Source of the DNA: Mesorhizobium sp. NZP2298
GTDB lineage: Bacteria > Pseudomonadota > Alphaproteobacteria > Rhizobiales > Rhizobiaceae
Reading direction: 5' to 3'
NCBI RefSeq assembly: GCF_013170825.1
Contig: NZ_CP033365.1
Location: forward strand, 1,872,001 to 1,936,000
Length of the DNA: 64,000 nt
A program made the translations under genes and the position numbers. The notes beneath the pieces are model-generated. The model did not search any database, was not told the origin of the DNA, and saw only the letters and a program-made list of their open reading frames with translations. Shown one piece after another: positions 1 through 64,000 of the stretch (positions are counted from its first letter, which is position 1; each line of letters starts with the position of its first letter).

Positions 1-235
1 CCGAGCGCTCGCGCTGGCCCTGGTTCTTGGCGGCAAGGTTGCGCTCGCCCAGCATCAAGGTCACCGCGCCCCAGCAGCGGATGCCATGCTCCTTCAGCAG
101 CGCCCGCGTCTCCTTGGTCTTGTACTGTTCGGGCTCGCCGGAAATCTCGATCGACTCATAGCCGAACTTCTTGATGCGCTTGAGGGTCGTCTCCAAGGGT
201 TCCGCGCGCATCCAGTTGTGCGTCGAAAGATGCAT
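1..235 (-). CDS. Sugar phosphate isomerase/epimerase, N-terminal fragment (runs off the window)
   Basis: Only the first 78 codons are inside the window; the gene continues beyond position 1. The protein begins MHLSTHNWMRAEPLETTLKR and carries the early part of an AP-endonuclease-2 type TIM barrel, with FGYESIEISGEP as the strand that usually follows the first helix. The ATG at 235 has a GGAAGG ribosome binding site about 8 nt upstream. The gene is divergent from the isomerase at 637, so the two probably share the 400-nt intergenic region. By family, such proteins interconvert or cleave sugar or keto-sugar substrates in the cytoplasm. The substrate cannot be read from this fragment. Moderately sure of the family, unsure of the role. 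Confidence 0.7.
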   Translation of the reverse strand, partial: MHLSTHNWMRAEPLETTLKRIKKFGYESIEISGEPEQYKTKETRALLKEHGIRCWGAVTLMLGERNLAAKNQGQRERS

Positions 236-505
236 GGTCTGTCCTTCCCAAATTCGTCCGTATGGTTTGCCTGCGACATGCATCGCCGAAAGGCGACGCA
301 AGGGTTCCTCCCCAAGGCACCCCCAGCCTTTTCCTGCAAACTGGTTCGACCAATTGGGCCTGAGGCGAGGTCTACAGCAAATTGCCTGGAACGGCAAGAA
401 CTGCGGAAGCGCAACTTTTTCTGCGAATTATTTCATTGATTGTATTGCGATATCTGCCGATATTTCGGGTGTGCCGACGGCTTTGAAGATGCATTGCGAG
501 GCTTG

Positions 506-532
506 ACCAAATTCCGCGATTTGGTAATACCA
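506..532. promoter_or_regulatory. Palindromic operator candidates in the divergent 236-636 intergenic region
   Basis: The 400-nt gap between the two divergent isomerase genes holds no convincing gene. It contains a perfect inverted repeat ACCAAAT-N6-ATTTGGT (506-525) that runs into TGGT-AAT-ACCA (522-532). The second has the TGGT-N3-ACCA form typical of FadR-type (GntR/FCD) operators. It lies about 100 nt upstream of the start at 637. The palindromes are seen directly; the regulator class is an inference. Confidence 0.4.
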
Positions 533-636
533 GAATGGCAGTGCCTGCAAAGCGCCCGATGCGAAAAGACCAAAATGGCTGGCCCTGCTTCCAATCGGCG
601 CTATGCTTGGTCGCGACAAGATGAGGGAGGATGCCG

Positions 637-1692
637 ATGCCGACGACAATGAAGGGCCCTGGGCTGTTTCTGGCGCAGTTCGCGGGTGATGCGGCGCCAT
701 TCAATTCACTGGCCTCGATCACCAAATGGGCCGCCGGTCTCGGCTATAAAGGCGTGCAGATCCCGACCTGGGACGGGCGCTTGTTCGACCTCAAGAAGGC
801 AGCTTCTTCCAAGACCTATTGCGACGAGGTCAAGGGCATCTGTGCCGATGCCGGAGTCGAGATCACCGAACTGTCGACGCATCTGCAGGGGCAGTTGGTG
901 GCGGTACATCCAGCCTATGATGCGCAGTTCGACGGCTTCGCGCCGGCCTCGGTCCACAACAATCCCAAGGCGCGGCAGAAATGGGCGGTCGAGCAGATGA
1001 AGTTCGGTGCCAAGGCATCGCGCAATCTCGGGCTGAATGCCTCCGTGTCGTTCACCGGCTCGCTGGCTTTCCCTTACCTCTATCCCTTCCCGCAGCGGCC
1101 GGCCGGACTGATCGAGGAGGCCTTTGGCGAACTCGGCAAACGCTGGAAGCCGATCCTCGATGTGTATGAGGACAATGGCGTCGATGTCGGCTACGAAATT
1201 CATCCCTCTGAGGACGTGTTCGACGGCGCCACCTTCGAGATGTTCCTCGATGCGGTCGGCGGCCACAAGCGCTGCAACATCAACTACGACCCGTCGCACT
1301 TCCTCTTGCAGCAGCTCAACTATCTCGAATTCATCGACATCTACCACGAGCGCATCAAGGCGTTCCACGTGAAGGACGCGGAGTTCAATCCGACCGGCCG
1401 GCAAGGCGTCTATTCCGGCTATCAGAGCTGGACCAACCGCGCCGGCCGCTTCCGCTCGCTTGGTGACGGACAGGTGGATTTCGGCGGCATCTTCTCCAAG
1501 CTGACGCAGTACAATTACGATTCCTGGGCGGTGCTGGAGTGGGAGTGCTGCCTGAAGCATCCGGAAGACGGCGCGGCCGAAGGCGCCCCTTTTATCCAGC
1601 ACCACATCATCCGCGTGACGGAAAAGGCATTCGACGACTTTGCCGGCGGCACCACCGACAAGAAGTTGCTGCGCGCGATGATGGGCATCTAG
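637..1692 (+). CDS. Sugar phosphate isomerase/epimerase (TIM barrel)
   Basis: This 351-residue protein has the AP-endonuclease-2 / xylose-isomerase-like TIM barrel. Visible metal-site landmarks are EIHPSEDV (about residue 185), NINYDPSHF (about 215), KAFHVKDAEF (about 240) and a late VLEWE (about 300). It is longer than the common 260-300 residues because of inserts near the middle. ATG codons occur at 631, 637 and 649; AGGGAGG at 624-630 touches the first but is ideally spaced for 637, so 637 is chosen. It is followed by a Gfo/Idh/MocA oxidoreductase and a second isomerase in the same direction, a combination common in rhizobial cyclitol and keto-sugar catabolism. The substrate is unknown. 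Confidence 0.8.
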   Translation: MPTTMKGPGLFLAQFAGDAAPFNSLASITKWAAGLGYKGVQIPTWDGRLFDLKKAASSKTYCDEVKGICADAGVEITELSTHLQGQLVAVHPAYDAQFDGFAPASVHNNPKARQKWAVEQMKFGAKASRNLGLNASVSFTGSLAFPYLYPFPQRPAGLIEEAFGELGKRWKPILDVYEDNGVDVGYEIHPSEDVFDGATFEMFLDAVGGHKRCNINYDPSHFLLQQLNYLEFIDIYHERIKAFHVKDAEFNPTGRQGVYSGYQSWTNRAGRFRSLGDGQVDFGGIFSKLTQYNYDSWAVLEWECCLKHPEDGAAEGAPFIQHHIIRVTEKAFDDFAGGTTDKKLLRAMMGI

Positions 1693-1696
1693 CGCT

Positions 1697-1825
1697 TGTC
1701 CCTCCCTCTCAAGGGGAGGGCGGCCCGAATGGCAGGCTGGGGCGGTTCATGCCGAGCTCCGCCTCTACGACCCACCAGATCCGCTGCGCGGATCGACCCC
1801 TCCTCGAGGAGAGGTAAAATAGCAC
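1697..1825. repeat. Small palindromic intergenic repeat
   Basis: The 146-nt gap between two co-directed genes holds a CCCTCCC...GGGAGGG hairpin near 1701-1724 and a second GC-rich segment ending in CTCCTCGAGGAGAGG just before the next ribosome binding site. This looks like the GC-rich palindromic filler common between rhizobial genes. A related hairpin (CCTCTCCCC/GGGGAGAGG) occurs at 37488-37513. Family membership is inferred from resemblance only. Confidence 0.35.
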
Positions 1826-1838
1826 GAGGGAGAGAAAC

Positions 1839-3026
1839 ATGGTCGGCGCATCGAAGTCGGAAACGGGAGGCGGCCCGATCCGCTACGGCATGGTCGGTGG
1901 CGGGCAAGGCGCCTTCATCGGCGCGGTGCACCGCATCGCGGCGCGCATGGACAATGATTTTGTGCTGGTTGCCGGCGCACTGTCGTCCGACCCGGCGCGG
2001 GCCAAGGCTTCGGCCGCCGAACTCGGCCTCGATCCGGACCGCAGCTACGCGTCCTACGCCGAGATGGCCAAGGCCGAGGCTAAGCGCCCAGACGGCATCG
2101 AGGCGGTGGCAATCGTCACGCCCAACAATGTGCATGTGCCGGCAGCCAAGGCCTTTCTCGAGGCTGGCATCCACGTGATCTGCGACAAGCCGCTAGCGAC
2201 GACGCTGGCCGAGGCGAAGAAGCTCGCCGCGGTCGTCGAGAAGACCGGCAAGGTGTTCGTGCTGACCCACAACTACACTGCCTATCCGATGGTGCGGCAG
2301 GCACGCGAAATGGTGGCAAAGGGCATGCTCGGCGACATCCGCATCGTGCAGTCGGAATATCCGCAGGACTGGCTGACCGAGGACCTCGCCGCCACCGGCC
2401 AGAAGCAGGCGTCGTGGCGCGGTGATCCGAAGCAGGCAGGCGCCGGTGGCGCGCTGGGCGACATCGGCACCCATGCCTACAATCTTGCCCGCTTCGTCTC
2501 CGGGCTCGAGCTGGATTCGCTGTCGGCCGATCTCGATGCCTTCGTGCCGGGGCGCCTGCTCGACGACAATGTCAACGTCATGCTGCGCTTCAAACCCGCC
2601 GGCAAGACGCATCCCGCCAAGGGCATGATCTGGGCGAGCCAGGTGGCGCCCGGACACGAAAACGGGCTGAAGCTGCGCATCTATGGTTCGAAGGGCGGGC
2701 TGGAATGGGTGCAGGCCGACCCGAACTATCTCTGGTACACGCCGTTCGGCCAGCCTAAGCAGTTGATCACGCGCAACGGCGCCGGCGCGCTGCCGGTGGC
2801 AGGCCGTGTCAGCCGCGTGCCGTCAGGCCATCCCGAGGGCTACCTCGAAGGCTTCGCCAATATCTATCAGGAGGCGGCACGCGCCATCCGCGCGGCGCGC
2901 CGCAAGGGTGGCAAGCCGGCAAAGGATGTCGTCTTCCCGACCATCCAGGATGGCGTCGAAGGCATGGCCTTTATCGAGGCCTGCGTGAAGTCGTCGAAGA
3001 AGAATGGAGCGTGGACCAAGCTCTGA
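1839..3026 (+). CDS. Gfo/Idh/MocA family NAD(P)-dependent oxidoreductase
   Basis: This 395-residue protein has the Gfo/Idh/MocA layout: an N-terminal Rossmann domain with a glycine-rich loop (GMVGGGQGAFIG, about residues 16-27), the family hallmark CDKPLA (about residue 113), then the alpha/beta C-terminal domain with GGALGDIGTHAYNLARF around residues 204-220, which includes the usual catalytic D-x-x-x-H pattern. Members oxidise or reduce sugar, inositol or keto-sugar hydroxyls. A GAGGGAG ribosome binding site sits before the ATG. It lies between two isomerase/epimerase genes, so it probably feeds a product to one of them. The substrate is unknown. Confidence 0.85.
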   Translation: MVGASKSETGGGPIRYGMVGGGQGAFIGAVHRIAARMDNDFVLVAGALSSDPARAKASAAELGLDPDRSYASYAEMAKAEAKRPDGIEAVAIVTPNNVHVPAAKAFLEAGIHVICDKPLATTLAEAKKLAAVVEKTGKVFVLTHNYTAYPMVRQAREMVAKGMLGDIRIVQSEYPQDWLTEDLAATGQKQASWRGDPKQAGAGGALGDIGTHAYNLARFVSGLELDSLSADLDAFVPGRLLDDNVNVMLRFKPAGKTHPAKGMIWASQVAPGHENGLKLRIYGSKGGLEWVQADPNYLWYTPFGQPKQLITRNGAGALPVAGRVSRVPSGHPEGYLEGFANIYQEAARAIRAARRKGGKPAKDVVFPTIQDGVEGMAFIEACVKSSKKNGAWTKL

Positions 3027-3059
3027 CCGGGATGCGGATCTTCAGGTGATGCCGGCCTG

Positions 3060-3170
3060 CAAATGACAGTTTCCTGCGCTTCCGGTGCCCGCGTACGAAA
3101 AGTACGCTCCGCTCCGGTTCTCGGAAACCACCATTTTGGGCTCGGACTGACTTGAAGGTCAACTCCCCGT
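3060..3170. repeat. Intergenic repeat-like element with a GTAC hairpin
   Basis: The 174-nt spacer between 3027 and 3200 contains a short hairpin (GCGTAC-GAAAA-GTACGC, about 3091-3107) inside a segment whose wording resembles a sequence I recall as recurrent downstream of Mesorhizobium genes. Read on the minus strand it stays open across the spacer, but there is no ribosome binding site, so no gene is called. Repeat status would have to be confirmed by counting copies in the genome. Confidence 0.3.
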
Positions 3171-3200
3171 AGGGGCCTAAAAAGGGGGGGAGGGGCGTCG

Positions 3201-4091
3201 ATGAAAATCGGCATGTGCATGTTCTTGTGGACGACCGCGGTGTCGAAGAAGCACGAACCACTGCTTCGCGACATCAAGGCCACCGGTTTCGACGGTGTCG
3301 AGATTCCGATCTTTGCCGGCATGCCCGACGACTACAGGAAGCTCGGCGAGCTGCTCGACCGCATCGGCTTGGAACGGACCGCGGTTTCGGCGATGGGCGA
3401 CCCCTCAATGAACCTGATCTCGGCCGACGCCGCGACCCGCAAGGCCGGTGTCGAATACATGAAATGGGCTGTCGATTGCGCCGATGCGCTTGGCGCAAGG
3501 ACGCTCAGCGGACCGCTGCATTCGACGCTCGGCGCCTTTTCAGGCTCCGGGCCGACGACCGCCGAGAAGAACCGTTCCGTCGCCTCGCAGCGCGCCATTG
3601 GCGACCACGCCGGCAAGCGCAACGTCACCATCGGGCTGGAGGCGCTGAACCGCTTTGAATGTTATCTTCTCAACACGATGGCTGACCTGTCGGAGCACGT
3701 CGATGCCATCGGCCGGCCGCACATCAAGGCGATGTACGACACCTTTCATGCCAACATCGAGGAGGCCGACCCGATCGGCGCCTATACGAAGCATCGCAGG
3801 AATGTCGTGCATATCCACATATCGGAAAATGATCGCGGCGTGCCGGGGCGCGGCAACATCCCGTGGAAAGAGACGTTCGCGGCGATCCGCAAGAGCGGCT
3901 ATGACGACTGGCTGACCATTGAGTCGTTTGGGCGTTCGCTGAAGGATTTGGCGGCGGCGACCAAGGTGTGGCGCGACTTCGCGGAGACGCCGGAAGCGGT
4001 TTATCGGGAGGGGTACAAGCATATCAAGAAGGGGTGGAAGAAAGCGGGCTCGGATGCCCTCGCCAGCCCTCCGGTTCCTCAGGAGAGCTAA
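3201..4091 (+). CDS. Sugar phosphate isomerase/epimerase (TIM barrel)
   Basis: This 296-residue TIM-barrel protein resembles the hydroxypyruvate isomerase / tagatose epimerase branch. Landmarks are GVEIPIF (about 33-39), a conserved glutamate in IGLEALNRFE (about 145), MYDTFHANIEE (about 178-188) with the DxxH pair, HIHISENDRG (about 204) and LTIESFG (about 240), which are the usual metal and substrate positions. A run GGGGGGAGGGG just upstream gives a strong ribosome binding site. Its stop codon overlaps the last 4 nt of the convergent phnE gene. It probably belongs with the oxidoreductase and isomerase upstream. The substrate is unknown. Confidence 0.8.
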   Translation: MKIGMCMFLWTTAVSKKHEPLLRDIKATGFDGVEIPIFAGMPDDYRKLGELLDRIGLERTAVSAMGDPSMNLISADAATRKAGVEYMKWAVDCADALGARTLSGPLHSTLGAFSGSGPTTAEKNRSVASQRAIGDHAGKRNVTIGLEALNRFECYLLNTMADLSEHVDAIGRPHIKAMYDTFHANIEEADPIGAYTKHRRNVVHIHISENDRGVPGRGNIPWKETFAAIRKSGYDDWLTIESFGRSLKDLAAATKVWRDFAETPEAVYREGYKHIKKGWKKAGSDALASPPVPQES

Positions 4092-5638
4092 GTGGCTTGC
4101 GGCAAGCGGACTGGGGTCGGCCCGGGCGGTCCATCAGTCCTGTCATCGGCAATGCCTATCAGTTTGCGGCGGAGATAGTTGGACATGTTGTCGAAGACGA
4201 AAACGACGACCAGGATCAGCAGAACCATATAGAATACGTTGGCCCAATTGGTGTTGGTGCGCATGGCCTCCCACAGCTTCAGGCCGATGCCGCCGGCGCC
4301 GACGGCCCCTATGATTGTCGCCGAGCGCGTATTCGATTCCCAGAAATAGAGGGATTGGCTGAGGAATACCGGCAGGACCTGTGGCAGTACGCCGTATCTC
4401 TGCACCATTGCCGGTGTGGCTCCCACGGAGCGGACTCCCTCGCGCTGCTTGTCATCGATGTTTTCCAGCGCTTCCGAATAGAGTTTGCCCAAAGTGCCGG
4501 TATCGGTGAAGAAAATCGCCGACATCCCGGCCAATGGCCCCGGCCCGAAACCGCGCGTGAAGAACAGTGCCCAAATCAGCATGTCGACCGAGCGCTGGAA
4601 ATCGAAAAAGCGCTTGGTCGTCTGGTTGGCTATCCGACTCGGCGTGATGTTGCGGGCAGCCAGGAAGGCGAGTGGAAAGGCCACAACGGAGGCCAGCACC
4701 GTGCCGACAAAAGCCATGACGATTGTCTGCAGCAATTTCAGCCACACGTCGCCATGCTGCCATTCGGCGTTGTTAAGAATGTTGTCCCACGCAAGTGCTG
4801 CGTTTGATCGCGTCGGGTCGATGCGTGGTTCGAAGAGGATCAGCGAGGCCGCATCGCCGAACGATTTCCCCCAGAAGGGCGAATTGGTGTCGAATACAAA
4901 ATTCGCCCAGCCCAGGAAACGTCGCCAGGCGATGACTTCGTCACTTTGTATTTCTGCGCGGCCAAAGAAGCTGAACGAGACATAGGCTGTCGAGCCGGGC
5001 TTGCGCTGTTCGATCCAGTCAGGCAGCGGCGTTCGCGGCGTGACGGACTTGTCCCTGGCGATATCAAAGACGACATTTTCGGTGCCGCGTGTCACTGTGA
5101 CGAGTTTTGGCGTGATGACGATCCGGGCATTGCCGAAGACAACATCGGCCACAACGACGGCTTCCTTGCGGACCGCCTCGGGCGCGGTCGGAAGCGGTTC
5201 AGGCAAGGTTTCTGGCTTGCCGGCAGCCGCAGCGCTGGGCGCCATGAACGAATCGTGTGACGACTTGTCGGATGTTACAGCCGGTGCAGGTTTCTTTGCA
5301 TCCGGGCGCTGTTCGATCACCGCCGTTTGTTTGACCACCCAGTCGGGATTGGGATTGGATCCCAGTTTGGAGAAACGGGAGTAGTTGATCTCCAGATAAT
5401 CGTCCTTGAATTCGATGTCCGGGCGAATTTCGTAGGATACCCAGTCCGCGAGATAGGCGCTGGCGAGGTTCCAGTTCGCCTTTTCAAGAACGATTCCGAT
5501 CGAGAAGAACCACCAGCAATAGAAAGTGTAGAAAACGCACAGGAGGATGCCGAGGGGGGTGGCATAGCGTCTCCATGCCGATCGCCGAAACGCGTCCGGA
5601 TGGCGGGCAACAACGTCGTTGACGGCAGCGGCGTCCAT
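4088..5638 (-). CDS. phnE: Phosphonate ABC transporter permease PhnE, second copy, with a large extracytoplasmic insert
   Basis: This 516-residue inner-membrane protein is the last gene of phnC-phnD-phnE-phnE. The C-terminal half (about 290-495) is a normal binding-protein-dependent permease domain with an EAA-type loop (EGVRSVGATPAMVQRYGVLP). The N-terminal half is unusual: one transmembrane segment (about 28-50) is followed by roughly 220 residues with a Pro/Ala-rich linker, predicted to lie outside the cytoplasm. Typical PhnE is about 260-320 residues. An ATG 45 nt upstream would overlap the preceding phnE; the start at 5638 has GGAGAG at good spacing and is preferred. It probably forms a heterodimer with the first PhnE. 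Confidence 0.88.
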   Translation of the reverse strand: MDAAAVNDVVARHPDAFRRSAWRRYATPLGILLCVFYTFYCWWFFSIGIVLEKANWNLASAYLADWVSYEIRPDIEFKDDYLEINYSRFSKLGSNPNPDWVVKQTAVIEQRPDAKKPAPAVTSDKSSHDSFMAPSAAAAGKPETLPEPLPTAPEAVRKEAVVVADVVFGNARIVITPKLVTVTRGTENVVFDIARDKSVTPRTPLPDWIEQRKPGSTAYVSFSFFGRAEIQSDEVIAWRRFLGWANFVFDTNSPFWGKSFGDAASLILFEPRIDPTRSNAALAWDNILNNAEWQHGDVWLKLLQTIVMAFVGTVLASVVAFPLAFLAARNITPSRIANQTTKRFFDFQRSVDMLIWALFFTRGFGPGPLAGMSAIFFTDTGTLGKLYSEALENIDDKQREGVRSVGATPAMVQRYGVLPQVLPVFLSQSLYFWESNTRSATIIGAVGAGGIGLKLWEAMRTNTNWANVFYMVLLILVVVFVFDNMSNYLRRKLIGIADDRTDGPPGPTPVRLPQAT

Positions 5639-5642
5639 TGCG

Positions 5643-6617
5643 CTACTCTCCGCGCCCGTATGCGAAGGCCTGTTTCCCGACAAGGCGGCGTCTCAGCCAT
5701 GCCGAAAACTGGTCGACGGCGACAATCGTGCAGAACAGTAGAAAGACGATGGCGATGGTCTTGGCCTCATGGCCCCGGCTGATCGAAAGACGCAGGGATT
5801 CCCCGATGCCGCCAGCGCCGACGGCGCCAAGAATGGTCGAAGCGCGCACATTGATCTCGAAGCGAAGCAGAAAGTAGCTCATGAAGTTGGGCAGCACTTG
5901 TGGCACGATGCCAAACCATACTCGTTCGACCCAGTTGGCGCCGACAGCCCGCAGCCCTTCGTCGGGCCGCATGTCGGCGTTTTCGACGACTTCAAAGAAC
6001 ATTTTTCCGAGTGCGCCGACGGTATGGATACTGACGGCCATGATCGCGGGAATTGGTCCAAGCGAGAAGATGGCCAGGAAGAAGCCGGCGATGACGATTT
6101 CGGGGAAGGCGCGGACAATTTCCAGGAAGCGGCGGGAGGTAAAGCGCAGCCAGCGACTAGCGGTGATATTGCGCGCGGCGAAGAAGCAGAGGAGGAAACC
6201 GAAAGTGGAGCCGACCAGCGTTGAAAAAAGCGCAATGTTCAACGTCTCGACCATCCGGTAGAAATATTCCGGGATGTAAACGCCCTGGGACAGATAAATC
6301 CGGCCTTCCGGATAATCGAATTTCAGGCTGCCATCGTCATAGGGCGACGGCAGGTCGAACAGGGCGCGTACGGGGTCAAACCAGTCACGCGGTTTCATGT
6401 CGATGAAAAAGTCGGCGATGTGGGGCAGGCGATCGAAGAACTTCCCGGCATTGGTTTCGTTGGCAAACCAGAGCGAGCCGGAGAGTGCGATAAGCAGGAA
6501 AAGCAATCCTCCAGCAGTGTAGAGGCGCCGACGTGCGGCGAGGTCACGCCAGTGTTGTTCAACCAGGGCTCCCCCCGGCGAAAGCGCTGGCGCACGCTGG
6601 ACGTCGGTCGCGCTCAT
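5643..6617 (-). CDS. phnE: Phosphonate ABC transporter permease PhnE, first copy
   Basis: This 324-residue inner-membrane protein has an N-terminal transmembrane segment (about 32-52), a short periplasmic stretch and a permease domain (about 120-315). The EAA loop reads PDEGLRAVGANWVERVWFG and the C-terminal segment contains ASTILGAVGAGGIGESLR, typical of PhnE. It is separated by 4 nt from the second phnE and by about 70 nt from phnD, a gap that holds a strong hairpin. An ATG 45 nt upstream is possible, but the MSATDV start gives the usual family length. It takes up phosphonates with PhnC and PhnD. Confidence 0.88.
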   Translation of the reverse strand: MSATDVQRAPALSPGGALVEQHWRDLAARRRLYTAGGLLFLLIALSGSLWFANETNAGKFFDRLPHIADFFIDMKPRDWFDPVRALFDLPSPYDDGSLKFDYPEGRIYLSQGVYIPEYFYRMVETLNIALFSTLVGSTFGFLLCFFAARNITASRWLRFTSRRFLEIVRAFPEIVIAGFFLAIFSLGPIPAIMAVSIHTVGALGKMFFEVVENADMRPDEGLRAVGANWVERVWFGIVPQVLPNFMSYFLLRFEINVRASTILGAVGAGGIGESLRLSISRGHEAKTIAIVFLLFCTIVAVDQFSAWLRRRLVGKQAFAYGRGE

Positions 6618-6644
6618 CGATGGTTTTCCAGTCTCTTGATGCGG

Positions 6645-6678
6645 CGACGCCGCCGCAGGCACAGCCCCGGCGGCGTCG
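6645..6678 (-). terminator. Intercistronic hairpin between phnD and phnE
   Basis: Perfect 10-bp arms CGACGCCGCC / GGCGGCGTCG enclose a 14-nt loop, between the phnD stop and the phnE start. There is no U-run, so it is more likely an mRNA-stabilising or attenuating hairpin that favours the binding-protein message than a full terminator. Similar hairpins follow the other two binding-protein genes of the window. Confidence 0.5.
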
Positions 6679-6689
6679 TGACGTTCGGT

Positions 6690-7598
6690 TTACGAGCCGA
6701 TCTTCGCCTTGCGAGCGTCGATGATCGCCTGATAGAATTCCGGAGTGACCGGCGCAAAACCCTTGAAATCACCGCCTTCGACAGCCGAGAAGCACGCCGG
6801 ATCGGATTGCGGCAGATTGGTCACGAAATCGGTGATCTTCTGCTTGACGCCGGCATCGAGCGCCGTGCGCACGACCAGCGGACCGTTCGGGATCAGCGGC
6901 GACTGCCACAATTCCACGAGGTCATCCATCTTGAGGACACCCTTCTCGACCATCTTGCGCAGGTTACCCGAGCTGTAGCCGTCCTTGAAGTCACCGACGC
7001 CCGAGGCCCAGGTGGTGCCAGCGTCGAAGGTGCCCTTCAACACTTCAAGCACAAGCTGCTCATGGCCGCCGCCGAAGCCGGTCGAGGCGAAATAGCTCTT
7101 GACATCCATGCCGATGTCTTTGGGCAGCGCCGTCACTGGGATCAGATAACCCGATGTCGAATCCGGATCGGCGAAACCGAGCTTCTTGCCCTTCATGTCG
7201 GCAAGCGTCTTGATGCCGGAATCCGCGCGGGCAACCATGACCGAGTGGTAGCCCATGGAACCGTCGGTCTGGACCGTGGTCAGGATCGGCTGAACCGCGT
7301 CCTTGTTCTCAAGATAAATCTTGGCGTAGCCGGAAGCGCCGAGTTCGGCGTAGTCGAGCGTGCCGCCGAGCAGGCCCTGGATAACGCCGTCATAGTCGGC
7401 GGCAGGAAACAGCGAAACCTTCTCCACGCCGAGGACTTCCTTGATGTGATCGGCGAAGCACTGGTAGTTGCGCAGACGGTCGGCTTCGTTCTCGCCGCCC
7501 AGAATGCCGATGCGGAATTCCTTGATGTCCTGTGCCTGGGCTGCGCCGATCGCCATGGCCATGACGGAAACGGCACCGAAAAGAATTTTTCTAAACAT
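6690..7598 (-). CDS. phnD: Phosphonate ABC transporter substrate-binding protein PhnD
   Basis: This 302-residue protein starts with a clear Sec signal peptide (about 1-22, ending GAAQAQ) and continues with a PhnD-type periplasmic binding domain. Landmarks are FRIGILGGENEADRL (about 27-41), the phosphonate-loop segment LGASGYAKIY (about 88-97) and GKKLGFADPDSTSGYLIP (about 138-155), the last shared by phosphonate/phosphite binding proteins. AGGAGAG stands before the ATG. It sits between phnC and the two phnE genes. It captures alkylphosphonates in the periplasm; the exact ligand (for example 2-aminoethylphosphonate, phosphite or methylphosphonate) is not readable. Confidence 0.93.
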   Translation of the reverse strand: MFRKILFGAVSVMAMAIGAAQAQDIKEFRIGILGGENEADRLRNYQCFADHIKEVLGVEKVSLFPAADYDGVIQGLLGGTLDYAELGASGYAKIYLENKDAVQPILTTVQTDGSMGYHSVMVARADSGIKTLADMKGKKLGFADPDSTSGYLIPVTALPKDIGMDVKSYFASTGFGGGHEQLVLEVLKGTFDAGTTWASGVGDFKDGYSSGNLRKMVEKGVLKMDDLVELWQSPLIPNGPLVVRTALDAGVKQKITDFVTNLPQSDPACFSAVEGGDFKGFAPVTPEFYQAIIDARKAKIGS

Positions 7599-7689
7599 CT
7601 GGCGTCTCTCCTGTTGATCCCGGCGTTGCGCCGGCTGCGTGAAGATGTCGGTTGATGCCCTTGACGCGGGCTGGCGATCCCGCCTGCTC

Positions 7690-8553
7690 TCAGTATCCCG
7701 GAAACGCGGGTTCGAGCGGTCCGGCGGATACGGTGATCTTCGGCTTGAGTTGCATCGGGATGCTGGTCGAGGTGAGAGTCTCGGATATCTCGGCACCGTC
7801 GCCGTTCGCTCCGTAGACGGTCCGCACGGCGTCGCGCGTTAGGTCTTCGGGCGAGCCGTCGAACACGACCTTGCCGGCGGCCATGCCGATGATGCGGCTG
7901 CAATAGGTACGGGCGGTGTCCAGCGTATGGAGGTTGGTCACGACGGTGATGCCTTCACGCAGATTGATGTCCTGCAGCGAGTCCATCACCACCTTGGCGT
8001 TGAGCGGATCGAGCGAGGCAATCGGCTCGTCGGCAAGGATCACCTTCGGCTGCTGCATCATGGCTCGGGCGATTGCCACGCGTTGCTGCTGGCCGCCAGA
8101 GAGGGTGCCGGCCGGCTGCAGCGCCGTGCGAGCGATGTCGAGACGCTCGAGCGCGACTATCGCCTCGGCGCGTTCCTCCCTAGAGAAGACGCCGAGCAGG
8201 TTCATGATCGTCGAACGATGGTTCAGCCGGCCAAGCAGCACGTTGGTCAGCACATCGAGGCGCGGCACGAGGTTGAACTGCTGGAAGATCATGGCGCAGT
8301 CGCGCTGCCAGCGCCGCAGCGGCGAGCCGCGCAGCTGGGAGACCTCGGTGCCGTCAAAAAAAATCGACCCCTGGCTGGGGTCGACGAGACGGTTGATCAT
8401 GCGGAGAAGGGTCGATTTGCCAGCGCCCGAACGGCCGATGACGCCGACCATCTGACCCTGCGGGATCGAGATGTTGACGTCGCTGACGGCGGTGTTCTTG
8501 CCAAATCGTCGGCTGACACCGCGGATTTCGAGCGTGGCAGAGCTTGCTGACAT
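7690..8553 (-). CDS. phnC: Phosphonate ABC transporter ATP-binding protein PhnC
   Basis: This 287-residue ATPase shows Walker [10 protein letters not shown] (about 38-46), Q-loop IFQQFN, signature [14 protein letters not shown] (about 150), Walker B VILADEP and the switch histidine in TNLHTLDTA. It is the first gene of phnCDEE. The start MSASSAT at 8553 gives a normal PhnC length; an ATG 39 nt upstream is also possible and is preceded by TAGGCGA. A gap of about 130 nt separates it from the upstream 2H-family gene, so it may have its own promoter in addition to read-through from the C-P lyase genes. Confidence 0.93.
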
Positions 8554-8683
8554 GGGCTGGTTCCAGTCCGGTCCATATTGATCGTCAGGCATTCGCCTAA
8601 CGCAGCCACATGAACCTGCCGTGTCGCCAGCATGTCAGTTTTGTTACGCTACACAGGCTTGGCGACCGGCGACTTGCGGACAA

Positions 8684-9394
8684 TCAGCCGAGCACCAGCA
8701 ATTCCTCGAAATGCTTCATGTCGCGGAAAGCGCAGAAGGCGGGCGCCTTGATCTCGATTATCGGAGCCTGCCTTGCGAAAAGCGCCAGGCAATCGTCGAA
8801 CAGCGCCTGCCATGCCGCTGCCCTGTCGTTGGCGAGACGCTGGATCTGGTAGGCGAAGGTGATGTGGAAGACGTACGTGTCGTGATCGGGGTGCCGGTAG
8901 CCGAACGGCACCGCCAGCGCATCACGCCATTGACGCATGATGCGCACGTCCTCGTCCGTCGCGCCGGCCACGGTGAGGCCGGTCGGCACGACCTCGACCA
9001 CCTTGATGTTGAACGGGCCGAAGCCCTCGAAACCCTTCAGGCGTTCCAGATAAAGGCGAGTCATTGCGTCGATGCTGGTGTCGAGTGGCACGTCCTGCGG
9101 CCAGTAGGGCAGGCGGCGGCGATATTCGATGATGCCCTGGAACAGGGTCATGTGCAGGCTGGAGACGGGCGTGAACGCGAGCCGGTCGGCGTCGGCCATC
9201 GCCAGCATCTTATCACGCACGGCAAGCACCACGGCCTCGGATGGCGAACCTCCGACCAGGTGGCTGACGACGGTGTTGCCAGGCTCGGTCAGGAAATTGC
9301 CCGACGTGTCGTAGCGGGTGCCAAGATGCGCAGGCGGGGTCGGATTGGAGCCGGCAAAGAATCCGGCGAGCGAGGGTCTGACGGTATCGGGCAT
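8684..9394 (-). CDS. 2H phosphoesterase-superfamily protein (DUF1868-like)
   Basis: This 236-residue protein has two H-x-T motifs, HMT in SSLHMTLFQG (about 81) and HIT in YVFHITFAY (about 178), the hallmark of the 2H phosphoesterase (ligT-like) superfamily. Length and sequence style fit DUF1868. 2H proteins open cyclic phosphodiesters or 2',3'-cyclic nucleotide ends. It lies between the acyltransferase and phnC inside the phn run. C-P lyase makes a 1,2-cyclic ribosyl phosphate, and another 2H family (DUF1045) is a known phn-cluster companion, so a role in cyclic-phosphate processing is a reasonable inference. No activity is proven. Confidence 0.72.
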   Translation of the reverse strand: MPDTVRPSLAGFFAGSNPTPPAHLGTRYDTSGNFLTEPGNTVVSHLVGGSPSEAVVLAVRDKMLAMADADRLAFTPVSSLHMTLFQGIIEYRRRLPYWPQDVPLDTSIDAMTRLYLERLKGFEGFGPFNIKVVEVVPTGLTVAGATDEDVRIMRQWRDALAVPFGYRHPDHDTYVFHITFAYQIQRLANDRAAAWQALFDDCLALFARQAPIIEIKAPAFCAFRDMKHFEELLVLG

Positions 9395-9485
9395 GGCGAT
9401 CTCCTTGGGGGAAATGGCGTCCTGTCCGAGTCCTGTGTCAAGGATGTGAACAGGCTCCCCGATGACGATGATGTGAGGGATTCAC

Positions 9486-10103
9486 CTACCCCTCGTATTT
9501 CTCCAGGAACGCTTCGGCCGACAGCTCGCGGAAATCGTCGAGCGACGCGCGCAGCCTGGCGTGGTCCCAGTCCCACCAGGCAAGCGCCTGGTAGCGTTCG
9601 GCGGTGCGGCGGTCGAAGCGCTCGCGGATCGGTTTTGCCGGCACGCCGGCGACGATGGTGTAGGGCGCGACATCCTTGGAAACCACCGCGCCGGCGCCAA
9701 CCGCCGCGCCATCGCCGACGGTAATGCCGGGCAGGACGGTCGAGCCATGGCCGAGCCATGTGTCGTGGCCGATGGTGACGCGCTTGGCGCGGCGCTCAGC
9801 GAAGAATTCGCTCTCATGCTCGGCGTCATCCCAATAGTCGGAGGCGCGGTAGGTGAAGTGGTGCAGCGTCGGTCGCCAGGTCGGGTGATTGGTGGCGTTG
9901 AGGCGCACGGCGGCGGCTATGTTGGCGAACTTGCCGATCGTCGCGCACCAGACGGCGCAATCCTGCATCATGTAGGAATAGTCGCCGAGCTCGCTTTCCG
10001 AAACCCGGCTGCGGTCGGCGATCTCGGTCCAGCGGCCAAGGGTCGAGTTGTGCACCTCCGCCGTCGGGTGGACCAGCGGCGTTTCCGACAATTTCCTGGT
10101 CAT
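9486..10103 (-). CDS. Phosphonate-cluster hexapeptide-repeat acetyltransferase
   Basis: This 205-residue left-handed beta-helix acyltransferase contains hexapeptide repeats from about 12 to 165, including IGHDTWLGHGSTVLPGITVG and GAVVSKDVAPYTIVAGVPAK, plus the extended loop with HHFTYR seen in xenobiotic/chloramphenicol acetyltransferase relatives. It matches the hexapeptide transferase that recurs next to phnL in C-P lyase operons (TIGR03308 type). The start overlaps the phnL stop by 4 nt (ATGA), so translation is coupled. Its likely substrate is an aminoalkylphosphonate or a pathway intermediate, acetylated with acetyl-CoA. The specific substrate is unknown. Confidence 0.82.
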   Translation of the reverse strand: MTRKLSETPLVHPTAEVHNSTLGRWTEIADRSRVSESELGDYSYMMQDCAVWCATIGKFANIAAAVRLNATNHPTWRPTLHHFTYRASDYWDDAEHESEFFAERRAKRVTIGHDTWLGHGSTVLPGITVGDGAAVGAGAVVSKDVAPYTIVAGVPAKPIRERFDRRTAERYQALAWWDWDHARLRASLDDFRELSAEAFLEKYEG

Positions 10104-10807
10104 GCGGCGAGTTTTCCGGGAGCAAAGGCGGTGACGTCGATGATGTGGTCGGCAACCGCCTCGCGCACATCGTGATCGTGGAAGATGCCGAGCAGGGCGA
10201 CATCCGCCGCCTTCTTGGCGGCGATGAGTTCGATCACCACGTCGCGGTTGGTGGCATCGAGCGAGGCGGTCGGTTCATCGAGCAGCAGGATCGGGTGCTC
10301 GGTGATGAAGCCGCGCGCGATGTTGACGCGCTGCTGCTCGCCGCCTGAGAAGGTCGCCGGCGGCAAAGCCCAGAGTTTTTCCGGCAAATTGAGCTGCGCC
10401 AACAGTGCGCGCGCCTTGCGCCTGGCCGCCTCGCGCTCCTCGCCGCGTTCGACCAGCGGCTCGGCGACGACATCGAGAGCCGAGACGCGCGGCACGGTGC
10501 GCAGGAACTGGCTGACATAGCCGATCGTTTGCCGGCGAACGGCAAGCACGGTGCGCGGGCTGGCATGGGCGAGATCGATCAGCCCGTCCTCGTGCCTGAC
10601 GATGATCTGGCCTTCGTCGACGGCGTAGTTGCCGTAGAGCATTTTCAGGATCGAGCTCTTGCCGGCACCGGACGGGCCGCCAAGTACGGTGCATTCGCCG
10701 GCCTTGATCGAGAACGAGACACCGGAAACGACAGGCAGTTTGATGCCGTCGCGCAGATGCATGGTGAAGCTCTTGGCGACGTCGGAGACAACGAGGGGCG
10801 TCGGCAT
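10100..10807 (-). CDS. phnL: C-P lyase complex ABC-type ATPase PhnL
   Basis: This 235-residue single-domain ATPase shows Walker A GGPSGAGKSS (about 38-47), Q-loop VSQFLR, signature FSGGEQQRVNIARGF (about 155) and Walker B ILLLDEPTASLD (about 178). There is no permease partner beside it. It lies directly after phnK (2-nt gap) and overlaps the downstream acyltransferase gene, the standard phnK-phnL order. PhnL is a soluble component of the C-P lyase machinery, known to associate with the core complex through PhnK. Confidence 0.93.
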   Translation of the reverse strand: MPTPLVVSDVAKSFTMHLRDGIKLPVVSGVSFSIKAGECTVLGGPSGAGKSSILKMLYGNYAVDEGQIIVRHEDGLIDLAHASPRTVLAVRRQTIGYVSQFLRTVPRVSALDVVAEPLVERGEEREAARRKARALLAQLNLPEKLWALPPATFSGGEQQRVNIARGFITEHPILLLDEPTASLDATNRDVVIELIAAKKAADVALLGIFHDHDVREAVADHIIDVTAFAPGKLAA

Positions 10808-10809
10808 GT

Positions 10810-11586
10810 TTACACCTGCAGGATGGAAGAAACGAGGAGCTGCGTATAGGGCGCGCGGGGATCGTCGAGCACGCGGTCGGTGAGCCCGCTTTCGACGACG
10901 CGGCCGTCTTTCATCACCATCATGCGCTGCGACAGCAGGCGTGCCACCGCGAGGTCGTGGGTGACGACGATGGCCGCGAGACCAAGATCGGTGACCAGTC
11001 CGCGCAAGAGATCAAGCAGGCGCGCCTGCACCGAGACATCGAGGCCGCCGGTCGGCTCATCCATGAACACCAGCCGTGGCCCGGTGACGAGGTTGCGGGC
11101 GATCTGCAGGCGCTGGCGCATGCCGCCGGAAAAGGCGCGGGGCTCGTCGTCGATGCGGTCTTGCTCGATCTCGACGCGCGACAGCCAGTCGACGGCCGTG
11201 GCGCGGATCTTGCCATAATGGCGGTCGCCCACCGCCATCAGCCGCTCACCAACATTGGCACCGGCCGACACGGTCATGCGCAGGCCGTCGGCGGGGTTCT
11301 GGTGGACGAAGCCCCAGTCGGTGCGCATCAGGAAGCGGCGCTCGGCCTCGCTCATCCTGTAAAGCTCACGGAACTGGCCGTCGCGCATGCGGTAGCTGGC
11401 GGTGCCGGAAGAGGGCAGCAGCCGCGTCGACAGGCAGTTGAGCAGCGTCGTCTTGCCGGAGCCGGATTCGCCTACGACAGCCAGGACCTCGCCCGGCCAC
11501 AGGTCGAAGGAGACGTTGTCGCAGCCGACACGCGAGCCGTAGAATTTGGAGAGCGCCGAGACGCGCAGCAACGGTTCGTCGGTCAT
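10810..11586 (-). CDS. phnK: C-P lyase complex ABC-type ATPase PhnK
   Basis: This 258-residue ATPase resembles oligopeptide-type ABC ATPases. It has Walker A GESGSGKTT (about 38-46), Q-loop FVHQNP, signature FSGGMRQRLQIARNLV (about 147), Walker B LVFMDEPTGGLD and the switch motif VTHDLA. It overlaps phnJ by 4 nt (ATGA), so the two are translationally coupled. In the family, PhnK docks on the PhnGHIJ core at PhnJ and is needed for phosphonate breakdown in vivo. Confidence 0.93.
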   Translation of the reverse strand: MTDEPLLRVSALSKFYGSRVGCDNVSFDLWPGEVLAVVGESGSGKTTLLNCLSTRLLPSSGTASYRMRDGQFRELYRMSEAERRFLMRTDWGFVHQNPADGLRMTVSAGANVGERLMAVGDRHYGKIRATAVDWLSRVEIEQDRIDDEPRAFSGGMRQRLQIARNLVTGPRLVFMDEPTGGLDVSVQARLLDLLRGLVTDLGLAAIVVTHDLAVARLLSQRMMVMKDGRVVESGLTDRVLDDPRAPYTQLLVSSILQV

Positions 11587-12482
11587 TGGGCCGGCTCCAT
11601 TTTTTCCGAGGCATGAAGGACATCGGGGGCAAGGTGGCCGCGATGGCCATCGGCCCGCCGCTTCTCGCAGTGGTCGGTGTCGGAGCAGACGAACATGTGG
11701 CCGCCATGGTCATCGAGGATGACCTCATCGAGATAGACATTCTCGGCCGCGCAAAGCGCGCAGGGCTGGTCGAAGGTCTGCACTTCGAACGGATGATCCT
11801 CGAAGTCGAGGCTGACGACTTCGGTGAAGGGCGGCACCGCGTAGATGCGCTTCTCGCGGCCGGCGCCGAACAACTGCAAGGCCGGCGAGCGGTGCATCTT
11901 TGGATTGTCGAATTTCGGTGTCGGCGAGGGATCCATCACATAGCGGCCCTCGACCTTCACCGGATAAGCATAGGTGGTGGCGATGCGGCCGTGCTTGGCG
12001 ATGTCCTCATAGAGCTTCACATGCATGAGGCCATATTCCTCCAGCGCATGCATCTTGCGCGTTTCGGTCTCGCGCGGCTCGAGGAAGCGCAGCGGTTCCG
12101 GGATCGGCACCTGGTAGACCAGCACCTGGCCGGCGGTGAGCGGGTGTTCGGGAATGCGGTGGCGGGTCTGGATGATGGTGGCGCTGGCGGTGTCGGTGGT
12201 GACAGCGACATTGGCGACCTTCTTGAAGAAGGCGCGGATCGACACCGCGTTGGTGGTGTCGTCGGCGCCCTGGTCGATGACCTTCAGCACGTCATCTGGG
12301 CCGATGATCGAGGCAGTGACCTGGACGCCGCCGGTGCCCCAGCCATAGGGCATCGGCATTTCGCGCGAAGCGAACGGTACCTGATAGCCGGGGATGGCGA
12401 TGCCCTTGAGGATTGCCCGGCGGATCATCCTTTTGGTCTGCTCGTCGAGATAGGCGAAGTTGTAGCTGGCGATGTCGGTCAT
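11583..12482 (-). CDS. phnJ: Carbon-phosphorus lyase radical SAM subunit PhnJ
   Basis: This 299-residue protein is the catalytic C-P lyase subunit, which splits the C-P bond of ribose-1-phosphonate 5-phosphate by radical SAM chemistry. The iron-sulfur cysteines are in the exact family spacing C-x2-C-x21-C-x5-C (CALC about 241, ending SDTDHC). A conserved glycine region near GWGTGGVQVT (about 48-57) is also present. It overlaps fosX upstream and phnK downstream by 4 nt each. Nothing essential is missing, so it should be active in a PhnGHIJ complex. Confidence 0.96.
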   Translation of the reverse strand: MTDIASYNFAYLDEQTKRMIRRAILKGIAIPGYQVPFASREMPMPYGWGTGGVQVTASIIGPDDVLKVIDQGADDTTNAVSIRAFFKKVANVAVTTDTASATIIQTRHRIPEHPLTAGQVLVYQVPIPEPLRFLEPRETETRKMHALEEYGLMHVKLYEDIAKHGRIATTYAYPVKVEGRYVMDPSPTPKFDNPKMHRSPALQLFGAGREKRIYAVPPFTEVVSLDFEDHPFEVQTFDQPCALCAAENVYLDEVILDDHGGHMFVCSDTDHCEKRRADGHRGHLAPDVLHASEKMEPAQ

Positions 12483-12898
12483 GATGCTACCTCCAATCCC
12501 TTGGCATAGCGCTTCAGCCGGTCCGCAAGCGTGCCGGTGTGCAGTTCGAACATGTGGTTGTCGTCGTCGTAGAAATAGATCGAGCGGCCTTCACCCTCGA
12601 CGCGCGGACGGGGCGGGCGCATGTCGAGGCCTAGCTTGGCGACACGCTCGGTGTAGCGGTCGAAATCGCCGTCATCGATCTTGAAGGCGATGTGGTTGTA
12701 GCTGCGCTCAGGCAGCGCCTCGCCTTCCATGATGGCGATCCAGATGTCGCCGATCAGGAAGAATTTTTCGCGCGACAGCGAGAACTGTTCGGCGTTGCTG
12801 GCATAGACCTCGCGCGCGTCGAAGATGCCCTCGAGGATGGCGCTCATCCGGTCGAGATCGCGGACGATGAAGGTCATGTGGGACAGGCCTTCGATCAT
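12479..12898 (-). CDS. fosX: FosX-type VOC-family fosfomycin epoxide hydrolase
   Basis: This 139-residue vicinal-oxygen-chelate protein closely matches the characterised Mesorhizobium loti FosX, which was itself found inside a phn operon. The metal ligands His7, His69 and Glu118 and the catalytic base Glu44 (in LSREKF) are all present. FosX adds water to the epoxide of fosfomycin with Mn(II). The ATG overlaps the phnI stop and the 3' end overlaps phnJ, so it is fully embedded in the C-P lyase operon. Because fosfomycin is itself a phosphonate, the native role may be in phosphonate catabolism rather than resistance. Upstream in-frame codons exist but overlap phnI and lack support. Confidence 0.92.
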   Translation of the reverse strand: MIEGLSHMTFIVRDLDRMSAILEGIFDAREVYASNAEQFSLSREKFFLIGDIWIAIMEGEALPERSYNHIAFKIDDGDFDRYTERVAKLGLDMRPPRPRVEGEGRSIYFYDDDNHMFELHTGTLADRLKRYAKGLEVAS

Positions 12899-14007
12899 TC
12901 CGCGGCCTCCCGCTTTTCGTCCACCTTTGTGGGGTGCTCCCGGGCCTCGTACTCGGCGCGCATGCGACGCACGAGGTCGAGTTCGGCCTGGAAGTCGACA
13001 TAGTGCGGCAGCTTCAAATGCTCGACGAAACCGGTCGCCTGGACATTGTCGGAGTGCGAGATGACGAACTCCTCGTCCTGGGCGGCGGCGACAATGTCCT
13101 CGCCGAGTTCGGAGGCACGCAGAGCCCGGTCGCAGAGAGCCATGGCCATCGCCTTGCGCTCGCTCTGGCCGAACACGAGGCCGTAGCCGCGGGTGAATTG
13201 CGGCGGCGCCTTGGCCGATCCCTTGAACTGATTGACCATCTGGCATTCGGTGACCCGCACCGTACCGAGCGGCGCGGCGAAGGGTAGTTCGGGAACGTCC
13301 AACTCCAGCTCGACCTCGCCGATACGGATCTCGCCGACGAAGGGATGGTTGCGGGCATAGCCGCGCTGGGTGGAATAGCCGAGCGCCAAGAGAAAACCCT
13401 CGTCACCGCGCGATAGCGCCTGCAGGCGGATATCGCGCGCCATCGGGAATTCCAGAGGCTCGCGGGTGATGTCTCCGGGGACATGATCCTGCGGCATCTC
13501 GCCATCCGGTTCGATCAGGCCTTCGCGGGCGAGGATCGCCGAGACGCGCGGCATGGCCTGCGCCTCCGTCTCGCGCTGCAACGGCTCGGCGACATCGGCA
13601 CCGGCGGCAAGCTCGGGATCGAGCAGACGGTGGGTGTAGTCGAAGGTCGGGCCAAGCAGCTGGCCGCCGGGCAGGTCCTTGTAGGTTGCCGACACACGCC
13701 GTTCGACCCGCATCGCGCTGGTGTCGATCGGTCTGGAATAGCCGAAGCGCGGCAGCGTGGTGCGATAGGCACGCACCAGGAAGATCGCCTCGATCATGTC
13801 GCCGCGCGCCTGGACGATGGCGAGCGCCGCCAGTTCACGGTCATAGAGCGAGCCTTCGCTCATCACCCGATCGACGCCGAGCGACAGCTGCTCGACGATC
13901 TGGTCGAGGCGCAGGGCGGGCACCGAACGGTCGCCGCGCCGGCGGTCGGCGAGAAGGTTGTGGGCATTGGCGATTGCGGCCTCGCCGCCCTTTACCGCGA
14001 CATACAT
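12895..14007 (-). CDS. phnI: C-P lyase core subunit PhnI
   Basis: This 370-residue protein starts MYVAVKGGEAAIANAH, the typical PhnI N-terminus, at the ATG at 14007 with GGAGG 6 nt upstream. Longer in-frame readings into phnH are artefacts. PhnI is the nucleosidase-like subunit that, with PhnG, PhnH and PhnL, couples phosphonate to the ribose of ATP with loss of adenine. Conserved stretches such as LGYSTQRGYARNHPF (about 250) and SHSDNVQATGFVEHLKLPHYVDF (about 325) are intact. The length equals that of characterised PhnI. It lies 2 nt after phnH and overlaps fosX. Confidence 0.95.
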   Translation of the reverse strand: MYVAVKGGEAAIANAHNLLADRRRGDRSVPALRLDQIVEQLSLGVDRVMSEGSLYDRELAALAIVQARGDMIEAIFLVRAYRTTLPRFGYSRPIDTSAMRVERRVSATYKDLPGGQLLGPTFDYTHRLLDPELAAGADVAEPLQRETEAQAMPRVSAILAREGLIEPDGEMPQDHVPGDITREPLEFPMARDIRLQALSRGDEGFLLALGYSTQRGYARNHPFVGEIRIGEVELELDVPELPFAAPLGTVRVTECQMVNQFKGSAKAPPQFTRGYGLVFGQSERKAMAMALCDRALRASELGEDIVAAAQDEEFVISHSDNVQATGFVEHLKLPHYVDFQAELDLVRRMRAEYEAREHPTKVDEKREAAE

Positions 14008-14009
14008 GT

Positions 14010-14621
14010 TCAAGCCTCCATCATCTTGATACGTGTCGTGCGCGGAAGGCAGGCTATGCCTTGCGATGTGGCGAGGATGATGTCGACGCCGCGCGGAAAG
14101 CGCTTGTTGTTCTGCTTCCACTGCTCGATGAAATGACGCGGCATCTGTGCCGGCGCGATCACGGCGCTGGTTTCGATGCCGGGGCCTTCGAGCAGCAGTG
14201 GAGCGCCTGAGGTCAGGTCGCTGACTTGCAGGATCAGCGTGGTCGACCTGTCGGGATAGTCCTGCGTTCCTTGCGCAAAACCGTCGAGCGCCATCATCTC
14301 GGCCGGAGTGGCGACAAAGGCGAAATGCGCGTCGGGGGGTGTGTTGGCGAGCGGCGCGCCGGTGTGGAAACCAAGCCAGGAGCCGATCGCGGCGGAGGTG
14401 TGCAGGGCTGGGTCGAGCCAGAGCGGCGTGTCGTTGTCGCACAGCGCCAGTGCCACCGCGCCTGACGTTGCCGAGAGCGGCGCCGGCGGTCGGGCCAGGG
14501 CCGGCAAAGGCTGCACGCTGCCTGGCCGCGCCATCGCATCCATGATTGCGCGGAACACGGTCTGGGCGTTGAAGACGGGATCGGCGAAGCCGCCCTCGAT
14601 CGATTGTGCTTGGATATCCAT
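14010..14621 (-). CDS. phnH: C-P lyase core subunit PhnH
   Basis: This 203-residue protein begins MDIQAQSIEGGFADPVFNAQ and contains FRAIMDAMARPGSV (about 25-38), the conserved PhnH N-terminal signature, and a late RGVDIIL segment. PhnH is a PLP-transferase-fold subunit without PLP that forms the (PhnGHIJ)2 core. The ATG overlaps the phnG stop (ATGA). The length agrees with the family (about 190-210). Confidence 0.94.
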   Translation of the reverse strand: MDIQAQSIEGGFADPVFNAQTVFRAIMDAMARPGSVQPLPALARPPAPLSATSGAVALALCDNDTPLWLDPALHTSAAIGSWLGFHTGAPLANTPPDAHFAFVATPAEMMALDGFAQGTQDYPDRSTTLILQVSDLTSGAPLLLEGPGIETSAVIAPAQMPRHFIEQWKQNNKRFPRGVDIILATSQGIACLPRTTRIKMMEA

Positions 14622-15082
14622 CAGTCTTCTCCGCGAACCATGGTGAAGAAATCCACCTTCGTTGCCGCCGTCTCGGCGCGGCGTTTTTCGTTGGCAGCGG
14701 CAAGCGCCGACCGCAGAGGCGCGATCAGCCTGGTCTCGACTTCGGCGCGGCTGGCAGGGTCTTGCCACAGCGCGTCGGCTATTGCCGCCAGCTTTGCCTT
14801 CTGCTTGTCGCGACCAAGCGCGTAACAATGGCCGACCTGACCGGACGACAACCGGACGGTGGCGCGGGTGACGGTCGCCTCGCCGACATTGAATGGCGCG
14901 CCGCCGCCGCCGATACGGCCGCGCAGCGTCACCAGCCCGGTCTCGGGGCCACGCAGCAGTTCGGCTTGCGAAGGCAGGCCGGCCTCGTTCCAGAGCCGGA
15001 CGATGTCGTCGCCGCTCGATTGCGCCAAAGTCGCCATGGCGGCCTTGCGTTCGGCCTGGTCGCGGGCTTCCTGTCCTCGCAT
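14621..15082 (-). CDS. phnG: C-P lyase core subunit PhnG
   Basis: This 153-residue protein is the first gene of the C-P lyase run. Family features include an early Arg/Ala-rich helix, PETGLVTLRGRIGGGGAPFNVGE (about 47-70) and a late KVDFFTMVRGED tail. ATG codons lie at 15091 and 15082; GAGGA directly abuts the first but is well placed for the second, so 15082 is used. PhnG is a small core subunit working with PhnH and PhnI. Transcription should start from the Pho-box promoter between phnG and phnF. Confidence 0.93.
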   Translation of the reverse strand: MRGQEARDQAERKAAMATLAQSSGDDIVRLWNEAGLPSQAELLRGPETGLVTLRGRIGGGGAPFNVGEATVTRATVRLSSGQVGHCYALGRDKQKAKLAAIADALWQDPASRAEVETRLIAPLRSALAAANEKRRAETAATKVDFFTMVRGED

Positions 15083-15106
15083 CAGCAGCATTCCTCTTTG
15101 CCAAAT

Positions 15107-15126
15107 TTGTCTATTGATATAGACAA
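15107..15126. promoter_or_regulatory. PhnF-type operator upstream of phnG
   Basis: Perfect 8-bp inverted repeats TTGTCTAT / ATAGACAA are separated by TGAT. The element lies between the -10 candidate and the phnG start, where a repressor would block transcription. The GTCTA half-sites fit the short palindromes bound by HutC/PhnF GntR proteins, and phnF is the adjacent divergent gene. The repeat is seen; the binding partner is inferred. Confidence 0.65.
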
Positions 15127-15134
15127 CTATACAA

Positions 15135-15179
15135 ATTATACATATTACCTAACGCGAGTCCATGACGCGTGGATGACAG
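15135..15179 (-). promoter_or_regulatory. Candidate Pho box and -10 for the phnG operon
   Basis: Read on the minus strand, 15179-15162 is CTGTCAT-CCAC-GCGTCAT, a PhoB box with a perfect first half and 5 of 7 in the second, in the standard 7-4-7 spacing. Downstream lie TAATAT (15147-15142) and a perfect TATAAT (15140-15135). This fits PhoB activation of phosphonate genes under phosphate starvation, with the PhnF-type palindrome just beyond the start site. Confidence 0.6.
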
Positions 15180-15203
15180 GCGATGGAAGGCGGGGGCAAA
15201 TTC

Positions 15204-15953
15204 ATGATCGGACGACAGGAAGCCGACAGTATCGAACGGCGCAGCGGCGTCTCGCTGTGGCGTCAGATCGCCGACAGAATCCTGCAGGCGATCGCCACCG
15301 GCGATTTCGCCGAGAATACCGCGCTGCCGCCGGAGGTGGCGCTCGCCGAGCGCTATGGCGTCAACCGTCACACGGTGCGCAGCGCCATATCGGCGCTTGT
15401 GCAGGAAGGCGTGCTGCGGGCCGAGCAGGGGCGCGGCACCTTCGTCTTGTCGCGCAAGCGGCTGTCCTATCCGATCGGCGCGCGCACACGCTTTTCGACA
15501 GGCCTGCAAGGGCAGACGTCGGAACGGCATATCGTGCTGCTCGCCTCATCGGTTGAGCCGGCCAGCCAGCGTGTCGCCGAGGGGCTTGGCCTGGCCAGGG
15601 GGGCTGAGGTGATCAGGTTGGAAACCCGGGGCGAAGCCGATGGACGGCCGGTGTCGCGCGCTGCCGGATGGTTCGAGGCCAAGCGCTTTGCCGGCATCGA
15701 CAAGGCGATGGCTGACACCGGCTCGATCACCGCGTCGCTGGCTCGTTTCGGCATAGACGACTATCTCCGCCAATCGACCATGCTGTCGGCGCGCCACGCC
15801 GATGCGGCCGACCTAGCCGACCTCGATCTGCAGCCCGGCGCCATCGTGCTGGTGACGGTCGCCGTCAACGTCACGCCAGACGGCCAGCCGATCCAGTTTT
15901 CGGAATCGCGCTTTCCGGCGGAACGGGTGGAACTGAAACTGTCGGCGCTGTGA
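15204..15953 (+). CDS. phnF: Phosphonate operon regulator PhnF (GntR/HutC family)
   Basis: This 249-residue regulator has an N-terminal GntR winged helix (about 14-78: SLWRQIADRI ... LPPEVALAERYGVNRHTVRSA ... GRGTFV) and a C-terminal UTRA ligand-binding domain (about 95-245). The ATG at 15204 is preceded by GGCGGGGGC at normal distance; an ATG at 15183 is possible but weaker. It is divergent from phnG across a region with a PhnF-style palindrome. It probably represses the phn genes until a phosphonate-derived ligand binds. Its 3' end is 15 nt from the convergent dehydrogenase gene. Confidence 0.88.
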   Translation: MIGRQEADSIERRSGVSLWRQIADRILQAIATGDFAENTALPPEVALAERYGVNRHTVRSAISALVQEGVLRAEQGRGTFVLSRKRLSYPIGARTRFSTGLQGQTSERHIVLLASSVEPASQRVAEGLGLARGAEVIRLETRGEADGRPVSRAAGWFEAKRFAGIDKAMADTGSITASLARFGIDDYLRQSTMLSARHADAADLADLDLQPGAIVLVTVAVNVTPDGQPIQFSESRFPAERVELKLSAL

Positions 15954-15968
15954 GTCGGCGGCGGCCGG

Positions 15969-16985
15969 CTACCCCACCTCGATCACAGCCTTGATCAGGC
16001 CGGATTTTTCATGTGCCCAGCGGGCGAGATCGCGCGGCGTATCGGCAAGCGATGTGCGGTGGGTGACGAGCTTGGCCAGTGGCACGGCGCCGTTGCGGAT
16101 CGAGGCGGCTACATGGTCGAAGTCGGCGCGCAGCGCATTGCGGCTGCCGATCAATGTCATTTCACGTTTGTGGAATTCGGGGTCGGAAAAGACGATGTCG
16201 TCCTTGACGACGCTGACCAGCACCAGTGTGCCGCCATGGGCGACATGAGCGAAGGCCGACTGCACCGATTGGGTGTTGCCGGTGGCGTCGAAGACCACAT
16301 CGAAGCCTTCGCCTGATGTCGCCTCCCTGACCAGATCCGAGACTGGGCCACGTGACCCGTCAAGAGCCTGGAAGCCAAGTTCGTTTTCGGCGAAGGCCAG
16401 CCTTTCACTGCTCATGTCGAGCAGTGTTACGTCGAGCCCGGCTATGCGGGCGAAGATGGCGGTGCCGAGGCCGATCGGGCCAGCGCCGATGACCAACGTG
16501 CGGGCACCGGTCTCGCCCCGCGCACGCCGCACGGCATGCGCGCCGATGGCGAGGAACTCGACGGCGGCGGCATCGGCCAACGACAGGCCGTTTGCCGGAT
16601 AGAGATTCTGCGCCGGGACCAGGATGCGTTCGCACATGGCGCCGTCGCGATGGACTCCGAGCACCTCGATCCTGACGCAGCAATTGGGCTTGCCGTGCCG
16701 GCAGGCGATGCACTTGCCGCAGGACAGATAGGGGTTGATGACGACCGGCTCGCCAACGGCAAGCCCGACACCTCCGCCGGTCTCGACGATCGTTCCCGAC
16801 ACTTCGTGGCCCATGATGCGGGGATAGGCCAGGAACGGATGCTTGCCTTCGAAAATGTGGTAGTCGGTGCCGCAGATGCCGACATGGCTGACCGCGACCA
16901 GCGCCCAGCCGGCGGGCGGGGCGCCAGGCGCCGGGCGGTCTTCCAGGACAAGCTCGCCGGGCGAGCGGCAGACGACGGCTTTCAT
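15969..16985 (-). CDS. Zinc-dependent medium-chain alcohol (sugar-acid?) dehydrogenase
   Basis: This 338-residue MDR-family enzyme has the catalytic-zinc region CGTDYH (about 38) and GHEV (about 60), the structural-zinc cysteine cluster CGKCIACRHGKPNC (about 89-102) and the cofactor loop VIGAGPIGLG (about 164-173). It resembles L-idonate/L-galactonate 5-dehydrogenase and threonine dehydrogenase relatives. It is the last gene of a leftward cluster with a sugar ABC transporter, so it probably oxidises the imported sugar acid or polyol with NAD(P). The hairpin at 17009-17042 separates it from the permease gene. The exact substrate is not determined. Confidence 0.8.
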   Translation of the reverse strand: MKAVVCRSPGELVLEDRPAPGAPPAGWALVAVSHVGICGTDYHIFEGKHPFLAYPRIMGHEVSGTIVETGGGVGLAVGEPVVINPYLSCGKCIACRHGKPNCCVRIEVLGVHRDGAMCERILVPAQNLYPANGLSLADAAAVEFLAIGAHAVRRARGETGARTLVIGAGPIGLGTAIFARIAGLDVTLLDMSSERLAFAENELGFQALDGSRGPVSDLVREATSGEGFDVVFDATGNTQSVQSAFAHVAHGGTLVLVSVVKDDIVFSDPEFHKREMTLIGSRNALRADFDHVAASIRNGAVPLAKLVTHRTSLADTPRDLARWAHEKSGLIKAVIEVG

Positions 16986-17008
16986 GTTTCAATCCAGTCC
17001 TTAATGGA

Positions 17009-17042
17009 ATCGCCGGCCCGGCGGTCAAGTCGGGCCGGCGAT
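17009..17042 (-). terminator. Strong intercistronic hairpin between permease and dehydrogenase
   Basis: Perfect 12-bp arms ATCGCCGGCCCG / CGGGCCGGCGAT enclose a 10-nt loop in the 72-nt gap. No U-run follows, so it may protect the transporter message from 3' decay or lower dehydrogenase expression rather than stop transcription. Confidence 0.5.
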
Positions 17043-17057
17043 CGATTGCGGGTCGGT

Positions 17058-18023
17058 CTACTTGCCGCGGCGGCGCAGCCCGTCGAAGTAGACGATGATG
17101 ATGATCAGCGCGCCGGTGATGATGCGCTGCCAGAACGAGTTGACGTTGAGCAGGTTGGCGCCGTTGTTGATGGTGGCGAGGATGAAGGCGCCGAGCAGCG
17201 GGCCGTGCACCGAACCGACGGCGCCGAACAGCGAAGTGCCGCCGATGACCGACGAAGCGATCGCCTGCAGTTCCCAGCCCTCGGCCTGGGTCGGGTTGCC
17301 GATGCCTATGCGGGCGGCAAGCAGCACGCCGACGAAGGCCGCGCACAGGCCCGACAGCGTGTAGGCCATGTAGATTGTGCGCTGGACGTTGACGCCGGAC
17401 AGGCGCGAGGCTTCGGCGTTCGAGCCGACCGAGAAGAGATACCGGCCCCAGCGGCTGTGATGAAGGAAGATGTAGGCTGGGATCCCGACCAGGATGACCA
17501 TCCAGAACAGATTGGGGATGCCGATGAAGGAATTGCGCGAGAAGGCGGTGAATGTGTCGCTGTTGATGTTGATCGAATTGCCGTTGGTCATCAAAAGGCC
17601 GATGCCGCGCAGCGAAGTCAGCGTCGCCAGCGTGATGATGAAGGGCGGCAGGCCCATCTTGACGATGCCGAAGCCGTGAAACATGCCGATGGCGACACCG
17701 ACCAGCAGTGTCACCAGAATGGCGAGCCAGATCGGGAAGCCGGCATTGATCATCATCGCGACGACGACGGTGGCGAAGCCGACTACCGCGCCGACCGAAA
17801 GATCGATGCCGCCGGTGATGATGACGAAGGTCTGGCCGACCGCCATGATGGCGATCATCGAGCCTTGGCGCAGAAGATTGGCGATGTTGTTGCCCGAAGC
17901 GAAGCTTGGCGTCGCCAGCGAAAGGACGATCCAGAGCAGCACCAGCAGCGCCAGCAGCGTCAGTCCGAACAGGACGTTGTAGTTGCGCTTCGGTTTTTCG
18001 GCGGGGATCGCCTCGATGCTCAT
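17058..18023 (-). CDS. Ribose-class sugar ABC transporter permease
   Basis: This 321-residue polytopic membrane protein is of the RbsC/XylH class. It has about eight to ten hydrophobic segments, the conserved GGIDLSVGAVVGF (about 70-82), which is the signature of this permease family, and GGTSLFGAVGSVHGPLLGAF (about 255-275). The start overlaps the ATPase stop by 4 nt. A homodimer should pair with the double ATPase and the binding protein upstream in the operon. Confidence 0.92.
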   Translation of the reverse strand: MSIEAIPAEKPKRNYNVLFGLTLLALLVLLWIVLSLATPSFASGNNIANLLRQGSMIAIMAVGQTFVIITGGIDLSVGAVVGFATVVVAMMINAGFPIWLAILVTLLVGVAIGMFHGFGIVKMGLPPFIITLATLTSLRGIGLLMTNGNSININSDTFTAFSRNSFIGIPNLFWMVILVGIPAYIFLHHSRWGRYLFSVGSNAEASRLSGVNVQRTIYMAYTLSGLCAAFVGVLLAARIGIGNPTQAEGWELQAIASSVIGGTSLFGAVGSVHGPLLGAFILATINNGANLLNVNSFWQRIITGALIIIIVYFDGLRRRGK

Positions 18024-19573
18024 GTCTGTCCTCCCAGTTTTTCTTGTTTCTCAGCGAGCGCCTGCGTGAGAATGTCCTCGTGACTGGCGGTGTGGAACCC
18101 ATGCGTGGCCACCAGCTTGCCGCGCCGGAACACGTGCAGCGTGTCGGCCAGTTCGTAGACCTCCGGCAAATAGGACGAGATCAGGATGATGCCCGCTCCC
18201 TTCGACAGCAACTCGCCGAACAGGCGGTAGATCTCGGCCTTGGTGCCGACATCGACGCCGACGGTCGGTTCGTCGAAGATGAACAGCTTGGCGCCATGCG
18301 CCAGCCATTTGCCGATGACGATCTTCTGCTGGTTGCCGCCGGAAAGGCTGGACGCCAGCGCGCCGCGTGTCGGCGTCTTGATCCGGAGGCCGGCGATCTG
18401 GCGGTCGGCCTCGGCTTTCTCCTTTGTGTTGGAGATCAAAAAATTGCTGGAGATGCGCTTGTAGATCGGCAGGTTGAGATTGAGGCCGACCGGCAGATTG
18501 AGGCAAAGACCCTGGTCGCGGCGGCTTTCCGGCGCCAGCGCCATGCCGAGCTTGATCGCGTCATGCTCGGAGTTGACCTGAACCGGCTTGCCTTCCCACA
18601 GAATCTCGCCCGCCGACTTGCGGTGGCGGCCGTAAAGCGTGGTGACGAACTCGCTGCGGCCGGCGCCGATCAGGCCATAGAGCCCGATGATCTCGCCGGC
18701 GCGGACCGTCATCGAGACATTTTCGAAGCCTTTGCCCGACAGGTTCCTGGTCTCGACGATTGCAGCGCCGGGGGTGAAATGCTCCTTATGATAGACCTGC
18801 TCGATCGAGCGGTTGATCATCATCTTGACCAGTTCCGCGTCGTTGGTCTCGGCAATGTTCCTGGTGCCGACCAGCGTGCCGTCGCGCAGCACGGAGACGC
18901 GATCGGCGAGCTCGAACACCTCCTCCATGCGATGGCTGATGTAGATGATGGTCACGCCTTCGCCCTTCAGCCGGCGGATCAGGGTGAAGAGCTGGTCGGC
19001 CTCCTTGCGGGTGAGGTAAGCGGTCGGCTCGTCGAAGATCAGGAATTTCGTGCCGCGCACGGTGGCGCGGGCGGCGGCGATCAGCTGCTGCTGGCCGATG
19101 GTGAGGTCGCCGAGCACGACATGCGCCGGCAGATCGAAGCCGAGATCGTCGATGATCTTCTGCGCTTCCCTGACCATGGCGCGCTGCTGCAGGATGCCGA
19201 AACGTGAATTCTCCTCGCCGAGGAACATGTTGGCGGCGACCGTCAAATGACGGCAGAGCACGACCTCTTGATGCACGGCGTTGATGCCGAGCGCCATCGC
19301 CTCATGCGGGGTGGCGAGCGCGGCCGGTTTGCCTTCCCAGAAGACATCGCCTGAGGTGCGCGGCATGACGCCGGTCAGAAGTTTGATGAGCGTTGATTTG
19401 CCGGCGCCGTTCTCGCCGACGATGGCGTGGATCTCACCGGACTTGAAAGCGAGATTGACCGGCTTCAGCGCGTGCGTGCCGGGATAGCGCTTCTCCAGCC
19501 CGCGCAATTCGAGGATCGTCCGCCCTGGTTCCAGCGCGGGGGCGGGATGCAGGTCCTGCGCCGTCGAAATCAT
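18020..19573 (-). CDS. Ribose-class sugar ABC transporter double ATP-binding protein
   Basis: This 517-residue protein contains two ABC domains, as in RbsA/MglA. Domain one (about 20-255) has Walker A GENGAGKST and the atypical signature LTIGQQQLIAAARA. Domain two (about 275-505) has the usual degenerate Walker A GLIGAGRSEF, signature LSGGNQQKIVIGKWL and FIFDEPTVGVD. The degenerate second site is normal for the family. It is separated from the binding-protein gene by a 160-nt spacer with a hairpin. It drives uptake of a monosaccharide or sugar acid. Confidence 0.93.
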   Translation of the reverse strand: MISTAQDLHPAPALEPGRTILELRGLEKRYPGTHALKPVNLAFKSGEIHAIVGENGAGKSTLIKLLTGVMPRTSGDVFWEGKPAALATPHEAMALGINAVHQEVVLCRHLTVAANMFLGEENSRFGILQQRAMVREAQKIIDDLGFDLPAHVVLGDLTIGQQQLIAAARATVRGTKFLIFDEPTAYLTRKEADQLFTLIRRLKGEGVTIIYISHRMEEVFELADRVSVLRDGTLVGTRNIAETNDAELVKMMINRSIEQVYHKEHFTPGAAIVETRNLSGKGFENVSMTVRAGEIIGLYGLIGAGRSEFVTTLYGRHRKSAGEILWEGKPVQVNSEHDAIKLGMALAPESRRDQGLCLNLPVGLNLNLPIYKRISSNFLISNTKEKAEADRQIAGLRIKTPTRGALASSLSGGNQQKIVIGKWLAHGAKLFIFDEPTVGVDVGTKAEIYRLFGELLSKGAGIILISSYLPEVYELADTLHVFRRGKLVATHGFHTASHEDILTQALAEKQEKLGGQT

Positions 19574-19689
19574 GACAATCCTCCCAGATTGGCCTCACGA
19601 TTGGCAGGCGGCGAGGCAAGGACATGCGCCCTGAAAAACAGCCTAGCCTAAGCTTGCGTGTTGCCAAGCCGTTTGTGCCGGCAGTGGAT

Positions 19690-19716
19690 GTTTCCGGGGC
19701 GCGAAGCCCCGGAAAC
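19690..19716 (-). terminator. Hairpin between the sugar-binding protein gene and the ATPase gene
   Basis: Perfect 11-bp arms GTTTCCGGGGC / GCCCCGGAAAC enclose a GCGAA pentaloop just after the binding-protein stop codon. There is no long U-run. It probably stabilises the binding-protein transcript and dampens expression of the membrane components. Confidence 0.55.
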
Positions 19717-19734
19717 GATGGTGGATACGACGGC

Positions 19735-20727
19735 TCAGAGCTTCGGGTTGAGCAGCGCGTCGATCTTGGGATCTTTCATGTTGGCCTTGGTCACCAGATT
19801 GGCGCCGGTGTCGACATTGGCTTCGACCTTCTCGCCCTTGGAGGCTGCGAGTGCGGTCTTGATGCCGTCATAGCCCATCCGGTACGGATCCTGGACGACG
19901 AGGGCGGAAATGACGCCGTCGTTGAGGAACTTAATCAGCTTCTCATCGCTGTCGAAACCGACCAGCGCCAGCTTGCCGCCAAGGTTGTTCTCGGCGACAG
20001 CCTGACCGACGCCCTGCGCCATGATCAGGTTGGAGGCGAAAATGCCCTTGAGGTTCGGGTTGGCGGTGATCAGGTCGGTGGCGATGTTGAGGCCGGTGGT
20101 GGCCTGGCCATCGGCATATTTATCGGCGACCAGCTTCAGGCCAGGATACTTTGCCTTGAGCTGCTCGGTGAAGCCCTGCTTGCGCTGTTCGAGCGAGCCG
20201 GCGCCGGGAGCGTTGGTGATCAGGGCGACATCGCCCTCGATCTTGCCGCCATTGGCGGCACCGATCGCGGCCGCGAGGCCGTCGGCGGCAACGCGACCGC
20301 CCTGCACGTTGTCGGTGGTCAGGAACGAAGTGAAGGCCTTGGAGTCGGCGCCGGAGTCGATGCCGATAACCTTGACCTTGGCGGCGGCTTCGTCGATCGG
20401 CTTGCCCAGCGCCTTGAACTCGGTGGGCGCAATCACGATGGCGGCCGGGTTGCTGGCGACGGCGTTCTCGAGGATCGAGACCTGGCCGTTGACGTCGGTT
20501 TCAGCCTGGGCGCCGAGTTCCGGCACATTGACGCCGAGATCCTTGCCGGCCTTGCGGGCGCCGGCCAGAACGATCTGCCAGTAGAAGGACGTGGTGTCCT
20601 TGACGATGATCGGAATGGTCACGTCCGCCGCCGAAACCGGCGCCGAATGCATGACGCCGGCGAGCATCGAAGCTGCTGCCAGCGCCATGACGGCGCGGCG
20701 GTTGAGAATGCTGGTCACGAATTTCAT
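19735..20727 (-). CDS. Ribose-class sugar ABC transporter substrate-binding protein
   Basis: This 330-residue periplasmic protein starts with a signal peptide (about 1-34, ending APVSA-AD) and continues with a type I periplasmic-binding fold (RbsB-like). Features include VKDTTSFYWQIVLAGARKAG (about 42-61), IDSGADS (about 122) and GFDSDEKLIKFL (about 245). It is the first gene of the leftward transporter operon; the upstream region carries large palindromes. The ligand is unknown, though the neighbouring UxaA-family dehydratase and dehydrogenases suggest an aldose or aldonate. Confidence 0.92.
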   Translation of the reverse strand: MKFVTSILNRRAVMALAAASMLAGVMHSAPVSAADVTIPIIVKDTTSFYWQIVLAGARKAGKDLGVNVPELGAQAETDVNGQVSILENAVASNPAAIVIAPTEFKALGKPIDEAAAKVKVIGIDSGADSKAFTSFLTTDNVQGGRVAADGLAAAIGAANGGKIEGDVALITNAPGAGSLEQRKQGFTEQLKAKYPGLKLVADKYADGQATTGLNIATDLITANPNLKGIFASNLIMAQGVGQAVAENNLGGKLALVGFDSDEKLIKFLNDGVISALVVQDPYRMGYDGIKTALAASKGEKVEANVDTGANLVTKANMKDPKIDALLNPKL

Positions 20728-20811
20728 TAGGATTCCTCCCTAAGTCGCCCGGTGAACGTTACGGAAAGCTCCGTTCGGATAGGCGCGGCCCAAACAGAAC
20801 TTTATCAATAA

Positions 20812-20830
20812 AAAACATTTACGCTGTTTT
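20812..20830. promoter_or_regulatory. AAAACA / TGTTTT inverted repeat upstream of the sugar-binding protein
   Basis: Arms AAAACA and TGTTTT are separated by 7 nt in an AT-rich stretch about 90 nt upstream of the binding-protein start. Similar half-sites occur in the longer repeat at 23708-23738 near the GntR gene. This could be a shared regulatory half-site, but the spacing differs. Confidence 0.3.
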
Positions 20831-20952
20831 GATAGTGCATCGATCTGGACGATGCAAGCGGTGTTTCGCGCCTGCTTGCCATCGTCGGCGGAGACACATT
20901 CGCACGCTGCTCCTCCCAAGATGCAGCCAGAAGCTCCCGTTTCGTTCTGTAG

Positions 20953-20999
20953 AACCATGGAATATTAATTCCATGGTTTAGTCAATATGGAATATCCAT
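20953..20999. promoter_or_regulatory. Large operator-like palindrome (ATGGAATAT sites)
   Basis: The 342-nt gap 20728-21069 carries no gene. At 20953-20978 perfect 11-bp arms AACCATGGAAT / ATTCCATGGTT flank ATTA. A second, smaller palindrome ATGGA-ATA-TCCAT follows at 20987-20999. The element ATGGAATAT recurs exactly 30 bp apart (20957 and 20987), so both sites would face the same side of the helix. It probably controls the leftward sugar transporter operon. Confidence 0.55.
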
Positions 21000-21069
21000 T
21001 CTCTCGGAGATGTCGCGGATTTGTGAAGTTGGAGCCCGCCATCAAGGGCACGTCTGCAAGATGCCGCCT

Positions 21070-22068
21070 TCATCCCAGCTTCTGCACCACCGTGTAGGGA
21101 CGATATTTCTGGTATTCCGCCTCCGGCACGTCGATGTCGAGCAGTCCGAGGTTGCGTGTCAGGTTTGCCAGTTTGGCGGTACCCGTAAGCACGGTGGCGA
21201 CCGTCGGCTCGTGCAGGGGGAACTGGAAGGCGGCGGCCGCCAGCGGATAACCGCCTTCGCCGGCGATCTTCTCCATGGCGTCGACACGGTCGAGCATATC
21301 GCGGCTGGCGGGCTCGTAGTCGAAATGCGCGCCTTGCACCGGTCCGGTCGCCAATATGCCGGAGTTGAAAACACCGCCGATCACCAGCGACGTCCGCTGC
21401 GCCCGGCACAGCGGCAGCAATTCCGCTTCCGCGCTGCGGTCGAGCAGGGAATAGCGGCTCGCGAGCAGGATGCAGTCGAGCGGCGCCCGGCGCATCACGT
21501 CAAGGCAGATCTGGACTTCGTTGACGCCGAGTCCATAGGCGGAAATCGTGCCGGCCCGCTTCAATTCCTCGAGCGCCTTGAGCCCGCCGTCCATCAGTTG
21601 GCGAAAGTGCAGTTTGGTCTTCTCGACGCCATGTGTGTAGACGCCGATGTCGTGGACATACAGGATATCGATCTTGTTCAGGCCAAGCCGCGCGTAGCTG
21701 AAGTCGACCGACCGCATGATGCCGTCATAGGAATAGTCGTAGTCGAGCGCGAACGGCAGTGGATCGACATAGGAGTGATCGGGAACCTGATCTTCAGGCA
21801 CCGGGTGGAGCAGGCGTCCGACCTTGGTGGACAGCACGTAGGAATCGCGCGGCTTGTAGCGCAGGAAATCTCCGAAGCGTCGCTCCGACAGGCCGAAACC
21901 ATAGAAGGGCGCGGTGTCGAAATAGCGCAAGCCGGCCTCCCAGGCGCCTTGCAGCGTCTCCATCGCCGCCTCGCGCGAACAGGTGCGGTAGAGGCCACCG
22001 ATCGCGGCGCCGCCGAAGCTGACCTCTGTGACTTCGAGCGCTGTCTGGCCGACGCGACGTTTTTCCAT
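21070..22068 (-). CDS. Aldo/keto reductase, D-threo-aldose (L-fucose) 1-dehydrogenase-like
   Basis: This 332-residue AKR barrel begins MEKRRVGQTALEVTEVSFGG and has the catalytic tetrad landmarks DTAPFYGFGLSE (Asp and Tyr, about 47-58), STKVGR (Lys, about 80) and YVHDIG (His, about 130). The sequence style is that of D-threo-aldose 1-dehydrogenase / L-galactose dehydrogenase, which oxidise L-fucose, L-galactose or D-arabinose to lactones. GGGGAGGG precedes the ATG at 22068. It lies 61 nt after the UxaA-family gene and faces the same way. A role as first oxidation step for the imported sugar is inferred. Confidence 0.82.
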   Translation of the reverse strand: MEKRRVGQTALEVTEVSFGGAAIGGLYRTCSREAAMETLQGAWEAGLRYFDTAPFYGFGLSERRFGDFLRYKPRDSYVLSTKVGRLLHPVPEDQVPDHSYVDPLPFALDYDYSYDGIMRSVDFSYARLGLNKIDILYVHDIGVYTHGVEKTKLHFRQLMDGGLKALEELKRAGTISAYGLGVNEVQICLDVMRRAPLDCILLASRYSLLDRSAEAELLPLCRAQRTSLVIGGVFNSGILATGPVQGAHFDYEPASRDMLDRVDAMEKIAGEGGYPLAAAAFQFPLHEPTVATVLTGTAKLANLTRNLGLLDIDVPEAEYQKYRPYTVVQKLG

Positions 22069-22129
22069 GCAAGCCCTCCCCGTTGCCGGCCGCTGTCCCG
22101 CCCGGCAGTCTACCACATGTCAGGTGAAT

Positions 22130-23635
22130 TCAGAGCGTCGCGCCGAGATGCCAGGGCACGAACTCGTTGTCGCCATAGCCAAAATCCTCGCTCTTGGTCT
22201 TGCGGCCCGAAGCCGTCTCGACGATCAGTTCGAAGATCTCGCGGCCCATGCCGGCGATGGTCTTTTCGCCCGAGGCGATGACGCCGCAATTGACGTCCAT
22301 GTCCTCTTCCATCTGGTGATACATGGTGGAGTTGGTGGCGACCTTGATCGAAGGCGTCGGCCGGCAGCCGAAGCAGGAACCGCGACCAGTGGTAAAGACG
22401 ATGACATTGGCGCCGCCCGCGACCTGGCCGGTGGCCGAGACCGGGTCGTAGCCGGGAGTGTCCATGAATACCAGTCCGTTGCCGGTGACCTTTTCGGCAT
22501 AGCCGAATACGCCGTTGAGCGGCGTCTGGCCGCCCTTGGCGACCGCGCCCAGCGACTTTTCCAGGATGGTGGTGAGGCCGCCGCGCTTGTTGCCGGGCGA
22601 AGGGTTGTTGTCGATCGAGGCGCCATGCTTGGCGACATGATCTTCCCACCACTTTACATAGCCATCGAGCTTCTTGGCGATTTCTGGCGTCGCCGCGCGA
22701 TAGGCGAGCAGATGCTCGGCGCCGTAGATTTCCGTGGTCTCGGAGAGGATGCCGATGCCCCCGACGCCGGCCAGTATGTCCACGGCGGCACCCAGCGCCG
22801 GATTGGCCGTGATGCCCGACATGCCGTCGGAGCCGCCGCATTGCAGGCCGACGACGATCTCGCTGACCGGGATCGGCTCGCGCTTCAACTGGCCGACTTC
22901 CTCGGCGATCTCGGCCAGCACGCCCATCGCCTTTTCCACCGATTTGCGCGATCCGCCGGCGTCCTGGATGTTGAAATGGCGTTTGCCGGCGGCCACACCC
23001 TTCTGGCCGTAAAGGGTGAGCTGGTTGACCTCGCAGCCGAGGCCGACCATCAGCACGCCGCCGAAATTCGGGTGGCGTGCATAGCCGGCGAGCGTGCGGT
23101 GCAGCACCATCATGCCGTCGCCGGTGCCGCTCATGCCGCAGCCCTGGCCGTGGACGATGGGCACAAAGCCGTCAATGCCGGGATATTTCGGCAGCAAGGT
23201 CCGGTTGGCTGTGTCGGCGATGGAATGACAGACGGTGGCCGAACAATTCACGCTGGCGATGATGCCGATGAAGTTTCGCGTGCCGGCGCGGCCGTCGGCA
23301 CGGCGGTAGCCCATGAAGGTGCGAGCGCGATCGGTCTCGGTCGCGTGCTCGGCCTCGCTCGGCGGCACCACCGGCAAACGGCCGGCCTCGAAAACCAGAT
23401 TGTGCGAATGGACATGCTCGCCGGGCGCGATGTCCTGCGTGGCGCGGCCGATCGCCTGGGCATATTTCACCACGGCTTCACCGGCGGCAATCGGCTTGAT
23501 CGCGACCTTGTGGCCGGGCTCGATGACGGCGGTGGCAAGCGCGCCGCCCGGCAGGGCGGTGCCGATCTCGATGCGGCCATTGGCAACGGCGACATTGTCG
23601 GCGGGTGACAGAAGGATGGTGTTCGACACGTTCAC
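22130..23635 (-). CDS. UxaA-family altronate/galactarate-type dehydratase
   Basis: This 501-residue protein has an N-terminal SAF domain (about 8-85) joined to the large C-terminal dehydratase domain (about 105-495), as in full-length altronate dehydratase. Conserved cysteine motifs include ASVNCSATVC, GQGCGMSG, GLGCEVNQ, GLQCGGSDG and RGSCFGCRPTPSIKV, consistent with an iron-dependent enzyme. Members dehydrate altronate, galactarate or related sugar acids to 2-keto-3-deoxy acids. No UxaB, KDG kinase or aldolase is nearby, so the exact substrate is open. The divergent neighbour is a GntR/FCD regulator. Confidence 0.87.
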   Translation of the reverse strand: MNVSNTILLSPADNVAVANGRIEIGTALPGGALATAVIEPGHKVAIKPIAAGEAVVKYAQAIGRATQDIAPGEHVHSHNLVFEAGRLPVVPPSEAEHATETDRARTFMGYRRADGRAGTRNFIGIIASVNCSATVCHSIADTANRTLLPKYPGIDGFVPIVHGQGCGMSGTGDGMMVLHRTLAGYARHPNFGGVLMVGLGCEVNQLTLYGQKGVAAGKRHFNIQDAGGSRKSVEKAMGVLAEIAEEVGQLKREPIPVSEIVVGLQCGGSDGMSGITANPALGAAVDILAGVGGIGILSETTEIYGAEHLLAYRAATPEIAKKLDGYVKWWEDHVAKHGASIDNNPSPGNKRGGLTTILEKSLGAVAKGGQTPLNGVFGYAEKVTGNGLVFMDTPGYDPVSATGQVAGGANVIVFTTGRGSCFGCRPTPSIKVATNSTMYHQMEEDMDVNCGVIASGEKTIAGMGREIFELIVETASGRKTKSEDFGYGDNEFVPWHLGATL

Positions 23636-23707
23636 GGGCGGTTTCCTGGGTGATCCTGGGATGCGCGGATTGACACGCGCCTGTTAAGAGTTAATGTCTT
23701 TTATCGT

Positions 23708-23738
23708 GAAAAAACAGTTTTGCGTCAATTGTTTTTTC
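23708..23738. promoter_or_regulatory. GAAAAAACA inverted repeat between the dehydratase and the GntR gene
   Basis: Perfect 9-bp arms GAAAAAACA / TGTTTTTTC are separated by 13 nt in the divergent region upstream of both genes. The position suits autoregulation by the GntR/FCD protein. It could also fold as a hairpin whose right arm is T-rich, so a terminator role is not excluded. Confidence 0.4.
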
Positions 23739-23888
23739 GCGGCGGTACCGGGTGCTCCAGGGCAAATGGTGGTGCCGCAGACAATGGACCGGACCCCGCG
23801 AAAGCGATTCCTGCTTTTCAGGGTCATGGGAACGTCATATTGCGCTTCAAGCCGGCCGCCGCAAGCGCTGGCATGAATGGGTCAGGGG

Positions 23889-24791
23889 ATGTCGAAGAGC
23901 AATAACGTCTACAAGGACGCCTACAACAGGTGCCTCAGGCTGATTGACGAGACGCGCAGCCTGCCGTCGGAGCCGGAACTGGGCGCGCTGCTCGGGGTCA
24001 GCCGCACCACCGTGCGAAGCATCCTGGCGCGCATGGAGGAAACCGGGCTGATCGCCTGGAACAAGCGCGCCAAGACGGTGCTGCGGGACCCGGGCCCCGG
24101 CGATTTCTTTCCCGAGGAAGAGACCGACACGCTGGCCGAGATCATCGAGCGATCGTTCATGCGGCGGCTGCTCGCCGGCGGCGCCGAAGCCGGCATGCAG
24201 ATCAACGAGCTCGAACTGGCGCGCGAGATCGGCGTCGGCACGACCAGCGTGCGCGAGTTCCTGATCCGCTTCTCGCGCTTCGGCCTGATCGAGAAGCGCC
24301 GCAACAGCCATTGGGTGCTGAAGGGCTTTACGCGGGCCTTCGCGCTGGAGCTGACTGAAATCCGCGAAATGTTCGAGTTGCGCTCGGCGGCTGCCTTCGC
24401 GGCTTTGCCGCAGGACAGTCCGGTCTGGGCCGATCTAGACCGCCTGGAGGACGAACATCGCCAACTGGCACGCGAGATTGCCACGCGCTTCAACGAGTTT
24501 TCGGAACTGGACGAGCGCTTCCACCGGCTGATCCACCGCGCCTCGCGCAACCGCTTCATCGTCGATTTCTACGACGTCATCGCCATGATCTTCCATTACC
24601 ACTACCAGTGGAACAAGGCGCAGGAGCGCGAGCGCAATGAAGTCGCGGTCGGTGAGCATCTTGCCTATATCGAGGCGCTCAAGTCGCGCGATCTCGGCAA
24701 GGTCGACGCCGCCTGCCGCAAGCACCTGAAGTCGGCGCGCCAGACATTGCTGACCTCGATTCCGGAAAGCAGACCCGTGCAAAAGTCCTGA
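23889..24791 (+). CDS. GntR-family regulator with two winged-helix regions and an FCD domain
   Basis: This 300-residue regulator has an unusual N-terminus. One GntR-like helix-turn-helix lies at about 10-65 (LPSEPELGALLGVSRTTVRSI) and a second at about 95-135 (INELELAREIGVGTTSVREF). The FCD ligand domain follows (about 150-285) with metal-site histidines in LDERFHRLIH, EHLAYIEAL and CRKHL. Ordinary FCD regulators have one winged helix and about 230-250 residues. ATG codons at 23877 and 23889 are both possible; neither has an ideal ribosome binding site. It is divergent from the UxaA-family gene and probably controls the sugar-acid cluster. Confidence 0.85.
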   Translation: MSKSNNVYKDAYNRCLRLIDETRSLPSEPELGALLGVSRTTVRSILARMEETGLIAWNKRAKTVLRDPGPGDFFPEEETDTLAEIIERSFMRRLLAGGAEAGMQINELELAREIGVGTTSVREFLIRFSRFGLIEKRRNSHWVLKGFTRAFALELTEIREMFELRSAAAFAALPQDSPVWADLDRLEDEHRQLAREIATRFNEFSELDERFHRLIHRASRNRFIVDFYDVIAMIFHYHYQWNKAQERERNEVAVGEHLAYIEALKSRDLGKVDAACRKHLKSARQTLLTSIPESRPVQKS

Positions 24792-24882
24792 GCCGCGTTG
24801 CCGCAGCATCGAATTGGTGATTTTCGCCCTGCCGCTCCCATGATAGGTATCCTTCCAGGAATTGCTTGAAGAGGCAGATGGC

Positions 24883-25266
24883 TTGAACCGCCGGGGGAGA
24901 CGCTGGAGCATGCCGGTCGCGCTTGTCGCGGCCTACCTGCTGCTGCTCCAGTCGACGCTCGGCGCGTTCGCCTTCGGCACCGGCCCGAATGCCGCGCAAC
25001 TCGACGCTTTCGGCAACGTCATCTGTACCCACGACGGCGCCACCCAGCTTCCCGGCGGTGACCAGCACCCGTCGCATCTGCCGGCCTGCTGCACACTTGG
25101 CTGCGGCATGTTTTCATCGGCCTTCGCGCCGCCGCCCGATGCCGGACTGGCCCTGGGCAGCCTTTCTTTTGAAGCGGTCGCCTTCGTCTTTCCGGCGAGC
25201 ATTCATCTCGATTTCGCGCGCGAACGCTCGCCGTCGAACCCGCGAGCGCCGCCGCTGGCGGCTTGA
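24883..25266 (+). CDS. Secreted Cys/His-rich small protein of the copper cluster (DUF2946-like)
   Basis: This protein of about 127 residues has a basic start (LNRRGRRW), a hydrophobic signal segment (PVALVAAYLLLLQSTLGAF) and a short exported part with CTHDG, HPSHLPACC and GCGM, a possible metal-binding set. It resembles the small DUF2946-type proteins found beside copper genes. The start is uncertain: TTG at 24862 or 24883 or ATG at 24910, the last with GGGGGAGA upstream. It precedes the PCuAC, YcnI and CopC-CopD genes in the same direction. Function unknown; copper association is inferred from context. Confidence 0.6.
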   Translation: MNRRGRRWSMPVALVAAYLLLLQSTLGAFAFGTGPNAAQLDAFGNVICTHDGATQLPGGDQHPSHLPACCTLGCGMFSSAFAPPPDAGLALGSLSFEAVAFVFPASIHLDFARERSPSNPRAPPLAA

Positions 25267-25363
25267 GCCTTTTTGCCCGGCGGAACCTTTCGCGGGCGCA
25301 CCCATCCAAAGACCGAATAGCTCGCGACCGGCAACGGCGCGATCATCACTTCATGGAGCAACC

Positions 25364-25906
25364 ATGTCCGATTTTTCCCCCATAGCGGCGGGCACTCCGT
25401 TCAGCCGCATTCTGTCCCACGTCAACGAGCGTCTCGGCGCTGTCGCGCTGGCGTTTGCGCTCATGCTCGTCGGCGCCCAGTCAGTCTTGGCGCATGAGTT
25501 CAAGGTCGGCGATCTCGAGATCGAGCACCCTTGGTCGCGCGCCACGCCGGCGGGCGCCAAGGTGGCCGGCGGCTATTTCACCATCATCAACAATGGCAGC
25601 ACGCCGGACCGGCTGCTGTCGATTTCCTCCGACGTTTCCGAAAAGGCCGAACTGCACGAGATGGGCGTTAAGGACGGCGTCATGACCATGCGCCCGGTTT
25701 CCGGCGGCTTGGAGGTCCCCGCGGGCGGCAAGGTGGCGCTGGCGCCGGGCGGCTATCATTTGATGTTCATCGGCCTGAAGCGGCAACCCAAGCAAGGCGA
25801 AAAATTCGCCGTCACGCTGACCTTCGAGAAGGCCGGTACAGTCAATATCGAGTTCGCCGTCGAAGGCATGGGTGAGATGGGCGGCATGGACGACCACGCC
25901 AATTGA
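25364..25906 (+). CDS. Periplasmic copper chaperone PCu(A)C
   Basis: This 180-residue exported protein has a hydrophobic signal region (about 25-43, ending VLA-HEF) and the PCuAC domain. The copper motif is present: HEM (about 102), the methionines in GVMTMRPV (about 112) and the distal HLM in GGYHLMFIGL. The C-terminus is Met/His-rich (EGMGEMGGMDDHAN), which may add metal sites. The family delivers Cu(I) to the CuA or CuB site of cytochrome oxidases. It sits upstream of a YcnI-domain gene and a CopC-CopD gene. The first 24 residues form a long n-region; an internal start is not obvious. Confidence 0.88.
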   Translation: MSDFSPIAAGTPFSRILSHVNERLGAVALAFALMLVGAQSVLAHEFKVGDLEIEHPWSRATPAGAKVAGGYFTIINNGSTPDRLLSISSDVSEKAELHEMGVKDGVMTMRPVSGGLEVPAGGKVALAPGGYHLMFIGLKRQPKQGEKFAVTLTFEKAGTVNIEFAVEGMGEMGGMDDHAN

Positions 25907-25945
25907 TCGCGCCAATCTGCAAATTTTGAAATCTGAGGGACCATC

Positions 25946-26464
25946 ATGAACAAGTATTTTTTGTCGGCCGCAGCGCTTCTGGTGTTGGGGACAAATGCCG
26001 CCTTCGCGCACATCACGCTCGAAACCCAGGAGGCGCCCGTCGGCTCGACCTACAAGGCAGTGTTGCGCGTGCCGCATGGCTGCGACGGCAAGGCGACGAC
26101 CGCCGTGCGCGTGCAGATTCCGGAAGGGGTGATCGCGGTGAAGCCGATGCCGAAGGCGGGCTGGACGCTGCAGACCAAGAAGGGCAAATATGAAAAATCC
26201 TACCAGCTCTATGGTCAGGCGGTGAGCGACGGCGTCAAGGAAGTCGACTGGAGCGGCGGCAATCTGCCGGATGAATTCTACGACGAGTTCGTCTTCCGCG
26301 CGACGCTGACGGCGGATCTGCCCGTTGGCCAGAAGCTCTATTTCCCCGTGGTGCAGGAATGCGACGGCGCCGCTGACCGCTGGATCGAGATCCCGGCGGC
26401 AGGGCAGGATGAAGATGCGCTGGAGAACCCGGCGCCCGGCATCAAGCTCACGCCAAAGAAATAG
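25946..26464 (+). CDS. YcnI-like (DUF1775) exported copper-binding protein
   Basis: This 172-residue protein has a clear signal peptide (MNKYFLSAAALLVLGTNAAFA) and begins after cleavage with HITLETQEAPVG. The N-terminal histidine is the known start of the copper site in YcnI proteins. Other landmarks are RVPHGCDG (about 42) and FVVQ/FPVVQECDG near 128. It lies 39 nt after the PCuAC gene and before copC-copD, a pairing common in proteobacteria. The role is probably periplasmic copper binding or delivery. Confidence 0.88.
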   Translation: MNKYFLSAAALLVLGTNAAFAHITLETQEAPVGSTYKAVLRVPHGCDGKATTAVRVQIPEGVIAVKPMPKAGWTLQTKKGKYEKSYQLYGQAVSDGVKEVDWSGGNLPDEFYDEFVFRATLTADLPVGQKLYFPVVQECDGAADRWIEIPAAGQDEDALENPAPGIKLTPKK

Positions 26465-26520
26465 TTTTTCTCCCTGGCGCGCTCTGCTTGCCGGAGCGCG
26501 CCGCATCCCCGTGGCATGGC

Positions 26521-28149
26521 ATGACCGCAACATCCTCTCGAATGGTCGATACCACCAGCAAGTTCGTCGGCTGGATTGCCGGCGGGCTGCTGGCCCTGCT
26601 CATGGCGCTCATCGTCATCACCTCGACCAGTCAGGCCTTTGCCCATGCGGCGCTGATCAAGACCGACCCGTCCGACGGGGCGGTCCTGGCGCAGACTCCG
26701 AAGCAATTCTCGCTAACCTTCAGCGAGCCGGTTTCGCCCCTGGTACTGACCCTGGTAAAGCCCGACGGCACGCCTGTCCCGCTGACATCCTTCCGGCTCA
26801 GCGATCAGACGGTCGAGATCGACAATCCGCAAGCGCTCAAAACCGGCACGCATGTGCTGAGCTGGCGCGTCATCTCCGCCGATGGTCATCCGGTCGGCGG
26901 TTCGCTGCTGTTTTCCATTGGCGCGCCAAGCGAGCCGCCGGCCGCGTCCGAAGCCGTCGACTGGCCGCTGCGGTCGGCGATCTGGATCGGCAAGGTCTTT
27001 CTCTACACCGGCCTCTTCTTCGGCGTCGGTGGCGCGTTCGCCCTTGCCTGGCTGGCTGGCGAGGGACGCGCCGGTCAACGCTTTGTTGCGGCCGCGATCC
27101 TGTGCGGGCTGATGGCGGCACCCTTGTCGCTCGGCTTTCAGGGGCTCGATGCGCTAGGAGCGCCGCTTTCCCATCTGGCACAGCCGGTGATCTGGCGGAC
27201 CGGGCTCGGCACCAGCTTCGGCTGGACGGTGCTGGTCGCCCTGATCGCGCTGGGACTCGGTCTGCTGTCGCTGGCCGGACCGCGTGTTGCCGCCAAGCCG
27301 TTTGGCCTTGCCGGCCTTGCCGGCGTCGGCGTTGCGCTTGCCGCCAGCGGCCACGCCAGCGCGGCCGAGCCGCAATGGCTGACGCGGCCCATGGTGTTTG
27401 TGCATGGCGCCGGCATCGCCTTCTGGGCCGGCGCCCTGGTGCCGCTCGGTCTCGCGCTGAAGCGGCAAACGGCCGACGCTTTCCTGCGCCGCTTCTCCTC
27501 GGCGATCCTGCCTGTCGTGGCCGTGCTTGCCGCGGCCGGTGTCGTGCTTGCCGTCATCCAGGTGCAGACGCCCTTGGCCTTGATTGGCACTGCCTATGGC
27601 CGGCTGCTGCTGGTCAAGCTGGCGCTGCTGGTCTTCCTGTTCACGCTGGCGGCCGTCAATCGCTGGAAACTCACCGCCTCGGCCGAGGCAGGATCCACGG
27701 AGGTGCAGCGCAGGCTCACCCGCTCGATCGGCGTCGAAACGCTGATCGTGCTGGCGATCTTCGGCGTTGCCGCGGGCTGGCGCTTCACGCCGCCGCCACG
27801 GGCCCTGGCGATCGCGGCGGCGCAGCCGGTTTCGGTCCATATCCATGCCCTGCAGGCGATGGCCGATCTCAGCATCACGCCGGGCCATGCCGGGCCTGTC
27901 GCCGCCTCGATGATCATCATGACCGGTGATTTCGGGCCGCTCGACGCCAAGGAAGTGACGCTGGTGCTGTCGAAGCCCGATTCCGGCATCGAATCGCTGA
28001 AGCGCGCGGCGACCAAGCCCGGAGACGGCAGCTGGCGTGTCGACAACCTCGTCATACCGGTTCCCGGGCGCTGGACGGTGCGCCTCGACATCCTGGTCTC
28101 GGACTTCGAGATCGTGAAGATCGAGGCCCCGGTGGACATCAGGCCGTGA
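26521..28149 (+). CDS. CopC-CopD fusion copper-handling protein with C-terminal periplasmic domain
   Basis: This protein of about 542 residues has a signal-anchor, then a CopC domain (about 42-140) with the mature AHAALIKTDPSDGA start and SADGHPVGGS, both copper-site regions. A CopD membrane domain with about eight segments follows (about 155-420), with a conserved FVHGAGIAFWAGAL. The last 110 residues form a beta-rich periplasmic tail resembling FixH/YtkA-type domains. ATG starts at 26521 and 26542 are possible; neither has a strong ribosome binding site. It probably imports or holds copper for oxidase assembly together with PCuAC and YcnI. Confidence 0.86.
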   Translation: MTATSSRMVDTTSKFVGWIAGGLLALLMALIVITSTSQAFAHAALIKTDPSDGAVLAQTPKQFSLTFSEPVSPLVLTLVKPDGTPVPLTSFRLSDQTVEIDNPQALKTGTHVLSWRVISADGHPVGGSLLFSIGAPSEPPAASEAVDWPLRSAIWIGKVFLYTGLFFGVGGAFALAWLAGEGRAGQRFVAAAILCGLMAAPLSLGFQGLDALGAPLSHLAQPVIWRTGLGTSFGWTVLVALIALGLGLLSLAGPRVAAKPFGLAGLAGVGVALAASGHASAAEPQWLTRPMVFVHGAGIAFWAGALVPLGLALKRQTADAFLRRFSSAILPVVAVLAAAGVVLAVIQVQTPLALIGTAYGRLLLVKLALLVFLFTLAAVNRWKLTASAEAGSTEVQRRLTRSIGVETLIVLAIFGVAAGWRFTPPPRALAIAAAQPVSVHIHALQAMADLSITPGHAGPVAASMIIMTGDFGPLDAKEVTLVLSKPDSGIESLKRAATKPGDGSWRVDNLVIPVPGRWTVRLDILVSDFEIVKIEAPVDIRP

Positions 28150-28212
28150 TGGTCTATATGGCCGCTTGCGACGCGGTCAGTGTCCTGCTTGCAACACAAA
28201 TCGGCGAGGCGG

Positions 28213-28238
28213 TTGACGCGGCCCGAAAGGCCCGTCAA
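28213..28238 (+). terminator. Possible terminator after copC-copD
   Basis: TTGACG-c-GGCC pairs with GGCC-CGTCAA around a CGAAA loop, about 65 nt after the stop. Only a weak T-rich tail (TCATCTT) follows. An imperfect 18-bp tandem repeat (GGAAGAGTGG... twice) lies just downstream at about 28245-28280, before the gnd start. Confidence 0.4.
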
Positions 28239-28330
28239 TCATCTTGGGAAGAGTGGGCATCTCGGAAAGAGTGGACATCCCACCAAATCGCGGGCTCCAA
28301 CCAACAAGATCCGAAAGCAGGGAAGAAACG

Positions 28331-29758
28331 ATGGAAAAAGCCGAAATCGGCCTGATCGGCCTTGGCACGATGGGCTCCAACCTGGCGCTCAACATCGCCG
28401 AGCACGGGCACCGGATCGCCGTCTTCAACCGCACAAGGGCGCGCACCGACGCCTTCGTCGAAAATGCCGGCGCGCTGAAGGACATGGTCGTTCCCTGCTA
28501 CAGCCTGGAGGAACTTGCCGCAGCGATCCGGCCGCCGCGTCCGATCATCATCATGGTGCTGGCCGGCAAGCCGGTCGACGAACAGATCGAAGCCCTGCGC
28601 GGCGTGCTGTCCAGCAACGACATCGTCATCGACGCCGGCAATGCCAATTTCCGCGATACGATGCGGCGCTTCTCCGAACTGTCCGGCTCGGGCCTGACCT
28701 TCATCGGCATGGGCGTGTCCGGCGGCGAGGAGGGCGCGCGCCATGGCCCGTCGATCATGGTCGGTGGCACGGAAGATAGTTGGAAGCGCGTGGAGAAGGT
28801 GCTGACCGCCATCTCCGCCAAGTTCAAGGACGAGCCCTGTGCCGCCTGGCTCGGCACTGACGGTGCCGGGCATTTCGTCAAGACCATCCACAACGGCATC
28901 GAATATGCCGACATGCAGATGATCGCCGAGATTTACGGCATTCTGCGGGACGGCCTCGGCATGGGGCCGAAGGAGATCGGCACGGTCTTTGAAAACTGGA
29001 ACAAGGGCCGGCTCAACTCCTACCTGATCGAGATCACCGCCAAGGTACTGGCGGCCGACGATCCCAAGACCGGCAAGCCGGTGGTCGACATCATCCTCGA
29101 TCGCGCGGGCCAGAAGGGCACCGGCAAATGGTCTGTCATCGAGGCGCAGCAGCTCGGCATTCCGGCGACCGCGATCGAGGCCGCGGTGGCGGCGCGTGTT
29201 CTGTCGTCGATCAAGGACGAGCGGCAGGCGGCGGAAAAAGCCTATGGGACTATCGGCGTGGCGAAGATTTCCGGCGACAAGGATGCATTGCTGAAAGACC
29301 TCGAACTGGCGCTGTTCGCCGGCAAGATCGCCGCCTATGCGCAGGGTTTTGCCGTGATGAGCGGTGCCTCCAAGGAGTTCAACTGGAACCTGCCGATGCC
29401 GACCATCGCCAAGATCTGGCGCGCCGGCTGCATTATCCGCTCGCAGATGCTGGATACGATGGCAGAGGCCTTCAGCAGCGGCGGCGCTTCAACCAACCTT
29501 TTGATGGCGCCGGCTTTCATCCGCTTGATGCAGGAGGCGCATCCGTCGCTGCGACGTATCGTGGCAAGGGCTTCCGAAGCCGGCGCGCCGGTGCCGGCGC
29601 TGTCTTCCGCGCTTGCCTATTTCGACAGCTATCGCCAGGGCCGCGGCACCTCGAACCTGATCCAGGCGCAGCGCGACTTCTTCGGCGCGCACGGCTTCGA
29701 ACGCATCGGCGAGCAGGGGGCTTTCCACGGTCCCTGGGGCAGCGGCGCGGCTGGCTGA
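28331..29758 (+). CDS. gnd: 6-phosphogluconate dehydrogenase, decarboxylating
   Basis: This 475-residue cytoplasmic enzyme of the pentose phosphate pathway converts 6-phosphogluconate to ribulose 5-phosphate with NADP. It shows the Rossmann loop GLIGLGTMGSN (about 7-17), the substrate signature GVSGGEEGARHGPSIM (about 129-144), catalytic Lys and neighbours in HFVKTIHNGIEYADMQ (about 182-197), and a C-terminal segment with RDFFGAHGFER. The length is that of the classic long-chain Gnd. The ATG at 28331 has GGGAAG upstream. It stands alone between the copper genes and the LacI cluster. Confidence 0.95.
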   Translation: MEKAEIGLIGLGTMGSNLALNIAEHGHRIAVFNRTRARTDAFVENAGALKDMVVPCYSLEELAAAIRPPRPIIIMVLAGKPVDEQIEALRGVLSSNDIVIDAGNANFRDTMRRFSELSGSGLTFIGMGVSGGEEGARHGPSIMVGGTEDSWKRVEKVLTAISAKFKDEPCAAWLGTDGAGHFVKTIHNGIEYADMQMIAEIYGILRDGLGMGPKEIGTVFENWNKGRLNSYLIEITAKVLAADDPKTGKPVVDIILDRAGQKGTGKWSVIEAQQLGIPATAIEAAVAARVLSSIKDERQAAEKAYGTIGVAKISGDKDALLKDLELALFAGKIAAYAQGFAVMSGASKEFNWNLPMPTIAKIWRAGCIIRSQMLDTMAEAFSSGGASTNLLMAPAFIRLMQEAHPSLRRIVARASEAGAPVPALSSALAYFDSYRQGRGTSNLIQAQRDFFGAHGFERIGEQGAFHGPWGSGAAG

Positions 29759-29784
29759 AACAGGGCCGCCCCGCAAATGGCGGT

Positions 29785-29815
29785 TTGGCCTGAGCTGATG
29801 CTCAGGTCGGGCCAA
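29785..29815. terminator. Hairpin between convergent gnd and lacI-type genes
   Basis: CCTGAGC-TGAT-GCTCAGG forms a perfect inner stem, with outer TTGGC/GCCAA pairing. It lies in the 58-nt gap between two convergent stops and could act on both strands. It has no U-run. Confidence 0.4.
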
Positions 29816-29816
29816 G

Positions 29817-30860
29817 TCAGCCGCGATAGGGCAGAACCTCGCTTGGCTTGCTCAGCGTCTGCAATGAGCCGGGCGCGGCGCCTCCGATCCAGCCGAGCAC
29901 GGCGCGGGCAAGCTCGGAGCCGGCCAGCCGGAAGCTCTCGTTGACGACGAGCAGTTCCCGCCGGAACAGATGCAGCAACTCCGAGGATTGTTTCGACACC
30001 ACGTCGACGTCGCGGCCGAGCTTGAGGCCGGCATCCTCGATGCCGGCCACGATGGCGAGCGTGGCGGCGGCGGCGCTGCTGACAAAACCGTCCGGCCGGT
30101 CCTTGCGCCGCATCAATTGCGCGGTCCGCATCCTGATCTGCTCGATCGATTGATCGATGGAAACGGTGTTGAACGGCACCTCGCTGGCGCCGACTTCACT
30201 CAGAGCATCGACGAAGCCGTTCACCGTATGGCCGTAATAGGTGAGGCCAACGGGCGGCGTGACAAGGGCAAGGCGGCTGCGGCCCTTGCCGGCGAGATAG
30301 CGCACAGCCTCGTTCGCAAAGGCGTAGTTGTCGAAATCATGATAGGGATGCACCAGCCCCATGTCGGTGCGGCCATGCGTGGCAAAGGGAATGCCGCGCT
30401 CCAGCATGTAGCGGGCCCGGGGATCGTTCGGCTGCGTGCGGGAGATGATGACGCCGTCGGCTGAGCCGGTCTCGACCAGATAGCGCACCGGATCCAGCGG
30501 ATCCTGCGAGCGCGAGTATGGCGTGACGATCAGGTGGTAGGGCGTGTCGGCGATGACCTCGGTCACGCCATAGATGATATCCGAGACGAAGCTCATGAGC
30601 TCGTGCTCGGTGTTCAGCACAAGACTGATCACATTGGTCTTGCCGGTTCTGAGCCTGACGCCGGCGCGATTCGGGCGGTAGCCGATCTGCTTGGCGACGA
30701 GCTGGACACGCCGCCTGGTCTCGGCGCCGATCTCCGGCGCGTCCTTCAGCGCACGAGACACGGTGGTGACGCCAAGCCCGGTCATGAAGGCGAGCGTCTT
30801 CAACGTCGGCCGTTCCTGCGCCGACGCTTCCTCGTTCCTGTCCGTACGTTGTCTGTCCAT
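29817..30860 (-). CDS. LacI-family transcriptional regulator of the adjacent sugar ABC operon
   Basis: This 347-residue regulator has a LacI helix-turn-helix (about 18-68: PTLKTLAFMTGLGVTTVSRAL ... IGYRPNRAGVRLRTGKT) and a periplasmic-binding-like ligand domain (about 75-340). It is divergent from the binding-protein gene at 31255. Two near-identical 14-bp operators, CTGAAACGTTACAG and CTGTAACGTTTCAG, lie before it and before the transporter, which supports autoregulation and control of the sugar operon. The inducer is presumably the imported sugar. Confidence 0.9.
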   Translation of the reverse strand: MDRQRTDRNEEASAQERPTLKTLAFMTGLGVTTVSRALKDAPEIGAETRRRVQLVAKQIGYRPNRAGVRLRTGKTNVISLVLNTEHELMSFVSDIIYGVTEVIADTPYHLIVTPYSRSQDPLDPVRYLVETGSADGVIISRTQPNDPRARYMLERGIPFATHGRTDMGLVHPYHDFDNYAFANEAVRYLAGKGRSRLALVTPPVGLTYYGHTVNGFVDALSEVGASEVPFNTVSIDQSIEQIRMRTAQLMRRKDRPDGFVSSAAAATLAIVAGIEDAGLKLGRDVDVVSKQSSELLHLFRRELLVVNESFRLAGSELARAVLGWIGGAAPGSLQTLSKPSEVLPYRG

Positions 30861-30959
30861 TCGTCCCGCCCGTCAGGCGCATAGCAGTCGCCGGGCGGCC
30901 CGGCAATCTTCGCGATTGCCGCGAAGCACGATTTTCAAGCCCGGCAATGCGTCAATATA

Positions 30960-30973
30960 CTGAAACGTTACAG
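30960..30973. promoter_or_regulatory. LacI-type operator near the regulator gene
   Basis: CTGAAACGTTACAG has the central CG and the TGAAACG/CGTTACA symmetry of LacI-family sites. It lies 100 nt upstream of the regulator start and matches the site at 31223-31236, read in opposite orientation, at every position. Confidence 0.7.
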
Positions 30974-31222
30974 ATTGCCAATCTCGTTGCGCCGATGACG
31001 AATTTACGCCCCGTGAAATTCCTTTGAGAATCCAAGGTCAAACGCCATTTTGGCATGCTCCTTGCGATTTTCATGACCTCATTGCCTGTTTTGCGCTGCG
31101 ATTGCTCATATTGCGACGCACAATGAGGCGGTCGATCGAGGTATTTTATTCGCGACCTGGAAAAATACCTGACGGCTTTACGCCCGGGGTTGCGCCATCC
31201 GCGCAATTGCCGTATCGAAAAT

Positions 31223-31236
31223 CTGTAACGTTTCAG
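31223..31236. promoter_or_regulatory. LacI-type operator before the sugar-binding protein gene
   Basis: CTGTAACGTTTCAG is the exact reverse complement of the site at 30960-30973. It ends 18 nt before the ATG at 31255, overlapping the region just upstream of the ribosome binding site GGGAGGA, a position suited to direct repression. Confidence 0.7.
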
Positions 31237-31254
31237 ATTCTGGGAGGAACCGAA

Positions 31255-32493
31255 ATGCGATACAAATTTCTGACCGCCGCGCTGGCGGCAACGGCCGCGC
31301 TACAGTTCGCCGGCCCGGCGGCGGCGACGGACCTGGAAGTCACTCATTGGTGGACTTCCGGTGGCGAGGCGGCGGCGGTCGCCGAACTCGCCAAGGCTTT
31401 CGATGCCACGGGCAATCACTGGGTCGACGGCGCGATTGCCGGGTCCGGCGGCACCGCGCGGCCGATCATGATCAGCCGCATCACCGGCGGCGACCCGATG
31501 GGCGCCACCCAGTTCAATCACGGACGGCAAGCGGAGGAACTGGTGCAGGCCGGCCTGATGCGCGACCTGACCGATGTCGCCACCAAGGGCAAATGGACCG
31601 AGGTCGTGCGGCCGAAGAGCCTGCTCGACAGCTGCACCATCGACGGCAAGATCTACTGCGTGCCGGTCAACATCCATTCCTGGCAGTGGCTGTGGCTGTC
31701 CAATGCCGCGTTCGAGAAGGCCGGCGTGCCGGTGCCGAAGGACTGGAATGAGTATGTGGCGGCCGCGCCGGCGCTGGAGAAGGCAGGCATTGTCCCGCTG
31801 GCGGTGGGCGGGCAGGCCTGGCAGTCGTCCGGCGCCTTCGACGTGCTGCTTGCCGCGGTCGGCGGCACCGACACCTTCCTCAAGGTCTACAAGGACAAGG
31901 ACGCCAAGTTCGCGGCCGGTCCGGAAGTCGCCAAGGTGTTCAAAGCGGCCGACGATGCGCGCAAGATGGCCAAGAACACCAATGTGCAGGACTGGAACCA
32001 GGCCACCAACATGGTCATCACCGGCAAGGCCGGCGGCCAGATCATGGGCGATTGGGCGCAAGGCGAGTTCCAGGTCGCTGGCAAGACCGCCGGCAAGGAC
32101 TATACCTGCCTTCCCGGCCTTGGCCTTAACGAGGTCATCGCCACGGGTGGCGATGCCTTCTACTTCCCGTTGCTCAAGGATGGCGACAAGGCCAAGGCGC
32201 AGGAAGTGCTGGCCGAGACCTTGCTCGATCCCAAGACCCAGGTCGCCTTCAATCTCAAGAAAGGCTCGCTGCCGGTGCGTGGCGACGTCGACCTCAACGC
32301 GGCCAACGATTGCATGAAGAAAGGCCTCGCCATCCTGGCCAAGGGCGCCGTCATCCCCTGGACCGACCAGCTGCTTTCGCAGGACAGCCAGAAGCAGAAG
32401 GAGGACCTATTCTCGGAGTTCTTCGCCAAGCCGGAGATGACCGTGGAAGAGGCGCAGAAGCGCTTCGCCGACATCATCGCCACGGCTGACTGA
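31255..32493 (+). CDS. Sugar ABC transporter substrate-binding protein (CUT1 type)
   Basis: This 412-residue periplasmic protein has a signal peptide (about 1-24, ending PAAA-TD) and a family-1 extracellular solute-binding fold. Landmarks are LEVTHWWTSGGEAAAVAELA (about 26-45) and conserved tryptophans near NIHSWQWLWLS (about 140), typical of glucose/mannose-type CUT1 binding proteins. GGGAGGA precedes the ATG. It is the first gene of an operon with two permeases and an ATPase, under the LacI-type operator. The ligand is unknown; relatives bind glucose or glucosides. Confidence 0.92.
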   Translation: MRYKFLTAALAATAALQFAGPAAATDLEVTHWWTSGGEAAAVAELAKAFDATGNHWVDGAIAGSGGTARPIMISRITGGDPMGATQFNHGRQAEELVQAGLMRDLTDVATKGKWTEVVRPKSLLDSCTIDGKIYCVPVNIHSWQWLWLSNAAFEKAGVPVPKDWNEYVAAAPALEKAGIVPLAVGGQAWQSSGAFDVLLAAVGGTDTFLKVYKDKDAKFAAGPEVAKVFKAADDARKMAKNTNVQDWNQATNMVITGKAGGQIMGDWAQGEFQVAGKTAGKDYTCLPGLGLNEVIATGGDAFYFPLLKDGDKAKAQEVLAETLLDPKTQVAFNLKKGSLPVRGDVDLNAANDCMKKGLAILAKGAVIPWTDQLLSQDSQKQKEDLFSEFFAKPEMTVEEAQKRFADIIATAD

Positions 32494-32510
32494 CCGCCCG
32501 GATCCTCCCA

Positions 32511-32542
32511 ACTCCCGGTCTTGCAGGCGCAGGACCGGGAGT
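32511..32542 (+). terminator. Hairpin between the binding-protein and permease genes
   Basis: Perfect 10-bp arms ACTCCCGGTC / GACCGGGAGT enclose a 12-nt loop in the 82-nt gap after the binding-protein stop. No U-run follows. It is placed exactly like the hairpins after the other two binding-protein genes and probably sets the excess of binding protein over membrane components. Confidence 0.55.
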
Positions 32543-32575
32543 GACCACCTTACCCCCTTCAACGCGGCTGGCGAG

Positions 32576-33469
32576 ATGAGCAAGAGCGAACGCCCGAACC
32601 AGCTTTTTCGCAACCTCAATGCGAAGATCGCTTCGATCCCGATGATCCTCACCGCGCTGGTGGTGTTCGTCGGCGGCACGGCGTGGACGGTGCTCTATTC
32701 CTTCACCAATTCGAAGTTGCTGCCGCGGCTGAACTTCGTCGGCCTTGACCAGTATTACCGGTTGTGGGCGACGCCGCGCTGGCTGATTTCGATCGAGAAT
32801 CTTCTGATCTACGGCGTGATCTCGCTGGTGTTCTCGCTGGTGATCGGTTTCATTCTGGCGGCGCTGCTCGACCAGAAGATCCGCTTCGAGGACACGTTTC
32901 GCACCATCTTCCTCTATCCCTTCGCGTTGTCCTTCATCGTGACCGGCCTTGTCTGGCAATGGCTGCTCAATCCGGATTTCGGAATCCAGGGCGTGATACG
33001 AAGCCTCGGCTGGACGAGCTTCAATTTCGATCCGCTCTACAATTCCAGCATCGTCATCTACGGCATATCGATCGCGGCACTCTGGCAAGGCACCGGGCTC
33101 ATCATGTGCCTGATGCTGGCCGGCCTGCGCGGCATAGACGAGGATATCTGGAAGGCCGCCCGGGTGGACGGGATACCGATGTGGAAGACCTATCTGTTCA
33201 TCATCATCCCGATGATGCGGCCGGTCTTCATCACCACGCTGGTCATCATCGCGTCGGGCATCGTCAAGGTCTACGACCTCGTCGTCGCCCAGACCAGTGG
33301 CGGGCCGGGCATCGCCTCCGAAGTGCCGGCAAAATATGTCTACGACTACATGTTCTTCGCCCAGAATCTCGGCCAGGGCTTTGCCGCCTCGACCATGATG
33401 CTGCTCTCGGTGATGATCGTCATCGTCCCGTGGGCCTATCTCGAATTCGGAGGCAGGAAACGTGTCTGA
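32576..33469 (+). CDS. Sugar ABC transporter permease (MalF type)
   Basis: This 297-residue inner-membrane protein has six predicted segments and the EAA loop DEDIWKAARVDGIPMWKTYLFIIIP (about 190-214). It overlaps the second permease gene by 8 nt. It forms the transport channel with the MalG-type partner. Confidence 0.92.
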   Translation: MSKSERPNQLFRNLNAKIASIPMILTALVVFVGGTAWTVLYSFTNSKLLPRLNFVGLDQYYRLWATPRWLISIENLLIYGVISLVFSLVIGFILAALLDQKIRFEDTFRTIFLYPFALSFIVTGLVWQWLLNPDFGIQGVIRSLGWTSFNFDPLYNSSIVIYGISIAALWQGTGLIMCLMLAGLRGIDEDIWKAARVDGIPMWKTYLFIIIPMMRPVFITTLVIIASGIVKVYDLVVAQTSGGPGIASEVPAKYVYDYMFFAQNLGQGFAASTMMLLSVMIVIVPWAYLEFGGRKRV

Positions 33470-34393
33470 CCATGTCGTTTCCCTGTCCGCGCCGTCCGGC
33501 GCCATTCGTGCCGACGCCTCGGGGCCGAGCGGGTCGAAGCCGCGCCACATGTTCTCTCGCCGCAACATCTTTCTCTATGGCACGCTCATTGTCGTGGCGC
33601 TCTACTACCTCTTGCCGCTCTATGTGATGGTCGTTACCTCGCTCAAGGGCATGCCGGAAATCCGCCTCGGCAACATCTTTTCGCCGCCGCTCGAGATCAC
33701 TTTCGAGCCGTGGGTCAAGGCGTGGTCGACGGCATGCACCGGCCTCAATTGCGACGGGCTTTCGCGCGGCTTCTGGAACTCCGTTCGCATCACCGTCCCC
33801 TCGGTGATCCTGTCGATCGCGATCGCGTCCGTAAACGGCTACGCCCTGGCCAACTGGCGCTTCAAGGGCGCCGACACCTTCTTCATCATCCTGATCGTCG
33901 GCGCCTTCATCCCCTACCAGGTGATGATCTATCCGATCGTCATCATCCTGCGCGAGATCGGGCTCTATGGCAGCCTCAGCGGACTGGTGGTCGTCCACTC
34001 GATTTTCGGCATGCCGATCCTGACGCTTCTGTTCCGCAACTATTTCACCTCCATGCCGGAGGAATTGTTCCGGGCGGCGCGTGTCGACGGCGCCGGTTTC
34101 TGGGGCATCTACCTGCGCATCATGCTGCCGATGTCGCTGCCGATCTTTGTCGTCGCCGTCATCCTGCAGGTGACAGGCATCTGGAACGACTTCCTGTTCG
34201 GCGTCGTCTACACGCGCCCCGACACCTATCCGATGACGGTGCAGCTCAACAACATCGTCAATTCGGTGCAGGGCGTGAAAGAATACAACGTCAACATGGC
34301 GGCCACCATCCTGACCGGGCTGGTCCCGCTCGTCATCTACTTCATTTCCGGCAGGCTTTTCGTGCGTGGCATCGCTGCCGGCGCGGTGAAAGG

Positions 34394-34397
<4 letters not shown>
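33462..34397 (+). CDS. Sugar ABC transporter permease (MalG type)
   Basis: This 311-residue inner-membrane protein has an N-terminal cytoplasmic tail, six predicted segments and the EAA loop PEELFRAARVDGAGFWGIYLRIMLP (about 200-225). The stop overlaps the start of the ATPase gene (ATGA), which indicates coupled translation. Confidence 0.92.
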
Positions 34398-35503
<1,106 letters not shown>

Positions 35504-35554
35504 CTTCCAGAACCATCCTTCCAAAGACACTCCACAAGCAAACGGACAGAGACG

Positions 35555-36301
35555 ATGAACTGGTCATTCCAACTTTACAGCGCCCGCAATTTCCAACCCT
35601 GGGAGGGCGTGCTCGCCACACTCGGCAAGCTCGGCTACACGCAAGTCGAAGGCTTCGGCGGCGTCTATGAAAATCCCAAGACCTTCCGCGCCGAACTCGA
35701 CAAGAACGGCCTTTCCATGCCGACCGGGCATTTCTCCATCGATGCGCTGGAGAAGGATTTCGACGGCGTGCGCAGGATCGCCGAGGCGCTCGGCATCAAG
35801 CTTTTGATCTGCCCCTATCTGGTGGCGGAGGATAGGCCGTCGGATGCCGCCGGCTGGCGCGGCTTCGGCGAGCGCCTGGCCAAGGTTGGCGAGGCGGCCT
35901 CGAAGGCCGGTCATGGATTTGCCTGGCACAACCATGATTTCGAGTTCAAGGCACTTCCCGACGGCTCGGTGCCGCAGGATCACATCCTGTCTTCCGCCCC
36001 CGGCATCGGCTGGGAGATGGACCTCGCATGGGTGGTGCGCGGCGGCGCCGATCCACTGCCCTGGATCGAAAAGCATGGCAAGCGCATCGTCGCCGTGCAT
36101 GTGAAGGACATCGCCAGGCCGGGCGAAGGGCTGGATGAGGACGGCTGGTCGGATGTCGGCCACGGCACCATCGACTGGGCCGGTCTGATCAAGCTGCTGC
36201 GGGCCAGGAGCGCGGCAGAATACTTTGTCATGGAACAGGACAATCCCAACGACATCGAGCGTTTCGCCCGACGTTCGATCGCAACCGTCAAGAATTACTA
36301 G
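35555..36301 (+). CDS. Sugar phosphate isomerase/epimerase (TIM barrel)
   Basis: This 248-residue protein is a compact AP-endonuclease-2 type barrel. Metal and catalytic landmarks are QVEGFGGVYE (about 30), FAWHNHDFEFK (about 123-133), GWEMDLAWV (about 150), VAVHVKDIA (about 178) and YFVMEQDNP (about 222). It lies 51 nt after the transporter ATPase and 11 nt before a Gfo/Idh/MocA gene, so it is probably in the same operon and acts on the imported sugar or its oxidised form. The substrate is unknown. Confidence 0.85.
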   Translation: MNWSFQLYSARNFQPWEGVLATLGKLGYTQVEGFGGVYENPKTFRAELDKNGLSMPTGHFSIDALEKDFDGVRRIAEALGIKLLICPYLVAEDRPSDAAGWRGFGERLAKVGEAASKAGHGFAWHNHDFEFKALPDGSVPQDHILSSAPGIGWEMDLAWVVRGGADPLPWIEKHGKRIVAVHVKDIARPGEGLDEDGWSDVGHGTIDWAGLIKLLRARSAAEYFVMEQDNPNDIERFARRSIATVKNY

Positions 36302-36312
36302 GACCGATCACC

Positions 36313-37455
36313 ATGGCAAAGAAACTGGGTATTGGCGTTATCGGCTGCGGCAACATCTCGAAGGCGTATTTCACGCTGGCCCCGCTGTTTCGCGGCATCG
36401 AGATGCGCGCCTGCGCCGACATCAACATGGACGCGGCCAGGGCGCGGGCGAAGGAATTCAAGCTGCGCGCCGAGACCGTCGAGGACCTGCTCAAGGCCGA
36501 CGACATCGACATCATCGTCAACCTGACGATCCCGGCGGTGCATTACGAGGTGTCGAAACAGGTGCTCGACGCCGGCAAGCACGTCTATTCGGAAAAGCCG
36601 TTCGTGCTCTCGCTCAAGGAGGGCCAGGACCTCAAGGCGCGCGCCGAGAAGAAGGGACTGCGCATCGGCTCGGCGCCCGACACTTTCCTCGGTGGCGCGC
36701 ACCAGCTGGTGCGTGAGCTGATCGATGAGGGGAAACTCGGCAAGATCACCAGCGGTACCTGCCATGTCATGGGCCACGGCATGGAACACTGGCACCCCAA
36801 TCCGGATTTCTTCTTCCAGCCGGGGGCCGGACCGGTGCTCGATATCGGGCCGTACTACATCACCAATCTGATCCAGCTGATCGGGCCGGTGAAGCAGGTG
36901 GCGGCCTTCGCGACGACGCCTGCCAAGGAGCGGACGATTTCATCGAAACCGCGCGCGGGCGAAAAAATCCCGGTCAACACGCCGACCACCATTCATGCCG
37001 TTCTGGAATTCGAGAACGGCGCCGTGGTGACGCTCAACACCAGCTGGGACGTCTGGGCTCATGGCCACGCGCCGATGGAGCTCTATGGCGAGACGGGCAC
37101 GGTGTTCGTGCCGGATCCGAACTTCTTCGGCGGCGACGTGCGCTTCACCGAGGAGGGCAAACCGGTCAAGAAGCTGCCGAAATGGAAGCACCCGCTTGGC
37201 GTTCCCAATGAAATGCACGGCCAGGGCATGATGGCCAATTATCGCACATCTGGCCTCGCCGACATGGCGCTGGCGATCGTCGAGGGGCGGCCGCACCGCT
37301 GTTCGATGGAACTGGCGCTGCATGCCGTCGATGTCATGACCGGTATCCTGCGTTCCGGCGAGACGGGAAAATTCGTCGCCATGCAGACGACCTGCGAGCG
37401 GCCGGCCGCTCTCGGGGTCAAGGCAGCCAAGGAGTTGCTGGCGAAGAAGAAGTAG
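36313..37455 (+). CDS. Gfo/Idh/MocA family oxidoreductase
   Basis: This 380-residue NAD(P)-dependent enzyme has the Rossmann loop GVIGCGNISKAYF (about 8-20), the hallmark YSEKPFVLS (about 94-102) and the C-terminal GPVLDIGPYYITNLI segment (about 177) with the catalytic Asp. It follows the isomerase by 11 nt. The pair plus the transporter is a recurrent rhizobial set for uptake and oxidation of a hexose or glucoside. The exact reaction is unknown. Confidence 0.88.
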   Translation: MAKKLGIGVIGCGNISKAYFTLAPLFRGIEMRACADINMDAARARAKEFKLRAETVEDLLKADDIDIIVNLTIPAVHYEVSKQVLDAGKHVYSEKPFVLSLKEGQDLKARAEKKGLRIGSAPDTFLGGAHQLVRELIDEGKLGKITSGTCHVMGHGMEHWHPNPDFFFQPGAGPVLDIGPYYITNLIQLIGPVKQVAAFATTPAKERTISSKPRAGEKIPVNTPTTIHAVLEFENGAVVTLNTSWDVWAHGHAPMELYGETGTVFVPDPNFFGGDVRFTEEGKPVKKLPKWKHPLGVPNEMHGQGMMANYRTSGLADMALAIVEGRPHRCSMELALHAVDVMTGILRSGETGKFVAMQTTCERPAALGVKAAKELLAKKK

Positions 37456-37487
37456 GCTGCGGAGATTATCGATAATTTTGATCTGTC

Positions 37488-37513
37488 CCTCTCCCCGTTT
37501 TCTTGGGGAGAGG
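37488..37513. repeat. Palindromic GC-rich intergenic element
   Basis: Perfect 9-bp arms CCTCTCCCC / GGGGAGAGG flank GTTTTCTT in the 139-nt gap between the oxidoreductase and aldo/keto reductase genes. It resembles common rhizobial palindromic repeats (compare about 1701-1724). It may also act as a weak terminator. Confidence 0.45.
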
Positions 37514-37594
37514 ATAAAGGGGTAGGGTGCCGAGCCAGCTTACTGCGATTGTGATGAGGCTGGCCGGTCTGTTCAGATTCGAGGATCTTTCCCC

Positions 37595-38641
37595 ATGCCC
37601 TATGTCGCCGCCGAAAATCGCTATGAAAAAATGATCTACAACCGTTGCGGACGGTCCGGTCTCAAGCTGCCTGCGATCTCGCTCGGTCTGTGGCACAATT
37701 TCGGCAATGACACGCCGCATCGGACCAAGCAGTCGATCGTGCGCAAGGCGTTCGATCTCGGCATCACCCATTTCGACCTCGCCAACAATTACGGGCCACC
37801 GCCCGGCTCGGCCGAGACCGCCTTCGGCGAAATCCTGCGCACCGATTTCGCCGGCTACCGCGACGAGCTGATCATCTCGACCAAGGCAGGCTATGGAATG
37901 TGGGCGGGGCCTTACGGCGAATGGGGCGGGCGCAAATACGTGCTGGCCAGTCTCGACCAGAGCCTGAAGCGGATGGGGCTCGACTATGTCGACATCTTCT
38001 ATTCGCACCGCTTCGATCCCGACACGCCGCTCGAAGAAACCATGGGGGCGCTCGACCATGCGGTGCGCTCAGGCAAGGCGCTCTATGCCGGCATCTCGTC
38101 CTACAACTCGCAGCGCACCCGCGAGGCCGCGGACATATTAAGGCAGCTTGGCACGCCCTGCGTCATTCACCAGCCGAGCTATTCGATGCTGAACCGCTGG
38201 GTCGAGGAAGACGGGTTGCTCGACACGCTGGAAGGGCTCGGCGTCGGCTCCATCGTGTTCTCGCCGTTGGCCCAAGGCATGCTGACCGACAAATATCTGG
38301 GTGGTATCCCCGAGGGCAGCCGCGCCTCGCAGGGCAAGTCGCTGAAGACCGCTTTCATCAACGACAAGACCATCGCCAACATCAAGGCGCTCAACGTCAT
38401 TGCCGGCAAGCGTGGCCAGACGCTGGCGCAGACGGCGCTGGCCTGGGTGCTGCGCAAGGGCAAGGTCACGTCGGCACTGATCGGCGCCAGCCGACCGGAA
38501 CAGGTGGAGGACTGCGTCGGCGCGCTGAAGGTGCTCGACTTCAGCGATGCCGAACTGGCTGAGATCGATAGCTACGCGCGCGAATCCGACATCAATCTGT
38601 GGGCGGCCTCCGCTGAGCGCAAAGGCCCCGCGAGAAAGTAG
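37595..38641 (+). CDS. Aldo/keto reductase, L-glyceraldehyde 3-phosphate reductase (YghZ/Gpr) type
   Basis: This 348-residue AKR starts MPYVAAENRYEKMIYNRCGR, matching the extended N-terminus of the E. coli YghZ group, which supports the start at 37595 over the ATG at 37631. It has LGLWHNFG (about 29-36), DLANNYGPPPGSAE (catalytic Asp/Tyr, about 62-75), STKAGYGMW (Lys, about 95) and YSHRFDPDTP (His, about 133). YghZ enzymes reduce L-glyceraldehyde 3-phosphate and methylglyoxal with NADPH. It is separated from the sugar operon by a palindromic element and may have its own promoter. Confidence 0.87.
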   Translation: MPYVAAENRYEKMIYNRCGRSGLKLPAISLGLWHNFGNDTPHRTKQSIVRKAFDLGITHFDLANNYGPPPGSAETAFGEILRTDFAGYRDELIISTKAGYGMWAGPYGEWGGRKYVLASLDQSLKRMGLDYVDIFYSHRFDPDTPLEETMGALDHAVRSGKALYAGISSYNSQRTREAADILRQLGTPCVIHQPSYSMLNRWVEEDGLLDTLEGLGVGSIVFSPLAQGMLTDKYLGGIPEGSRASQGKSLKTAFINDKTIANIKALNVIAGKRGQTLAQTALAWVLRKGKVTSALIGASRPEQVEDCVGALKVLDFSDAELAEIDSYARESDINLWAASAERKGPARK

Positions 38642-38681
38642 GCTCGCCAAGAGATAGGCTCGCCTGGCAAGCCGGCAAACA

Positions 38682-38707
38682 AAACGGCGGGACATGTCCC
38701 GCCGTTT
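38682..38707. terminator. Perfect palindromic bidirectional terminator candidate
   Basis: A 26-nt perfect palindrome with arms AAACGGCGGGACA / TGTCCCGCCGTTT lies between the convergent aldo/keto reductase and trypsin-like protease genes. Both strands offer a strong GC stem ending in TTT. It is well placed to stop transcription from either side. Confidence 0.65.
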
Positions 38708-38732
38708 CGACGTGGACGCAAATGGCCGCGCT

Positions 38733-39830
38733 TCAGGGCGTCGCCGGTTTCTGGGCTGTACCCAGCCCTGCCTTTGGTTTTGCCGGCGCGGGAGCAGGGG
38801 TCTTCATCTTCGCCTCGATCCAGCCGCTGTAGTTGGCCAGCCGCGTGTAGATGCCATAGGCGTCCTTGTGGCCGCAGGCCGCGCTGCCGTCGGCCGGGCC
38901 TTCGCCCCAGCTGACGACACCGACCTGGACCGGGCCATCGGCGCCGGTCATGAACAGCGGGCCGCCGCTGTCGCCATTGCAGGCATCACGCACGCCACTG
39001 GTGGTACCGGCGCAGATCATGTTGCCGGTCAACGGATCGGTCATGTCGGCGGCGATCGCATTGGCGGCGGCATCGATGCCCTTTTCGGAATAGCGCATGC
39101 GGTGGGACAGATCGCCAAGTGCCGCCTTCAGGTCATGCGCGTAGATGGCCTTGATGCCGCTGTTGCAGGCACTGTTCGGCTGCAGATCGAGATCGGCGAC
39201 CATCAGCGTGGTCGGGAACGTTCCATCCTGCATCTTGCCCCAGCCGGTTACGGTGGTCTTGCCGTTGTCGGGGGTCGCCTCGCGGGTTAGCTTGATGGTC
39301 GGCGCGTCGGCCGGCTCGGCAAGCCGGAGCAGACCGAGGTCGTTATCGAGCGTCTGCTCGCTGTAACCCTCGTTGACGATGACCTCCACCACTTTGTGGC
39401 GCTTGCCTTCGCTGAGGTCGGTGGCACCGGTCAGCACCGTGACCGAGTCCGGCGAGATCGGCTCGCCTTTGTCGTTGAGGCAGTGCGCCGCCGTCAGCAC
39501 CCATTGCGGCGCGATCAGGCTGCCGCCGCAGAATTGCGCATTGGCCTGCGAGGCCGGGTTCTCGTCCAGCCTGGCGGTGGTGAGCAGCGCGACCTGGAAC
39601 GGATAGGCGCCCTTTTCGGCCTGGTTGCCGCCATAGACGCGGTCGGCGCCGTCGGGGTTGTCCGCCGCTGCCTTGGCCCTGGCATCGGCCACCCGCTGCA
39701 TCGGCGAGACGGCCGCTTCCGGCCTCACGGTGCTCTCGTCCGCCCGGACGGTGTTGATGAATGCAACGGCAGCAGCAACGCCAAGCAGCGATGCGGCGGC
39801 GATTGGCCCGAACCGATTTGTGATGTGCAC
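38733..39830 (-). CDS. Exported trypsin-like serine protease
   Basis: This protein of about 365 residues is an S1-family protease. The catalytic triad is intact: His in VLTAAHCLN (about 117), Asp in DNDLGLLRL (about 168) and Ser in CNGDSGGPLFM (about 297). CGGSL and the disulphide-type cysteines also fit trypsin. AGGAGG lies 5 nt before a GTG at 39830, which is preferred over an ATG 27 nt upstream. The N-terminus is a signal sequence (IAAASLLGVAAAVAFINTVRA). The C-terminus ends in a Pro/Ala/Lys-rich tail. It is divergent from a second serine protease gene and borders the caspase cluster. The target is unknown. Confidence 0.88.
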   Translation of the reverse strand: MHITNRFGPIAAASLLGVAAAVAFINTVRADESTVRPEAAVSPMQRVADARAKAAADNPDGADRVYGGNQAEKGAYPFQVALLTTARLDENPASQANAQFCGGSLIAPQWVLTAAHCLNDKGEPISPDSVTVLTGATDLSEGKRHKVVEVIVNEGYSEQTLDNDLGLLRLAEPADAPTIKLTREATPDNGKTTVTGWGKMQDGTFPTTLMVADLDLQPNSACNSGIKAIYAHDLKAALGDLSHRMRYSEKGIDAAANAIAADMTDPLTGNMICAGTTSGVRDACNGDSGGPLFMTGADGPVQVGVVSWGEGPADGSAACGHKDAYGIYTRLANYSGWIEAKMKTPAPAPAKPKAGLGTAQKPATP

Positions 39831-40230
39831 CTGAACCTCCTGAGACAATTCTCCCATGCGGCTCGACGCCGGGCATTGTGCAAGGAGGTGTTGCCGGTTC
39901 AACGATCCGCACGCGCGCCGCATCGAAACGGTGCGCGACCGGTCACAAAACCGAATCCCACTTTTGCTAACCGTGCCCGCGAGCAGAACCCGCACAAAAT
40001 CCTATAGCCCCCCACGGGCTACGTGGAAGCGATTTGTCATTGCCAATCTTGGATTATTTTAGGCAGTATATCCGTGCAGAATTTTTTTGGCGGGGGCCTT
40101 GAAAATGACAGCCTAGAAGAACGCTCGCAGGGGATGCCGGCGAGCAAACTCATTTTTCGGCGTCACCACGATCTCGACAATATTTCTGTATTTTGATCCA
40201 GTCCTTGCTGACTTTTGGGAGAGTCTCACC
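39831..40230. promoter_or_regulatory. Divergent intergenic region between the two protease genes
   Basis: This 400-nt gap holds no supported gene. It contains a TAGCCC-N5-GGGCTA hairpin (40005-40021), an AT-rich block around 40040-40085 and a GCTCGC...GCGAGC inverted repeat near 40121-40145. The region should carry promoters for both proteases, but no clear -35/-10 pair stands out. Confidence 0.35.
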
Positions 40231-41325
40231 ATGACAAAACTGACAAACCTTATGATAGCGTCCGCATTGCTTTCCACCGCGATGTGGACGGTCCCGGCCT
40301 TCGCCGCCGATCCTGGCTCCGCCAGTGCGGGTAATGGCGAAAGCATGCGGGATGTATCTTCAGGAGACTTCAAGGCCGGTCGGGCAAAACCGATCACCAC
40401 GCCGAAGCTTACCGACGAAGACAGCCGCGCCGCGCCGCTTGCTGACGAGGCGACGGCTGTCAAATCCTATGGCATCGTCGGAAGGTCCGCCGATGGCAAG
40501 GAGATCAAGATCGAGCCGAGCGAAGCTCTGCGCGATCTCATCATCAAGGAACTGAACGCGCCGGCCAATGGAGCGGATGGGGTCCAGCGCAAGACCGAAG
40601 ATCCCGGGCTCGGCGAAGGCGAAGCCGGCCGTCAGGTTTTCGGCCCTGATGATCGCGAGCAGGTCAGGAGCACCAAGACCTATCCGTTCTCGGCAATCGG
40701 CTATCTCGAAGCCAAATCGCCGAAGACCGGCAGCTATGGCAGTTGCTCGGCAACGCTGATCGGCCCGCGCACGGTGCTCACCGCGGCGCACTGCCTCTAC
40801 AGCCATGAGGACAAGGACTGGCTCTCGGAATATCTGTTCGTCCCGGGCCTCAATGGCAGCACTGCAGACGACGCCCCCTTCGGTGCCTTCTCCTATGAAA
40901 GCGCCTATGTGCTGCAGGGCTTCATCGACAATTACCAGGGCTATTACGGCTCGGTGATCCCGTGGGACCTGGGCATCATCACGCTGAAGCAGGATGTCGG
41001 CACCAACCTTGGCTGGCTTGGCTATGCCAACTATGACGATCTCGGCGACTTCACCGCCAACCTCGTCGGCTACCCCGGCGACAAGCCGATGGGCACGATG
41101 TGGAAGACAAGCTGCGAAGTGCATGCCGAGAACATCGCTCCGGAATATTTCCAGTATGACTGCGATACGTTCCCGGGGTCGAGCGGCAGCTCGGTATATG
41201 CCTATGACACCAACTCCAAGCAGCGCATCATCACCGGCGTCAACGTGGCGGAAAGCCCCGACGCGAATACCGCCGTGCGCCTGAACGCCGCAAACGTCCA
41301 GTGGATCAACAGCCTGTATAAATAA
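40231..41325 (+). CDS. Exported trypsin/V8-like serine protease
   Basis: This 364-residue protein has a classic signal peptide (MTKLTNLMIASALLSTAMWTVPAFA-AD), a long pro-region-like stretch (about 30-145) and a protease domain (about 150-360). The triad is visible: His in TVLTAAHCLYS (about 188), Asp in IPWDLGIITL (about 245) and Ser in TFPGSSGSSVYAY (about 314), the GxSGS form of V8/glutamyl-endopeptidase-like enzymes. It differs clearly from the neighbouring trypsin-like gene. A strong intrinsic terminator follows. It is probably secreted or periplasmic and made as a zymogen. Confidence 0.9.
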   Translation: MTKLTNLMIASALLSTAMWTVPAFAADPGSASAGNGESMRDVSSGDFKAGRAKPITTPKLTDEDSRAAPLADEATAVKSYGIVGRSADGKEIKIEPSEALRDLIIKELNAPANGADGVQRKTEDPGLGEGEAGRQVFGPDDREQVRSTKTYPFSAIGYLEAKSPKTGSYGSCSATLIGPRTVLTAAHCLYSHEDKDWLSEYLFVPGLNGSTADDAPFGAFSYESAYVLQGFIDNYQGYYGSVIPWDLGIITLKQDVGTNLGWLGYANYDDLGDFTANLVGYPGDKPMGTMWKTSCEVHAENIAPEYFQYDCDTFPGSSGSSVYAYDTNSKQRIITGVNVAESPDANTAVRLNAANVQWINSLYK

Positions 41326-41350
41326 CACGCGCTCGCGCAGTCGCGAAAAG

Positions 41351-41380
41351 AGGCGGCGGATCAAACCCGTCGCCTTTTTT
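41351..41380 (+). terminator. Intrinsic terminator after the V8-like protease gene
   Basis: GGCGGCGG pairs with CCGTCGCC (one G-U pair) around a 7-nt loop, and a run of six T follows directly. It is a textbook rho-independent terminator 25 nt after the stop codon. Confidence 0.85.
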
Positions 41381-41478
41381 CGTGCCGATCGCTCCGCACG
41401 GGCTTCTCTTGCACGAGGCAGGCTCGCCGATTACGCTTGGCTTGCCAAGGGGGCGAGGCATCCAGGGGGTTCAAGGGG

Positions 41479-43302
41479 ATGGCGCGGGCAAGGGCAGTGT
41501 TCGGGGTTGTGGCCGCATCGATGCTGGGTGCATTGATGCTTTCGACGGCTTTTGCCGATCCCGCCCCTGTCGGCGGCGCCTGGGCGGAGCGGGTGCAGAT
41601 CCTCTATCAGGCCGACACACGCTCCGTGCTGCGCAGGACCGTGCGTGTCTGGGACTTCCATCCGGAGAAGAACCTCGACTTCGTCTGGGAGCCGGCGGCA
41701 GGCCTGTCGCCCGACCGGACGATAGCCGAAGACGGCACCATCAACGGCAAGGGCAGGTTGGTGTGGCGGGTGCGCGGCTCGGCGAGCTATGACCCGAAGA
41801 CGGTCTATTCCAGCTATTTCGGCGACGTCAGAAACGGCCGGCCCGAGGGGCAGGGCCGGCTCGACCTGCGCTCGGGCGAGGTGTTCGAGGGGCACTGGTC
41901 CGCCGGGGCACTCCACGGGCAGGGCATTCATGTCGATGCCGACGGCAACCGCTATGAGGGCCAATTCATTGGCGGCGTCCCGAATGGCGAGGGCCGGTCG
42001 CTGTCGAAAACCGGCGAGATCTTTGCCGGCTCCTTTGTCGATGGATTGAAGAACGGCAAAGGCACCACACGGCTCGCCGGCGGCACGGTCTACACATCGC
42101 AGTGGGTGATGGGCAAGGAGGTCGGAGGCTCGCGTCCCGACGTGCTGGCCGATGCCAGGGTCGGCGGCCTGCTCAAGGCGCAGGCGGGTGACGGCGATGC
42201 CGACAAGGTCGAGATCGGCGTTGTGGTCGATCAGCGCATGACCCAGCAGGCCGACCTGAAATACCAGCATCTGGTGCGCGACGAGGACATCGCGATCTAT
42301 CCGGAGGACAACCTCTACAACGATGCCTGGAACGGCACCGGCCAGGTCAAGACCAGCAATGTCTATGACGGTCCGGACTGGGAGAATAGCCCGGCCTTTG
42401 CCGAAGTCGACCTTGGCACCAAGGATCAGTCCAGGGTCAAGCTCGACAGTCTGGAAATGAAGGTCGCCGCCAGCGACGCCTATCGCAAGCCGATGCTGTC
42501 GATCTCGGAACATTTCGGCTGCATCGGCTTCAGGCCGGATTTCTCGATCATCAACAATGGCTGGGGCGATGCCAGGGACATGAAGATGTCGATCCAGTTC
42601 ACTACCGTGGACGAGGAGGGCAATCCGACCGGCCAGCCAAGCCGCATGTTCACCAAGGACATCGGCGGTTTCGGCGAGGGCGTCGACGTGTCGATCAAGA
42701 GCGTGCTCGACGAGGCCGGCGTCGATACGGCCAGCCTGGAGACGGGGCGTTTTTCCTGTCCCTCGGCCGACAGCCTGAATGTCTGCCGCAGCCAGCTCAC
42801 CAACAAGGTCAAGTTCGGCGAGGTCGGCGACTATCTCGGCAATTTCAACCAGGCAATGACACTGAACGCGATCGGCAAGTTCGATTATTCCTGGGCCGAC
42901 GACCAGGGCAATGTCTTCCAGCAGAGCGAGCCCTTCCGTGCCCAGATGACCATGGCGGTCTTCGAGATTCCCGAATCGATGGCCGAATGCGGTGATGGCG
43001 GTGGCGGCAACCCCGAAGCGATGCGCTACCAGAACATCGAATTCCCGATCGGCAAGCATGACTACACGATCGCCATGCCGGTGCGCGGCAACAAGAATAT
43101 CAGCGCCTATACGGCGCGGCTGAAGATGTGGTCGGCGATGTCATCGATCCATCGTTTCAGCATCGCCGCGCATTTTGCCGACGGCAGCGTGCGCGAGAGC
43201 AAGCCGGTTACCTTCTTCTATTTCCGGCCGAAGCAGTCGCTGTTCGAGACCAGGACCGAACCGGCGTCGTGCTATCTGCCCCGCCAGATGGGCAGTTGCT
43301 AA
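41479..43302 (+). CDS. Exported MORN-repeat protein of unknown function
   Basis: This 607-residue protein has a signal peptide (VFGVVAASMLGALMLSTAFA-DP). Four MORN-type repeats span about 108-205 (for example YFGDVRNGRPEGQGRLDL, FEGHWSAGALHGQGIHV, YEGQFIGGVPNGEGRSL, FAGSFVDGLKNGKGTTRL). The remaining 400 residues are not recognised; they contain two or more cysteine pairs and look beta-rich. The ATG at 41479 is chosen because the run GGGGGTTCAAGGGG precedes it. MORN repeats often bind lipid or partner proteins. It lies between the two proteases and the caspase genes, a grouping that suggests a shared envelope process. Confidence 0.82.
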   Translation: MARARAVFGVVAASMLGALMLSTAFADPAPVGGAWAERVQILYQADTRSVLRRTVRVWDFHPEKNLDFVWEPAAGLSPDRTIAEDGTINGKGRLVWRVRGSASYDPKTVYSSYFGDVRNGRPEGQGRLDLRSGEVFEGHWSAGALHGQGIHVDADGNRYEGQFIGGVPNGEGRSLSKTGEIFAGSFVDGLKNGKGTTRLAGGTVYTSQWVMGKEVGGSRPDVLADARVGGLLKAQAGDGDADKVEIGVVVDQRMTQQADLKYQHLVRDEDIAIYPEDNLYNDAWNGTGQVKTSNVYDGPDWENSPAFAEVDLGTKDQSRVKLDSLEMKVAASDAYRKPMLSISEHFGCIGFRPDFSIINNGWGDARDMKMSIQFTTVDEEGNPTGQPSRMFTKDIGGFGEGVDVSIKSVLDEAGVDTASLETGRFSCPSADSLNVCRSQLTNKVKFGEVGDYLGNFNQAMTLNAIGKFDYSWADDQGNVFQQSEPFRAQMTMAVFEIPESMAECGDGGGGNPEAMRYQNIEFPIGKHDYTIAMPVRGNKNISAYTARLKMWSAMSSIHRFSIAAHFADGSVRESKPVTFFYFRPKQSLFETRTEPASCYLPRQMGSC

Positions 43303-43323
43303 CGTACATACCTTGGTCGGGCG

Positions 43324-45051
43324 CTACTTTCGGCCCATCTCGAAATAGTTGGGCAGCGGGATCAGGCGGGTGAAGATCGTACCTTGCGCAAAAACCCGCA
43401 GTTCCAGCATCGATCCTGACGAGCGTTGCGCGCTCTGGTCGAACAGGAAATTGCCGAGCGAATAGACCTCGGCCACATCGCCGCCGGCAAGCGAGACGAC
43501 CGCCTCGCTCGACACATGCGGATGGCCGCCGACAATGGCCGAGACGCCGCGCAGGCGCATCTGGTCGGCAAGCATGTCCTCGCGCGGCGACGGTTCTGTC
43601 TTGTACTCACGGCCCCAATGAACGAAGGCGACCACCGGACGCTGCGCATTGTCGTGCAGCAGCCGGTCGAGCAAGGCAGGGGTCAAGAGGTCGGTGTTCT
43701 TCGAGCCGTTGGTGTCGATGTCGGTGAGGCCGACGAGATCGAGATCGGCAAGCGCCAGCGCTTCTCCCTGGCCGAAATGCGGGATGCCGGCCGCGTCCAG
43801 GGCGCGCAGCGTCTCGGCATAGCCTGATGGGCCGAGATCGTAGGCGTGATTGTTGGCGAGGCCGACGCCGGCGACATGCAGCCGCTTCAGCATGCTGGTG
43901 GCGAGGTCCTCCGGCATGGCCAGCGTCATGTCGTCGATCGCTTCCGGCACGTTGGGCAGGATGACACCCTCGAGATTGACGATCAGCGGCCGCGATCCTG
44001 TCAGCGCCAGGATGCTGTCGACGATCTTGTCGGCAACGGTGTCGCGCAGCAGGATCTTCTTCATGGCGCGGCCGAAATTCACGTCGCCGGCGAGATAGTA
44101 GATCCTGTCCTTTGGCCGCGCCGGGTTGTTGAAGCCGGGGCCGAAGGCCCCGAACAGCGCCACCACATAGCTGGTGGTCCGCTCGACATAGTCGGACGTG
44201 TGTTCCTGCGAGTTCTCGTTGGCCACAACCAGCGGCTGGGCGCCGAACAATTCGCGCTGCAGCCTGGTCTGGATGTAGAGCGCGCCGACGGAATCGGCAT
44301 GATCGGGCTGGCGCAATGCCGCGATGCCGTCGAGCGAGCCTGCGGCCAGCATGTTCAGCGTCTGCTGGTCGAAACGCCTGGAATCATGCTGCGGCAGATA
44401 GTGTGAGAAGTCGGTGGATTCGACGATCAGCGTGTCCCGGTCGACGATGGCTTTGAGCGCCTCGGCCAGCCTGTCCCAGTCGCCGCGTTTCGCCTTCACC
44501 GACATCGCCACCGGCACGATCTTCGCCTCGGGGAAATAGTGATGCAGGAACGGCAGCATGGCGCGCACGCCATGTTCCTTGTCGAACAGGCAGGACTCTT
44601 CGACCATGTCGCCATGTGCTTCCAGAATGCGCACCGCATCGCTGTCGGCAGCCACGGGGCCAAGCACGGTGTCGAAGCCGCGCGCCGTGGTGGCGTAGAG
44701 CTTGTGCGTCTTGTGGAAATGGTCCGGCGACAGGATGACGATGCGCTTGTAGCGGAAGCCGGACGCGGCCCGGAAACCAAGCGCCACGAGGTCGGCGGCC
44801 AGCAGATGATGCGGCACCGTGATGCCGGTCAGCCGCTGGTTGGATGGCTCGACATCGGCGACGTTGGCGATGGCATCCCGGAAGAGCGTCGCGTCGTCGT
44901 AGAAAGGCGGAAAGTTCTCTGCGCCGGGTGGGCAGACGACAGGGGCGGCGAAGGTGGGGAGAGGCAGCGTGAGGAGGAATAGCAGCATTGCCGCGATACC
45001 GGGCCACGATCGCGCGAGGGGGGTGCCTTGGCGCAGGCCCGACCTCCTCAC
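43324..45051 (-). CDS. Exported MEMO-CapA fusion protein
   Basis: This 575-residue protein has a signal peptide (about 1-35, ending PTFA-AP). The first domain (about 40-310) is MEMO-like (AmmeMemoRadiSam system protein B type) with TVPHHLLAAD, ILSPDHFHKTH, FDKEHGVRAMLPFL and ESTDFSHYLPQ, which hold the conserved histidines. The second domain (about 325-565) is a CapA/PgsA-type metallophosphatase with AGDVNFGRA, VNLEGVI, LANNHAYDLG, FVHWGREY, VGGHPHV and YSLGNFLFDQ. I know of no standard protein with this pairing. Its ATG overlaps the stop of the WD40-caspase gene, so it is co-translated with it. Confidence 0.85.
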   Translation of the reverse strand: MRRSGLRQGTPLARSWPGIAAMLLFLLTLPLPTFAAPVVCPPGAENFPPFYDDATLFRDAIANVADVEPSNQRLTGITVPHHLLAADLVALGFRAASGFRYKRIVILSPDHFHKTHKLYATTARGFDTVLGPVAADSDAVRILEAHGDMVEESCLFDKEHGVRAMLPFLHHYFPEAKIVPVAMSVKAKRGDWDRLAEALKAIVDRDTLIVESTDFSHYLPQHDSRRFDQQTLNMLAAGSLDGIAALRQPDHADSVGALYIQTRLQRELFGAQPLVVANENSQEHTSDYVERTTSYVVALFGAFGPGFNNPARPKDRIYYLAGDVNFGRAMKKILLRDTVADKIVDSILALTGSRPLIVNLEGVILPNVPEAIDDMTLAMPEDLATSMLKRLHVAGVGLANNHAYDLGPSGYAETLRALDAAGIPHFGQGEALALADLDLVGLTDIDTNGSKNTDLLTPALLDRLLHDNAQRPVVAFVHWGREYKTEPSPREDMLADQMRLRGVSAIVGGHPHVSSEAVVSLAGGDVAEVYSLGNFLFDQSAQRSSGSMLELRVFAQGTIFTRLIPLPNYFEMGRK

Positions 45052-48000
45052 GGCTCGGCCAACACGATGTTCTCCACGCCGCCGACATAGTAGAACGGCT
45101 TCTGCTTCGACGCGGTCAGTCGCACCACCTCGCGCGAAATGAAATCGGCAAGCCCGAACAGCGTCACACCACCATCAGATGTTCTTGCCTTGCCGCGCAG
45201 GCCTTCGAGGATCGAATAGGTGAAGACGCCGTGGCCGAGCTCCGGCAGTTCCGCGGCGGTGTTGTTGGCGGCGGTGGCTGAAAAGACAACGATGCGTGCG
45301 TCCTGCGCATCCTTTTCCAGGCGGGGGTTGAAGGCGTTGGCGGCGTGGCAGGTGTCGAGCAGCATGAAGCGCATGCCCTTGGCCCGCTCGACCGATTTCT
45401 GGATGTCACCCCAGTCGACAAGCGAGGAGCGCTTCCAGCGATCGGCATCCTGTTTGCGGCCGTCGGTCGGGATGAAATAGTAGTCCTCGTCGATGTTGAT
45501 GCCATGGCCGGCGACGAAGACGATGGTGGTGTCGTGCTCACCGGGCTTGTCGAGGAAATCGGCAAGCTGGTCGTCGATCGTGTGCGAATCCGGCTCCATG
45601 ATGGTGTCGGCGCTGGCGACCGTGTAGGTCTGCTGGGCCTTGTCGGGGCTCTCGTCGAGCGCCTCGCGATTGACCAGAACCAGCGATTCCATCGACGAGA
45701 ACAAGGGCGCCGATTTCTGTGCGACCACCTTGAGGAATTCGGTGGCATCGTCGACGGGGTAGCGCAAATCGCAGGCGCGGCCGGAACAGGCATCGGTCAG
45801 GAACGGATATTTGTCGACGCCGATGACCGCGACATAAAGCTTGCCCTTGGGCTCGGCCTTCTCGGTCTTTCTCGCCAGCGTCGTCACGCTGCGCTCGGTC
45901 AGATAGCCATACTCGTTGGTGCCGGTGATGCGGATGGTGTTTTGGCCATCCTCGACCGGCACCTCGACGATGGTGCTGTTGCCGTCCGCCGAGCGCGTGG
46001 TGATGTCGCCGACATTGCGGCTGTTCGACAGGATCGAGAAGCCGGCGACATCGGTGCCGGCTTCCTTGGCGCCTGTTATCTCGACGGCGACGTAACCGTC
46101 GCGAACCTTGCTCTGGTCGGTGGCGAGGCGGATGCCGAATTCCGGCGGCTTGCGCTGCAGGAGCTTCCGCAGCTCGTTGTCGACGCCCGGCCGCATCTCC
46201 TTCACCGCCTGTTTGGCGCTGCGCAGGATGATGGCGCGGCGCACCATTTCCGGGCTCCAGAGATATTTCTTCAACTGGCCGGCGCGGATGAAGCGGCCTT
46301 CATGGTCGCGGCCCTGATTGACCTGCCAGCCGATCAGCTTGTCGCCCTCGTCGGAGGAATAATAGTAGCCCTGCGGCATCCAGGCGATCCATTGCGAGCC
46401 GGCAAAGAACATCGACACGATCAGCTCGTGCGTCTTCAGGTTCCACAGCCTCACTGTCTGGTCGGCACTGCCGGTGACCAGGAGGCCGGCCTTCTCCGAC
46501 GCGACCATGGCATTGATTTCGCCGGTATGGCCGGTGAATTCACCAGTGACCCTGGCGGTCGCGGCCTTGTATTCCAGCAACGTGCCGTCATTGCCGCCGG
46601 TGATCAGGCCAAGCCCGTTGTCGATCAGCGTGAAGGCTGAATGGACAAAGCCGTTGGTGGCATCGTTCTCGATCGAGCGCACCATCTTGCCGCCATTGGC
46701 GATCTCCAGCACCGCATTCTCCAGCGCGTCCTTGCCGCCCGCCGTGGCGTGCAGCGACCACTGGCCGTCGGCAAGTGCTGCACGGGCAAACGAGCCGGGC
46801 TCGATGAGGGGCTGAGGGTCATCGAAGAACCGCTCGGTGGTCGGCAGTTCCAGCCTCTTGTCCAATGCGCCCAGCTGCTCCGGGCAAGCCACGCGCTCGG
46901 GGCAGGGGTTGGCATTGCCCCAGGCGATGACGCCGTTTGTCGGATCGACGCCGATCGCGGTCACCGGTTCGCCCAAACCCTGCAGCAAGGCCTTGCGTTC
47001 GCCGTTCGCCGGATCCCAGACCTGGATGGCATTGCGGGTGCCGCCGGCGGTCGCCACCAGCGAGCCGTCGGCATTGGCGGCGCTGGCATAGACGCTGCCG
47101 TCATGGCCGCTGTAGTCGAGCAGCTTCTCGCCGGTGTCGGTGTTCCAGACGGTGGAGCGGTGCTTGTCGGCACAGCGATAGCCGCAGGATGCGACCAGCC
47201 GTGACCCCTTTGCAAAAGTCAGCGAGCCGATGAGGAAATCCTGTTTCGGCATGGCGCGCACCAGCGTGCCGTCGGCGGTGCGCCAAAGCTGGACCTGCCC
47301 GTCCTTGCTGCCGGTGGCGAACAGGCTGCCGTCCTGCGAGGCGGCCAGCGCCAGGACGCTGACGTCCCGCAATTGTTCGGCCTCATCAGGCAAGGCAATT
47401 TCCTCGCCCTTGGCGACATCCCAGAGCCGGATGCCGTTGTCGGTCGTCGTTGCCGCCAGCCGGGTTCCCGCGGCGCCGAAGGCCAGCTTGTCGATGTGCC
47501 AGGAATCGGCATCGAGCTTCCTGTCCAGCGTCCAGCCGTTCGCGGACTTGTCGTCGAGCCGCCAGAGATAGACGATGCCGTCGCCACCACCGGCAGCCAG
47601 GGTCTTGCCATCGGGAGAGAAGGCGAGATCATAGGTCGCGTAGTCGGCGGCCTTGAGCACGGCCTTGATCTTGCCGGTGGCGAAGTCGAACAGTCTGATG
47701 TCGCCATAGGGCGGCTTGTCACCGAGGCCGGCGCCGAAATAGCCGCCGGCGGCGATCGTCTTGCCGTCCGGCGAGACCGTGACCGCGAAGATCTTGCCGT
47801 CGCTGCCACTGCCGAGATAGCCGCGTATGGTGCGTAGCGTCACCCCGCTCTGCCAATCCCAGATGCGGATGGTCTTGTCGTCGGATGCCGAGACGAGATC
47901 CTCGCCGTCAGGAGTGAAGGTGAGGTCGGCAATCCGTGCCGTATGGCCTCCGGTATCGAGGTCGAGGTGGAAATCCGGGTCGTCCTCGGCGCGGGCGGCC

Positions 48001-48080
48001 GGGGCCGTGAGCAACGCTCCAGCCATGGCCAACCAGCAGCAGGCACGCATGAGGCGGACGCTGATCCCGGCCTTTCCCAT
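45048..48080 (-). CDS. Exported WD40-repeat caspase-like protease
   Basis: This 1010-residue protein has a signal peptide (about 1-31, ending AARA-ED), then WD40 repeats over about 45-590 (for example DLVSASDDKTIRIWDWQ, LAAGGGDGIVYLWRL, LFATGSKDGQVQLWRT, LVTGSADQTVRLWNLK) and a caspase (peptidase C14) domain at about 748-1000. The catalytic dyad is intact: His859 in FVAGHGIN and Cys911 in LLDTCHAAN. A region of about 590-745 joins the two and may be an immunoglobulin-like or regulatory segment. It is followed without a gap by the MEMO-CapA gene. The exported location is unusual for a caspase-fold protease. Confidence 0.9.
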   Translation of the reverse strand: MGKAGISVRLMRACCWLAMAGALLTAPAARAEDDPDFHLDLDTGGHTARIADLTFTPDGEDLVSASDDKTIRIWDWQSGVTLRTIRGYLGSGSDGKIFAVTVSPDGKTIAAGGYFGAGLGDKPPYGDIRLFDFATGKIKAVLKAADYATYDLAFSPDGKTLAAGGGDGIVYLWRLDDKSANGWTLDRKLDADSWHIDKLAFGAAGTRLAATTTDNGIRLWDVAKGEEIALPDEAEQLRDVSVLALAASQDGSLFATGSKDGQVQLWRTADGTLVRAMPKQDFLIGSLTFAKGSRLVASCGYRCADKHRSTVWNTDTGEKLLDYSGHDGSVYASAANADGSLVATAGGTRNAIQVWDPANGERKALLQGLGEPVTAIGVDPTNGVIAWGNANPCPERVACPEQLGALDKRLELPTTERFFDDPQPLIEPGSFARAALADGQWSLHATAGGKDALENAVLEIANGGKMVRSIENDATNGFVHSAFTLIDNGLGLITGGNDGTLLEYKAATARVTGEFTGHTGEINAMVASEKAGLLVTGSADQTVRLWNLKTHELIVSMFFAGSQWIAWMPQGYYYSSDEGDKLIGWQVNQGRDHEGRFIRAGQLKKYLWSPEMVRRAIILRSAKQAVKEMRPGVDNELRKLLQRKPPEFGIRLATDQSKVRDGYVAVEITGAKEAGTDVAGFSILSNSRNVGDITTRSADGNSTIVEVPVEDGQNTIRITGTNEYGYLTERSVTTLARKTEKAEPKGKLYVAVIGVDKYPFLTDACSGRACDLRYPVDDATEFLKVVAQKSAPLFSSMESLVLVNREALDESPDKAQQTYTVASADTIMEPDSHTIDDQLADFLDKPGEHDTTIVFVAGHGINIDEDYYFIPTDGRKQDADRWKRSSLVDWGDIQKSVERAKGMRFMLLDTCHAANAFNPRLEKDAQDARIVVFSATAANNTAAELPELGHGVFTYSILEGLRGKARTSDGGVTLFGLADFISREVVRLTASKQKPFYYVGGVENIVLAEP

Positions 48081-48082
48081 CG

Positions 48083-48799
48083 CTATTTGGCTTCAGCCGC
48101 CGGTTGCCCATTGCGAACATAAGCCTCGATCGCCGTGGCGAAAGTAGGCGAACCCGCCTTGCGCTGCTTGTCGATATAGCCGGCAAAATAACTCCAGAAC
48201 GAGACGGCATAGTCACGGAAATAAGCATCGGTGACCTTGCGCGAACACAGGTCTCCATCGACGCAAAAGGATAGACGGTTGAGGAAGTAGACGATGCGGT
48301 CGAAATTCTCGCCGAAATCGGCAAGCGGCATATCGCCACCGGAGGCTGTCATCGCCTCGATGCCGATGCGTTGCCGGAAAATCTGTTCTTCTGTAGGCGA
48401 GGGGTTGGCGCTGAGCAGATTGTCGTATTTGGCGTTGAGGGCAGAGAGACGATCTTTCAAGGCCCGCTGCGCCTGCTGGTAGTCCTTGGTTTCCCAGAGC
48501 TCGACCAGCGACATGGTCTGTTCGACGCGCTTCTGTTCCTGGTTGGCCAGGAACTGGTAGACCGAGAATGCCAGGGTGAAGATGATGGCGAAACGCACCA
48601 GCATGCCGGACCAGGCATAGACGAGCATGCGCCAGTCGCGATCGGTGAAGGGATTGCTCTCCTTCTTGATCTCATGGCTGCTTGGCCAGGGGAAACCTTC
48701 CGTGGTCTCCGGCAGCGTCTGCTTCGCCTCCGGCGCCTTGGCGGGCGCGGCCGCCTGTGTCTGCTTTGTCGTGTTTGTCGTGCCCCCCGGCTTCTTCAT
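48083..48799 (-). CDS. Single-pass membrane protein of unknown function in the caspase cluster
   Basis: This 238-residue protein has a Lys/Thr/Ala-rich cytoplasmic N-terminus (about 1-58), one transmembrane segment (about 62-84, MLVRFAIIFTLAFSVYQFL) and a helical extracytoplasmic part with a likely coiled stretch (about 88-130, EQKRVEQTMSLVELWETKDY). No family is recognised. It overlaps the upstream small secreted-protein gene by 4 nt and ends 2 nt before the WD40-caspase start. It might anchor or sense for the exported caspase; this is inferred from context only. Confidence 0.75.
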   Translation of the reverse strand: MKKPGGTTNTTKQTQAAAPAKAPEAKQTLPETTEGFPWPSSHEIKKESNPFTDRDWRMLVYAWSGMLVRFAIIFTLAFSVYQFLANQEQKRVEQTMSLVELWETKDYQQAQRALKDRLSALNAKYDNLLSANPSPTEEQIFRQRIGIEAMTASGGDMPLADFGENFDRIVYFLNRLSFCVDGDLCSRKVTDAYFRDYAVSFWSYFAGYIDKQRKAGSPTFATAIEAYVRNGQPAAEAK

Positions 48800-49197
48800 T
48801 TGCAGCTGTCCAGTTCGATGGTGGCGGACGGATCAAGCACGATGCCCGGCGCCTCAAGCTGCTTTTTCAGGCATGCGAGCTGCGGGCGCGAAACAATGAA
48901 CTGCACATCCGGCTCCGCCGGCGCCTTGTTGGGCGACGGCAAGGCTTCGACCACGCCGCGTGAGGCACAGCTCGAGAGATCGACCACCACCGCGTCACTG
49001 CTGGTCTTGGCGAACTGGTCGTACTGGTCGAGGAAGCACGTTGCCAGTTCCGAATTGATGACCACCTGCTTGGCGCAGAGGCCACAGCTGTCCTGAGCCG
49101 AGGCATTGGCAATCAGCAACAGGCCGCCGGCAAGTCCGGCAACCGTTCCGCGCCAGGAGAAAATAAAGTTCGTCACAATCGATCCTATCTGCTTCAT
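48796..49197 (-). CDS. Small secreted cysteine-containing protein of unknown function
   Basis: This 133-residue protein has a signal peptide (about 1-35, LAGGLLLIANASA-QD) and a mature part with six cysteines (DSCGLCAKQ, ATCFLDQ, SSCASRG, LACLKKQ, ELDSCK), so disulphides are likely. No family is recognised. It starts the leftward operon secreted protein - membrane protein - WD40-caspase - MEMO-CapA. It may be a ligand or inhibitor of the neighbouring proteases, but nothing in the sequence proves this. Confidence 0.7.
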   Translation of the reverse strand: MKQIGSIVTNFIFSWRGTVAGLAGGLLLIANASAQDSCGLCAKQVVINSELATCFLDQYDQFAKTSSDAVVVDLSSCASRGVVEALPSPNKAPAEPDVQFIVSRPQLACLKKQLEAPGIVLDPSATIELDSCK

Positions 49198-49292
49198 CCG
49201 GTCGCTGGCTCCTGGCCGCGGCCGGGAATGTTCTCATATCGCGCCAATCGCGCAAGAGCCGGCACCAGGGCCGTGCGACCCGGTGGCGGAGC

Positions 49293-51494
49293 TCAGGCGC
49301 GCGGCACCGTCTCCATTGGGAAGATCATCACCGCGCCCTTGGGGCCGCCCTTGTCGGCAAGCCGCATCACCGAGCGGGTCGGCGGCGCCATGCCGATATC
49401 GGCGAGCATGTCGGAGAAGCTGGCGGGGCCGAGGCCGCGCGTTATCGACGTGACGCCTTCCTGCGCCAGGAAGCTCAGATCTTCCTTCTCGCTTTCCGGC
49501 GGCGCCTCGGTCAGCACCGCGATCATCCGCTCCATGCCGAAGCTGGTGTCGGTGAAGGCGAGCAGCCCTTCCTCCAGCGTGGCCCGCGGCGCCAGGCGCT
49601 CGGCGACGATGTGGGTGATCGAATAATCGCTGCCGACATAGAGTACGTTGATGTCGACCAACTGGTCCGAGCTGTTCTTGGCCAGCACATGCACCTCATC
49701 GCCGGGCGAGACGCGCGGCACCGCCGAAGCCTGCAACGGTTCGAGCCCACCCTTGTCACGGCGCTTGACCTGGAACTGGACGTCGACATCCTCGGGCTTG
49801 TAGTCGGAGGCCACCGCCAGCCGCGAGAGGCCGGTGGCGCGGAAGATGGTGCGCAAATTCCTGGTCGTGGCGTCGACCAGCTTCTGGCGGTCGTCGCGAT
49901 GGATGATGACCAGAGGCGGCTTGCTGCCGTCCTTCAAGGTCACGTCGCCGGACGCCGGCAAGAACCACAGCGCCGGTTTGTCGGTGGCGTCCCCGGCGGC
50001 GCCTGCAATGGCATTCTCGCGCATCACGGCGAAGCGCAATTCGGCGCTCTTGCCGGGATCGACCAGTTCTATGTTGAAACCGGTTTCCTTGGCTGCTGCC
50101 AGTTCGTCCAGAACCGAATTGACCAGCGTGGTTTCCTCCTCCAGTCCCTTGGTCGCGGCCGGCCGCGCCACGGTGAGCTTGTAGTCGACGGCGATCTCCG
50201 CCACCCGCGCATAGGCGTTGGCGGGAATGTCGGCGAGCTTCAGCGCAGGCTTCTTCTCGAACTCGACCGGCTTGACCTGGCTCTCCAGGTTCCTTGCCGA
50301 CCGCACTTCGAGATAGCCGACGGCGTCGGACAGCGACGACAGTGCCGAGGGCAGGATGGCAAGCTTGCTGCCGGGCGTCAGGCGATGCAGCAGCCCGGCG
50401 GCGATGGTCGCCTCACCATCCTTGACGACGATGGGCCACTGCATGACCGCTTCTGTCTTGTCGGTGCCGAAGACGCGCGCGTCGAGTTCGCCCTCGAACA
50501 GCGGCGTCGGCCGGGTGCGGCTGTCGGCCGAATATTGCTGCAGAACCGCCTGGCCAAGCTGGCGATAGGTGACGTTGGGGTTTTCGGCGAGCTTCGACAG
50601 GATGGTGAAGGTGAAAAGGCCAAAGCGTGGCGCGTCCGCCGTACCCTTGGGCAGCGGCATCTCCGGCGTCGTCTCCACCGTTTGCGCGGCGTAGAAGGCG
50701 ACCAGCTTGCCCTTGGTGATCGGCTCGCCGCCGGTCGGCGTCAGGTTGAAGGCGGGCTTGCGCGCGCCATTCTCGTCAAGGCCCCGCGATGCGCTTACGA
50801 CCGTGTCCTCATAGGTCTTGATGGCCGCCGCCCTTGCGGCCTCGTCGCCGCCGACCAGATCAGCGAATTCGACCTTGCGCTCCAGCTCGTCATCGACCTC
50901 GGCGGCACGGGTCGCAGTGCCGGAATGGCAGCAGTCGAACACGACCCAGACAAACGCGCCCTTGTCGCGGATGGCGTCGAGCGCGTCGCCGATCTCATTG
51001 TCGACCAGCGCGTTCGGCACGCCGGCGTCGCGGTTGACCCACTTCTCGATGTCGACCGGCAGGAAAATCTCGTCGAGCCCGTCGGTCTCGTTGCCCTTGA
51101 CCATTTCAGGCTGCTGGGCGCCGTGGCCCGACAGATGCAGATAAACGAAATCGTCGCGCTGAACCTTGGCCGCAAGTTCGGCGAGTGCCGCCTTGATCGC
51201 CGCATGGGTCGGCAAATCTTTGGCACCGGGCACATCCTTGGCGAGCAGCGTGACGTTCTCCGGCGCGAACCGCACCGGGTCCGGCACGTTTTTCAGCAGA
51301 TACTCGTGCACCAGGCCGGCATCGTTCTTCGGTCCGATCAGCCAGTTCCTCTGCGGCAGGGCAGGATATTCGGTGCAGGCGACCAGCAGCGCATGGTAGG
51401 TGCGCGATGCCGCCAATGCTCGGAACGATACCGCACCGGCCGCCATCAGCGCCGACGTGCCGACAAGCAGCGTCCGGCGTGTCAATTTGATCAT
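49293..51494 (-). CDS. Tat-exported metacaspase-like protease
   Basis: This 733-residue protein begins MIKLTRRTLLVGTSALMAAG, a twin-arginine signal, with cleavage near ALA-AS (about 29). The caspase/metacaspase domain spans about 33-345. The dyad is intact: His124 in YLHLSGHGAQ and Cys189 in VVFDCCHSG, with the typical ETDGLDEIFLP between them. The C-terminal 380 residues are unrecognised and beta-rich in places, with VHVLAKNSSDQLVDINVLYVG resembling a DUF4384-type segment. GGGGAAG precedes the ATG at 51494; longer in-frame readings lack support. It is 95 nt upstream of the secreted-protein operon. Confidence 0.9.
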   Translation of the reverse strand: MIKLTRRTLLVGTSALMAAGAVSFRALAASRTYHALLVACTEYPALPQRNWLIGPKNDAGLVHEYLLKNVPDPVRFAPENVTLLAKDVPGAKDLPTHAAIKAALAELAAKVQRDDFVYLHLSGHGAQQPEMVKGNETDGLDEIFLPVDIEKWVNRDAGVPNALVDNEIGDALDAIRDKGAFVWVVFDCCHSGTATRAAEVDDELERKVEFADLVGGDEAARAAAIKTYEDTVVSASRGLDENGARKPAFNLTPTGGEPITKGKLVAFYAAQTVETTPEMPLPKGTADAPRFGLFTFTILSKLAENPNVTYRQLGQAVLQQYSADSRTRPTPLFEGELDARVFGTDKTEAVMQWPIVVKDGEATIAAGLLHRLTPGSKLAILPSALSSLSDAVGYLEVRSARNLESQVKPVEFEKKPALKLADIPANAYARVAEIAVDYKLTVARPAATKGLEEETTLVNSVLDELAAAKETGFNIELVDPGKSAELRFAVMRENAIAGAAGDATDKPALWFLPASGDVTLKDGSKPPLVIIHRDDRQKLVDATTRNLRTIFRATGLSRLAVASDYKPEDVDVQFQVKRRDKGGLEPLQASAVPRVSPGDEVHVLAKNSSDQLVDINVLYVGSDYSITHIVAERLAPRATLEEGLLAFTDTSFGMERMIAVLTEAPPESEKEDLSFLAQEGVTSITRGLGPASFSDMLADIGMAPPTRSVMRLADKGGPKGAVMIFPMETVPRA

Positions 51495-51739
51495 ATTGCT
51501 TCCCCAAGCCCGATCGAATTTCCCAAGCGAGATTACCCTCGTCGAGGATTTTGTCAGTATTTTGAATGTCGCCGCGCCATCAGGCCCGCCATCATCAAAT
51601 GTGCCGGAACGTCGTCGATTGGTCCTGGACAACAACAGAAGAGTAGCAAAGACGACGGTTCGTCGCTATCTGAATGGAATCGGGCCGTTTGCACCGGCAA
51701 ACAGCCTGGGGATGGCGCAGAACAAGTTGGAACAGGACC

Positions 51740-52141
51740 ATGGCTGCGAGGGATGTGCTGACGAAAAACCAGTTGTGCGTGCTCGAGAAGCTCGAGACCG
51801 CCAGCGGGCCGCTCAGCGCCTACACCTTGCTTGATCAGCTGCGCGAGCGCGGTTTTCGCGCGCCGCTGCAGGTCTATCGGGCGCTCGACACGCTGGTGAA
51901 GTCAGGCTTTGTCCACCGGCTGGAAAGCATCAATTCCTTCGTCGCCTGCGCCGAACCGCACGACCACAGCCATTCGATGACCGCCTTCGCAATCTGCGAC
52001 ACATGCGGGCAGGTGAACGAAATGTCGGATCACGACGTCGACCACCGGCTGAACGAATGGGTGAGTTCGACCGGCTTCGCCGCCAAGAAGGCGGTGATCG
52101 AGTTTCGCGGGACGTGTGCCAAGTGCCGGGCTGCTGCCTAA
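51740..52141 (+). CDS. zur: Fur-family transcriptional regulator, Zur-like
   Basis: This 133-residue protein has the Fur winged helix (about 10-75, PLSAYTLLDQLRERGFRAPLQVYRALDTLVKSG) and a dimerisation domain with ECAEPHDHSHSM-type His/Asp ligands (about 75-85) and two CxxC motifs (CDTCG and CAKCR) for structural zinc. The CAEPHDHSH segment is characteristic of Zur rather than Fur or Irr. It should repress zinc uptake genes when zinc is plentiful; none lie in the window. It is divergent from the metacaspase gene across 245 nt without other features. Confidence 0.85.
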   Translation: MAARDVLTKNQLCVLEKLETASGPLSAYTLLDQLRERGFRAPLQVYRALDTLVKSGFVHRLESINSFVACAEPHDHSHSMTAFAICDTCGQVNEMSDHDVDHRLNEWVSSTGFAAKKAVIEFRGTCAKCRAAA

Positions 52142-52144
52142 GAC

Positions 52145-52340
52145 CTTCGCTTCGTCATCCTATGGCGGAGTGAACGCGAAGCGGAGCGGAGACCCTAGGA
52201 TCCATTCCGTTACATTTCCGACGGTTGCAGCGGTGCAGAATAAATCTCCACAGCCTCGACGCTCATGCGTCGCGGCATGGATCCTAGGGTCTGCGCCGCG
52301 TCGCTGCGCTCCTTGCTTCGCCTAGGATGACGAAGCGAAG
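52145..52340. repeat. 196-bp palindromic repeat element between zur and polA
   Basis: The whole gap between the convergent zur and polA genes is one inverted-repeat element. The ends are perfect 18-bp inverted repeats (CTTCGCTTCGTCATCCTA and its complement at 52323-52340). Inside, a second matching pair AGACCCTAGGATCCAT occurs in both arms. Arms of about 60 bp flank a centre of about 70 nt. This is the build of a MITE- or RIME-like rhizobial palindromic element. It may also terminate both genes. Confidence 0.8.
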
Positions 52341-52344
52341 AGCG

Positions 52345-55302
52345 CTAATGAGCCTCGTCCCAGTTGTTGGCCGCGCGGGCGTCGACGTGCAGCGGCACCG
52401 ACATCGATACGGCCGGCATCGCCGCGTTTTCCATGACATGGCGCACGACGGGAATCGTCGCCTCGACTTCCGCTTCGACCGTTTCGAAGATCAGTTCGTC
52501 ATGTACCTGCAGGAGCATGCGGGCCGACAGTTTGGCCTTCTCCAGTGCTTCCTCCATGCGCACCATGGCGCGGCGGATGATGTCGGCTGCGGTGCCTTGC
52601 AGGCGGGCGTTGATCGAGGCGCGCTCGTTGAACGCGCGCAGCGACGGATTGGACGAGCGGATATCGGGATAATGGATGCGGCGGCCGAAGATCGTTTCGA
52701 CGAAGCCATGCTCGCGGGCATAGGCCTTGGTCTCCTCGATATAATCGCGGATGCCGGGGAAGCGCTCGAAGTACTTCTTGATATAATTGCTGGCTTCCTC
52801 GCGCGGGATCGACAGCTGGTTGGCGAGGCCGAAGGCCGAGATGCCGTAGATGATGCCGAAGTTGATCGCCTTGGCGCGGCGGCGTATCTCGGAAGGCATG
52901 CCTTCCACGGGAACGTTGAACATTTCCGAAGCGGTGATGGCGTGGATATCGGCGCCATCGGCGAAAGCCTGCCGCAGCTGCGGGATCTCGGCGACATGGG
53001 CAAGCACGCGCAGTTCGATCTGGCTGTAGTCGGCCGAGACCAGCCGGTTGCCCTTGTCGGCGATGAAGGCGGTCCTGATCTTGCGGCCTTCGGCGGTGCG
53101 CACCGGAATGTTCTGCAGGTTGGGGTCGGAGGATGACAGCCGGCCCGTCGTCGTCGCGGCCAGCGCGTAGGAGGTGTGGACGCGCTTGGTGTCGGGATGG
53201 ATGAAGCCTGGCAGCGCATCGGTATAGGTCGATTTCAGCTTGGTGAGCTGGCGCCAGTCGACGATCTTGCGCGGCAGTTCGTGGCCTTCGGCGGCAAGGT
53301 CTTCCAGCAGTTGCGCCGAGGTCGACCATTGCCCGGTTTTGGTCTTGGAGCCGCCGGGCAGGCCCATGCGGCCGAACAGGATGTCGCCGAGCTGCTTGGG
53401 CGAGCCGATGTTGATGCGTTCGCCGATGAGCTGGTAGATTTCCTCTTCGAGCCGGGCAGCACCTTGCGCCAGTTCACCCGACAGCCTGGACAGGATCTGC
53501 CGGTCGACGGAGATGCCGCGCTGTTCCATGCGCGCCAGCACCGGCACCAGCGGCCGCTCCAGCCGCTCATAGACCGAGACCAGGCCCTTGGCGGCAAGCC
53601 GGGGCTTCAGCACCAGCCACAGCCGCAGCGTCACATCGGCGTCTTCGGCGGCGTGCGCGGTCGCTCTGTCGATGTCGACCTGGTCGAAACCGACCGAGCT
53701 CTTGCCGGAGCCGGTCACGTCCTTGAGCTGGAGCGGGGTGTGGCCAAGCCATTTCTCGGCCAGCGCGTCCATGCCGTGACCATGCGGGGTGCCGGCATCG
53801 AGCACGTAGGAGATCAGCATGGTGTCGTCGAACGGCGCGACATCGATGCCGTAGCGGCTCATGATGACCAGGTCGTATTTCAGGTTCTGCGCGATCTTGA
53901 GGACCGATTTGTCCTCGAGCAGCGGTTTCAGCACCGCCAGCGCCTCGCGAAGCAGAATCTGGTTCTCGAGCGTGCCGCCACCGAGCAGGTCACCATTGCC
54001 GCTCTTGTGAGCAAAGGGAATATAGGCGGCGCGGCCCGGCGCCGTGGCTATCGCCATGCCGATCAGTTCGGCCTGCATCGGATCGGCTGATGTCGCCCGG
54101 ACGTCGAAGGCCGTGACGCCAGCCTCCCGCGCCTCGGCGACCCAGGCCTTCAAGGTCGCGATATCGCGAATGCAGAGATAGGCTGATGTGTCGATCTTGC
54201 CGGCCGCCGCACGCTCCAGTCGCAGGGCCGAGAGCAGGGAAGGGGTATCGCCTTGCTTCGCCTTGTCCGGTGTGGCGGTTGCCTCTCCGTTGGCCTGGCC
54301 CGTCTCGGCACCGCTCCGGGCCACAACCGGCGATCCGGCGCCCACATCGGGGCCATGTGCGTTGTCGGCGCGCTCGACGGTCACCGCGACGGCCTGGACG
54401 TCGCCTGCCTCGGTGCCGGTCGCTTCCGCCACGCGGCGGGTCAGCGAGGTGAATTCCATGGTCTTCAAGAAGCCGATCAGCTTCGGCCCGTCCGGCGCAT
54501 GGAGGACGAAATCGTCCAGCCCCTCGGTCACCGGCACGTCGTTCTTCAGCGTCACCAATTGGCGCGAGATCAGCGCCTTGTCGGTATTGGCGATGATCGA
54601 TTCGCGCCTCTTGTCCTGCTTGATCTCCCCGGCGCGGGCCAGCAGCCCGTCGAGGTCGCCGAACTGCTCCAGCAACTGCGCCGCCGTCTTCGGGCCGATG
54701 CCCGGCACACCGGGCACATTGTCGACGGAGTCGCCGGTGAGAGCCTGCAGATCGACCATCTTTTCCGGCGGCACCCCCCATTTCTCGATGACTTCGGGAA
54801 TGCCGATCTGGCGGTCCTTCATCGGGTCGTACATGCCGACCGTATCGCCGACCAGTTGCATCAGGTCCTTGTCGGAGGAGATGATGGTGGTGTCGCCGCC
54901 GGCTTCGCAAGCCAGCCGGCAATAGGTGGCGATGAGATCGTCGGCCTCGAAGCCCTCCATCTCGATGCAGGGCAGGTTGAACGCCTTGGTCGCCTGGCGG
55001 ATCAGGCCGAATTGCGGGATCAGGTCCTCGGGCGGCGCCGAACGGTTGGCCTTGTATTCGGGGTAGAGATCGTTGCGGAAGGTTTTCGACGAATAGTCGA
55101 AGATGACCGCGAAATGCGTCGGCACAATGCCTACATCGGTGTTGCGGGCATCCTGCATCAGCTTCCACAGCATGTTGCAGAAACCGGAAACGGCGCCGAC
55201 CGGCAGGCCGTCGGACTTGCGGGTCAGCGGCGGCAGGGCATGATAGGCCCGGAAGATGTAACCGGAACCGTCGATGAGGAAGAGATGGTCGCCTTTTTTC
55301 AT
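52345..55302 (-). CDS. polA: DNA polymerase I
   Basis: This 985-residue protein has the 5' nuclease domain (about 5-300), a 3'-5' exonuclease-like domain (about 385-580) and the polymerase domain (about 600-985) with motifs SADYSQIELR, RRAKAINFGIIYG and LLQVHDELIFE intact. The exonuclease site looks damaged: ExoI reads FDVRATSADP where D-x-E is expected, and ExoIII reads HAAEDAD where Tyr is expected; ExoII (NLKYD, DDTMLISYVL) is intact. Polymerase and nick-translation activity should be normal, proofreading is doubtful. A Gln/Ala/Gly-rich linker (about 310-375) follows the 5' nuclease. The ATG at 55302 gives the conserved MKKGDHLFLIDGSG start. Confidence 0.96.
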   Translation of the reverse strand: MKKGDHLFLIDGSGYIFRAYHALPPLTRKSDGLPVGAVSGFCNMLWKLMQDARNTDVGIVPTHFAVIFDYSSKTFRNDLYPEYKANRSAPPEDLIPQFGLIRQATKAFNLPCIEMEGFEADDLIATYCRLACEAGGDTTIISSDKDLMQLVGDTVGMYDPMKDRQIGIPEVIEKWGVPPEKMVDLQALTGDSVDNVPGVPGIGPKTAAQLLEQFGDLDGLLARAGEIKQDKRRESIIANTDKALISRQLVTLKNDVPVTEGLDDFVLHAPDGPKLIGFLKTMEFTSLTRRVAEATGTEAGDVQAVAVTVERADNAHGPDVGAGSPVVARSGAETGQANGEATATPDKAKQGDTPSLLSALRLERAAAGKIDTSAYLCIRDIATLKAWVAEAREAGVTAFDVRATSADPMQAELIGMAIATAPGRAAYIPFAHKSGNGDLLGGGTLENQILLREALAVLKPLLEDKSVLKIAQNLKYDLVIMSRYGIDVAPFDDTMLISYVLDAGTPHGHGMDALAEKWLGHTPLQLKDVTGSGKSSVGFDQVDIDRATAHAAEDADVTLRLWLVLKPRLAAKGLVSVYERLERPLVPVLARMEQRGISVDRQILSRLSGELAQGAARLEEEIYQLIGERINIGSPKQLGDILFGRMGLPGGSKTKTGQWSTSAQLLEDLAAEGHELPRKIVDWRQLTKLKSTYTDALPGFIHPDTKRVHTSYALAATTTGRLSSSDPNLQNIPVRTAEGRKIRTAFIADKGNRLVSADYSQIELRVLAHVAEIPQLRQAFADGADIHAITASEMFNVPVEGMPSEIRRRAKAINFGIIYGISAFGLANQLSIPREEASNYIKKYFERFPGIRDYIEETKAYAREHGFVETIFGRRIHYPDIRSSNPSLRAFNERASINARLQGTAADIIRRAMVRMEEALEKAKLSARMLLQVHDELIFETVEAEVEATIPVVRHVMENAAMPAVSMSVPLHVDARAANNWDEAH

Positions 55303-55411
55303 GCCGGCAGGGATAGCGCGGCGCGATGGCTTGGTCCATGCCAAAGACATCGCCGGATATCGGTTCCGTCAACACCCTGACAGATTGGGTCATACAAATC
55401 CGCTCACGGGC

Positions 55412-55431
55412 ACGTTACAAAAGTGTAACGT
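55412..55431. promoter_or_regulatory. Operator-like palindrome upstream of the candidate sRNA
   Basis: Perfect 8-bp arms ACGTTACA / TGTAACGT flank AAAG, between the polA start and the candidate sRNA. A possible -35 TTGAAT (55440-55445) and -10 CAAATA (55463-55468), 17 nt apart, follow on the plus strand. A regulator bound here could act on the sRNA, on polA, or both. Confidence 0.45.
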
Positions 55432-55474
55432 TGATGCCCTTGAATCGCCACCTTCACAGACCCAAATACACGTC

Positions 55475-55624
55475 ATCGGCAGTTTTCGCCGAAGTCCGGA
55501 GCAAGGCCCGTCCCCCGCCTATCCCGGACAACTGCGGCAGCCTATCCCCCCTCTCCGGGCTGCCGCATCGTTTCGAGTACGAGACCGCCGTGGTTCCCCC
55601 TCCACCACGGCGGTCTTTTTTATC
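55475..55624 (+). ncRNA. Candidate small regulatory RNA with three C-rich hairpin loops
   Basis: Three stem-loops follow each other. Hairpin 1 (55494-55529) has GTCCGG/CCGGAC arms and a loop with CCCCCGCCTATC. Hairpin 2 (55533-55567) has perfect 10-bp arms TGCGGCAGCC/GGCTGCCGCA and loop TATCCCCCCTCTCCG-like. Hairpin 3 (55583-55615) has perfect 12-bp arms GACCGCCGTGGT/ACCACGGCGGTC, loop TCCCCCTCC and a run of T: an intrinsic terminator. Unpaired C-rich loops of this kind match Shine-Dalgarno sequences in other sRNAs with CCTCCTCCC or UCCC loops. No credible ORF covers the region. The 5' end (about 55475) is a guess from the promoter-like hexamers. Confidence 0.65.
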
Positions 55625-55722
55625 TTGCGGCGGCTGTTCCGGGCCGTGGTCCAATAGTCCCGGGCTTTTCGTTTCGCCGCTCTGCCTTTACGGTTCCGGC
55701 ACTGAATCGAAAGGCTTTCCAA

Positions 55723-57108
55723 ATGTCCGCAGTTTCCCCCGTCCTCGACCGCCTCGACCAGAATCTCGACCAGAGCCTGGAACGCCTGTTCGGCCTGCTC
55801 AGGATCAAGTCGATCTCCACCGATCCCGCCTATGCCGCCGACTGCCGCAAGGCGGCGGAATGGCTGGTGGCGGAGCTCAAGCTGATCGGCTTCGATGCCA
55901 GCGTGCGCAACACGCCAGGACATCCGATGGTGGTTGCGCATCATGACGGGCCGGCTGGTTCGCCGCATGTGCTGTTCTATGGCCATTACGACGTGCAGCC
56001 CGTCGATCCGATCGAACTCTGGGAAAACGATCCGTTCGCGCCAGCGATCAAGGAGGTCGGACCCGACCACAAGGTGATCACAGGGCGAGGCTCGGCTGAC
56101 GACAAGGGCCAGTTGATGACTTTTGTCGAGGCTTGCCGCGCCTGGAAGCAGGTGCATGGCAGCCTGCCGTGCCGTATCACCATCCTGTTCGAGGGTGAGG
56201 AGGAATCCGGCTCGCCGTCGCTGAAACCGTTCCTCGAAGCCAATGCCGAAGAGCTCAAGGCCGACTTCGCGCTGGTCTGCGATACCGGCATGTGGAACCG
56301 TGACACGCCATCGATCTGCGTCGGACTGCGCGGGCTGGTCGGCGAGGAGATCATGGTGAAGGCCGCCGACCGCGACCTACATTCGGGGCTCTATGGCGGT
56401 GCCGCCGCCAACCCGATCCGCATCCTGGCGAAGGTGCTGGCCGACATCCACGACAAGGATGGCCACATCACCATTCCGGGTTTCTATGACGGTGTCGAGG
56501 AGACGCCGTCGCAGGTGCTGAAATCCTGGGAGACGCTCGGCGAGACGGCCGAGACCTTCCTTGGGCCTGTCGGCCTGTCGATCCCATCAGGCGAAAAGGG
56601 CCGCTCGGTGCTGGAATTGACCTGGGCGCGGCCGACAGCCGAGTTCAATGGCATCATTGGCGGCTACACCGGCAAGGGGTTCAAGACCGTGATCGCGGCG
56701 GAAGCCTCCGCCAAGGTGTCGTTCCGCCTCGTCCACAAGCAGGATCCAAAGAAAATCCGCGCCGCCTTCCGCAAGTTCGTCGAAGACCGCATCCCGGCCG
56801 ACTGTTCGGTCGAATTCCACGCCCATGGCGGTTCGCCGGCAATCCAGCTTTCCTACGATTCGCCGTTCCTGGCCAAGGCCAAGAATGCGCTGTCCGACGA
56901 ATGGCCCAAGCCCGCGGTGACGACCGGCAGCGGCGGCTCTATTCCCGTGGTCGGCGACTTCCAGACCTATCTCGGCATGGAATCGCTGCTGGTCGGGTTC
57001 GGCCTTGACGACGACCGCATCCACTCGCCCAACGAGAAATACGAGCTGAACTCCTTCCACAAGGGTCAGCGCTCCTGGGCCCGCATTCTGGACGCGCTGG
57101 CGCGCTGA
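55723..57108 (+). CDS. M20/M25/M40 family metallo-dipeptidase
   Basis: This 461-residue cytoplasmic peptidase has the di-zinc site: YGHYDVQP (about 86), GRGSADDKGQ (about 122), FEGEEESGSP (about 158), CDTGMWN (about 187) and a late RIHSPNEKYEL (about 432). The lid/dimerisation domain lies at about 215-360. This is the long dipeptidase branch (carboxypeptidase G2 / CNDP-like) rather than ArgE or DapE. It follows the candidate sRNA terminator by about 100 nt and is co-directed with the RNase D gene. The physiological peptide is unknown. Confidence 0.9.
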   Translation: MSAVSPVLDRLDQNLDQSLERLFGLLRIKSISTDPAYAADCRKAAEWLVAELKLIGFDASVRNTPGHPMVVAHHDGPAGSPHVLFYGHYDVQPVDPIELWENDPFAPAIKEVGPDHKVITGRGSADDKGQLMTFVEACRAWKQVHGSLPCRITILFEGEEESGSPSLKPFLEANAEELKADFALVCDTGMWNRDTPSICVGLRGLVGEEIMVKAADRDLHSGLYGGAAANPIRILAKVLADIHDKDGHITIPGFYDGVEETPSQVLKSWETLGETAETFLGPVGLSIPSGEKGRSVLELTWARPTAEFNGIIGGYTGKGFKTVIAAEASAKVSFRLVHKQDPKKIRAAFRKFVEDRIPADCSVEFHAHGGSPAIQLSYDSPFLAKAKNALSDEWPKPAVTTGSGGSIPVVGDFQTYLGMESLLVGFGLDDDRIHSPNEKYELNSFHKGQRSWARILDALAR

Positions 57109-57186
57109 GCGGCGGGAAAGTCGTTTTCCTGTTGATTTTTCACCGGATCGCGGCGAGGACGGGATACGCCGCGACCGGAGAAGACA

Positions 57187-57807
57187 ATGGCCGACATTCG
57201 TTTCCACAAGCATGATCTGCCCGACCTTTCGCATTACAATGTCGGGGCGGTGGCCATCGACACCGAGACGCTGGGCCTGAACCCGCATCGCGACCGGCTC
57301 TGCGTGGTGCAGATTTCGCCTGGCGACGGCAGCGCCGACGTCATCCAGATCGCACCCGGCCAGAAGAAGGCGCCGAACCTCGTCAGCCTGCTCAGGAGCC
57401 GCAGCGTGACGAAGCTGTTCCACTACGGGCGCTTCGATCTCGCCGTGCTTTACAATGCCTTCGGGGTGATGGCTGAGCCGGTGTTCTGCACCAAGATCGC
57501 GTCGCGGCTGACGCGCACCTATACCGACCGTCACGGACTGAAGGACATCTGCTTCGAGTTGCTCGGCGTCGGCCTGTCCAAGGCGCAGCAATCGTCGGAC
57601 TGGGCGGCCGAGACGCTGTCGCCCGAGCAGCTCGAATATGCCGCTTCCGATGTGCTCTACCTGCACCGGCTGCGCGACGTGCTGGCTGGGCGGTTGGCGC
57701 GCGACAGGCGGACAAAGGAAGCCGATGCCTGCTTCCGCTTCCTGCCGACGCGGGCCAAGCTTGACCTGATGGGCTGGGACGAAGAGGATATCTTCGCTCA
57801 CAGCTGA
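57187..57807 (+). CDS. rnd: Ribonuclease D-like 3'-5' exonuclease, single-domain
   Basis: This 206-residue protein is a DEDDy exonuclease: D and E in AIDTETLGL (about 22-30), D in HYGRFDLAVL (about 83) and Y-x3-D in LEYAASDVLYLHRL (about 155). It lacks the HRDC domains of E. coli RNase D (375 residues), a shortened form common in alphaproteobacteria. It probably trims tRNA or other stable RNA 3' ends. The start MADIRFHKHDLPDL has GGAGAAG upstream. Confidence 0.88.
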   Translation: MADIRFHKHDLPDLSHYNVGAVAIDTETLGLNPHRDRLCVVQISPGDGSADVIQIAPGQKKAPNLVSLLRSRSVTKLFHYGRFDLAVLYNAFGVMAEPVFCTKIASRLTRTYTDRHGLKDICFELLGVGLSKAQQSSDWAAETLSPEQLEYAASDVLYLHRLRDVLAGRLARDRRTKEADACFRFLPTRAKLDLMGWDEEDIFAHS

Positions 57808-57951
57808 CCGCCTTCGCGACGATCCGCGCCCAGCGGCCGGTTGGGAACCAGATGCGAGCCGTCGCGTTCTGTCGGCTCGAATTACTTGCCTTCGCGATTC
57901 CGGACGGAATACCGCTACGCACTTCCCGGAATTGCTCGAAAAGGGGACGAA

Positions 57952-58155
57952 ATGGTGGACAGGAAGCCGATATCGACCGCGCCGACCGATGGCTCCAAGG
58001 TCACCATCACCTGGAAGGACAGCGACGGCGTGCTCAACGAATCCATCGGGCAATACCGCGATGACGGCTGGTGGGTCTATACCGACAGCCATACGCAAAA
58101 GAAGGTCGAGCCGACCAGCTGGCGGCCGACTTCCAGCGACGACGACGATCAATGA
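57952..58155 (+). CDS. Small hypothetical protein, acidic C-terminus
   Basis: This 67-residue protein begins MVDRKPISTAPTDGSKVTIT with AAAAGGGGA at proper distance before the ATG. The pattern KPISTAPxDG...W....GWW resembles short phage- and rhizobia-type proteins of about 60-80 residues without known function. It ends in SSDDDDQ. No membrane segment or metal motif is seen. It lies in a run of small genes between RNase D and the penicillin-binding protein. Confidence 0.65.
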   Translation: MVDRKPISTAPTDGSKVTITWKDSDGVLNESIGQYRDDGWWVYTDSHTQKKVEPTSWRPTSSDDDDQ

Positions 58156-58263
58156 GCGCCGCTGGCGGGGCCAGCTGCTTTCGAATAGCCTGAAGCCGTT
58201 GATATCGGGGCCGATTCGGAGCCTTCCGCTCCGCGCTCGCCCTCTTGCTCGGAGGAAATCGCC

Positions 58264-58518
58264 ATGGGCGTCGAAAGTCTTCTCGTCTTCATCATCATTG
58301 GTGCCATCGCTGGCTGGCTTGCCGGTCTCATCGTTTCCGGTTTCGGCTTCGGCTTGGTCGGCAACATCATCGTCGGCATCGTCGGCGCCTTAATCGCCGG
58401 CTGGCTGTTCCCGCGGATCGGTTTCTCCATCGGCGGCGGAATCATCGCTTCCATCATCCACGCCACGATCGGCGCCATCATCCTTTTGGTGCTGGTCAAG
58501 GTTCTGAAGCGAGCCTGA
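58264..58518 (+). CDS. GlsB/YeaQ/YmgE family membrane protein
   Basis: This 84-residue protein has three hydrophobic segments (about 5-23, 30-48, 56-80) with the Gly-rich GAIAGWLAGLIVSGFG and GIVGALIAGWLF motifs of the transglycosylase-associated (GlsB) family. CGGAGGA precedes the ATG. Members are small inner-membrane proteins linked to general or acid stress; a molecular function is not known. Confidence 0.88.
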   Translation: MGVESLLVFIIIGAIAGWLAGLIVSGFGFGLVGNIIVGIVGALIAGWLFPRIGFSIGGGIIASIIHATIGAIILLVLVKVLKRA

Positions 58519-58543
58519 GGCTCGAAACGACAAAGGGCGCGCC

Positions 58544-58690
58544 ATGAAGCAGAACACACTCTACCTCCTCATTGGCGCGCTCGTCGTCGTTGTCATCGCG
58601 CTTGGCGCCTATGTCTACCGCGAGCAAACGAAGCCGAAAGGCGTCGAGCTCAAGATCGACGACAAGGGCATTTCGATCCAGCAGAACTGA
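58544..58690 (+). CDS. Small single-pass membrane protein
   Basis: This 48-residue protein begins MKQNTLYLLIGALVVVVIAL, has one transmembrane helix (about 6-24) and a polar tail with KGVELKIDDKGISIQQN. It starts 26 nt after the GlsB-type gene and is co-directed, so it is probably co-transcribed. Similar short proteins with a VELKIDDxGI tail are known as rhizobial hypotheticals. The ribosome binding site is a weak AAAGGGCG. Function unknown. Confidence 0.6.
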   Translation: MKQNTLYLLIGALVVVVIALGAYVYREQTKPKGVELKIDDKGISIQQN

Positions 58691-58877
58691 GCCAGCCGCC
58701 GGTTTGGGTGGCCTATCGCTTGACACTGGCGAAGGCTATTGGCTTAGGCCGCAAGGCCACGCCCAAGAAGGCTCCGGCCAAGCGGAAGGCGAAGGCGTAG
58801 TCCGCGATCACGGCATAACTTCCAGTCCGATCGGCCATCTTGCGATTGCTCTTCGCCGGATGCATTCTCCCTGCGTC

Positions 58878-59099
58878 ATGCCACAGCAAGAATTCCTCAA
58901 TCATCGGTTGGAATGCCCCTTCTGCCTGACAATAAGGCTGCGCATCCCGCACGACGCGAAGCCGGAGACGCACATTGTTTGCGCTGACTGTGGCGAGTTC
59001 CTAGGAACATGGGACGATCTGCTCACGGACTTTGAAAAGCAGGGCGGGCACAATGGTGTGTTCCGCCTCGACAAGGGTCGTATCAAGCGGATCGAGTAG
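58878..59099 (+). CDS. Small zinc-ribbon-like protein
   Basis: This 73-residue protein has two cysteine pairs, CPFC (about 13) and CADC (about 35), spaced as in a zinc ribbon, and a charged tail (FRLDKGRIKRIE). An in-frame ATG at 58860 is an alternative start; neither has a strong ribosome binding site. No family is recognised. The preceding 187 nt hold nothing clear. Confidence 0.5.
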   Translation: MPQQEFLNHRLECPFCLTIRLRIPHDAKPETHIVCADCGEFLGTWDDLLTDFEKQGGHNGVFRLDKGRIKRIE

Positions 59100-59505
59100 A
59101 CGGCTAGTGGCCCTTGCCTGCGATTTATGGCGCTCTACATTTGCTGCGCGGCGGACCTGAGCGGTTCGTCTGGCCGGCGCCACTCAGGCAACCTATCAAA
59201 TGACAGGCGCCGGCCAACTCCCATTTAGCGCTGAGCGTTTTTCGCATTACATGCCATGGTCGTATCGCACGGCGGGCTGGGGGTTTTGTTGGGGCTGCAG
59301 CCTGCCGTCGCTGTCTCTATACGAACAGCCGGCCGACATAGGTTGTAGCCGGCCTGTCGATCATTCCTTCCCGTCCTTCATTTGCATGCTTCGCATATAT
59401 TGGAGGGGCGGATATATTCGCCAGCCGGCGCCCCTCGAAGACCCGTCGGTTAGGCCCGGTGCGCTACTGCCCCAAGTGTGTGCCAGGCCGCATCGAGGAG
59501 TTAAC
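59100..59505. other. 400-nt gap without a supported gene
   Basis: No convincing coding region is seen; one open frame covers part of it but lacks a ribosome binding site and has atypical composition. A hairpin with 8-bp arms GAGGGGCG / CGCCCCTC lies at 59403-59436, about 70 nt before the next small gene, and could be a leader structure. Confidence 0.4.
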
Positions 59506-59679
59506 ATGGAAGCGGTAGGCCTTTACCGATGCCCAGGAATTCCGCCGTTTGCCTGCTTCATGGAGCGGGGTAAGGCGAATTACATTGCCCAGGACGCCTA
59601 TCGTGCCTTGGGGCACAAGCCAGACTTCGACGCGTTGCCATGGGAAGCAGAATACAGGGCTTCAAGACAAAAGGCCTGA
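59506..59679 (+). CDS. Small hypothetical protein
   Basis: This 57-residue protein begins MEAVGLYRCPGIPPFACFME with GAGGAG 5 nt before the ATG, a strong ribosome binding site. It has two cysteines and an acidic, aromatic C-terminal half (DFDALPWEAEYRAS). No family is recognised. In-frame extension upstream to 59200 is not supported. Confidence 0.5.
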   Translation: MEAVGLYRCPGIPPFACFMERGKANYIAQDAYRALGHKPDFDALPWEAEYRASRQKA

Positions 59680-59862
59680 GAACGAAGCTCGCCGAGCAGC
59701 GGCGATGGCTGCTTCAGGCGGCCCACGATGTCCTTTTCGGAATCGCGCGTACCAGCCAGGGCCGCCCACGTCTTACGGAGCTGTCGAGCAGGTCACCGGA
59801 CGGGTGGTGAAAACCCGCCGGTCGAACCCAGCGGGCTGATTGGTGGATTAAGAAGATTGGTC

Positions 59863-59958
59863 TCAGCCCAGAATGACGGGCGGAGCTGACGGGCCAGCAA
59901 CCACCCGAGAGAGGCGGTCCTTCTTGGTCAGGACCGGCTCTTCGTAGATTTTCTTCAT
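59863..59958 (-). CDS. Putative RiPP precursor peptide 1
   Basis: This 31-residue peptide starts MKKIYEEPVLTKKDRLS and ends VVAGPSAPPVILG. The leader pattern MKKxYxxPxLxKxDxLSxV is shared with the second peptide at 60036-60131. It contains the Y-x2-P-x-L recognition motif known from lasso-peptide leaders. GGGGGA lies about 5 nt before the ATG. The predicted core is short, Pro-rich and free of Cys, Ser only once. No maturation enzyme, RRE protein or exporter is in the window. NCBI-type annotation often labels such rhizobial peptides as putative RiPP precursors. Confidence 0.6.
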   Translation of the reverse strand: MKKIYEEPVLTKKDRLSRVVAGPSAPPVILG

Positions 59959-60035
59959 GGGAATCCCCCGGTTGGCCCTCAAGCGGCAACGTGCATTGCG
60001 CCAACCGAACCGCCGGCGCGAGCCGATGGCTTAAA

Positions 60036-60131
60036 TCAACCGATGCAAGGATGTGACGGCGTGCAGTTGGCCGTGACAACAGACAACTTGTCGCGCTTCA
60101 CCAGCGCCGGCTTCACGTAGGTCTTCTTCAT
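60036..60131 (-). CDS. Putative RiPP precursor peptide 2
   Basis: This 31-residue peptide starts MKKTYVKPALVKRDKLS and ends VVTANCTPSHPCIG. Length and leader match peptide 1, but the core carries two cysteines and a threonine at the -2-like position. GGGGAAC precedes the ATG. The stop lies 77 nt upstream of the start of peptide 1, so the two are a tandem, co-directed pair. The divergent cores on a conserved leader are typical of RiPP families. The modifying enzymes must be elsewhere if the system is active. Confidence 0.62.
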   Translation of the reverse strand: MKKTYVKPALVKRDKLSVVTANCTPSHPCIG

Positions 60132-60205
60132 AGGATGTTCCCCGCTCTTAACCGGCCGATACATGCGTTCCGATGCTTGGGCTGTCAAGCCGACAGAAAA
60201 AGCCC

Positions 60206-60235
60206 GCCACCGCGAAAACGGCGACGGGCTCTTGT
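60206..60235 (-). terminator. Imperfect terminator-like hairpin upstream of the RiPP pair
   Basis: GCCCGCCACCG pairs with CGGCGACGGGC (two mismatches) and is followed on the minus strand by TTTTTC. It could end a leftward transcript entering the RiPP pair or, with the T-rich plus-strand side, act both ways. The rest of the 509-nt gap 60132-60640 holds no gene; a second hairpin GAGGCCA...TGGCCTC lies near 60375-60404. Confidence 0.4.
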
Positions 60236-60541
60236 TTGTCCGCACGGCGGAGGGACACCGAGCACCTAACAAACTTGACAGGGCGTAATCGGTTCCAACA
60301 AAAAAGCCTGTGCCTGGAGGGAAGCAGCGGGCAAGTTTTGGGGAATGCTGATTGGAGGGGAACCGTCCAGTAAGAGGCCAACCACTGCGTGGTGGCTGGC
60401 CTCTCGGGAAGGCATAGGTGGGTTTAGAGCCTCGCCTTCCGCGCGAGTTTTTGCCGCAACTGTAAGAAGGCTGTCAATGCCAAAAACAGCGGCGGTTAGA
60501 CCGCGAAATTCGGGGGTCGTCGCTCTTCCTTCGGCCATCTC

Positions 60542-60570
60542 TTGACGGAAAAAATCATCAGCCCCATATC
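60542..60570 (+). promoter_or_regulatory. Candidate promoter of the DUF982 pair
   Basis: TTGACG (60542-60547) and CATATC (60565-60570) are 17 bp apart, fitting an alphaproteobacterial housekeeping promoter. The first DUF982 gene starts 71 nt downstream. Confidence 0.5.
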
Positions 60571-60640
60571 GCCGTCGGGCGCTGACCGTTACGGTTCCGC
60601 CTTCATCAAACTCAATTGTTCGTTCGACTTGGAGGATCCT

Positions 60641-60946
60641 ATGAACGATCGAATGTTCGACAGCCCTGTTTTCGTTCAGAGCGCGAATAGCTTCATACAG
60701 GAAATCGCAAACCTTGATGACGCTCTGGAGTTTCTTTACGAGTGGCCAAGAGACAGACGGGGGGCAATTTACGATACCGCTCTTCGCGCCTGTCAGAGGG
60801 CATTTGACAGCGGTTACCCTCTTTCAGCCGCCCGGCAGGCGTTTTGCGGCTTCGCTAAGTCAGCCAGGATTTATGAGGAAGTGACGGCCGCTTTGCCTTG
60901 GGCAACTTCGGGCAACCGAAGCCAAGGCGGCGGACTGGCCGCTTAA
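60641..60946 (+). CDS. DUF982 domain-containing protein 1
   Basis: This 101-residue protein starts MNDRMFDSPVFVQSANSFIQ, with TTGGAGGAT before the ATG. It has the compact DUF982 pattern: aromatic/hydrophobic start, ALEFLYEWP near residue 30, RRGAIYDTALRACQRAF near 40-55 and ARQAFCGFAKSARI near 65-78. DUF982 is abundant in rhizobia with unknown function. It is followed 26 nt later by a paralogue. Confidence 0.82.
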   Translation: MNDRMFDSPVFVQSANSFIQEIANLDDALEFLYEWPRDRRGAIYDTALRACQRAFDSGYPLSAARQAFCGFAKSARIYEEVTAALPWATSGNRSQGGGLAA

Positions 60947-60972
60947 GGATGTTGCGGATCAGGAGGTTCGCA

Positions 60973-61257
60973 ATGCTGTCCAAACCTTTTGAAAAACCGG
61001 TCATGGTGTGGGTTGGACTGGGCTTTCCGCGCCAGCTCAACACGGTAGCCGACGCCTATCAGTTCGTAGTCGAATGGTGCGGCAACAGTCCTGAACAGAA
61101 GGCGGCCATACGCGCTTGCAAAGCCGCCTTGGTCGGAGATATCGATCCGGAGATTGCACGGGGTGTCTTTGTAGCCTTCGCTCGCAAGAAAGACATTCTC
61201 ATGGAGGCAGGCGCCATGCCTTCAGTTGTCGGAAAGCCAACTCCGAGCCACGTCTAG
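60973..61257 (+). CDS. DUF982 domain-containing protein 2
   Basis: This 94-residue protein starts MLSKPFEKPVMVWVGLGFPR with AGGAGG 6 nt upstream. It aligns with the previous gene in layout: VADAYQFVVEW, QKAAIRACKAAL and ARGVFVAFARKKDIL. The two are a tandem pair in one transcript. Function unknown; members are often plasmid- or symbiosis-linked in rhizobia. Confidence 0.83.
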   Translation: MLSKPFEKPVMVWVGLGFPRQLNTVADAYQFVVEWCGNSPEQKAAIRACKAALVGDIDPEIARGVFVAFARKKDILMEAGAMPSVVGKPTPSHV

Positions 61258-61265
61258 AGCAAGGA

Positions 61266-61295
61266 AAGGCGGTCGCCTTCTTTAGCGGCCGCCTT
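61266..61295 (+). terminator. Hairpin after the DUF982 pair
   Basis: AAGGCGGTCGC pairs with GCGGCCGCCTT (one G-U) around an 8-nt loop, 8 nt after the stop. There is no U-run, so termination is only likely, not sure. Confidence 0.5.
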
Positions 61296-61330
61296 ACTGT
61301 CCAGGAGGCCGGCATCAGTTCGCTCCGGCA

Positions 61331-61422
61331 CGGTAACGGGAGCGGTAACGGGCGGTAACGCGGAAGATTGAAGCGCTTGATTAAACAGCGCTTTAATTTT
61401 TCCCGACTTAACCCGCCCTTAA
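61331..61422. promoter_or_regulatory. CGGTAACG repeats and CtrA-like sites upstream of the penicillin-binding protein
   Basis: Three copies of CGGTAACG lie at 61331, 61343 and 61353. Further on, TTAA-N8-TTAA (61381-61396) and an exact TTAA-N7-TTAA (61408-61422) occur; the latter is the CtrA full-site form. The penicillin-binding protein starts at 61483. Cell-cycle control by CtrA would make sense for a cell-wall synthase, but this is an inference from the motif. Confidence 0.45.
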
Positions 61423-61482
61423 ATCGCCGCATCTACTCTTCAACTCGGACGCCATTGGCCCCGGGGATATCAAGCACAGCGC

Positions 61483-63768
61483 ATGGCGAACCGCAGAGAC
61501 AGCCGCATCGAGCCCAGTTTCGAGGGACCGCCACAGGCGCGATCCCAGCCGGGTCTTTCGGTGAGCGAGGAGGACCGCGTCGTGCCAAGCAACCGCAAAG
61601 CCTCCACCAAACGCAAATCGTCGAAGGCGAAATCGTCGCGCGGTGGGCGTGGCAGAAGCAGGCGCGGCCTGTTCGGCGTGCTCGGACGGCTGTTCTACTG
61701 GTGCTTCGTGCTCGCCATCTGGGGCGGCATCGCGGTAGCCGGCGTCGTCATCTACTACGGCGCCAAGATGCCGGCAGCCACGACCTGGTCGATCCCTGAC
61801 CGCGCTCCCAACATCAAGATTGTTTCGGCCGATGGTCAGTTGCTCGCCAATCGCGGCATGAGCGGTGGTGAAGCCGTCGGCCTGCACGAAATGTCGCCCT
61901 ATATTCCGGAAGCCGTCATCGCCATCGAGGATCGCCGGTTCTATTCGCATTTCGGTGTCGACCCGATCGGCCTGTCGCGCGCCATGGTGACGAACCTGCT
62001 CGGCGGGCATTTCTCGCAAGGCGGCTCGACGCTGACGCAGCAATTGGCGAAAAACCTGTTCCTGAAGCCCGACCGCACACTGGAGCGCAAGGTGCAGGAG
62101 GTGCTGCTGGCGCTGTGGCTGGAGCACAAGCACACCAAGGACCAGATCCTCGAAATGTACCTCAACCGGGTTTATTTCGGCTCCGGTGCCTATGGCGTCG
62201 AGGCGGCTTCGCGGCGTTATTTCGGCAAGAGCGCGCGCGACGTCACCCTGTCTGAAGCAGCCCTGCTAGCCGGCTTGCTGAAAGCGCCGTCGCGGTTGTC
62301 GCCGGCGCGCGATCCGAAGGCCGCCGAGGAACGTTCGCAGCTCGTGCTCGCCGCGATGCGCGAGGAGGGCAAGATCAGCGACAAGGAGCTGAAGACGGCG
62401 CTCAGCGCGCCGGCGACGCGCTCGCCGTCCTACTGGACCGGCTCGGAAAACTATGTCGCCGACGCCATCATGGAAGAACTGCCCGACCTGATCGGCGATG
62501 TGCGCGGCGATATCGTCATCGATTCTACGGTCGACCTGAACCTGCAGAAGCTTGCCGAGCAATCGATCCGCAAACTGATCGACGACAACGGCAAGAAGCT
62601 CAACGTCACCCAGGGCGCGCTTGTGTCGATCGACGATTCCGGCGCGGTGCGTGCCATGGTCGGTGGCTATGACTATTCGACCAGCCAGTTCGACCGCGCC
62701 TCGGAAGCGCGCCGCCAGCCCGGCTCGGCGTTCAAGCCGTTTGTCTATATGGCCGCCCTTGAGGCAGGCCGCACGCCCGACAGTGTGCGCAACGACGCGC
62801 CGATCAAGATCGGCAACTGGACACCCGACAATTACGGCGGCAAGTACTTTGGCAAGGTGACGCTGGCGACGGCGCTGGCCAAATCGCTGAACTCGGTCGC
62901 CGCGCAGCTGACGATGGAGGTCGGGCCGAACGCGGTGGTCGAGGCCGCGCACCGCATGGGCATCCAGTCCGATTTGCAGGCCAACACCTCGATTGCGCTC
63001 GGCACTTCGGAAGTGACGCCGCTTGAACTGACCTCGGCCTATGTGCCGTTCGCCAATGGCGGCTACAAGCCGGACATCCATTTCATCCGCCGCATCACCA
63101 CTACCGAGGGCAAGGTGCTCTATGACAGCGGTGGCGGCAGCGCGCCGCGTGTCGTCAAGCCCGAGATCGTCGGCATGATGAATTCGATGATGATGGGCAC
63201 GGTCGAGTTCGGCTCGGCAAAGAAGGCCGCCTTCGCCTGGCCGTCGGCAGGCAAGACCGGCACCAGCCAGAATTCGCGCGATGCCTGGTTCGTCGGCTAC
63301 ACCGCCAATCTCACCACCGGCGTGTGGTTCGGCAATGATGACGGCACGGCGATGAAGAAGGTGACCGGCGGCGCTCTGCCGGCGCAGGCCTGGCATGAGT
63401 TCATGGTCGCCGCGCATGAAGGCGTACCGGTGCGGCCGCTGCCCGGCACCTGGAAGTCGACGCCGGCCGATACAATCGTGCCCGACGACATACCTTCGGC
63501 CGACAACAACCAGCAGGCGCCGGTTCCGTCGGTATCCGTTGGCCAGCAGGCGCCGGCGCCGGCTGTTCCGCGAGCCGCTCCTGTTGCCCAGACACCAACG
63601 CCGGTCCGCGCGGTGCGTCCCGCCCAGACCGTCGATGCGGATGGCTTCGACATGCCTGCGGACAATGGCACAACCGCCTCGGTCGGGCATCCTGTGCCGC
63701 CAGGCAGTGTCGGCGGTCCGCTCAAGAAGAAGCGGACCTCGATCCTGGATATCCTGGGCGGCGGCTGA
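61483..63768 (+). CDS. Class A penicillin-binding protein (PBP1A family)
   Basis: This 761-residue bifunctional peptidoglycan synthase has a basic cytoplasmic N-terminus (about 1-62), a membrane anchor (about 64-92), a GT51 transglycosylase domain (about 105-290: EDRRFYSHFGVD, GGSTLTQQLAKNLF) and a transpeptidase domain (about 355-640) with the active-site motifs PGSAFKP (Ser in SxxK), SLNS (SxN) and GKTGTSQ (KTG). The C-terminus is a Pro/Ala-rich tail (about 660-745) ending in LKKKRTSILDILGGG. GC-rich repeats and CtrA-like sites lie upstream. Confidence 0.95.
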   Translation: MANRRDSRIEPSFEGPPQARSQPGLSVSEEDRVVPSNRKASTKRKSSKAKSSRGGRGRSRRGLFGVLGRLFYWCFVLAIWGGIAVAGVVIYYGAKMPAATTWSIPDRAPNIKIVSADGQLLANRGMSGGEAVGLHEMSPYIPEAVIAIEDRRFYSHFGVDPIGLSRAMVTNLLGGHFSQGGSTLTQQLAKNLFLKPDRTLERKVQEVLLALWLEHKHTKDQILEMYLNRVYFGSGAYGVEAASRRYFGKSARDVTLSEAALLAGLLKAPSRLSPARDPKAAEERSQLVLAAMREEGKISDKELKTALSAPATRSPSYWTGSENYVADAIMEELPDLIGDVRGDIVIDSTVDLNLQKLAEQSIRKLIDDNGKKLNVTQGALVSIDDSGAVRAMVGGYDYSTSQFDRASEARRQPGSAFKPFVYMAALEAGRTPDSVRNDAPIKIGNWTPDNYGGKYFGKVTLATALAKSLNSVAAQLTMEVGPNAVVEAAHRMGIQSDLQANTSIALGTSEVTPLELTSAYVPFANGGYKPDIHFIRRITTTEGKVLYDSGGGSAPRVVKPEIVGMMNSMMMGTVEFGSAKKAAFAWPSAGKTGTSQNSRDAWFVGYTANLTTGVWFGNDDGTAMKKVTGGALPAQAWHEFMVAAHEGVPVRPLPGTWKSTPADTIVPDDIPSADNNQQAPVPSVSVGQQAPAPAVPRAAPVAQTPTPVRAVRPAQTVDADGFDMPADNGTTASVGHPVPPGSVGGPLKKKRTSILDILGGG

Positions 63769-63847
63769 TGCTGTCACCTGAGAGACGTCAATCCGCCTCT
63801 CGCCAGCGCCACGGTGTTCGGCTACACCTCCGGCCGGAGACCGCGAC

Positions 63848-64000
63848 ATGGCTGAACTCGACACCAGAAAAACCATTGTGCTGACCGGCGCCAGCCGCGG
63901 CATCGGCCACGCCACGGTCAAGCGCTTTTCGCGCGAGGGCTGGCGCGTCATCACCTGCTCGCGCCAGGCCTTCGCCGAGGATTGCCCGTGGCCGGCAGGG
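63848..64000 (+). CDS. Short-chain dehydrogenase/reductase, N-terminal fragment
   Basis: Only the first 51 codons are in the window. They show the SDR cofactor motif TGASRGIG (about 13-20) after the beginning MAELDTRKTIVL. GGAGA precedes the ATG. It is 79 nt after the penicillin-binding protein gene and co-directed. The substrate cannot be told. Confidence 0.8.
   Translation, partial: MAELDTRKTIVLTGASRGIGHATVKRFSREGWRVITCSRQAFAEDCPWPAG

Follow-up and report, generated by a model that had tools for sequence, protein, structure and literature searches.

Organization of the island

Within the window, the whole 64,000-nucleotide stretch of Mesorhizobium sp. NZP2298 DNA that was analysed, eight consecutive ORFs occupy positions 38733..51494, and a check of ORFs and sequence found them intact and where a first-pass annotation had placed them. 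In order, they encode a predicted exported, zymogen-like S1A trypsin (TRY1, 38733..39830, minus strand; PF00089, 155.2 bits), a predicted exported trypsin-fold protease resembling glutamyl endopeptidases (TRY2, 40231..41325, plus strand; PF13365/PF00089), a predicted exported MORN-repeat protein (MORN, 41479..43302, plus strand; PF02493, 56.4 bits), a predicted exported protein in which a MEMO-like domain is fused to a PGA_cap domain (MEMO-CapA, 43324..45051, minus strand; PF01875, PF09587), a probably exported protein that joins a WD40 beta-propeller to a C14 caspase domain (WDC, 45048..48080, minus strand; PF00400, PF00656), a DUF4760 membrane protein (TM, 48083..48799, minus strand; PF15956, 30.9 bits), a small, putatively secreted six-cysteine protein of an unannotated family (CYS, 48796..49197, minus strand) and a predicted exported metacaspase-like C14 protease (MCA, 49293..51494, minus strand; PF00656, 47.7 bits). 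The domain types assigned in the first pass were recovered as Pfam matches for seven of the products, the 133-residue Cys-rich protein being the one without a match. For MEMO-CapA the Pfam scores were 70.3 bits (MEMO) and 111.8 bits (PGA_cap), with a further match to TIGR04336 at 102.6 bits.

The strands of the eight genes run -,+,+,-,-,-,-,-, which requires at least three transcription units and rules out a single operon. The reading frames of CYS and TM share 4 bases. MORN and MCA likely start at 41479 and 51494 respectively; for TRY1 the likely start, judged from homologues, is a GTG at 39830, and the open frame reaches 39995. Between the divergent TRY1 and TRY2 genes lies a conserved non-coding block (39990..40070, no strand assigned; alignment of 53 sequences) that carries the palindrome CCACG-GGCTA-CGTGG and is a possible control region. 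Matches to Rfam RNA elements all fell under the gathering scores, and no Zur-box was seen by eye upstream of MCA. The GC content of the island resembles that of the rest of the window.

Distribution and conservation

The island lies at a single site, between an aldo/keto reductase gene (AKR) and a Fur-family regulator gene followed by polA. Genome-wide searches of the genus used MCA (E limit 1e-20), TM (1e-8), MORN (1e-20), WDC (1e-100), TRY2 (1e-30) and the regulator (1e-30) as queries. By comparison of the hit lists by eye, MCA, TM and TRY2 share one set of 57 genomes among the 146 of Mesorhizobium, and MORN and WDC share a set of 43 nested within those 57. All 57 positive genomes carry the island genes at the same site, so the orthologues are not scattered and the linkage implied by the first-pass annotation is borne out. 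Among 83 loci inspected, 43 had eight genes, 14 had five and 26 had none, with no other state. Only MCA and WDC were used to define these states; the remaining genes were read from the locus listings. TRY1 was found in 55 of the 57, and in the other two, G231 and G267, the contig stops short of it. The five-gene loci lack MORN, MEMO-CapA and WDC together, and G175 retains a MORN-WDC deletion junction. MEMO was seen in 42 of the 43 carriers of this optional module, the contig of G185 breaking at that point. MORN paralogues in G159, G256, G257 and G267 had no further island gene adjoining and were set aside. The site was inspected in 26 of the 89 MCA-negative genomes of the genus; in all 26, a gap of 80-432 bases separates AKR from the regulator, and two retain a remnant of MCA, its first 32 or 64 residues.

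Parsimony on a tree of the flanking genes gave 13 changes of the island and 9 of the module. The dN/dS values of the island genes range from 0.128 to 0.266, against 0.109 for polA. Similar clusters adjoin polA in Nitratireductor, Aquibium and MAGs. A contiguous block can also disappear as a unit through mechanical causes, or travel by recombination in its flanks.

Catalytic and predicted specificity residues of the proteases

All protease catalytic residues had been noted as present, and we found them conserved across relatives, although the locus counts are non-independent since the G genomes and the named genome_contigs from which they derive overlap in species. The catalytic triad H/D/S of TRY1 was found in 75/75 loci and that of TRY2 was complete in 105/106, while the His/Cys dyads of MCA (H124, C189) and WDC (H859, C911) were present in 144/144 and 86/86 loci. 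The proteases are very likely active. Counts of cysteines, zymogen sites and acidic residues, by comparison, refer to unique sequences.

TRY1 has the features of an S1A trypsin zymogen, namely the triad, an activation site of the form R/K-[VI]-x-G-G (here R↓VYGG, with R or K at P1 in all 70 sequences that have a letter there) and a D189-type pocket: of the 69 sequences that have a letter at the D189 equivalent, 59 keep D and 10 have T, G or S. TRY2 (Trypsin_2, 33.8 bits; Trypsin, 31.6 bits) has the fold and pro-site of an S1B glutamyl endopeptidase, its closest PDB match being the glutamyl endopeptidase 1p3c (E 1.6e-18). Its likely pro-site is R134↓QVFG, with R134 present in 68/68 sequences. 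In S1B glutamyl endopeptidases a His of the S1 pocket presumably confers specificity for Glu, and Asn338 may occupy this place in TRY2, at a position where the alignment is unsure. A conserved Arg/Lys activation site thus gives both proteins the appearance of zymogens. Trypsin zymogens often self-activate, and so the conservation of these sites is no proof of cutting by a caspase.

MCA and WDC belong to the C14 caspase/metacaspase family by both score (47.7 and 42.9 bits against a curated cut-off of 21.4) and catalytic dyad. The MCA profile matches PDB metacaspases with E values down to 1.6e-21 over approximately positions 29-211, and its C-terminal part, over 400 amino acids long, has no Pfam match. 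Acidic residues are invariant in both proteins (MCA D58 in 104/104 and D187 in 105/105 sequences; WDC D778 and D909 in 56/56), and are predicted determinants of Arg/Lys specificity. In other families MCA adjoins trypsin and TPR-CHAT genes.

Evidence for export

The first-pass annotation held that seven of the products are exported and the eighth membrane-anchored. We scored N-termini with a home-made heuristic that chose the best of several possible starts, and obtained signal-like N-termini for TRY1 in 55/58 sequences, TRY2 in 45/58, MORN in 50/52, MEMO in 46/49, CYS in 73/76 and MCA in 57/80, with a twin-arginine-like motif in 58/80 of the last; TM scored 0/74. Cytoplasmic controls gave 0/55 (AKR), 0/73 (ZUR) and 0/56 (POLA), with one twin-arginine-like match in ZUR. 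The N-terminus of WDC was signal-like in 33/55 sequences and, taken alone, is weak evidence. Invariant paired cysteines offer support for export that is independent of N-termini, although conserved cysteines occur in the cytoplasmic controls too. Export of WDC is supported because it has three invariant Cys pairs in addition to the catalytic C911 (56/56 sequences). Six cysteines are kept in TRY1 (67-71 of 71 sequences), six in MORN (53-54 of 54) and six in CYS (79/79), two are invariant in MEMO-CapA (55/55), and TM has an invariant C-x5-C pair (C179, C185; 79/79). We consider export very probable.

The CYS-TM pair

CYS (133 amino acids) has no match in Pfam or NCBIfam, and none of the 120 listed among its 314 homologues has a Pfam domain; its AF2 model has a pLDDT of 71. 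TM has one hydrophobic segment, identified by eye. In G272, CYS and TM have diverged together: compared with the window they are 61% and 55% identical, the other genes 82-93%. The CYS-TM partial correlation was 0.52 over 630 non-independent pairs of 36 genomes, G272 possibly among them.

Outside the clade we counted eight CYS-TM loci. In assembling this count we dropped 10 of the 16 DUF4760 matches obtained at order level (38.7-56.5 bits), beside which the neighbourhood scan showed no CYS; three of the four matches kept are equally weak (45.9-51.3 bits) and were retained for their small secreted neighbour; for four of the eight loci the homology of CYS is not significant with a clade-only model (E 0.33-310). 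Four loci lie beside a C14 caspase or CHAT protease, on plasmids of Rhizobium, Methylobacterium and Cereibacter and in G005, and two of these include peptidoglycan-binding and PAN domains. Two others (L222 and L225) have another exported protein as partner, and the remaining two have no recognised protease. We rejected the partner in L222 and L225 as a protease, this having been a motif impression (NfeD1b_N of Pfam, E 0.0032, for L222; no credible PDB match for L225). Conversely, MCA occurs without CYS-TM at L114, L170, L182, L183, L188, L180, L184-L187, L190-L192 and L013-L015, and L181 has a weak TM match only. On balance we favour the view that CYS-TM is an anchor or regulator of an exported protease.

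Discussion

An all-or-none block in Mesorhizobium, the island looks like an undescribed enzyme cascade of the cell envelope. We are fairly confident that its eight genes form one functional system. Linkage, purifying selection, retained catalytic residues and marks of export point to one genetic system acting in the envelope; to the explanation as a whole, with the mechanism proposed below, we give an even chance. The first-pass proposal of a proteolytic cascade gains indirect support from the conserved Arg/Lys zymogen sites of both trypsins; activation of the trypsins by the caspases we infer, since these sites combined with the caspase acidic residues would make a self-matching zymogen cascade, and the arguments for such a cascade are evenly balanced.

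In the mechanism we propose, TRY1 and TRY2 would be synthesised inactive and activated by a cut after the conserved Arg/Lys, delivered by MCA, WDC or already active TRY1. MCA and WDC, as two caspase-fold Arg/Lys proteases, would make up the cascade together with the trypsin zymogens, and the WD40 propeller of WDC may act as sensor or scaffold. Secreted CYS and membrane-bound TM would work as a matched pair, keeping an exported protease at the inner membrane or restraining it there, a role suggested by the similar pair that adjoins other exported proteases. MORN and MEMO-CapA may be accessory. The most likely purpose would be a response to envelope damage or intrusion (by a competitor, phage or other) with periplasmic proteolysis as its end point, this final step being the weakest. 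An idea that we judge unlikely casts CYS-TM as a membrane-anchored controller serving exported proteases generally across the Alphaproteobacteria, with the island as its most elaborate form, a periplasmic zymogen cascade of caspase-fold initiators and trypsin effectors with a logic like that of clotting or complement.

A defence or stress-triggered role is rather unlikely. In defence or competition the island might act as a trap in the periplasm, sprung upon breach of the envelope, with the cell killed or the intruder degraded. Such a reading would fit its all-or-none, patchy distribution and the many changes at a single site, the relatives of the protease-CYS-TM triad found on plasmids, the weak matches to conflict-type caspase models and, some 9 kb from the Methylobacterium triad, a HamA gene of the Hachiman system. 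We regard this version too as rather unlikely, given that PADLOC matches are partial and single-domain, that neither an NTPase nor a toxin domain of the kinds found in known systems was seen with Pfam and NCBIfam in the eight proteins, and that all 57 Mesorhizobium carriers keep the island at a single chromosomal site. A role in the periplasm that involves no killing, in which envelope proteins are quality-controlled or remodelled, would account for the marks of export, the protease relatives with peptidoglycan-binding domains, the purifying selection near that of polA and the unremarkable GC content; it seems unlikely, as general housekeeping is hardly expected to be absent from 89 of 146 genomes of a genus and the zymogen design suggests triggered rather than constant activity. 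Secretion to the exterior is improbable, whether to serve host contact (symbiosis), one of the roles first suggested and not an obvious one, or to serve nutrition (protein scavenging): the excess of nodC in island genomes is weak (46 with both, 11 with the island only, 55 with nodC only, 34 with neither; Fisher p 0.018, uncorrected for phylogeny), so we rejected a symbiosis island, and the 11 of 57 island genomes without nodC, the conservation of the cluster in Nitratireductor and Aquibium, and the membrane partner and peptidoglycan-binding relatives, which point to the periplasm, all argue against it. That the genes are neighbours by history, as independent exported proteases gathered at a common site, accords with their placement on both strands, the optional three-gene block and the loci where MCA lacks CYS-TM, but is similarly improbable: the 83 loci show just three presence states, the same set of genes adjoins polA in several genera, and caspase-trypsin-CHAT and protease-CYS-TM groupings recur elsewhere.

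Most discussion of bacterial caspase relatives casts them as executioners in the cytoplasm. If the envelope cascade is real, it would carry caspase biology into a further compartment, the oxidising envelope, in company with trypsin zymogen sites that fit the predicted caspase specificity, and would offer a testable bacterial protease cascade; CYS would define a protein family whose members seem to partner exported proteases of different folds.

Comparison with known systems

The families of the parts are known, while their assembly and envelope location have no described match in the literature searched, and any novelty lies at the system level; the view of the cluster as undescribed stands. 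In the available text of Kaur et al. 2020 (PMC7159879), caspase-like and trypsin-like peptidases are recurrent components of NTP-dependent conflict systems centred on NTPases and effector-associated domains. The island differs in that its products appear exported and both kinds of protease occur together, and neither an NTPase core (MoxR/vWA, STAND, GTPase) nor an effector-associated domain was seen in the eight proteins with Pfam and NCBIfam (for WDC, among the 25 of 49 matches listed). In favour of kinship, the NCBIfam model of EACC1-associated caspases, a conflict-system type (NF047832), does match WDC at 46.3 and MCA at 24.6 bits, though far under its cut-off of 140. The suggested kinship with cytoplasmic conflict systems is not supported as first put, nor is MORN as one of their modules, the word having 0 occurrences in the text available from that paper. 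PADLOC returned partial, single-domain matches (MCA to the PDLC02987 caspase, E 4.6e-15; WDC to HEAT-ARM_XIII, E 1.5e-14; the trypsins weaker) and no full-length match to an anti-phage system, and since the defining parts were not seen we rejected membership in either NTPase conflict or PADLOC systems. No gasdermin was among the Pfam and PADLOC matches of the eight proteins, although these libraries may hold no bacterial gasdermin model.

Prokaryotic metacaspases or orthocaspases (PF00656) share the C14 fold and His/Cys dyad of the island caspases. According to the available text of Asplund-Samuelsson et al. 2012 (PMC3501461), they are abundant in Alphaproteobacteria (Mesorhizobium is named), have N-terminal helices that are possible signal peptides, and occur with proteolysis domains in 23 metacaspase operons; that text does not describe an exported caspase-trypsin cluster, a CYS-TM pair or zymogen sites, with 0 occurrences of trypsin in the main text. 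The solved metacaspases matched by the MCA profile (PDB 7qp0, 4f6o, 6w8s) contrast with MCA in its predicted export and its C-terminal region of over 400 residues outside the match. CHAT and TPR-CHAT proteases (PF12770; type III-E Csx29) fill the place of the caspase-fold protease in relatives, where the window uses a WD40-C14 protein; the N-termini of these relatives are signal-like by eye, one has PG_binding and PAN domains, and the Methylobacterium CHAT-type protein scored 47.2 bits with the Csx29 model against a cut-off of 300. Finally, S1A trypsins and S1B glutamyl endopeptidases (PDB 3i78, 1p3c) have triads and basic activation sites in common with TRY1 and TRY2, which here are fixed partners within a caspase-bearing island.

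Organization and probable export of the island

The eight genes at 38733..51494 form a real and conserved island of several proteases, whose products are most likely exported. In the host genome, a single contig of 7.34 Mb, they are flanked on the left by an aldo/keto reductase gene (AKR, 37595-38641, + strand) and on the right by a gene for a Fur-family, Zur-like regulator (51674-52141, + strand; Zur model score 106 bits, under the cut-off of 167), beyond which lies polA (from 52345, - strand). The order is TRY1 (trypsin-fold protease, -), TRY2 (a second such protease, +), MORN (+), MEMO-CapA (-), WDC (WD40-caspase, -), TM (one-segment membrane protein with DUF4760, -), CYS (small secreted six-cysteine protein, -) and MCA (metacaspase, -); the CYS and TM reading frames share 4 bases, and the genes make up three or more transcription units. 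The region that separates the divergent genes TRY1 and TRY2 contains strongly conserved non-coding blocks at 39990-40070 and 40150-40231, one with a CCACG-GGCTA-CGTGG palindrome; these are possibly a shared control region.

The first-pass annotation assigned signal sequences to seven of the eight proteins. Signal-like N-termini were indeed present in most orthologues of seven genes, more weakly so for WDC (33/55), and in none of 184 cytoplasmic control sequences. As separate evidence, paired cysteines are invariant in CYS (6, 79/79), TM (2, 79/79), TRY2 (4, 68/68) and MEMO (2, 55/55) and near-invariant in MORN (6, 53-54/54) and TRY1 (6, 67-71/71). WDC has three invariant pairs plus the catalytic C911 (56/56), and the MCA alignment contains no invariant pair. 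Because the cytoplasmic controls too have conserved cysteines (three in AKR, two in 94 of 98 PolA sequences and five in the regulator, probably metal ligands), our argument for export combines close cysteine pairing with the signal sequences and does not lean on cysteine conservation by itself.

Linkage and loss within the genus

Genome searches located MCA, TM and TRY2 each in 57 of 146 genus genomes, MORN and WDC each in 43, and the regulator in all 146. By eye, the genome lists of MCA, TM and TRY2 were identical, as were those of MORN and WDC, the latter 43 being nested within the 57. TBLASTN of the window genes against extracted loci showed that in 56/56 other carriers the island occupies the site it has in the window (with loci divided among contigs in G185, G250, G267 and G284), so that the linkage claimed for the eight genes is borne out, all 57 genus carriers having the island at one site.

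We inspected this site in 26 of the 89 island-negative genus genomes. The gap between the AKR and regulator matches was 80-432 bases in all 26, and no island gene was detected there at E 1e-3 except N-terminal remnants of MCA, comprising its first 32 residues in G136 and first 64 in G069. Remnants and contig ends aside, the 83 loci fall into three states, with eight genes in 43, five in 14 (lacking the optional module of MORN, MEMO-CapA and WDC) and none in 26. A MORN fragment directly joins the WDC start in G175, forming a deletion junction, and two WDC fragments remain in G155. The lineages with such pieces have therefore lost genes. Parsimony on a tree of AKR and PolA proteins (82 rows) gave 13 changes of island presence and, among carriers, 9 of the module; its well-supported branches alone force 8 changes for the empty state and 8 for the five-gene state. 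Repeated block loss and block exchange via the flanks each fit this pattern, and the tree cannot tell one from the other.

Several variants were also noted. CYS and TM, and not their neighbours, diverged jointly in Mesorhizobium G272 (L028), and in G280 (L049) MCA alone is a divergent allele within the island. MORN-protein paralogues of 40-45% identity (L195-L199) occur outside the island in four genomes, with no other island genes near. The window's genome (G000:C1) has seven further C14 (caspase-fold) genes (L001-L007), found by a search that did not list WDC; they score higher with the L022 caspase-TPR model than with the MCA model, and two lie ∼3 kb apart near 5.91 Mb.

Catalytic residues and possible activation

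Catalytic dyads are intact in MCA (144/144 loci) and WDC (86/86), and triads in TRY1 (75/75) and TRY2 (105/106, the exception being a distant copy in L156), in agreement with the earlier claim that the protease catalytic residues are present. Median dN/dS for the eight genes was 0.128-0.266, highest for CYS; the controls gave 0.109 (polA), 0.131 (regulator) and 0.067 (AKR).

TRY1 has R or K before V/I-x-G-G in all 70 sequences with a letter there, and R134 of TRY2 (68/68) aligns immediately ahead of the first residue of glutamyl endopeptidase chain 1p3c. Acids are conserved at D58 and D187 of MCA and D778 and D909 of WDC, positions that in metacaspases and MALT1 presumably bind Arg/Lys. From these sites and acids, the island seems to hold basic-specific proteases together with zymogens awaiting a basic cut. 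A caspase, MCA or WDC, would cut the trypsin zymogens at the basic site; TRY1 may instead activate itself. We treat both the cascade and the purpose of the island as hypotheses.

Relatives beyond the genus

In a scan of named genomes, for which the best 80 of 231 relatives were kept and gene content was assigned by home-made HMMs, all eight genes adjoin polA in the following loci with names other than Mesorhizobium: L128, L155 and L160 (MAGs), L159 and L175 (Aquibium) and L169 and L172 (Nitratireductor). In L169 the WD40-C14 protein, MORN and the second trypsin were also recognised by Pfam. Seven island genes extend to the locus end in L115, L116 and L129. MCA-CYS-TM was found, the rest having no match in reach, in L147, L151, L161, L162, L165, L166 and L168; L113 has only MCA, CYS, TM, WDC and MEMO, and L170 has MCA, WDC and MEMO without CYS-TM. 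The HMM scan matched nothing besides MCA in L114, L182 and L188, where the L188 MCA is divided between two frames, and in L183 another C14 gene adjoins MCA. At greater distance, L013-L015, from three genomes of a single family, encode MCA, trypsin and TPR-CHAT near one another, with N-termini that look signal-like by eye; L022 combines caspase-TPR and MCA with TPR-CHAT and trypsin. In Rhodobacteraceae, six loci (L180, L184, L185, L187, L191, L192) encode a trypsin plus another MCA on the opposite strand, and three of these also have CHAT proteins. In L190 the second MCA is present but the trypsin is missing. The Shimia aestuarii cluster (L185:1057-7108, 12288-18176) includes trypsin, a second C14 protein, a patatin-like protein whose N-terminus resembles that of a lipoprotein by eye, a histidine kinase and two CHAT proteins, of which one is joined to TPRs.

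The CYS-TM pair outside the island clade

TM relatives on plasmids led to a protease-CYS-TM triad, for which we examined 1 of 13 Rhizobium, 1 of 7 Cereibacter and 1 of 2 Methylobacterium records. On pRL11 of Rhizobium johnstonii a protein of 1543 aa that unites peptidoglycan-binding, PAN and C14 domains is followed by a six-Cys protein and then TM; as its annotated start leaves merely a short signal-like stretch, we infer its export mainly from the peptidoglycan-binding domains. Methylobacterium phyllosphaerae has a CHAT protein, a four-Cys protein and TM in succession, and Cereibacter sphaeroides a six-Cys protein, TM and a C14 protein whose N-terminus is signal-like. When the class was searched with the TM alignment, 1 of 385 genomes matched besides the window's (G615), where the TM relative has a small secreted neighbour and no protease was recognised in the surrounding 20-kb stretch. 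At the level of the order, 297 genomes yielded 16 TM matches, of which 2 belong to the island clade; of the others, 4 have a small secreted neighbour and 10 lack one. Among these four, G005 encodes beside CYS-TM a protein of 1621 aa that unites PG_binding, PAN and CHAT domains, G012 and G119 have related exported proteins of ∼490 aa (32% identity) that are putative proteases, and in G752 no protease was recognised. The ∼490-aa proteins (L222:10669-12138, L225:8213-9709) carry a motif that may recall ClpP-like folds. Altogether, the 8 CYS-TM loci outside the clade have an adjacent caspase-clan protease in 4, an uncharacterised exported partner in 2 and none recognised in 2.

A CYS model built only from island-clade sequences showed good homology in G005 (E 7e-13) and Rhizobium (1.5e-10). 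Its matches in G119 (0.002) and Methylobacterium (0.02) are marginal, and those in G012, Cereibacter, G615 and G752 fall short of significance; these four are assigned only by place beside TM and Cys pattern. CYS is the island's unannotated partner family. The caspase and CHAT proteases fused to peptidoglycan-binding and PAN domains, each adjoining CYS-TM, lie at L193:4027-8658 and L220:10242-15107; this architecture puts the protease at the cell wall.

Comparison with known caspase groups

Among open-access full texts, which leave most subscription papers and preprints outside coverage, we found neither a description of the cluster nor phrases for a periplasmic or exported caspase, a secreted caspase-like protein, or a periplasmic, secreted or extracellular metacaspase. 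DUF4760 is named in a single paper there. Against the NCBIfam EACC1-associated caspase model (cut-off 140 bits) the Rhizobium protein scored 100, the Cereibacter protein 55.6, WDC 46.3 and MCA 24.6, and the Methylobacterium CHAT protein scored 47.2 against the Csx29 model (cut-off 300). All these scores fall under the cut-offs. WDC, MCA and the plasmid proteases are protease-domain kin of the EACC1 caspases or Csx29 and not members.
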